24,275 nt of DNA from a virus. The position numbers and the translations under genes are program-made. The stretch lies in the IMG/VR virus record IMGVR_UViG_3300023116_000345, positions 1 to 24,275 of that record; one strand, given 5' to 3'. Below the pieces are notes generated by a model. That model was not told the origin of the DNA and did no database searches. It saw only the letters and a program-made list of their open reading frames with translations. Positions 1 to 24,275 of the stretch are shown piece by piece. Each line of letters begins with the position of its first letter. The first letter of the stretch is position 1.

Positions 1-365
1 ATGCTGACACAGCAAAAACTGATATTGTTCAAACTTTTACTGCAGCTCAGAGAGGAAGTATTGTCACACTGACAGATGGTGCGACAATCACGCCTGATTT
101 TGCGGCAGGGAATAATTTCAGTGTTCTTATAAGCGGAAACCGAACCTTAGCTAATCCCACTAATCTTACTTCTGGTCAATCTGGTTGTATTTGGATTCTT
201 CAAGATGGCACAGGCTCACGAACTTTAGCGTACGGAAGTTATTGGAATTTTACTGGAGGTACAGCACCTACGTTGACTACTACCGCTAGCGGTGTTGATT
301 GTTTAGCATATGCGGTACAGAGTAGCACCAATATTACTGCTACATTAATCACCGATTTGAGCTGA
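1..365 (+). CDS. Tail fibre protein, C-terminal fragment (5' end outside window)
   Basis: An open frame runs from the window edge (first full codon at 3) to a TGA at 363-365. About 120 residues are visible, rich in Thr, Ser, Gly and Asn. They match the C-terminal domain I recognise from many phage fibres: a TDGATITPDFAAGNNFSV stretch, then GNRTLANPTNLTSGQSG, then QDGTGSRTLAYGSYWNFTGG. This is a beta-rich tip domain expected to lie at the receptor-binding end. The stop overlaps the next gene's start (ATGA at 365), so the two are probably translationally coupled. The upstream part of the fibre is not visible, so total length and attachment domain are unknown. The fibre assignment rests on motif recall and on the adhesin genes that follow. 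Confidence 0.8.
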   Translation, partial: ADTAKTDIVQTFTAAQRGSIVTLTDGATITPDFAAGNNFSVLISGNRTLANPTNLTSGQSGCIWILQDGTGSRTLAYGSYWNFTGGTAPTLTTTASGVDCLAYAVQSSTNITATLITDLS

Positions 366-3300
366 TGATTCCCGGAAGCGCTAATCCTCTGCTTTTAGCT
401 TCTGCCGCCGCAGAGCCTACTGATTACGAAATTGAGCACTCAGTGCGTTTCAACTCCGCAGATTCGGCTTATTTGTCCCGCACCCCGGCATCAGCGAGCA
501 ATAGGAAGACGTGGACAATAAGTTTATGGCTAAAACGCTGCAAGCTAGGAACCATACAGTCATTTACAAGTTCCAACAACGATACAATTCTACTTTTTCT
601 TTCAGACGATAGTTTGGCCTTCTGGCAAGGAGGACTTGTTCGCGTAACTACTCAAGTATTTAGAGACTGTTCCGCGTGGTATCACATATTACTGGCTGTC
701 GATACCACAAATGCTACAGCCCAGAATCGAGCCCGCATTTATGTGAATGGAACCGAAATAACGACCTGGACAACAAACACTACTATTACACAGAACCTAG
801 ATACTAACTGGAACGCCGCACTTGCTCACCAGATCAATTCAAATAGCAATAGCCAGTATGGAGATCTATACATTGCTGACGTGTATAGTATCGACGGCCA
901 AGCTCTAGGCCCCACCAGCTTCGGTGAGTTCGACGATAACGGCGTGTGGCAACCTAAAGCCTACACTGGTTCATACGGTACTAACGGTTTCCACCTAGAC
1001 TTTGCTGACACCTCGTCTGCTACTGCACTTGGTTACGATGTAAGCGGTAATAACAACGACTGGACTCCTCATAATCTTGTCGCTGGACCGCCTTACACGG
1101 ATAATGGCTTTAGTACGGTGTTTGACGGGAATGGGGATTACCTAACCACTCCATCTAACACTAATGTGGGTTTTGGGACTGGTGATTTTACTATTGAAGC
1201 TTGGATTTATTCAAACGGAACTCAAAGCACGTACGCTACTATTATTAGCCTAAATGATGGATCTGGTGGAAATGATTGGCAGTTTGAAGCATCAAATAAT
1301 AAGATTTCAATCCGTGACCTTTTCACCCCTACAACCACTTATACCCATAATGTCTGGCATCATGTAGCTTGGACACGGCAAGGTAGTTCGAACTATCTAT
1401 TTCTTGACGGCGTTCAACTAGGGACATTTACCGACTCAACGGACTGGGATTATGGATCTTTTAATATAGGAGCCAATAGAGCTTTAAGTTATTTCTTTAA
1501 CGGCAAAATCTCCAACGTCCGTGTCATCAAAGATCGTGCACTGTATACCGCTGCCTTTACCCCGCCTACAACTGCTTTAACTGCTACTGACGACACTGTT
1601 CTGCTTACCTGTCAAAACGCTACAGTCCGTGATAACAGCAACATCGGTCTTGATGTTGCCGCATCTGGTGATGTAGCTATCGTTAACCAAGGACCGTTTA
1701 ACGGGTACTCAGGTGAGTTCGACGGTTCTGCTGATTACCTTGATGTAACAAGCAGTGCTGATTTTAATTTCGGAACTGGTGAGTTTACTGTTGAGTGTTG
1801 GTATTACAGTCCTACTGCTAGTGCTGGTTCTAACCAAGAGATTTTTCATACAAATGTTTCGGCGGCTACCAATCAACTAAGTTTAAGAACTAAGAACAAC
1901 TTATTCATATTATTCTTTAACAGCGGGCAGCCGACCATAAATAGTGGTGCCTACGTCAACAACAATCAATGGCATCATCTAGCAGCTACTAGGGATTCTG
2001 GTGGCACAGCGCGAGTTTTTGTTGACGGCGTACAAAGAAATTCAGCAGACTGGAGCACTGTCGATATTACCAATGCCGGTTCGGCTGGAGCACCTAGAAT
2101 AGGTAATGGAGTTGACGGTAAGATTTCTAACCTTCGTGCTATCAAAGGTCAAGCTCTCTATACCTCCAACTTCACACCTCCTACCGAAGATTTAACCACC
2201 ACAAGCCAAGGTGCTACTGCGTCTAACGTCAAGCTTCTGACGTGTCAAAACAGCACGTTTATTGACAACAGTCCTAGTGCTCACACCATTACGGCTGCTA
2301 ATGACGCCAGTACTATCTCGGTTAACCCTCACACCGACAAGTATTCGGTGACGTTTGACGGTACTGGGGATTACCTTAATATTGCTAACGCTAGTGGAGT
2401 TGCAGTTGGTACAGGTGATTTTACTGTTGAGTATTGGGTAAATTTGGCAGCAACCAGGACACCATCGGTTTGGTGGGCGTCTGGTGCATCCTCTGTTCTA
2501 ATTTCAGATACTGGTGCAGCTGAAGCAGTAATCGGAAGCTCAACAGACACTGGTTCAGGATATTCACAGCTTATAGATGCATCGTCTTCCTTGGCGGCAA
2601 ATACATGGGGACATGTTGCTGTTGTAAGAAGCTCTGGAACAACAACGATATATCTTAATGGTAAAGCCGGTGGCAGTACCACAAGCATTACTGGTTCTTT
2701 TGATTGTGCATATATTGGCACCCAGAAAACCTACTCTCCTCGTGAGTTGACTGGTAAGATCTCAAACCTCCGTGTTACTAACGGTCAAGCGCTCTACACC
2801 GGCAACTTCCTACCCAGCACAGAAGACCTTACCACTACTTCCCAAGGTGCAATAGCTTCTAACGTTAAGCTGCTGACTTGTCAGTCGTACAAGATCCAAG
2901 ACAACTCCCCTAGCGCACATACGATCACTGTTAATGGTGATGCTGCTCCTTCTACTGTGGCACCATTTGTGACCAGTGGAGCGGGTAGTTTTGACGGGAC
3001 GGGTGATTATTTGACTGTTGCTAGTAGTTCTGATTTTGCTTTAGGAACAGGTGACTTTACCATTGAATTTTGGGCAAAACCTACTGCTGCTTGGGGTTCT
3101 GGAGATACAGTTTTAGCAAGTGGCACTGTTAACCAGATAGATACTTGGCTAATGATGGTTGCAACTAATAAACTGTTGTTTAGAAGTAATGGGCAAAACG
3201 ACATTGAACAGGCTTCTGCGTCTTTGAGTGGTTGGAACCACATTGCTGCTGTTAGATCAAGTAGTACGGTTAACCTTTATTTGAATGGAACATCAGTTGG

Positions 3301-5218
3301 ATCTGGAACTTATGCTAACAGCATATCTGCTAATGCGATAACTATTGGATCTCAACCTAACGGAGTTGGTGAATATACCGGATACCTTTCCAACGTCCGT
3401 ATCTCCAAAGGTCTCGCCCGTTACACCTCCAACTTCACACCTCCTACCGAAGACTTCGATCCAACTGATCCAGACACTACCTTACTTATTCTTCAAGGCA
3501 ATACCCTTGAAGACCTTACTGGTGACCACCCTGTAACCGCCTACGGTAACGCAGTTACAACCACCGAAAGTCCGTTTGAGCCAGTTGCCGGCAGTGATGC
3601 GATGTTGGATTCACCGACTAACTACGGTTCTGGTGATTTGGTACGGGGTAACTATTGTACGTTGAACCCGCTAGATAAAGCTACCAACGGTGGTTCTACT
3701 AATGGAAACTTTGAGTATTTAAGTTCTGGCGGTAGTCCTAACGCCATTAACGGCACAATGGCTGTGTCCTCAGGTAAATGGTATTACGAATCTATTGCTA
3801 CTAATAACGCTTATGGTAGCGGTAACCCAGTCTATCAAGCTGGTTTTGTCAGTCTAGATATTTGGGATGGTGTCTTTGCTAATCCCATGGTCCGTACAGC
3901 TGGAAGTGGTTTCTACGGTTACAGTTACAGGGAAGGGTACAAGAGTGTCAACGGTACGTTTAGTTCATTCGCAACTAGCGCAGCAATTGGTGATGCTATT
4001 GGTTTAGCATTGGACCTTGATGCTGGCGAGCTTGAAATCTACAAGAACGGAACAAGTCTTGGGGTACTGGCTACTGGTTTGAGTGGTACATTTATTCCGT
4101 GTGTTGAATCTGATAGCAGTAGCACCGGCCAAGCCGCAACCGTTAACTTCGGTCAACATCCCTTCGACTACCCAGCTCCGGCTGGCTACAAGTCGTTGTG
4201 CAGCACTAACTTGCCAACACCAACGATTGCTGATGGAAGCACGGCGATGGACGTTGCGCTTTACACTGGTACATCCAGTGGTGCAGTTGTGTCTACACCA
4301 AACATGAGTCCTGATTTGGTTTGGATTAAAGATAGAGGTAATACTTTTAATCATCAACTGTTTGACACGATTAGAGGTGTTAACTCAGCGTTGTTACCTA
4401 ATCTTACTTCTGCTGAAAACAACTACAACTCATTTACAAGTTTTAATCCTACTGGATTTACTGTACCTAATGTAAACGGTACAGGTGCTAACGGTAATAA
4501 CCATGTAGCCTGGACTTGGGACGCCGGTTCTTCAACCGTGTCGAACACAGATGGCACCATAACTTCTCAAGTAAGGGCGAATCCTAGTGCGGGGTTCTCG
4601 GTTGTTACTTATACGGGAACGGATGCTAATGCCACTGTGGGTCATGGCCTCGGGATTACACCTGAACTTCTTCTTGTAAAGAATAGAACTACTAGTTTTG
4701 ATTGGGCCGTCTACCATTCCGCCTTGGGAGGCACTAAGTACCTCAAGCTTAACACTACAGACCAAGCTGTAACTGCTAGTGGTAGGTGGAGCAATACAGA
4801 TCCAACTACTACAGTGTTTTCTGTCGGTAATTCTACTGCTACAGGTAATTCTGATAACTACGTGGCCTACTGCTTCGCCCCAGTCGAAGGCTACAGCGCC
4901 TTCGGCAGCTACACCGGCAACGGCAGCGTGGATGGTCCGTTCGTGTTCACCAATTTCCACCCGAGGTGGGTATTAATTAAGCGCACAGATACCACAAGCA
5001 ACTGGACAATTATTGATACTGAAAGACAAGGCTATAATGTTGATAATGACCCATTGTATGCCAATCTTTCTGATATAGAAGGCACCACAGACCTTGCTGA
5101 TATTTTAAGCAATGGATTCAAGCTTCGTTCTGCAAATGTTGGCGTAAATGCAAGTGCTGGTACATACATTTATGCAAGTTTCGCTGAACAGCCTTTCTCC
5201 CTGGCTCGTGCCAGGTAA
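365..5218 (+). CDS. Giant multi-jellyroll adhesin (five LamG-like domains, SPRY-like, DUF7483-like repeats)
   Basis: This 1617-residue protein is probably a virion-surface carbohydrate- or receptor-binding protein. A divergent concanavalin-like domain lies at about residues 20-225. Four clear LamG/jellyroll domains follow at about 250-425, 448-625, 660-845 and 872-1060. Each has the signature G(D/E)FT(I/V)E.W, then W.H(V/I/L)A..R, a D/NG loop and GKISN(V/L)R. A SPRY-like domain lies at about 1105-1290 (GKWYYES, then GDAIGLALDLDAGELEIYKNG). Three copies of a PELLLVKNR/DWAVY-type repeat, as in the phage repeat often labelled DUF7483, fill 1297-1611 and end in YIYASFAEQPF. No signal peptide or membrane segment is seen. 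The ATG overlaps the previous stop. Similar multi-LamG proteins occur in cyanophage fibre clusters; binding to host surface glycans is inference. Confidence 0.9.
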   Translation: MIPGSANPLLLASAAAEPTDYEIEHSVRFNSADSAYLSRTPASASNRKTWTISLWLKRCKLGTIQSFTSSNNDTILLFLSDDSLAFWQGGLVRVTTQVFRDCSAWYHILLAVDTTNATAQNRARIYVNGTEITTWTTNTTITQNLDTNWNAALAHQINSNSNSQYGDLYIADVYSIDGQALGPTSFGEFDDNGVWQPKAYTGSYGTNGFHLDFADTSSATALGYDVSGNNNDWTPHNLVAGPPYTDNGFSTVFDGNGDYLTTPSNTNVGFGTGDFTIEAWIYSNGTQSTYATIISLNDGSGGNDWQFEASNNKISIRDLFTPTTTYTHNVWHHVAWTRQGSSNYLFLDGVQLGTFTDSTDWDYGSFNIGANRALSYFFNGKISNVRVIKDRALYTAAFTPPTTALTATDDTVLLTCQNATVRDNSNIGLDVAASGDVAIVNQGPFNGYSGEFDGSADYLDVTSSADFNFGTGEFTVECWYYSPTASAGSNQEIFHTNVSAATNQLSLRTKNNLFILFFNSGQPTINSGAYVNNNQWHHLAATRDSGGTARVFVDGVQRNSADWSTVDITNAGSAGAPRIGNGVDGKISNLRAIKGQALYTSNFTPPTEDLTTTSQGATASNVKLLTCQNSTFIDNSPSAHTITAANDASTISVNPHTDKYSVTFDGTGDYLNIANASGVAVGTGDFTVEYWVNLAATRTPSVWWASGASSVLISDTGAAEAVIGSSTDTGSGYSQLIDASSSLAANTWGHVAVVRSSGTTTIYLNGKAGGSTTSITGSFDCAYIGTQKTYSPRELTGKISNLRVTNGQALYTGNFLPSTEDLTTTSQGAIASNVKLLTCQSYKIQDNSPSAHTITVNGDAAPSTVAPFVTSGAGSFDGTGDYLTVASSSDFALGTGDFTIEFWAKPTAAWGSGDTVLASGTVNQIDTWLMMVATNKLLFRSNGQNDIEQASASLSGWNHIAAVRSSSTVNLYLNGTSVGSGTYANSISANAITIGSQPNGVGEYTGYLSNVRISKGLARYTSNFTPPTEDFDPTDPDTTLLILQGNTLEDLTGDHPVTAYGNAVTTTESPFEPVAGSDAMLDSPTNYGSGDLVRGNYCTLNPLDKATNGGSTNGNFEYLSSGGSPNAINGTMAVSSGKWYYESIATNNAYGSGNPVYQAGFVSLDIWDGVFANPMVRTAGSGFYGYSYREGYKSVNGTFSSFATSAAIGDAIGLALDLDAGELEIYKNGTSLGVLATGLSGTFIPCVESDSSSTGQAATVNFGQHPFDYPAPAGYKSLCSTNLPTPTIADGSTAMDVALYTGTSSGAVVSTPNMSPDLVWIKDRGNTFNHQLFDTIRGVNSALLPNLTSAENNYNSFTSFNPTGFTVPNVNGTGANGNNHVAWTWDAGSSTVSNTDGTITSQVRANPSAGFSVVTYTGTDANATVGHGLGITPELLLVKNRTTSFDWAVYHSALGGTKYLKLNTTDQAVTASGRWSNTDPTTTVFSVGNSTATGNSDNYVAYCFAPVEGYSAFGSYTGNGSVDGPFVFTNFHPRWVLIKRTDTTSNWTIIDTERQGYNVDNDPLYANLSDIEGTTDLADILSNGFKLRSANVGVNASAGTYIYASFAEQPFSLARAR

Positions 5219-5237
5219 CCACACCACCTAGCGAGCC

Positions 5238-5768
5238 ATGTTCATCCTTGACTCCAAACCACTAGCGCTCGACAGAGCCTTTACCCACAACGGCGTTCAA
5301 TATCCCGCTAACTGGCTCCGTCTTGCTAGCCCCGCTGAACGCGAGGCAATCGGCATCACCGAAGCACCTGATCCCGAACCATACGATCAACGCTTTTACT
5401 GGAACCCAGATCTGCCGAAAGATCACACCCAGCTAGTAGAGCAGTGGGTGGGTCAAACCAAAACCACTGCAGGCACGCTGTTGGCACCAACGGATTGGAT
5501 GATCACCCGTAGCGCTGAGCCCGGCGGTAAACCAGCCTCTGATGAAGTATTGGCTCAACGTGCAGCGATCCGCGCCAAGAGTGACGAAAAGGAAGCGGCC
5601 ATCGCAAACACCACCAGCACCAATGAGCTGGCGGCCTACGTCACTAGCAGTGCTTACGCCGCGTGGAGTGACCCTGAACCGTCGCCGGAAGTGATCGACG
5701 AAGAAGAAACAACTGAGGACACGCTATCCGCAGAAGCCCTTCCTTCCGTTCCCTCGTCTTTGCCCTAG
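5238..5768 (+). CDS. Tail fibre assembly-like protein
   Basis: This 176-residue soluble protein has no membrane segment. The N-terminal half contains a short LDRAFTHNGVQYPANWLRLAS module, then an aromatic stretch around RFYWNPDLPKD. The middle has the arrangement LAPTDWMITRSAEPGGKPAS followed by a helical R/A/K/E-rich segment (VLAQRAAIRAKSDEKEAAI). That resembles the LAETDW...R...R..L region of phage tail-fibre assembly chaperones and DUF4376-like proteins. The last 45 residues are acidic and proline-rich, probably disordered. It sits directly after the large adhesin gene (20 nt gap), the usual place for a fibre chaperone. Assignment rests on weak motif likeness plus position; a small virion protein is the alternative. 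Confidence 0.55.
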   Translation: MFILDSKPLALDRAFTHNGVQYPANWLRLASPAEREAIGITEAPDPEPYDQRFYWNPDLPKDHTQLVEQWVGQTKTTAGTLLAPTDWMITRSAEPGGKPASDEVLAQRAAIRAKSDEKEAAIANTTSTNELAAYVTSSAYAAWSDPEPSPEVIDEEETTEDTLSAEALPSVPSSLP

Positions 5769-5771
5769 AAT
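5766..5771 (+). promoter_or_regulatory. -10-like box (TAGAAT), 25 nt before 5797
   Basis: TAGAAT overlaps the TAG stop of the tail-assembly-like gene and precedes the 41-residue basic gene. Spacing is slightly longer than the 21 nt of the main group. No -35 element is seen. Confidence 0.3.
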
Positions 5772-5796
5772 CCTACGCATCTTCCCTTCTAAGCGG

Positions 5797-5922
5797 ATGG
5801 CCAAGCCTAAAAACACTCAGCAGATCGAGCCAAAGCTCAAAACTACTTCAATAGGACACAGCACTTTATCCCGACCCAAACGTCGTGGTCGTAAAGTTTA
5901 TCGCGGACAAGGTAAACGCTAA
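5797..5922 (+). CDS. Small basic phage protein, 41 residues
   Basis: A 41-codon frame from ATG 5797 to TAA 5920-5922. The product is strongly basic, beginning MAKPKNTQQIEPKLKTTS and ending in an arginine/lysine/glycine tail (RPKRRGRKVYRGQGKR). I recall similar short basic proteins at comparable places in cyanophage structural regions, so I think it is real although its role is unknown; nucleic-acid contact is plausible from charge only. A TAGAAT box lies 25 nt before the ATG and overlaps the stop of the previous gene. Its own stop codon contains the start of the TAAAAT box serving the next gene. Confidence 0.65.
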   Translation: MAKPKNTQQIEPKLKTTSIGHSTLSRPKRRGRKVYRGQGKR

Positions 5923-5925
5923 AAT
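5920..5925 (+). promoter_or_regulatory. -10-like box (TAAAAT), 21 nt before 5947
   Basis: TAAAATAA overlaps the TAA stop of the 41-residue gene. Exactly 21 nt separate it from the ATG of the beta-domain gene. No -35 element or strong Shine-Dalgarno sequence is seen. Confidence 0.5.
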
Positions 5926-5946
5926 AACACTAGGTAACTCAGAGCG

Positions 5947-6333
5947 ATGGCTGTAGTAAGTTTTCAAGCAGGAGAGACCATCGCAAATGGCGATGCTGTG
6001 TACGTTGGTTCGAACGGCTTTATTTACAAAGCTAGCGCTCTTAGCAGGGATCAAGCCAGCGTGGTTGGTGTCGCCCTGGAATCTGGATCGAATAATGAGT
6101 TAGTTCGTGTCAATCCTGACTTTTTGTACACCTCGTACAGCAGCCTTATCCCTGGCGATTACCAATACCTGTCTATTGCTACGTCGGGCTCTGTTGTCGA
6201 TTACGAAACTTGGAGTTCTGAGTTTGTCGCTTTGTCTGGGAACGCCTACCTAACTCAGGTTGGTCGAGCAGTAACGACAAGTGGAATTTTGGTCGAGATC
6301 GATACCCCTAATCTTGTAGTTTATAGTCCTTAA
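5947..6333 (+). CDS. Small virion-type beta-domain protein (standalone copy of the fibre split domain)
   Basis: This 128-residue, all-beta protein has no membrane segment. Its order of elements is AGETIANGDAVYVGSNGFIYKA, SVVGVALESG...LVRVNPDF, LIPGDYQYLS and VGRAVTTSGILVEI. The same order (entry strand pair, G(I/V)(A/S) strand, GL/P-G-YY turn, final (I/V)GRAV-S-T-L strand) is found split around the seven-repeat array in the three large fibres downstream. It is also found whole in the next gene. The family occurs in phage fibres and virion decoration-like proteins; the exact role here is unknown. It starts 21 nt after a TAAAAT box and has no strong Shine-Dalgarno sequence. Confidence 0.7.
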   Translation: MAVVSFQAGETIANGDAVYVGSNGFIYKASALSRDQASVVGVALESGSNNELVRVNPDFLYTSYSSLIPGDYQYLSIATSGSVVDYETWSSEFVALSGNAYLTQVGRAVTTSGILVEIDTPNLVVYSP

Positions 6334-6335
6334 TC

Positions 6336-6419
6336 ATGACTTTTGTCTCTGTTCTACTTCTTTTGTTTCTGTACTTTATCGGTTTCAGTTTATTCGCCAT
6401 CAACCCGCGAGACGACTGA
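6336..6419 (+). CDS. Candidate 27-residue single-membrane-span peptide
   Basis: A short frame starts at ATG 6336, two bases after the preceding stop, and ends at TGA 6417-6419. The product begins MTFVSVLLLLFLYFIGFSL and ends in a polar NPRDD tail: one hydrophobic helix with a short charged C-terminus. Such tiny membrane peptides are common in phages, but length alone cannot prove translation. No clear ribosome-binding site precedes it except through coupling to the upstream stop. Chance is a real alternative; the clean hydrophobic-then-charged pattern and the exact fit to the gap are the reasons to list it. Confidence 0.35.
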   Translation: MTFVSVLLLLFLYFIGFSLFAINPRDD

Positions 6420-6434
6420 TCAGTGGCTGTCAGG

Positions 6435-6440
6435 TATAAT
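6435..6440 (+). promoter_or_regulatory. -10-like box (TATAAT), 26 nt before 6467
   Basis: A perfect TATAAT lies in the 47-nt gap before the second beta-domain gene; no good -35 sequence lies 16-18 nt upstream. Confidence 0.4.
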
Positions 6441-6466
6441 TGAGCTAATAGATCCGTGCTTCTCAT

Positions 6467-6970
6467 ATGACTGAGCGGTCGATATTTAATAGGAGATACA
6501 CGGATTATACTCCGATCAGTACGCAAGTCTGGTTACTTAATGGTGATGGTGTAACAACCACAGTTTCTTCAACACAGGCTTTTACAGCAGGTGCAAACTT
6601 AATTCAAGGACAAGTTGTTTACGTTAGTGGCGTTTATGCTCTTCCTGCATCGGCTGCCAGCGGCGTATCTTCCGAGCAGTATCAGCCTATTGGCATTACA
6701 GCTGAAGCTGCATCGCTTTCAAACTCAGTGGCTGTGAATCTTGATGACGTTGTTGTAATTAGTGATGCTAACATCACAGCTGATACAGCTTTGATTCCAG
6801 GTCAGCACTATTACTTGTCTCAGTTTGACGGGCAAGTCACCCGATACAGTACAGCATCTGGTCTTGTCACCGCCGCCAGCGGTTATGCAGCACTTGTGAA
6901 TCTCGGCCTTGCACTCAGCACCACTGAGTTGCACGTCGAGATTCAGCCCCCTGTGGACCTCTTCAGCTAG
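6467..6970 (+). CDS. Small virion-type beta-domain protein, second standalone copy
   Basis: This 167-residue protein begins with a short polar segment, then carries the same module as the gene before it: AFTAGANLIQGQVVYVSG, YQPIGITAEAASLSN, LIPGQHYYLSQFDGQV and LVNLGLALSTTELHVEI. It is a diverged paralogue with longer loops. It precedes the first seven-repeat fibre, whose flanking halves contain the same elements. I infer a trimeric or decoration role in the adhesion apparatus; no catalytic motif is present. A TATAAT box lies 26 nt before the ATG. The start is chosen because it is the first ATG after the box; a downstream start would cut into the N-terminal polar part only. Confidence 0.7.
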   Translation: MTERSIFNRRYTDYTPISTQVWLLNGDGVTTTVSSTQAFTAGANLIQGQVVYVSGVYALPASAASGVSSEQYQPIGITAEAASLSNSVAVNLDDVVVISDANITADTALIPGQHYYLSQFDGQVTRYSTASGLVTAASGYAALVNLGLALSTTELHVEIQPPVDLFS

Positions 6971-6995
6971 GTCTCTTTATTACTGAGGTTCTGCC

Positions 6996-8870
6996 ATGGT
7001 CGCCCGTCGCCCGCTTGTTGTTCAGGATGGTTTTGTCGCTGAACTTCCTGTCGGCGATACGGTAGCTGCTGGAACCTCGACGACTGAAGTTGTTGCTGGT
7101 AGTGGTTTAGTCGGCGGTGGTTCGGTCTCGAGTAACCCTCGCGTTGATTTCGCTCTAGCTGCAAATCCCAGCGGGATTATTTACGTCGGTGACTCACTGG
7201 GTATCGACGGCGCTGCCCAGGTTTCTGCTGATACTGCACTAGCTAGTGGTTCAGCCGCTGCGGTCTTGGCTGATTCGGCGCTGGCTAGTGGCAACGCGTC
7301 TTTGGTGACGGCGTCTGCTGCACTTGCTTCGGGTAACGCTGCGCTTGATTTAGTTCCGACCCTTGGCGGCGGTGGCGCCGGTACGGTTGCTGAGTTTACA
7401 GCTGCGAGCGCTGTGGTTTCGGGTTATGCGGTGGGGTTTGATGATGCTGGGAAGGTTCAGAGTGTTGCGGCGGAGATTACGGATGATAATACAAATCCGA
7501 TGAGTTTCCCGAGTGCTGCTGTCGTCTTTGAATCTGCTAGTTCCCCCTACATCTCCGCCACTTACGACTCCAGCAATAACAAAGTCATCATCGCCTATCA
7601 AGACAGCGCTAACTCCTTCTACGGCACCGCCATTGTCGGCACAGTCTCCGGTACATCCATATCCTTCGGCACCGCCGTTGTCTTTGAATCTGCTACATCC
7701 ACCTACACCTCCTCCACCTACGACTCCACCAACAACCGAGTCGTCATCGCCTACCGAGACGGCGGCAACTCCAGCTACGGCACCGCCATCGTCGGCACAG
7801 TTTCCGGCACATCCATTTCATTCGGCACTGCTGTCGTCTTCGAATCTGCTAACTCCCCATATATTTCTTCCGTCTACGACTCAACCAACAACCGCGTTGT
7901 TATTGCTTATCAAAACAACGGCAACTCCAATTATGGCACCGCGATCGTCGGCACAGTTTCCGGCACATCTATCTCCTTCGGCTCTGCAGTAGTATTCGAA
8001 TCTGCTAGTTCCAACTACATCTCCACCACCTACGACTCCACCAACAACCGAGTCGTCATCGCCTACCGAGACATTGGCAACTCCGGTTACGGTACCGCCA
8101 TCGTCGGCACAGTATCCGGCACTTCAATCTCATTCGGCACCGCTGTCGTCATTGATTCTACTAGTTCCACCTACATCTCCACCACCTACGACTCCACCAA
8201 CAACCGAGTCGTCATCGCCTACCGAGACGGCGGCAACTCCAGCTACGGCACCGCCATCGTCGGCACCGTCTCCGGCACCTCGATTTCCTTCGGCTCTGCA
8301 GTAGTATTCGAATCTGCTAGTTCCAACTACATCTCCACCACTTTCGACTCCACCAACAACCGAGTCGTCATCGCCTATCGAGACATCGGAAACTCTTCAT
8401 ACGGCACCGCCATCGTCGGCACAGTCTCCGGCACGTCTATCTCCTTCGGCACCGCTGTTGTTTTCGAATCTGCTAACTCCGATAACTTCTCCGCCACCTA
8501 CGACTCCACCAACAACCGAGTCGTCATCGCTTACCGAGACAACGGCAACTCCAGCTACGGCACCGCCATCGTAGCCGATGCCCTCCTTTACTACTCCTAC
8601 AACCCCACCGTCAACTCCTACCCCAACGTCCTCGGAATCTCCCAATCCACCGTGGCGAGTGGTTCCACCTGCCTCGTTAATTTGCCAGGAACCCTGTACA
8701 ACGACCCCGCCGCAGGTCTGACAACCGGCGCGTTCTACTACGCCAACCCAACCACCAGCGGCATCACAACAACTTCAACCAAACCGACGTCGTGGGATGG
8801 CCAAGTTCCTTGGAATTACATCGGTCGCGCTGTGACTTCGAGCGGTCTAATGCTGCTTAAGTCTATTTAA
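6996..8870 (+). CDS. Fibre A: seven-bladed propeller fibre, 624 residues
   Basis: The first of three paralogues is probably a receptor-binding tail fibre. The N-terminus (MVARRPLVV...ELPVGD) is shared with fibre B and likely attaches to the virion. An AGSGLVGGG motif (34-42) is typical of phage fibres. Residues 78-118 hold three ~14-residue ALASGNA-type repeats suggesting a trimeric stalk. Next come the first strands of a small beta domain (SAVVSGYAVGFDDAGKVQSV, about 138-157), seven ~52-residue repeats (about 170-527), and the rest of that domain (VLGISQ... to the end, about 545-624). Each repeat reads roughly TYDSTNNRVVIAYRD, YGTAIVGTVSGTSISFG, TAVVFESA. A GAGG site 7 nt before the ATG is a good Shine-Dalgarno sequence, unlike fibres B and C. 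Fibre function is inferred from architecture and place. Confidence 0.85.
   Translation: MVARRPLVVQDGFVAELPVGDTVAAGTSTTEVVAGSGLVGGGSVSSNPRVDFALAANPSGIIYVGDSLGIDGAAQVSADTALASGSAAAVLADSALASGNASLVTASAALASGNAALDLVPTLGGGGAGTVAEFTAASAVVSGYAVGFDDAGKVQSVAAEITDDNTNPMSFPSAAVVFESASSPYISATYDSSNNKVIIAYQDSANSFYGTAIVGTVSGTSISFGTAVVFESATSTYTSSTYDSTNNRVVIAYRDGGNSSYGTAIVGTVSGTSISFGTAVVFESANSPYISSVYDSTNNRVVIAYQNNGNSNYGTAIVGTVSGTSISFGSAVVFESASSNYISTTYDSTNNRVVIAYRDIGNSGYGTAIVGTVSGTSISFGTAVVIDSTSSTYISTTYDSTNNRVVIAYRDGGNSSYGTAIVGTVSGTSISFGSAVVFESASSNYISTTFDSTNNRVVIAYRDIGNSSYGTAIVGTVSGTSISFGTAVVFESANSDNFSATYDSTNNRVVIAYRDNGNSSYGTAIVADALLYYSYNPTVNSYPNVLGISQSTVASGSTCLVNLPGTLYNDPAAGLTTGAFYYANPTTSGITTTSTKPTSWDGQVPWNYIGRAVTSSGLMLLKSI
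7503..8576 (+). repeat. Seven tandem ~156-bp repeats encoding propeller blades in fibre A
   Basis: Seven in-frame copies of a ~52-codon unit, recognisable by YDSTNN or FDSTNN followed by VVIAYRD/Q and GTAIVGTVSGTSISFG. Long tracts are identical at DNA level between units, for example the 47-nt tract at 7974-8020, which recurs in unit 6 near 8286. Codons are mostly C-ending here, unlike the flanking gene parts. The last unit ends in GTAIVADA instead of GTVSGTS, closing the array. Confidence 0.9.
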
Positions 8871-8877
8871 CCCGAGT

Positions 8878-8883
8878 TAGAGT
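8878..8883 (+). promoter_or_regulatory. -10-like box (TAGAGT), 21 nt before fibre B
   Basis: TAGAGTAT lies in the 34-nt gap between fibres A and B, exactly 21 nt before the ATG at 8905. Confidence 0.45.
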
Positions 8884-8904
8884 ATCTTTAGGAACTGATC
8901 AGTC

Positions 8905-10752
8905 ATGGTAGCTCGTCGCCCTGTCGTTGTTATTAGCGGTCAGCGGACTGAGCTACCTCCCGGTGACTCGATTGTTGGCGGTTCTGTAGGTACTCTGACC
9001 GCTGGCAGTGGTTTAGACGGCGGTGGTGATTTATCGAGTACAACCGAAACAAATGTGTCGCTGGCACCGAACCCCAGCGGCCTGATTTTTGTTGATAATA
9101 AGTACCTGGCGACTGATGGTGTCGCACAGCGTACCGCCGAGACTGCTTTAGCTAGTGGTAATTACGCCCTGGCCGCTGGTACTGCTGCACTAGCGAGCGG
9201 TATTGCTGGTAGTTCGCTGGCTGCTACGGCGTTGGCTAGTGGTAACGCTGCACTGGCTGATATTACTGCGATTACTGGCGGCACGATTAAGACTTTTACG
9301 GCTGCTAGCGCGGTTGCGTCTGGTTACGCCGTGGGCTTGGATGATACTGGAAGTGTGCAGAGTGTTATGGAGGTTGTTGATGCAGATACGAGGAATTTTG
9401 GGTCTGCTGTCGTCTTTGAGTCTGCTAGCTCCCTCTACATCTCCTCCACCTACGACTCCACCAACAACCGAGTCGTCATCGCCTACCAAGACGCCGGCAA
9501 CTCCAACTACGGCACCGCCATTGTCGGCACAGTCTCCGATACATCCATATCCTTCGGCACTGCCGTCGTATTTGAATCTGCAAGCTCCGACTACACCTTC
9601 GCCACCTACGACTCCACCAACAACCGAGTCGTCATCGCCTACCAAGACGTCGGCAACTCTAGCTACGGCACCGCCATTGTCGGCACAGTTTCCGGCACAT
9701 CCATATCCTTCGGGACTGCCGTTGTTTTTGAATCTGCTGGCTCTACTAACTACATCTTTAGCACTTACGATTCCACTAACAACCGCGTTGTTATTGCTTA
9801 TCAAAACAACGGCAACTCCAATTATGGCACCGCGATCGTCGGCACAGTTTCCGGTACATCCATATCCTTCGGCTCTGCAGTAGTATTCGAATCTGCTAGT
9901 TCCAACTACATTTCCTCCACCTACGACTCCACCAATAACAAAGTCGTTATCGCTTACCGAAACAACGGCAACTCCAACTACGGCACCGCCATCGTCGGCA
10001 CAGTCTCAGGCACATCGATTTCCTTCGGCACCGCTGTCGTCTTTGAGTCTGCTAGCTCCCTCTACATCTCCACCACCTACGACTCCACCAATAACAAAGT
10101 CGTTATCGCTTACCGAGACCAAACTAACTCCAACTACGGCACCGCCATCGTCGGCACAGTCTCAGGCACATCGATTTCCTTCGGCACCGCTGTCGTTTTT
10201 GAAGCTGCTAACTCCCTCTACATTTCAACCACTTTCGACTCCACCAACAACCGAGTCGTCATCGCTTACCGAGACCTCGACAACTTCAGCTATGGTACCG
10301 CTATCGTCGGCACAGTCTCCGGCACGTCTATCTCCTTCGGTACCGCCGTCGTTTTCGAATCTAATAGCTCTGACTACAACTTTACCACCTACGACTCCAC
10401 CAACGATCGTGTCGTTATCGCCTTTCGAGATGTTGGCACTTCCAATTACGGTAAAGCAGTCGTAGGTGCCCCCGGCACTACCATCGGTCCTACTATCTCC
10501 TCCCAAAACAACTTCATCGGCATCGCTCAAACCACAGCAGCCAGTGGTTCAGCAGTTCAAGTCCGTTTACCTGGCTCATACGACCAAAACAACACCGGTT
10601 TAACCCCCGGCGCTGTGTATTACGTCAATCCCACCACAAGCGGATTCACCACAACCGCGACCCAACCGAGCGCGTGGTCTGGTGCAGTCAACTGGGATCC
10701 GATTGGTCGGGCGGTTAATTCGACCACACTATTGCTGACCGACATGATTTAG
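8905..10752 (+). CDS. Fibre B: seven-bladed propeller fibre, 615 residues
   Basis: This paralogue of fibre A has the same N-terminus (MVARRPVVV...ELPPGDS), an AGSGLDGGG motif, ALASGN-type stalk repeats (about 77-117), the first part of the split beta domain (SAVASGYAVGLDDTGSVQSV, about 135-154), seven repeats (about 163-520) and the second part (FIGIAQTTAASGSAVQVRLPG to the end). Unit 3 carries an extra residue (AGSTNYIFS) and unit 2 ends with VSDTS in the preceding connector, so variation is concentrated in loops before and after the conserved YDSTNN strand. It starts 21 nt after a TAGAGT box; the Shine-Dalgarno site is weak (AGGA about 10 nt upstream). Probably a receptor-binding fibre, either alternative to or assembled together with A and C. 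Confidence 0.85.
   Translation: MVARRPVVVISGQRTELPPGDSIVGGSVGTLTAGSGLDGGGDLSSTTETNVSLAPNPSGLIFVDNKYLATDGVAQRTAETALASGNYALAAGTAALASGIAGSSLAATALASGNAALADITAITGGTIKTFTAASAVASGYAVGLDDTGSVQSVMEVVDADTRNFGSAVVFESASSLYISSTYDSTNNRVVIAYQDAGNSNYGTAIVGTVSDTSISFGTAVVFESASSDYTFATYDSTNNRVVIAYQDVGNSSYGTAIVGTVSGTSISFGTAVVFESAGSTNYIFSTYDSTNNRVVIAYQNNGNSNYGTAIVGTVSGTSISFGSAVVFESASSNYISSTYDSTNNKVVIAYRNNGNSNYGTAIVGTVSGTSISFGTAVVFESASSLYISTTYDSTNNKVVIAYRDQTNSNYGTAIVGTVSGTSISFGTAVVFEAANSLYISTTFDSTNNRVVIAYRDLDNFSYGTAIVGTVSGTSISFGTAVVFESNSSDYNFTTYDSTNDRVVIAFRDVGTSNYGKAVVGAPGTTIGPTISSQNNFIGIAQTTAASGSAVQVRLPGSYDQNNTGLTPGAVYYVNPTTSGFTTTATQPSAWSGAVNWDPIGRAVNSTTLLLTDMI
9394..10467 (+). repeat. Seven tandem ~156-bp repeats encoding propeller blades in fibre B
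   Basis: Seven copies of the same unit as in fibre A. The tract 9781-9854 (unit 3) is identical over 74 nt to 7890-7963 of fibre A at the same unit position. It shares unusual synonymous choices (CGC GTT GTT ATT GCT TAT) that differ from the common form of the repeat (CGA GTC GTC ATC GCC TAC). The final unit changes to GKAVVGAPG. Confidence 0.9.
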
Positions 10753-10757
10753 TCGGT

Positions 10758-10763
10758 TAAAGT
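10758..10763 (+). promoter_or_regulatory. -10-like box (TAAAGT), 21 nt before 10785
   Basis: TAAAGTAC is part of the palindrome AAAGTACTTT in the gap after fibre B, exactly 21 nt before the ATG of the 91-residue gene. Confidence 0.45.
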
Positions 10764-10784
10764 ACTTTAGTGCTCTAGAGCCCC

Positions 10785-11060
10785 ATGAAGACCATTTGCC
10801 GCCTTGCGGACTTTTCAGTCCCCAACGTCAGTCTCTACCTGTTTGAAGACGCCAAGCCTGTGACGATCGAAGCCGATCGCACCGTGGTTGGCGACCCCGC
10901 AAGTCCTGATCTAATCATCATGGACTGCACCACGGCTAACTGCGTGCTGCATGAAGGTGTTACTGATCCCGCAGATTGGTTCGGTTGGAAGTACACCTAC
11001 ACCGACGCCGATGGTTGGGTTCTGAATCCTGATTGGGTTGATCCTCGTACTCAAAGCTGA
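10785..11060 (+). CDS. Unknown 91-residue protein between fibres B and C
   Basis: A 91-residue soluble protein beginning MKTICRLADFSVPNVSLYLF. It has mixed alpha/beta character, three cysteines (residue 4 and two around DCTTANC) and a tryptophan/tyrosine-rich end (WFGWKYTYTDADGWVLNPDW). No catalytic motif, membrane segment or known domain is recognised. Its place between two paralogous fibres suggests a virion or fibre-associated role. It has its own TAAAGT box 21 nt upstream of the ATG and no Shine-Dalgarno sequence. Codon use is ordinary for the window, unlike the repeat arrays on either side. The start is the first ATG after the box. Confidence 0.7.
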   Translation: MKTICRLADFSVPNVSLYLFEDAKPVTIEADRTVVGDPASPDLIIMDCTTANCVLHEGVTDPADWFGWKYTYTDADGWVLNPDWVDPRTQS

Positions 11061-11070
11061 GTCAATCGGA

Positions 11071-11076
11071 TAAAAT
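11071..11076 (+). promoter_or_regulatory. -10-like box (TAAAAT), 21 nt before fibre C
   Basis: TAAAATAA lies in the 37-nt gap before fibre C, exactly 21 nt before the ATG at 11098. Confidence 0.5.
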
Positions 11077-11097
11077 AAAGTTAACTAGGCGGTAGAA

Positions 11098-12933
11098 ATG
11101 GCTGAGAAACTTCCTCTGGTTTATGTAGACGGAGGACTCAGCCAGCTGCCACCTGGGGACTCTATCGAAGGTGTTCAGCTCGGCACGCTAACTGCTGGTA
11201 GCGGTTTGGTTGGTGGTGGCGACCTGGGTACTGGTAATAAAAGACTTGATGTTGCACTGGCTTCCAACGCCAGTGGTGTGATTTTTGTCGGTGACGCCAT
11301 TGGTCTCGATGGTGTCGCTGAAGCTACGGCTACTGAGGCGCTAGCTTCTGGTAACGCTGGTCTGGTTCTGGGTGAAACTGCGCTTTCGAGCGGCGTGGTT
11401 GCTCAGGGTGAAGCTGCAACTGCACTTGCTTCTGGTAACGCTGCGTTAGACGCTGCGGTCAATTTTGTTGGTAGTAGTTCGCTTGAGTTGACTGCTGCTA
11501 GCCCGATCAGTATTGGGTCCGCTGTGGGCTTGGATGATACTGGAAGTGTGCAGAGTGTGAGGGAGATTGTTGATGTGGATACGAGGAGTTTTGGGTCGCC
11601 GGTTGTTTTTGAATCTGCTAGTTCCACCTACATTTCCACCACCTACGACTCCACCAATAACAAAGTCGTTATCGCTTACCGAGACGTCGGCAACTCCGGC
11701 TACGGCACCGCCATCGTCGGCACCGTCTCCGGCACCTCTATCTCATTCGGCACCGCTGTCGTCTTTGAGTCTGCTAGTTCCAACTACATCTCCTCCACCT
11801 ACGACTCCACCAACAACCGAGTTGCCATCGCCTACCGAGACGACGGCAATTCCTTCTACGGCACCGCGATCGTCGGTACAGTTTCCGGAACATCAATCTC
11901 ATTCGGCACTGCCGTTGTTTTTGAATCTGCTTACACCGAATTCATCTCTCCCACCTTTGATTCCACCAACGACCGAGTCGTCATCGCTTATCGAGCTTCT
12001 TCTCTCGGCAATGCCATCGTTGGCACAGTCTCTGGAACCTCCATCTCCTTCGGCACTGCTGTTGTTTTCGAATCTGCTGATTCCGTCAGCATTTACTCCA
12101 CCTTCGATTCCACCAACGACCGAGTCGTCATTTCCTACTCCGACAACGGCAACTCCGGCTACGGCACCGCCATCGTCGGCACCGTCTCCGGCACCTCTAT
12201 CTCATTCGGCACCGCCGTCGTGTTTGAATCTGCTGGCTCTGTCTACAACTCCGCCACCTACGACTCCACCAACAACCGAGTTGCCATCGCCTACCGAGAC
12301 GACGGCAACTCCTTCTACGGCACCGCCATCGTCGGCACAGTCTCCGGCACGTCTATCTCCTTCGGCTCTGCCGTCGTCTTTGAATCTGCTCAATCCGAAA
12401 ACATCTCTCCCACCTACGACTCAACCAACAACCAAGTCGTCATCGCCTATCGAGACGTCGGAAACTCTTCATACGGCACCGCCATTGTCGGCACAGTCTC
12501 CGGCACGTCTATCTCCTTCGGCACCGCTGTTGTTTTCGAATCTGCTAACTCCGACAACATCTCCACCACCTACGACTCCAGCAACAACCGAGTCGTCATC
12601 GCTTACCGAGACAACGGCAACTCCAACTACGGCACCGCAATCATAGCCGCACCCGGTTCTGCCATATCCCCCACTATCTCCTCTCAAACCAACTTCCTCG
12701 GCATCGCCCAAGCCACCGTGGCCAGTGGAGCTGATGTAAATGTATTGTTGCCCAGAGCGATTGATACAAACCAGACTGGCTTAACCCCCGGATATTTCTA
12801 TTACGTCGATGCAGCAACCAGCGGTTTCACGACTGCATCCGGTCAGCCTTCAACATGGTCTGGTGCGTACAACTGGGGTCCTGTCGGTAAAGCCGTGTCG
12901 TCTTCTGGTCTCTTACTTCTTAATCCCCTTTAA
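11098..12933 (+). CDS. Fibre C: seven-bladed propeller fibre, 611 residues
   Basis: The third paralogue begins MAEKLPLVYVDGGLSQLPPGDS, so the extreme N-terminus has diverged from A and B while the AGSGLVGGG motif and ALASGN-type stalk repeats are kept. The split beta domain (AASPISIGSAVGLDDTGSVQSV, then FLGIAQATVASGADVNVLLP to the end) again surrounds seven repeats (about 164-517). Unit 3 is shortened (AYRASSLGNAIVG lacks about five residues of the YRD-GNS-YGT hairpin). Units 2 and 5 share the variant VAIAYRDDGNSFY and a 55-nt identical tract. The gene starts 21 nt after a TAAAAT box. As for A and B, the receptor-binding role is inferred. Confidence 0.85.
   Translation: MAEKLPLVYVDGGLSQLPPGDSIEGVQLGTLTAGSGLVGGGDLGTGNKRLDVALASNASGVIFVGDAIGLDGVAEATATEALASGNAGLVLGETALSSGVVAQGEAATALASGNAALDAAVNFVGSSSLELTAASPISIGSAVGLDDTGSVQSVREIVDVDTRSFGSPVVFESASSTYISTTYDSTNNKVVIAYRDVGNSGYGTAIVGTVSGTSISFGTAVVFESASSNYISSTYDSTNNRVAIAYRDDGNSFYGTAIVGTVSGTSISFGTAVVFESAYTEFISPTFDSTNDRVVIAYRASSLGNAIVGTVSGTSISFGTAVVFESADSVSIYSTFDSTNDRVVISYSDNGNSGYGTAIVGTVSGTSISFGTAVVFESAGSVYNSATYDSTNNRVAIAYRDDGNSFYGTAIVGTVSGTSISFGSAVVFESAQSENISPTYDSTNNQVVIAYRDVGNSSYGTAIVGTVSGTSISFGTAVVFESANSDNISTTYDSSNNRVVIAYRDNGNSNYGTAIIAAPGSAISPTISSQTNFLGIAQATVASGADVNVLLPRAIDTNQTGLTPGYFYYVDAATSGFTTASGQPSTWSGAYNWGPVGKAVSSSGLLLLNPL
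11587..12648 (+). repeat. Seven tandem ~156-bp repeats encoding propeller blades in fibre C
   Basis: Seven copies of the unit seen in fibres A and B. Internal duplication: 11795-11849 and 12254-12308 are identical over 55 nt. Between genes: 12487-12554 is identical over 68 nt to 8415-8482 of fibre A, at the unit 6 to unit 7 junction in both. The array ends in GTAIIAAPG. Confidence 0.9.
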
Positions 12934-12963
12934 TTTTTTAACGGTTAGTCCCAGTTACTGACC

Positions 12964-12969
12964 TAAAAT
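12964..12969 (+). promoter_or_regulatory. -10-like box (TAAAAT), 22 nt before the HNH gene
   Basis: TAAAATAA is followed after 22 nt by the GTG start of the HNH gene. A 7-bp inverted repeat (GGTTAGT at 12943-12949, ACTGACC at 12957-12963) abuts the box directly and could be an operator or a hairpin at the end of the fibre C transcript. Confidence 0.45.
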
Positions 12970-12991
12970 AAATGCAGCCGCACTCACATTT

Positions 12992-13357
12992 GTGAGGGAA
13001 CGGGACCTTTTATTTGATCTGAGTTGTTTACAAAAAAGATGCGCTAGAAAAAGATTCCGACGACAAATCTTAGATGAATGGGGTTGCTGCGCTTATTGCG
13101 GCAGGTCCAAACCCACAACGCTCGATCATGTTGTTCCCAAGGCCAATGGCGGGACGACAACCAAGCAAAATCTTATTGCTGCTTGTGGAGCTTGTAACCT
13201 TGAAAAGAGCTCACACAGTTGGTTCGAGTGGTACAGAGCTCAAGACTTTTGGACTCAAGAAAGAGAAGATCGGATTCTGTGCTGGGTAAATCAGCCAGAA
13301 CCCGATCTTTTTCCTTTATTACCGGTTCACTTACCGATGGTGCCTATGGCCGCTTAG
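12992..13357 (+). CDS. HNH endonuclease
   Basis: A 121-residue protein with a complete HNH/zinc-ribbon core: CAYCG, then LDHVVPKANGGTT with the general-base histidine in LDH, then NLIAACGACNLEKSS. The four cysteines form two CxxC pairs expected to bind zinc. The N-terminal helix-rich part (LQKRCARKRFRRQILDEWG) and the C-terminal WFEWYRAQDFW...REDRI stretch fit a cyanobacterial and cyanophage HNH family I recall. The start is a GTG chosen because it lies 22 nt after a TAAAAT box, close to the spacing in other genes here. It follows the fibre cluster and may be a free-standing homing-type nuclease; a packaging role for HNH proteins is the alternative, but that family normally sits beside the terminase. 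Confidence 0.85.
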   Translation: MRERDLLFDLSCLQKRCARKRFRRQILDEWGCCAYCGRSKPTTLDHVVPKANGGTTTKQNLIAACGACNLEKSSHSWFEWYRAQDFWTQEREDRILCWVNQPEPDLFPLLPVHLPMVPMAA

Positions 13358-13537
13358 TTATTTCTTAGCGGTCTTTGTCACCACGCCACCAATAATTTCG
13401 ATCACGCGGTAGATCTTGCCGTAGATCTCGTCGTCTTTCGGCGTGGGCGTTGCGTTAACAACTGCGAGGCAGAGCAAGTGGAGTGCACCTGCGATGCCAG
13501 CGACTTCTGCCCAGTTGTTGAGGAGATAGTCGATCAT
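13358..13537 (-). CDS. Small holin-like membrane protein, 59 residues, antisense to neighbours
   Basis: On the minus strand an ATG (CAT at 13535-13537) opens a 59-residue frame ending at TTA 13358-13360, immediately adjacent to the stop of the convergent HNH gene. The product begins MIDYLLNNWAEVAGIAGALH, continues as one hydrophobic helix (LLCLAVVNAT), then PTPKDDEIYGKIYRVIEII and a basic TKTAKK tail. This N-W-E...hydrophobic...TPT..DD...G...I...K layout is the one I recall from a widespread family of short phage proteins usually suggested to be holins. A TATAAT on the minus strand (13561-13566) lies 23 nt upstream of the start. Lysis function is inferred from family likeness and from the endolysin about 2 kb away. 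Confidence 0.7.
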   Translation of the reverse strand: MIDYLLNNWAEVAGIAGALHLLCLAVVNATPTPKDDEIYGKIYRVIEIIGGVVTKTAKK

Positions 13538-13556
13538 TTTGAGGTCCCGTATCTAT

Positions 13557-13562
13557 TAAAAT
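13557..13562 (+). promoter_or_regulatory. -10-like box (TAAAAT), 21 nt before 13584; half of a divergent pair
   Basis: TAAAAT on the plus strand overlaps by two bases the minus-strand TATAAT at 13561-13566. Exactly 21 nt separate it from the ATG at 13584, which supports that start over 13566. Confidence 0.45.
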
Positions 13563-13566
13563 TATA
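13561..13566 (-). promoter_or_regulatory. -10-like box (TATAAT) for the minus-strand holin-like gene
   Basis: Read on the minus strand, TATAAT lies 23 nt before the ATG of the 59-residue gene (start at 13537). It forms a compact divergent element with the plus-strand box at 13557-13562. Confidence 0.45.
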
Positions 13567-13583
13567 TGAGCGCCTGTGTCAGT

Positions 13584-13844
13584 ATGCCCGAGATCCTTGA
13601 AGATGCCGTCAAAAGCATCATGAAAGAAAATCCGAAGATGGATAAGTCTTCGGCTTATGCTATCGCCACTAAATCTCTTCAGAAATCGGGTGATCTCAAA
13701 GAAGGTACCGTTGAAGCGACTGAAAAAGGTAAGCGTCGTGGTGAGATGTCGAAAGCAACTCGTGCGAAAACTCGCGCTAAAAAATATAAGACAGAACGTA
13801 AAATGGGACGTAAGGAAGAGCGTGACACTTCAGGTCGAAACTAA
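13584..13844 (+). CDS. Lysine-rich small phage protein, 86 residues
   Basis: The product starts MPEILEDAVKSIMKENPKMD, followed by KSSAYAIATKSLQKSGDLK and then a very basic tail (KGKRRGEMSKATRAKTRAKK). The N-terminal part matches a small phage family I recall with a compact helical domain (MPxxLEEAVKSIM..NP..SKSSAYAIAT..LQK.G); its function is unknown, and binding to DNA or virion is only suggested by charge. An upstream in-frame ATG at 13566 would add six residues. I prefer 13584 because it lies exactly 21 nt after the TAAAAT box at 13557-13562, whereas 13566 would leave almost no leader. The stop TAA shares a base with the next ATG (TAATG). Confidence 0.75.
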   Translation: MPEILEDAVKSIMKENPKMDKSSAYAIATKSLQKSGDLKEGTVEATEKGKRRGEMSKATRAKTRAKKYKTERKMGRKEERDTSGRN

Positions 13845-14068
13845 TGGCTGAAGTCGCTAAGAAAAAACACCCCGAAAAGTGGGCTCGAGCTAAAGCGAAG
13901 GCCCGCAAGAAACTCGGTGGGCACAGCGCACGTGCGATGCAGCTCGCCACCAAGTACTACAAGGAGATGGGCGGCAAGTACGAAGGCAAGAAATCAAGTA
14001 AAAATAAGCTTTCTAAATGGAGTCGTGAAGATTGGCAAACTAGAGAAGAATACGAGAAAGATAAATGA
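13844..14068 (+). CDS. Lysine-rich small phage protein, 74 residues
   Basis: A 74-residue, strongly basic protein. Order of elements: KKKHPEKWARAKAKARKKLG, then GGHSARAMQLATKYYKEMGG, then a lysine/serine linker (KYEGKKSSKNK), then LSKWSREDWQTREEYEKDK. The LSKW-EDW-T ending resembles a small domain shared by several phage proteins of unknown role (a DUF5872-like pattern from memory). The start overlaps the previous stop by one base and the stop overlaps the next start (ATGA), so it is part of a coupled string of small genes. A structural or nucleic-acid-binding role is a guess from composition. Confidence 0.7.
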   Translation: MAEVAKKKHPEKWARAKAKARKKLGGHSARAMQLATKYYKEMGGKYEGKKSSKNKLSKWSREDWQTREEYEKDK

Positions 14069-14184
14069 ATGAGGAGGACCTAGAGGAGCTTCAGGAGAGA
14101 GTACAGCAGATGCGAAACTCTCTTTTATTTGAGGAACCTTGTCCCCTTTTTGAGCCCTTTGAGGAAGAGGAACTCTATGGCTGA
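14065..14184 (+). CDS. Acidic 39-residue protein in the coupled small-gene string
   Basis: An ATG at 14065 overlaps the previous stop (ATGA) and opens a 39-residue frame ending at TGA 14182-14184, overlapping the next gene's start at 14177. The product is strikingly acidic (MNEEDLEELQERVQQMRNSL, ending FEPFEEEELYG), unlike its lysine-rich neighbours. The first half would form an amphipathic helix. Both flanking overlaps are typical of real coupled phage genes. Against it: part of the frame doubles as the purine-rich Shine-Dalgarno region of the next gene, which could by itself give glutamate codons. Confidence 0.5.
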   Translation: MNEEDLEELQERVQQMRNSLLFEEPCPLFEPFEEEELYG

Positions 14185-14389
14185 TTTAGCACGCGAAAAA
14201 GGTCGTACTGAGCGATACCTACCTAAAGCCGCCTGGGCAGCCATGTCGGCTGAAGAGCGTCGTGCGACTGACGAGAAGAAAAAACGGGCTACCCGTGGCA
14301 AACCCGTTAATACTCACGTCGAAAATACCGAAGTAGCTAAGCGTGCGGGTCGGAAAGCTCGTGCTTGGAAGCGTTCCAAGGAGAAGTGA
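14177..14389 (+). CDS. Lysine/arginine-rich small phage protein, 70 residues
   Basis: A 70-residue basic protein beginning MADLAREKGRTERYLPKAAW and continuing with AMSAEERRATDEKKKRATRG, PVNTHVENTEVAKRAGRKAR. It has no membrane segment or catalytic motif. The start ATG 14177 is preceded by a strong purine-rich site (GAGGAAGAGG ending 6 nt before), so the longer in-frame TTG-initiated form from 14129 is not used here. The lysine-rich N-terminal pattern with PKAAW...SAEER recurs in small phage proteins of unknown role that I have seen near virion genes. Its 3' end overlaps, tail to tail, the minus-strand gene ending at 14337. Confidence 0.7.
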   Translation: MADLAREKGRTERYLPKAAWAAMSAEERRATDEKKKRATRGKPVNTHVENTEVAKRAGRKARAWKRSKEK

Positions 14390-14669
14390 GGCGCATAGAA
14401 CCTCCCAGTAATTCTTGGGCTTTAGATCCGTCAGGAGTGCTCTCGCTGTAGATGGGTTTTTGCTTCGCTTTTTGTTCCGCATCCCACGCAGCATGTAAGT
14501 CGGCGATCTGTTCGTCTACCTCCTGCATGACTACTTCTGCTCTAAATGCACACCAGTCATCTAGACAGTACTTAAGAATTTTTTGAATTAATGGGTTTCG
14601 TTTTAATGGATAAAATCGACAGAGGAAGATAATCAGCTCGTAAGTGAGGGCATTGAACTTGTTGTACAT
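14337..14669 (-). CDS. Unknown 110-residue protein, antisense to the late block
   Basis: A minus-strand frame from ATG (CAT at 14667-14669) to TAG (CTA at 14337-14339). The N-terminal 30 residues are partly hydrophobic (LTYELIIFLCRFYPL), followed by KRNPLIQKILKYCLDDWCAF and a helical acidic segment (VDEQIADLHAAWDAEQKAKQ). The C-terminal 40 residues look disordered. It overlaps the 3' end of the convergent lysine-rich gene by 53 nt. Nothing else fills 14390-14669, and the frame has protein-like composition in the non-overlapping part, so I think it is real. No function is recognised; a membrane-associated role is possible but the hydrophobic stretch is short. Confidence 0.55.
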   Translation of the reverse strand: MYNKFNALTYELIIFLCRFYPLKRNPLIQKILKYCLDDWCAFRAEVVMQEVDEQIADLHAAWDAEQKAKQKPIYSESTPDGSKAQELLGGSMRLTSPWNASKHELSDPHA

Positions 14670-14673
14670 GAAC

Positions 14674-14679
14674 TAGAAT
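14674..14679 (+). promoter_or_regulatory. -10-like box (TAGAAT), 29 nt before 14709
   Basis: TAGAATTT lies between the divergent minus-strand 110-residue gene and the 132-residue gene. Spacing is longer than in the main group, so the assignment is weak. Confidence 0.25.
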
Positions 14680-14708
14680 TTAATTAATAAGGTTGTCCGA
14701 CTCTAGCC

Positions 14709-15107
14709 ATGGCAGAAACTACTTTCAACCGTGAGTTAGGTGCTGCGCCTGCTGGTATCAGCCGGTTTGGTCAGATTCGCACCCAAGACGGCTTGAACGT
14801 TACTGTCGACTCGTATCGTTCTTTCGCGGGTGACGGCAAGTACCCTCTTTCAGACGTTTACGAGGTTACTTACGGAAGCACTGGCACTGCTACTTACCTC
14901 CTCGACGCAGAGGCTTTTGGGGTGAGCGGCATCACAGTTGTTGGCTCCGATGGAGTCGAAGATGGGACCGCAAAAGCACCTAAGATGACTCGTCGTCAGG
15001 GCAGCGGCGTAGCGTTCTCCGTTACCTCTGGTGATACGGCTACTGTTTATGTCCACAGAACTGATCGCAGTGCTTCGGAATATCGCGTGACCATGCTCGT
15101 TGCGTGA
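14709..15107 (+). CDS. Virion-type beta-rich protein, 132 residues
   Basis: A 132-residue protein, mostly beta by pattern, rich in Gly, Thr, Val and Ser (YEVTYGSTGTATYLLDAEAF, then GVSGITVVGSDG, then SVTSGDTATVYVHRTDRSAS). It has no membrane segment or catalytic motif. The composition and its place before the lysis genes suggest a small virion protein, but no family is recognised with certainty. The TGA stop overlaps the GTG start of the holin candidate (GTGA), so translation is coupled. A TAGAAT lies 29 nt upstream of the ATG; spacing is longer than at other boxes. The start is the first ATG after an A/T-rich stretch. Confidence 0.65.
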   Translation: MAETTFNRELGAAPAGISRFGQIRTQDGLNVTVDSYRSFAGDGKYPLSDVYEVTYGSTGTATYLLDAEAFGVSGITVVGSDGVEDGTAKAPKMTRRQGSGVAFSVTSGDTATVYVHRTDRSASEYRVTMLVA

Positions 15108-15514
15108 TATCGCAGAGGGTTGTCAGAGCCGTAAATAGTTTCCCTGAGAAGTTCGGGGAGGCTTGGTTGTCTTGTATGGTCGCCATGACTCAGGGTGACT
15201 TGGATAGCCTTACATGGAAACATGTTGTAGTTGCTTACAATACCGGTATTAAGACTGCGATCACCTACGCTATATGCTGTCTTCTCTTAAGGCGCATTAG
15301 CGCTTTTGGAGCTATAGCTCTGACCGGTGTTCTTACTTCCTTCGCTGACCTTGTTACTCATCCCACGCATTTTGGTTCAGCGTGGTCAGAAGCTGTTGCG
15401 ACAGGTTTCGGAGCTTCTTTTTTGGCGTTGATATTTCATCTAGTTGTTGTAAAAATAAGTCGGAAGGGTTATCAGTATGACTCAGTTAAGCGCTCAAGGA
15501 ATAAGCCTCATTAA
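15104..15514 (+). CDS. Holin candidate, three membrane spans
   Basis: A 136-residue protein starting at GTG 15104. Three hydrophobic segments are visible at about 43-61 (VAYNTGIKTAITYAICCLLL region), 66-86 (ISAFGAIALTGVLTSFAD) and 97-117 (AVATGFGASFLALIFHLVVV). They are separated by short loops including HPTHFGSAWSEA, and a basic C-terminus follows. The segment DLDSLTWKHVVVAYNTG followed by TGVLTSFADLVTHPTHFG matches a holin-like family I recall beside lysozyme genes in cyanophages. The 3' end overlaps the endolysin gene by 38 nt, the classic holin-endolysin arrangement. Role: inner-membrane pore releasing the lysozyme at lysis. Family membership is from memory; position and topology are seen. 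Confidence 0.75.
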   Translation: MISQRVVRAVNSFPEKFGEAWLSCMVAMTQGDLDSLTWKHVVVAYNTGIKTAITYAICCLLLRRISAFGAIALTGVLTSFADLVTHPTHFGSAWSEAVATGFGASFLALIFHLVVVKISRKGYQYDSVKRSRNKPH

Positions 15515-16718
15515 ACGCTTTGAAGGTCTGCGTTTAACGAGTTATGTTGACTGCGTAGGTGTTTTAACTATTGGTTACGGACACACGGGTCCCGACGTTA
15601 TCTCTAATCAACGAATTACTGAAGACGAGGCGGAAGATCTTCTACTAAAGGATTTAGTTCGTTTTGAGAAATGTGTAAAAAGTAAGGTAAAAGTACACCT
15701 AAATCAGAATGAGTACGACGCTCTCGTCTCATTTACGTACAACGTCGGTTGCGGAGCATTCGAGGGTTCGACTCTCTTACGTCTGCTGAACGAGGGCGCT
15801 GACAAAATACGGATCGCCGACGAACTCGGTCGTTGGGTCAAAGGCGGAGATAAAACTATCCCTGGTTTGGTTAGGCGTCGTGAGCAAGAAAAGAAACTAT
15901 TCTTGACTAAGCCTGATAAACATCCTCTCTTGGGTCACTCAATTCTGTCGAAACACGACACCTGGCTGAAAAGGAAACCGATTGATTCCTCCCTTTTGAC
16001 GGCAGAGGAGAAACTTTTTACCCCTAAAAACAGCGCGTGGGAGTGGGACAAAATCAGTATGTACCCAGGGCAAGTACACAAAGAGGTCATTCTCTCGAAA
16101 CAACCAGATAAATCCTGGTGGATCTACCCAGATCACTGGAAGATAATCAACGACACGAATGTTATTGAGGAGAAAAAAGAAACCAAGCAGAAAGAGATCA
16201 AATTAGAAGTTCCTTATTACAGCCAATTAGACAACTACAGAGACTCCCAACGCACTTGCTTCTCGAGTAGCTGTGCCATGTTGCTGAGTTCCCAGATTCC
16301 GGGAGCGATTACAGGAGACGACGAGTATGTTCAAGAAGTTTTTGAAATAGGAGACACCACAAGTTCTTCAGTTCAGGTTCAGGTTTTAGATCGATTCGGT
16401 TTGAAGACCGAGTTTATTACTAATGGCGATTGGGACCAAGTTTTTAAACTCCTAGAGAAAGGTATACCGGTCCCGATGGGGATACTGCATAAAGGCCCGG
16501 TATCAAAGCCCACGGGAGGAGGACACTGGATTTGCTGCGTGGGCGTCACTGCGGACAGGACAAAACTCTGGGTGCATGATCCCTATGGGGACTTAGACCT
16601 GGTGTCGGGTACTTACGGGAGTACTGATGGTGAGTACCTTCAGTACTCTATTAAGAATCTTGGACCTCGTTGGTTAGTTGAGGGTCCTAATAGTGGTTGG
16701 ATGATTAGAGCTTGCTAA
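15477..16718 (+). CDS. Bidomain endolysin: T4-type lysozyme (GH24) plus C39-like peptidase domain
   Basis: A 413-residue protein. Residues 1-145 are a T4-type lysozyme: ISLIKRFEGLRLTSYVD, VGVLTIGYGH and the C-terminal GLVRRREQEKKLF. The catalytic set corresponding to T4 E11/D20/T26 is E16, D25 and T31. Residues 146-230 form a linker with an SH3-like look (HDTWLKRKPIDSS, then YPDHWKII). Residues 244-413 look like a C39 papain-like domain: VPYYSQLDN, the Cys in RTCFSSSCAML (C261 aligned with the usual CGPAS Cys), H350 in GGHWICCVGV and D368 in VHDPYGD, so the triad is intact. It would cut peptidoglycan glycan strands and possibly a peptide bond. It follows a holin with overlap. No signal peptide is seen, so export depends on the holin. 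Confidence 0.88.
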   Translation: MTQLSAQGISLIKRFEGLRLTSYVDCVGVLTIGYGHTGPDVISNQRITEDEAEDLLLKDLVRFEKCVKSKVKVHLNQNEYDALVSFTYNVGCGAFEGSTLLRLLNEGADKIRIADELGRWVKGGDKTIPGLVRRREQEKKLFLTKPDKHPLLGHSILSKHDTWLKRKPIDSSLLTAEEKLFTPKNSAWEWDKISMYPGQVHKEVILSKQPDKSWWIYPDHWKIINDTNVIEEKKETKQKEIKLEVPYYSQLDNYRDSQRTCFSSSCAMLLSSQIPGAITGDDEYVQEVFEIGDTTSSSVQVQVLDRFGLKTEFITNGDWDQVFKLLEKGIPVPMGILHKGPVSKPTGGGHWICCVGVTADRTKLWVHDPYGDLDLVSGTYGSTDGEYLQYSIKNLGPRWLVEGPNSGWMIRAC

Positions 16719-16743
16719 ACTTGGGTTCCTCTTCTGCTGTTCG

Positions 16744-16983
16744 ATGTCAGTCGCAGACTACGATTTGAAGAATACCCTAGAGACCTGGGACGTTGAAGCC
16801 GAACAGCGTAAGGCAGATTTTATCCAGGCTCTATACGACTTTTATTGTCCCGGGAACGGTCTTTATACCGGATTGTTTGAGCGTTTTCAGCGTGATTTAA
16901 CTGATCACGCGAGGCTTATGGTTACCGAAGGATTTTGTGATATTTCTGAAATTTTCTTTTACGAGCTAAACTACGAGAAATAG
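16744..16983 (+). CDS. Unknown 79-residue protein
   Basis: A 79-residue soluble, mostly helical protein (MSVADYDLKNTLETWDVEAE, then FIQALYDFYCPGNGLYTGLF, then RFQRDLTDHARLMVTEGFCD). It is rich in aromatic and acidic residues with a polar C-terminus. No membrane segment, catalytic motif or known family is recognised. It lies 25 nt after the endolysin gene and 10 nt before the HNH-like gene on the same strand, so it is probably co-transcribed with both. Real-gene status rests on composition and tight packing; no clear Shine-Dalgarno sequence is seen. Confidence 0.6.
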   Translation: MSVADYDLKNTLETWDVEAEQRKADFIQALYDFYCPGNGLYTGLFERFQRDLTDHARLMVTEGFCDISEIFFYELNYEK

Positions 16984-16993
16984 TTGCAGTCCT

Positions 16994-17233
16994 TTGAACC
17001 ACAAAAGAGACTACGACAAAGAATATCGTGAGTACGGAAGCACTCCTGAGCAGCTGAAAAGACAAGCTGCTCGGGTAAAAGCTCGCAGATTCATGGAGAA
17101 AAATGGACGTGTAAAGAAGGGAGACGGTAAGGAAGTCGATCACATCGACCACAACCCAGAAAACAACTCTCCTTCCAATCTGCGTGTAGTTTCTAAAAAA
17201 ACTAATCGCGAGAAACAACCGAAACGAAGCTAA
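16994..17233 (+). CDS. Small HNH-type nuclease-like protein
   Basis: A 79-residue protein that fits a short phage HNH family I recall: an N-terminal basic helical part (DYDKEYREYGSTPEQLKRQA, then ARRFMEKNGRVKKGDGKEVD) followed by the HNH core DHIDHNPENNSPSNLRVVS and a K/R-rich end. The DH in VDHIDHNP supplies the general-base histidine, and NN...NLR is the usual following motif. Zinc-binding cysteines are absent, as is common in this short subtype. The only suitable start is TTG at 16994, since the first in-frame ATG lies within the conserved part. Likely DNA-nicking or homing activity; target unknown. Confidence 0.7.
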   Translation: MNHKRDYDKEYREYGSTPEQLKRQAARVKARRFMEKNGRVKKGDGKEVDHIDHNPENNSPSNLRVVSKKTNREKQPKRS

Positions 17234-17242
17234 ACTAAAAGA

Positions 17243-17758
17243 ATGGAAAACATGAACTTCCTTCAGCGTCCTGGTGGTTTAGGACCTACCTCTCAGCGGG
17301 TTAAGCCCCTGGGGCAGATGGCGACCGGGGCTCCTTCGATGTACGAGTCGACTCCCGCCACCATTGAACTGAACCGCGCTATTGCTCTCGACAATATCAA
17401 TAGGGTCACGTCGCAGTATCAGACCGACCGTGGCGAGCGAGCTCGTGAAGCCGTAGGCCCCACCAACTACGAAGAAGGTAATGTGATGCCTTCTGCTCAA
17501 ATCACTGGGTTAGCCGGTTACAACCAGCGTGGGGAGATGAAGCTTCCTGAGCGAGCCGCCGACCTTTCCACCGCTGACTATTTGGTCAAGACTCAGAATA
17601 CGATGGACCCCAATCTGCGGGCTCAGATGCAGATCTTGACTTCGGTTCCTCAGCAGAGCTTCCTTAATACTCCGGACCAGGGAGCTTTGGGCCTCCCTAA
17701 TAACTACGCTATGCCTGACAACCTTCCTCTTCAACTTGGTGTCGTAGAAAAGAAATGA
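17243..17758 (+). CDS. Unknown 171-residue protein, probably virion-associated
   Basis: A 171-residue soluble protein beginning MENMNFLQRPGGLGPTSQRV. It is low in predicted secondary structure: rich in Pro, Gln, Asn, Gly and Met, with repeated loops (TGLAGYNQRGEMKLPERA, DLSTADYLVKTQNTMDPN, FLNTPDQGALGLPNNYAMPD). There are no cysteines, membrane segments or catalytic motifs. The Asn/Gln/Pro-rich composition is typical of disordered virion or scaffold-like proteins, but no family is recognised. The stop (TGA 17756-17758) overlaps the start of the following 46-residue gene (ATGA). An alternative start at the fourth codon (second Met) would change little. Confidence 0.6.
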   Translation: MENMNFLQRPGGLGPTSQRVKPLGQMATGAPSMYESTPATIELNRAIALDNINRVTSQYQTDRGERAREAVGPTNYEEGNVMPSAQITGLAGYNQRGEMKLPERAADLSTADYLVKTQNTMDPNLRAQMQILTSVPQQSFLNTPDQGALGLPNNYAMPDNLPLQLGVVEKK

Positions 17759-17895
17759 TGAGTTCACAAGCCGATACTGTCCGTATGGCAGGTATGCGTC
17801 TGGGTGCTGGTCCTGCGGATATCGTCCGCATGGTCTCGAACCCCCGTGAGATCACTGCTAGGTTGAGGTATCAACAGACTTTTCCTAAGAGCTGA
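17755..17895 (+). CDS. Unknown 46-residue protein coupled to thyX
   Basis: A 46-residue frame from ATG 17755 (or the adjacent ATG 17758) to TGA 17893-17895. It overlaps the gene before (ATGA) and the thyX start after (TGATG). The product begins MMSSQADTVRMAGMRLGAGP and continues ADIVRMVSNPREITARLRYQ, ending QTFPKS. It is basic, probably one or two helices, with four further methionines. No family is recognised. Perfect tiling between two genes, with both overlaps, argues that it is translated. It could regulate or only couple thyX translation; nothing in the sequence shows a molecular role. Confidence 0.55.
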   Translation: MMSSQADTVRMAGMRLGAGPADIVRMVSNPREITARLRYQQTFPKS

Positions 17896-18590
17896 TGCTC
17901 CACTCTGCTGAGCTCGACTGGATTACTCCTGAAGCAGAAAAAGTAATTGCTCGTCACGCTCGGGTTTCGACCAAGAACCCCGATCGAGATGAATACGCTC
18001 GTCTCCTCGCCTTTTGCATCAAACACGGTCACTGGTCTGTGTTTGAGCAAGCTTCGGCGTCCTTTGGAATTACCACGACGCGTGCGATAAGCCCTCAGAT
18101 CTTGCGTCACCGAAGTTTCGTATATCAAGAGCTTTCCCAGAGATACACCAACCCGTGGGAAACCCTTGAAGAGGAGAAACTAGAAGATCCGTACAAGGTC
18201 GACCTTCGCTTTCAAGGCGAGACGAACCGCCAGTGCAGTGGTGAGCAGCTGCCGCTGTACCTCCGAGAGCTTTATTGGGACAAGATTAAAGAATTAGATC
18301 GCCACTCACAGGAGGTATACAATGAATTATTGGCTGCAGGAGTATCTCGTGAGTGTTCCAGAAATGTACTCCCTTTATATACTCCTACTCGCCTGCATAT
18401 GTCAGGTACCATCAGAAGTTTTATCCACTACGTTGGCCTTCGCGGCAAAGAGGATACTCAACTAGAGCATCGTCAGATCGCTCGAGCTATCGGGTACAAC
18501 CTCGCAAACCATTTACCCGTGGTTGTCGCTGCAATTAAGGAGTCTGAAGAAAGTTCTCTCTCAGGGTGGGACTTTTTAAAGGGCTCCTAA
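17895..18590 (+). CDS. thyX: Flavin-dependent thymidylate synthase ThyX
   Basis: A 231-residue enzyme making dTMP from dUMP with methylene-tetrahydrofolate, FAD and NADPH, feeding phage DNA synthesis in the cytoplasm. The ThyX signature RHRx7S is present as RHRSFVYQELS (residues 71-81, then QRY). Upstream, HWSVFEQASASFGI is the folate/flavin region; downstream, SRECSRNVLPLYTPTRLHMSG (around 154-174) gives the conserved R-x-x-LP substrate-binding segment and FIHYVGLR...QLEHRQIA completes the core. Length fits the family. The signature has SFVYQ where many bacterial enzymes have xxSxN, a form I associate with cyanophage ThyX. The ATG overlaps the preceding stop. The TAA overlaps the stop of the convergent membrane-protein gene. 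Confidence 0.95.
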   Translation: MLHSAELDWITPEAEKVIARHARVSTKNPDRDEYARLLAFCIKHGHWSVFEQASASFGITTTRAISPQILRHRSFVYQELSQRYTNPWETLEEEKLEDPYKVDLRFQGETNRQCSGEQLPLYLRELYWDKIKELDRHSQEVYNELLAAGVSRECSRNVLPLYTPTRLHMSGTIRSFIHYVGLRGKEDTQLEHRQIARAIGYNLANHLPVVVAAIKESEESSLSGWDFLKGS

Positions 18591-18595
18591 AGCCC
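18581..18595. terminator. Possible hairpin at convergent gene ends
   Basis: GGGCT (18581-18585) and AGCCC (18591-18595) can pair around a 5-nt loop. The loop holds both overlapping stop codons: TAA of thyX (+) and TAG of the membrane-protein gene (-). On the minus strand the stem is followed by TTTAAAAAG, only a weak T-tract; on the plus strand there is none. A bidirectional terminator is plausible but weak. Confidence 0.3.
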
Positions 18596-19162
18596 CGGCT
18601 GCCCCGTTGCCGTCCAGGGATCAGGATCCTTCTTGACGGCAGCTTGTTGTTGAGCAGCAGCCTGACGTAACTGCATCATCTGGAGAATTTTTTGTTGTTT
18701 CTCCATTTGCTCTTGAAGCTGCTGATTCTGGGCCTTAGCCCAGTTCTCAGCGTTCTTGGACAGCTCGTCTAGAGCGTTCTGTGAGTGAGGGAAAGCAAAG
18801 AGCACGCCGTTGTTGGCTTTGGTCGGGATCTTTTGCCCTCCAGTATTTTCCGCAACGTTGGTCAAGAACCCGTGAGCCTGATCGAGGGGAATATTCGCCA
18901 TGAAGCTGAGTTGTACAGGATCTAGTACACCTCTGTTCAATTCGTAGAGCGCGGAGAAAGTCGACGTAACTCGTTCGCTTTGCCTCGCTTGGGTATCTTT
19001 GCGGCGTGCTTGGTCGTTGGCGATGCAGGCGCCACCAAGAAGACCACCACCAAAAGCGAAGGAAGTTCCTAAAAAGTCAGGAGCGTTGATCGCAGTGACG
19101 CAACCAATGCCAAGCGTGGCAACGGAGGCAAGGAGAAAATTACGATTCAGGCGCTGGGTCAT
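18587..19162 (-). CDS. Membrane-anchored protein with middle helical domain and Gln-rich coiled-coil
   Basis: A 191-residue minus-strand product from ATG (CAT at 19160-19162), MTQRLNRNFLLASVATLGIG. Two hydrophobic segments are seen near the N-terminus (FLLASVATLGIGCVTAINA and FLGTSFAFGGGLLGGACIA), probably a membrane hairpin. A compact middle domain follows (LYELNRGVLDPVQLSFMANI, PLDQAHGFLTNVAENTGGQK) that may be winged-helix-like, then a glutamine-rich coiled coil (NQQLQEQMEKQQKILQMMQL, QAAAQQQAAV). A longer in-frame form up to 19216 would run further into the primase-helicase gene, so the internal ATG with a 23-nt overlap is preferred. No family is firmly recognised. It may tether replication factors or host components to the membrane; that is a guess from architecture and operon. 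Confidence 0.65.
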   Translation of the reverse strand: MTQRLNRNFLLASVATLGIGCVTAINAPDFLGTSFAFGGGLLGGACIANDQARRKDTQARQSERVTSTFSALYELNRGVLDPVQLSFMANIPLDQAHGFLTNVAENTGGQKIPTKANNGVLFAFPHSQNALDELSKNAENWAKAQNQQLQEQMEKQQKILQMMQLRQAAAQQQAAVKKDPDPWTATGQPGL

Positions 19163-21911
19163 GTTTCTTGAAAGCGGTTTCCCATTTTGTAGTCGTGGGG
19201 TCCTGAGCAAACTCAACGGGTGAAGGTAGACGCTCGGGACCTTTAGATGCCCTGTCGGAGTTTAGATCAAATGCTTTGAGACGCAGCCCTTTCAAAGAGG
19301 GAATTCCGTCATTCAGCACAAGTTCGATACCGGGCACCTTGAGCATGTTCGTAAGCACCTCACGAGTCCGCTCAACAAACCGTGGTTTTGCTGCGGGTTT
19401 GTACTGACACGCCTTGCAGAAATTGACGTAACTGGGATAGAGAGCACCATATGCGTTGGACACAAACCAACCTTTTTCTTTCTCGTCAGTGTTGGGCGTG
19501 AGAGCGCCTCGACCGATAGGAGTTACGGAGTTTGGTGCGTAGAGAGTGCAGTCAGCAAGCCAAGCAGCAAATTGACTGTTGAATACAAGAGCTTCGATAT
19601 TCGTCTTGTTGATGGAGGGTGCATGCTTGGAGGGGTTGGCGAGGACATCACGCATTTCCTCATGAGTCATCTTGAGTGCCCAGCTCACGATACCGCTGAG
19701 CTCCGGAACAAACTCTCCTTCGATCCGATCGTCGTGGACACTGATTAGCTCTACGCGGTTGCTGGCCGGGACAACCTTGTCCATAACGATCGTCAAGCGC
19801 CGACGCTCAAGACCACTTGTCGAGTCACTCGACGAGATGTGCTCATTACTGGCGATACAGACTAAGCACTCAGGTTTGAAGTTAATGATTTCCTTTCCGT
19901 ACTTCCGCTCTGCTCGAAGCGTGTCAGAGGCGGACGTCAGCTTCTTAAGCGTGTCCATCCGCTTGTTGTAGTTGCTTTCGTCAGTGAGCAGGAGCAGCCT
20001 TTTACCGATGAGGTTGAAGGTCTCGAACTGGTTGTCGTGAAGGGTTTGGAGGCTTGAGGTATGGGTTGAGTGGAAACCTGCAAGTGCGACAAGTAGCTGC
20101 TGCATCGTGGATTTACCGGTGCCACCAGGACCTACAAGGTGTAAGAACCGCTCGCCTGACGTATATCCCGTGAGAATTGCTCGGCAAAAAGCCTGAATCA
20201 GGATGTCCTGTCCTGGGTCGAGAGCCTTCTTAAGCCAAGTGAGGAACTTGGGGCACGAGGAGTTCTCTACGTACTCGTAACCGAGCTTGTGACGCAAGTA
20301 GAGCTCCTTGTGAAGTCCTTCTTTGAACTCGAGAGTCTTCAGGTCAAGCACTCCGTTGCTGAAGGGCACGACATTTTTAGAGGTCGTCCAGATGCTTTCC
20401 CTACCGTTACGGACAGACTTCAGCAGTTTTGGCTTGAGAAGCTGGTAAATACTCGAGACCGTGGCTGCCGTATAGCGCGATAGCAGGCCAGCCTTGACCA
20501 CGATGTCCAGGCAGTCGGTTATATAGAGACGGGTGTGTTGTTCGTCGTATAGGTACCAAACACCTAGGTCCTGGTCATACCTGTAGAACTGATCGAGCGT
20601 GTTGTCGTAAAGAAGGTTACCTCCGAGATTGGAGATAAGTGTGTCTGCAATAGTGTTTTCTGTGACCTTCTGGCTTGCAGAACCACCTCCTTGGAGGTCG
20701 ACCAGCTCCTTTGGGGAGTTAGGAGTCTTCATTTTTGTAGGGTCTGATTTGATTTGATCTGATGTGTCCTCTACCTGAGTAGAGGTGGAGAGCTCGAAAA
20801 TTGACGCGTCGAGCACTGAGTTGATCTGCTTCTTGCGAGCCGAAGCGAGTTTCTCCTTCTCTTCGTCGGTCGCGTACCGATCAAAGGTCGACCGGCTTAC
20901 CGACTTTACCTTCTTCCAGATCGCCAAAGGACCAAGCTCAGAGGCGAGCGAGATCGCTGGTAGAAGGGAAGCAGTGTCTCTTACCGAAGAGAGGATGCGG
21001 TAGAACTTGCCATTTTCATCGTGATGGTAGTCATAGATGTTATAGAACGCATCTTGTGCTGTTGTCAAGGGTGAGACGCGCACAGCGATCTTGCGCTCGT
21101 TCAGCCAGTTCACCCAACCGACTAGCTCCTTGGCGACAGAAGCCATCGTTGAGCTCCGGTCAAGAACCTCTTCTCCGTCCAAGACTGAGCGGACGGTGTG
21201 GGAGACAAGAGCGGTGAGGTCAATCCCTCGAGGAGAAACCTCAGCACTTTTAAGTATCTCGATCGCTTCGTCGCCTTCATCGGTGCTCTCTACGGGAAGC
21301 GTGGCAAAAAACCGCAAAGCATCGTCGGTCTTCTTCGCGGGGATGAATCGACCTGGAGCGCAGATCAGATCAGTCTCTTTTTTGGGTCCGTAGAAAAGGT
21401 TCGGGATCGTAGTAGCCCTGACGTCTGACCCAGGAATCTGTTTATAGATCTCCTTGGAGAACCACTGATAGAAATTGGCATCGATTATTGGTTTCTCTAA
21501 GCCAAAGACCAAACGAAAGCGAGGCCAACCTTCAGATGTAGAAGGTGAGTAGTAAGCGATCGTCAGATACTTTTTACAGATATCAAGCTCAAGAGCTTCC
21601 TCAACTGTCAGCTCTTGTTTTTGTACTTTGTTTCCGTCCTTATCTTTGTGATCTGCTTGATTATCGATATCGACAATAATTAAGCCTGCTTTTATTACAC
21701 CCGTTCTATTTGCTTTACGTTTGCCTTCGTGAAGGTGCCACGCGCAGAGACCACTCTTCTGCTTTAAGTGAGCTACCAGCTCCCCCGTGGAAGCCTCAAG
21801 AGCTTCCCAGTTCTCGTTGAAAGCGGTGAAGTTACCTTTTGCTTCAATCTTGCCCGTAATCGCATCGACGTGCTTAGCGACTACAGAGTTGACTGAGCAG
21901 ATGAACTTCAT
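19140..21911 (-). CDS. Primase-helicase with D5-type SF3 helicase domain
   Basis: A ~923-residue replication protein. The N-terminal ~200 residues look like an archaeo-eukaryotic-type primase: LIIVDIDNQ with a D-x-D metal pair (about D81/D83) and GWPRFRLVFGL. A lysine/serine linker (around 380-415) leads to a D5-N-like region and a superfamily 3 helicase: Walker A GPGGTGKST (about 594-602), Walker B LLLLTDES (about 639-646), sensor CIASNEH (about 685-691), then GLERRR with a candidate arginine finger. It would prime and unwind phage DNA. I chose ATG 21911 over GTG 21920 because a CATAAT box lies exactly 21 nt upstream of 21911. The 126-bp gap to the nuclease gene holds only this box and an A/T-rich leader. 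The 3' end overlaps the membrane-protein gene. Confidence 0.9.
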   Translation of the reverse strand: MKFICSVNSVVAKHVDAITGKIEAKGNFTAFNENWEALEASTGELVAHLKQKSGLCAWHLHEGKRKANRTGVIKAGLIIVDIDNQADHKDKDGNKVQKQELTVEEALELDICKKYLTIAYYSPSTSEGWPRFRLVFGLEKPIIDANFYQWFSKEIYKQIPGSDVRATTIPNLFYGPKKETDLICAPGRFIPAKKTDDALRFFATLPVESTDEGDEAIEILKSAEVSPRGIDLTALVSHTVRSVLDGEEVLDRSSTMASVAKELVGWVNWLNERKIAVRVSPLTTAQDAFYNIYDYHHDENGKFYRILSSVRDTASLLPAISLASELGPLAIWKKVKSVSRSTFDRYATDEEKEKLASARKKQINSVLDASIFELSTSTQVEDTSDQIKSDPTKMKTPNSPKELVDLQGGGSASQKVTENTIADTLISNLGGNLLYDNTLDQFYRYDQDLGVWYLYDEQHTRLYITDCLDIVVKAGLLSRYTAATVSSIYQLLKPKLLKSVRNGRESIWTTSKNVVPFSNGVLDLKTLEFKEGLHKELYLRHKLGYEYVENSSCPKFLTWLKKALDPGQDILIQAFCRAILTGYTSGERFLHLVGPGGTGKSTMQQLLVALAGFHSTHTSSLQTLHDNQFETFNLIGKRLLLLTDESNYNKRMDTLKKLTSASDTLRAERKYGKEIINFKPECLVCIASNEHISSSDSTSGLERRRLTIVMDKVVPASNRVELISVHDDRIEGEFVPELSGIVSWALKMTHEEMRDVLANPSKHAPSINKTNIEALVFNSQFAAWLADCTLYAPNSVTPIGRGALTPNTDEKEKGWFVSNAYGALYPSYVNFCKACQYKPAAKPRFVERTREVLTNMLKVPGIELVLNDGIPSLKGLRLKAFDLNSDRASKGPERLPSPVEFAQDPTTTKWETAFKKHDPAPES

Positions 21912-21932
21912 GGAACTCACGGAGTGATGTGT

Positions 21933-21938
21933 ATTATG
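21933..21938 (-). promoter_or_regulatory. -10-like box (CATAAT), 21 nt before the primase-helicase ATG
   Basis: Read on the minus strand, CATAATAC lies exactly 21 nt before ATG 21911. It is the only box of this type seen in the 126-bp gap after the nuclease gene and supports the ATG over the GTG at 21920. Confidence 0.4.
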
Positions 21939-22037
21939 GCGCTGGTGCGCAAAAAAGCCAAGGCTGCAAATCTAAAAAGATTATGGAGCGCCCGCCCTTC
22001 CTTTCCCTGGGTTCAGTTATTTTGTCACTAACCTTCC

Positions 22038-22820
22038 CTAAGGTAAAGCGTTCTGATTGTCGTAATACTGTTTTACGACTTCAAACCAACTTGCCTCATC
22101 TTTCTCTACATCTTCCTCGTTAAAGGTGAATATTTGAGTGTTGTACTCTTTGATCGCTGTGGTAACAATGATCTGAGTCTTTTTAATTTTAATTCCGAGG
22201 CAGGCTTCTGCCGCAGCTTTATAAGCGGCCAGCTGTAGTCTTGTCTTCTTCGTTTTAAACACTCCGGAGATGAGTGCTTTCTTGGTTTTTTCGTCGAGAT
22301 TCTGATCCTTCTTGGGGAACCTAGCTGAGTAGGGACCGTTGCTAGTTTTAAAGTCGGCAAGGATTATGTCTGCGTTTCGATCCATGTAGATGAGGTCGCA
22401 GCAGCCCGCATACCCGTGACCGGTTTCGGGGTCGTAATAGTGAATCCTGCCTACTCCGTCGTCACCGACGTACTTTGACCAGGCTGGTTGGTTGAACGGT
22501 TGTTCTGACCAAAGAACTCTGCCTCCCTCGAGGAGATTATCTAAGAGTTCAGGCATCCCCTCCCAGTAGAGACGGTACATCTCTGGCGGAACGACCCTAA
22601 GTCCTCGAAGATAGTTTTCCACACTGTTGTGGATCCAGGTCCCTCGTTCGGCTGCTTGTTCAGCACCACCAGGATTCATCTTGTTCCAGTGAGCAAGTTT
22701 TTTCCGCGTGGCTTCTGATTGCGTCGCGCTAAGTATTGACGTTACCGACGGAAGTGGCTTAGGTACACCATTACAAACGTAATGTCGTAGTCCGTTTACA
22801 GTTACTCTAGTGTCAGACAC
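22038..22820 (-). CDS. PD-(D/E)XK nuclease, RecB/Cas4-like
   Basis: A 260-residue exonuclease-type protein from GTG 22820. The core motifs of the RecB/Cas4-like PD-(D/E)XK fold are in order: ERGTWIHNSVE with H64, GCCDLIYMD with D142, IILADFKTS with D156-x-K158, and QLAAYKAA (Q196-xxx-Y200, motif IV). The N-terminal PSVTSILSATQSEATRKKLA is typical of phage members. It likely degrades or trims DNA ends during replication or recombination. The stop of the upstream coiled-coil gene lies 11 nt before its start, so the two are co-transcribed. GTG is favoured because the conserved N-terminal region would be lost with a later ATG; an AAAGAAG stretch next to the GTG may serve as a weak ribosome site. 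Confidence 0.88.
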   Translation of the reverse strand: MSDTRVTVNGLRHYVCNGVPKPLPSVTSILSATQSEATRKKLAHWNKMNPGGAEQAAERGTWIHNSVENYLRGLRVVPPEMYRLYWEGMPELLDNLLEGGRVLWSEQPFNQPAWSKYVGDDGVGRIHYYDPETGHGYAGCCDLIYMDRNADIILADFKTSNGPYSARFPKKDQNLDEKTKKALISGVFKTKKTRLQLAAYKAAAEACLGIKIKKTQIIVTTAIKEYNTQIFTFNEEDVEKDEASWFEVVKQYYDNQNALP

Positions 22821-22831
22821 TTCTTTATAAG

Positions 22832-23146
22832 TCAGAAAATTCCGGTCATTCCGTTTGGACCCGGCTCCTCTTCGTCGTCCTCAGTCTCCAAGAAGAACTC
22901 CTGCTTTTGATACTGATACTCACGATTTCTCTGATCTAGCTCAGACATCAAGCAAAGTGCTGCTGAGAATCCCTCGAGCACAATCTCCGCACACTCTTCC
23001 GATCCTCGAGCCTTACCTTGGTAGTCAACACATTCCGTCAGCAGCTGGTTTCCTGCCATCAGACCGGTGATTTTGTCCAGCTTGACGTTCTGCTCTTTGA
23101 GCAGCTCGCTGATCTGATCAAGCTTGTGAAGGAGCTGCTTGCTCAC
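22832..23146 (-). CDS. Unknown 104-residue coiled-coil protein
   Basis: A 104-residue protein from GTG 23146. The first ~30 residues show clear heptads (LLHKLDQISELLKEQNVKLD, KITGLM), predicting a short coiled coil. The middle (ECAEIVLEGFSAALCLMSEL) is helical, and the C-terminus is strongly acidic (LETEDDEEEPGPNG). There is no catalytic motif or membrane segment. The GTG start overlaps the stop of the preceding MTase-like gene (GTGA), so translation is coupled. It sits between a methyltransferase-like gene and a PD-(D/E)XK nuclease in the replication block. It may be a small partner or single-stranded-DNA-related factor, but no family is recognised. Confidence 0.65.
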   Translation of the reverse strand: MSKQLLHKLDQISELLKEQNVKLDKITGLMAGNQLLTECVDYQGKARGSEECAEIVLEGFSAALCLMSELDQRNREYQYQKQEFFLETEDDEEEPGPNGMTGIF

Positions 23147-23676
23147 AGGGCTAAGATTTTTGGTTGCTGCCAGCCTACTTCGTATTCAATAGTTGTATTA
23201 GTAGGTGCTGCTCCCAATGGAAAGAACACAAACCACGCAGACGTCACAGAGTCTTTCAGTTGTTTGTTATCCGCACGAAATGACGGGCGAGGACTGAGAA
23301 TCTTTAGGTTTACAAGATTACTTTCTTTAAGAAAAGACTCTCGCTTCCGCGTGGGCTCTAGCAGGGACAACCGATCGAGCACGATCACACCGTGTCGTGT
23401 CACGTCTAGACCGTACTCAAGTATCCAGTTTGTCTTATCGCCTAACCCCTGAGTGATCGCAATAACCCAGTCAAACCTGCCTCTCTGAGCTTCCCACCAT
23501 TCGGGGTCTTCGATATTGTCGGGGTGTTCGTTCGTAGTAATACTGTCGACATTGTACTTTTCTACTTGTTTTTTGAGGCCTCCTGTGAAATCTGAAGGAA
23601 GTAAAATGTTTCCATAGCAGAGGCCCGACTTTCCGATAGGGTCGAAAACAAATTTAGGGACTTGATAGAAGGACAT
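23143..23676 (-). CDS. Phage DNA-methyltransferase-like protein, catalytic motif apparently lost
   Basis: A 177-residue protein from ATG (CAT at 23674-23676). Its layout follows small phage adenine-methyltransferase-like proteins: FDPIGKSGLCYGNIL (11-25) at the DPxxGxG SAM-binding position, DSITTNEHPDN (44-54) at the acidic-loop position, then FDWVIAITQG (68-77) where DVVITNPPY is expected. It continues with VIVLDRLSLLEPTRKRESFL (97-116), a SF.....DSVT.AWFVFFP end (132-153) and a short tail. The LxRLSFLEP..R..FL and DSVT-AWF-W landmarks are strong. The DPPY/NPPY catalytic tetrapeptide is absent (AITQ), so I expect SAM or DNA binding without methyl transfer, or a different reaction. It begins the minus-strand replication string; no cognate restriction enzyme is seen. 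Confidence 0.6.
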   Translation of the reverse strand: MSFYQVPKFVFDPIGKSGLCYGNILLPSDFTGGLKKQVEKYNVDSITTNEHPDNIEDPEWWEAQRGRFDWVIAITQGLGDKTNWILEYGLDVTRHGVIVLDRLSLLEPTRKRESFLKESNLVNLKILSPRPSFRADNKQLKDSVTSAWFVFFPLGAAPTNTTIEYEVGWQQPKILAL

Positions 23677-23713
23677 GGCAGAGAGGGATATGGTTGAGAC
23701 GCTGAGGAGTTAC

Positions 23714-23911
23714 ATGACTCTTGAGCAAGATTTTGCGCTTCGTAGGTTTCAGGACTCTTTAGCTAAACTTGAGACCAAAGAAACGGCTGAGGCGCTCAGC
23801 ATAGTCTACGCCAACTATTTAATTCGGGGTGCTTTGCTTGAAAACATCGTCAAGTGGTGCATCACGAATGATGTCGAGCTTCCTTGCTTTGGCGACCTGA
23901 TCAACATGTAA
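23714..23911 (+). CDS. NblA-like phycobilisome-degradation adaptor
   Basis: A 65-residue protein read from ATG 23714: MTLEQDFALRRFQDSLAKLE, then TKETAEALSIVYANYLIRGA, LLENIVKWCI and a short polar tail. Cyanobacterial NblA proteins are ~60 residues with S/T-x-EQ-x-F-x-L-x-x-(F/Y) at the start, a helix, a turn (here LETKETAE), and a second helix ending in an N-x-x-K segment; this protein follows that plan. NblA links phycobilisomes to Clp protease, and phage copies are known from freshwater cyanophages such as Ma-LMM01. I chose 23714 because GAGGAG lies 4 nt before it and the length then fits NblA. An in-frame ATG at 23675 would give 78 residues and overlap the minus-strand start by 2 nt. Likeness is by eye, so another small helical protein is possible. 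Confidence 0.5.
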   Translation: MTLEQDFALRRFQDSLAKLETKETAEALSIVYANYLIRGALLENIVKWCITNDVELPCFGDLINM

Positions 23912-23913
23912 CC

Positions 23914-23941
23914 AAAAAAAAGGAGAGGCTGTCGCCTCCCC
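23914..23941 (-). terminator. Rho-independent terminator for the minus-strand gene at the window edge
   Basis: Read on the minus strand, GGGGAGGC (23941-23934), loop GACA and GCCTCTCC (23929-23922) form an 8-bp stem with one mismatch. Eight T residues follow (A-tract 23914-23921 on the plus strand). This lies 21 nt after the stop of the minus-strand gene ending at 23963 and immediately after the stop of the NblA-like gene on the other strand. It insulates that gene from the replication block. Confidence 0.8.
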
Positions 23942-23962
23942 GTGGGTGCGGTTGCAGGGAGA

Positions 23963-24275
23963 TCAGAACTCTAACCCAGCGGCTTTGAGGGCAGCTTTTT
24001 GGTCGTCGGTCAGCTCCTTGGGAGCGCTCTTCTTGTCTGCAGAGGGAGGCTCTGCCTTGGCTTTCTTGGGGTCGCCTGCTGAGGGAGGGAGAGACTGGAG
24101 AGAAGCAGGAGCCTCTCCTTCAAGACGCTTCGGGTTGGCTTCCATGAAGGAAGCCTTCAGCGCCGCGTGATCTTCTCCCAGAGGAAGCTCAACCAGATTC
24201 GCACCGGGGATATGAGAACGAAGTGCAGCTGATACCAGCTCTCCTCCATCCGACTCCAGCCAGTTCGAGATGTCT
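23963..24275 (-). CDS. Unknown protein, C-terminal part (5' end outside window)
   Basis: An open minus-strand frame enters at the window edge (first full codon at 24274) and ends at TGA (TCA 23963-23965); about 103 residues are visible. The first part is folded-looking (DISNWLESDGGELVSAALRS, HIPGANLVELPLGEDHAALK), then a disordered Pro/Lys/Ala stretch (SLQSLPPSAGDPKKAKAEPP), then a short helix (LTDDQKAALKAAGLEF). The flexible linker plus terminal helix is typical of replication or recombination proteins that present a C-terminal interaction peptide, but no family can be named from this piece. Transcription ends at the terminator just downstream. An internal ATG at 24145 exists, but the frame is open through the edge, so it is not taken as the start. 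Confidence 0.6.
   Translation of the reverse strand, partial: DISNWLESDGGELVSAALRSHIPGANLVELPLGEDHAALKASFMEANPKRLEGEAPASLQSLPPSAGDPKKAKAEPPSADKKSAPKELTDDQKAALKAAGLEF

Follow-up and report, generated by a model that had tools for sequence, protein, structure and literature searches.

Gene content of the locus

The stretch of DNA analyzed here (the window) is a single viral record of 24,275 bases (IMGVR_UViG_3300023116_000345, positions 1 to 24,275). It comes from a marine phage, in which, as judged from structure models, three fibre proteins carry a propeller within a loop of a decoration-fold domain. All genes and motifs named in a preliminary description of this DNA were recovered at its coordinates. 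Two small genes, P128 and P167, precede fibres A, B, and C (Table 1), and are separated by only 133 bp. The gene order P167-A-B-C is kept in eleven phages compared, with P128 upstream wherever the compared sequence extends that far. In some relatives, P128 is followed by a 210-213 aa gene with a fibre-like stalk segment (L176:2257-2895, L178:4238-4876, and L028:658-1287). Within a phage collection, megablast identified no close relatives, and tblastn identified none to P128.

Table 1. Coordinates of the genes, host domain halves, and inserts in the window
Feature	Position	Strand	Description	Basis
P128	5947..6333	+	128 aa; intact, predicted beta-tulip (decoration-fold) protein	AlphaFold2 model and structure matches
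P128 residues 29-40	6031..6066	+	Strand 3-strand 4 connection with short helix 34-37; counterpart of the propeller insertion site	hhalign; P128 and fibre C models; beta-tulip definition in PMC7602432
P167	6467..6970	+	Second intact domain copy (~residues 36-158) with N-terminal extension	tblastn, hhalign
Fibre A	6996..8870	+	624 aa
Fibre A host domain, first half	7395..7469	+	Strands 1-3	Profile alignment
Fibre A insert	7470..8591	+	Predicted seven-bladed propeller	Repeats; fold by analogy with fibre C model
Fibre A host domain, second half	8592..8867	+		Profile alignment
Fibre B	8905..10752	+	615 aa
Fibre B host domain, first half	9295..9369	+		Profile alignment
Fibre B insert	9370..10476	+	Predicted seven-bladed propeller	Gap between halves; DNA comparison with L007 B
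Fibre B host domain, second half	10477..10749	+		Profile alignment
Fibre C	11098..12933	+	611 aa
Fibre C host domain, first half	11482..11562	+	Strands 1-3	Model strands 8-13, 22-25, 31-33
Fibre C insert	11563..12657	+	Predicted seven-bladed propeller, model residues ~35-404	Model and structure matches
Fibre C host domain, second half	12658..12930	+		Model; tblastn to P128 8.4e-5

Several other genes surround the cluster. Positions 365-5218 encode a 1617-residue protein that contains several LamG-like domains, a SPRY domain, and DUF7483, and that has long PHROG matches to virion structural and tail fibre proteins. Fibre C is directly followed by an HNH endonuclease gene (12992-13357; PF01844, E 3.6e-12). 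Positions 15477-16718 encode an endolysin with PHROG lysis matches, in which, by eye, a lysozyme-like part precedes one that looks like a peptidase. On the opposite strand lie a gene that by eye encodes a ThyX-like thymidylate synthase (17895-18590) and a D5-like DNA primase (19140-21920; phrog_1156, E 5e-44). Long open frames are also present in other frames over the propeller repeats (9203-9883, 226 aa; 11567-12646, 359 aa), and are probably a by-product of the codon usage of the repeats.

A domain intact in P128 and P167 is split in fibres A-C

The preliminary description proposed that a small beta domain is uninterrupted in the 128- and 167-residue proteins, and that the same domain is split around the repeats in fibres A-C by an insertion of ~360 residues. 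Our measurements confirm both points, as the gap between the host halves is 375, 370, and 366 aa in fibres A, B, and C, respectively, and the flanks align co-linearly with the intact domain. For this comparison, both flanks were joined without the repeats into a profile built from 210 distinct filled relatives, which in hhalign matched the families of both P128 and P167 (21 and 25 sequences, respectively). The fused flanks matched P128 residues 4-117 with a probability of 97.7% (E 2.5e-12) and the P167 domain with a probability of 96.2% (E 2.2e-9), in each case co-linearly across the join. One reversed and 59 column-shuffled control profiles reached top scores of only 17.4 and 19.0, compared to real scores of 70.6 and 54.9 for P128 and P167, which rules out a chance likeness of beta-rich sequences. 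Aligned separately by hhalign, the two halves fell in order on P128, with the pre-half at residues 4-26 (88.8%) and the post-half at residues 29-117 (95.1%). On P167, the pre-half was weak (6.3%) and only the post-half (95.1%) was convincing alone. In addition, tblastn matched P128 directly with two neighbours, P167 (2.5e-11) and the C-flank of fibre C (8.4e-5). Together, these profile comparisons show that the fibre flanks, P128, and P167 share one domain, with the predicted propeller inserted in the fibre copies. The proposal thereby withstood the test that the preliminary description had set for its own refutation.

Structure predictions of both forms are consistent with this arrangement, as the strand spacing in the P128 and fibre C models matches on both sides of the insert. 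The P128 model has strands at residues 4-8, 17-20, and 26-28, and then at 41-43, 52-56, and 72-75. The corresponding strands in the fibre C model lie at 8-13, 22-25, and 31-33 before the propeller and at 415-417, 426-430, and 447-451 after it.

Predicted fold of the host domain

The AlphaFold2 model of P128 was built from 46 homologues (pLDDT 85.9, pTM 0.72), and matches capsid stabilizing/decoration proteins, the best being that of HFTV1 (8qsy chain, Z 12.0), followed by those of mycobacteriophage Adjutor (8saj, Z 10.9) and cyanophage Pam3 (8hdt, Z 9.9). These alignments span 107-115 residues, nearly the whole length of the model, and constitute a significant structural match to solved beta-tulip members. 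For lambda gpD, the match is Z 5.0 over 59 residues. The beta-tulip fold is defined as an antiparallel barrel of five strands in which strands 3 and 4 are separated by a helix (PMC7602432), and the strand assignments of the P128 model place helix 34-37 in this same position, between strands 26-28 and 41-43. In the fibre C model, it is this strand 3-strand 4 connection that holds the propeller. A beta-tulip fold, as found in capsid cement/decoration proteins, is predicted for P128 and, by the shared domain, for the fibre host domains. With the fibre model as query, propellers took up the Foldseek and VIA-align lists, which were therefore uninformative on the fibre host domain.

Comparison to the Pfam cement families is consistent with this assignment at a level below the curated cut-offs, and agrees from the P128/P167 and the empty-fibre sides. 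No member examined passed the gathering score for a cement family, with P128 scoring 15.4 bits against a cut-off of 24 for PF09956 and 14.1 bits against 27 for PF22758. At E values up to 0.1, PF09956 matched 17 of the 46 P128/P167 members (best E 9.6e-4), while the best of the fibres that lack an insert (L174B) reached E 1.4e-4 and 22.6 bits, again with the cut-off at 24.

Predicted fold and variability of the insert

Each of fibres A, B, and C contains exactly seven repeats of ~52 aa. The fibre C host and insert were modelled together from 80 sequences (pLDDT 94.5, pTM 0.89), and the insert is predicted to form a seven-bladed beta-propeller with four-stranded blades. Its best structure match is YncE (Z 33.4), and it matches the lectins BP39L and PLL/PHL at Z ~30-32 with 7-11% identity, so that its likeness to PLL/PHL-type propeller lectins is one of fold match only. 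The propeller matches as a whole span lectins, WD40 proteins, YncE, integrins, and sialidases. Pfam matches within the repeats (Cyclophil_like2, GDH_2nd, NitrOD1, and others) were rejected as spurious, as all lay inside the repeats and no single stretch passed alone. When diverged inserts in relatives were tested as propellers by profile, L010A+L028A were clear, and L039A and L089A-C were not.

The strand order suggests that the chain enters the propeller at the start of strand D and exits after strand C of the last blade, with the N-terminal strand closing the ring. Among 1411 repeats, variability peaks at repeat columns 13-19 and at columns 33, 35, and 39, which fall where strand A begins and in the B-C loop. 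Variable positions thus cluster at the D-A edge and in the B-C loop, and the C-D loop hardly varies. Given the usual propeller topology, the variable positions would lie on the face opposite the tether. Entry and exit of the chain would share one propeller face, joined to the host domain, with the most variable loops on the other. It could be argued that the propeller is an enzyme or a structural spacer instead of a receptor-binding head, as its structure matches include sialidases, YncE, and WD40 proteins and no ligand is known for it. However, variable D-A edges and B-C loops beside a nearly invariant C-D loop are expected of a binding face and not of a universally shared active site, and we regard an enzyme or spacer as possible but rather unlikely.

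Empty, filled, and doubly filled relatives

In related contigs, the gap between the host halves is quantal, at ~0, ~340-420, or 720+ aa. Empty orthologues were found for fibre A (L007:5033-5773), fibre B (L174:5150-5896), fibre C (L174:6245-6979), and a fibre at the C position (L180:12633-13373). At the empty joins, a short linker connects the host halves, the open frame is kept, and there is no blade remnant. In L174, one filled fibre is accompanied by two empty ones, and in L100, from another phage group, a 117-residue empty gene adjoins a 485-residue filled gene. An intact form at L014:5604-5933 was used as support only, because the contig ends within the gene. Additional inserts are also observed. 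In L054 (two genes) and L055, about seven repeats at the first site are accompanied by seven more at a second site in the later host half. In L060 and L167, this second site is occupied by another type of repeat, which L070 has further along. A contig labelled Euryarchaeota encodes a 2350-residue protein with four tandem host-insert units (L199:3448-10497).

A cultured relative, Lentibacter phage vB_LenP_ICBM2, encodes a homologue (AYP28108.1) that resembles fibres A-C in having host halves around a propeller, but this propeller is diverged, with only 3 repeats reaching threshold. The genes around it are annotated as tail protein and tail assembly chaperones, and no P128/P167 homologue was found near it within the region searched.

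Inserts do not follow their flanks

By pairwise identity, the nearest neighbours of the host domains are same-position orthologues in nearly all rows, but those of the inserts often are not. For each window fibre, the nearest host domain is that of its L007 counterpart (84, 94, and 87% for A, B, and C), while each window insert is closest to another window insert (80-82%). Similarly, the L005B insert is closest to that of L010C (86%) and the L009A insert to that of L039C (86%). Exchange is not universal, as some inserts track their hosts (L009B and L039B, 94-95%). The same contrast is apparent in the DNA of fibre B from the window and L007, where most of both flanks is 95-100% identical and the propeller ~33-60% (90-100% over codons 1-140, ~33-60% from codons 161 to 520, and 95-97% after codon 540). 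Junction maps place the change in identity at a GLDDxGxVQ motif before the insert and an NNFIGI motif after it, near the strand 3 and strand 4 junctions. In trees of the same 21 fibres, fibre position requires 2 changes for the hosts and 7 for the inserts, with the insert tree having long branches and many unsupported forks. In these sequences, the flanks follow fibre position and the inserts do not.

A possible concern is that the empty fibres are degenerate, recent propeller deletions without a role, and that the mosaics are assembly errors between near-identical repeats. The contigs are metagenomic, their repeats are prone to misassembly, and the empty forms stand single among filled sisters, as this explanation would predict. 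Against it, the empty genes retain open frames and a short linker free of blade remnants, L174 combines two empty fibres with a filled one, and similar mosaics occur in the independent contigs L005, L007, L009, L010, and L039. Recurrence in several contigs counts against a general artefact, though single errors are possible, and we consider this explanation improbable.

Evolutionary order of intact and filled forms

The preliminary description viewed the cluster as a before-and-after picture of how the fibre was built. The presence of a propeller in a small beta domain that is whole in two neighbouring genes holds, but the view of those two genes as the "before" of the fibres does not. In the domain tree, one branch (SH-aLRT 99) splits the P128 and P167 families from all fibre hosts, with long separating branches, and closer empty forms are present as orthologues in L007 and L174. 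P128 and P167 are also kept in phages with unrelated fibres. No P128/P167 homologue longer than 200 aa was found, and thus none carries the insert. On this phylogeny, P128 and P167 are an old clade of their own and represent separate, older relatives of the fibre domain.

In a simple build-up, P128/P167-like cluster genes would be the direct ancestors of the fibres, with the propeller gained once and diverging vertically since. Intact and filled domains within one gene cluster are compatible with such a history, as are the small decoration proteins matched by P128, which have no room for a propeller. However, the position of P128 and P167 across a long branch from the fibre hosts, the closer "befores" among the empty orthologues, and the failure of inserts to follow flanks all argue against it, and the mosaic pattern already contradicts it for recent history. 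We therefore view a simple build-up as very improbable. Because the small decoration proteins are too short for a propeller, an intact form preceding a filled one is supported for the deep past only. The six empty fibres are each single among filled ones, requiring 6 changes for 6 rows in a tree with few columns and long branches. With the empty forms scattered in this way, the propeller may have been lost or exchanged in recent changes, a pattern unlike that of a single build-up.

Discussion

Our analysis has provided insight into how a phage fibre may present different heads from an otherwise conserved protein. We consider it likely that a conserved socket, predicted to have a decoration fold, displays exchangeable and putatively ligand-binding propellers on the fibre. 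In this view, each of fibres A-C would terminate with a beta-tulip domain, and a complete seven-bladed propeller would occupy the connection between its strands 3 and 4, with the small domain acting as the conserved socket and the propeller as the exchangeable binding head. The opposite, variable face would be free to contact a ligand on the cell surface, which is probably a glycan. The propeller would be replaced, homogenized, or removed by recombination within conserved motifs of the host domain that lie immediately outside the junctions, and the host domain would keep its fibre-specific sequence through the exchange. The variable face and the swapping of propellers suggest that the propeller is a receptor-binding head, probably one that recognizes the host. 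We infer that the fibres form trimers, bind a receptor, and are located on the tail.

A broader proposal, to which we give even odds, is that the decoration-fold domain serves in nature as a plug-in socket. Whole propeller-like repeats, of two or more types, would fit into three or more of its loops, and recombination would use short conserved host motifs as handles, allowing marine phages to swap, copy, double, or drop heads with the rest of the fibre unaltered. Phage receptor-binding parts are known to be exchanged, usually as swapped tips. Here, a whole domain appears to be exchanged inside another domain, and close relatives naturally have the same fibre with and without its insert. These empty/filled pairs would allow the contribution of one binding head to be tested. 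In addition, the arrangement links capsid decoration proteins to fibre evolution and offers a naturally occurring model for how a small scaffold can accommodate large insertions. A limited search of the literature returned no paper on a decoration protein carrying an inserted propeller, though one may exist outside its scope.

The predicted fibre architecture can be compared to several known systems. Relative to the phage beta-tulip decoration proteins, the fibre copies differ in that they end a stalked protein and a predicted propeller replaces the helix. A similar fold region occurs in the phi29 appendages, namely the base of head fibre gp8.5 (6qyy, Z 7.3) and the C-terminal fragment of gp12 (3gqh, Z 7.7), both at Z scores near the level common for unrelated folds. 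We found no propeller insertion described for either phi29 protein. The phi11 receptor-binding protein Gp45 is a fibre-like trimer with a beta-propeller that is closed by an N-terminal strand and has a proposed sugar pocket, but its propeller has five blades and lies in line between stem and tower instead of being inserted in a beta-tulip (PMC4901313). The C-terminal domain of PhiKZ gp131 is a seven-bladed propeller at the baseplate periphery with a suggested role in receptor binding (PMC4901313). By that description it resembles the inserts of fibres A-C in blade number, with no beta-tulip host described for gp131. Fibres of another build are also found beside P128 and P167 homologues, as three contigs encode 503-residue fibres with about ten stalk-type repeats and no propeller (L090:8001-9509, L091:6698-8206, and L196:2862-4370).
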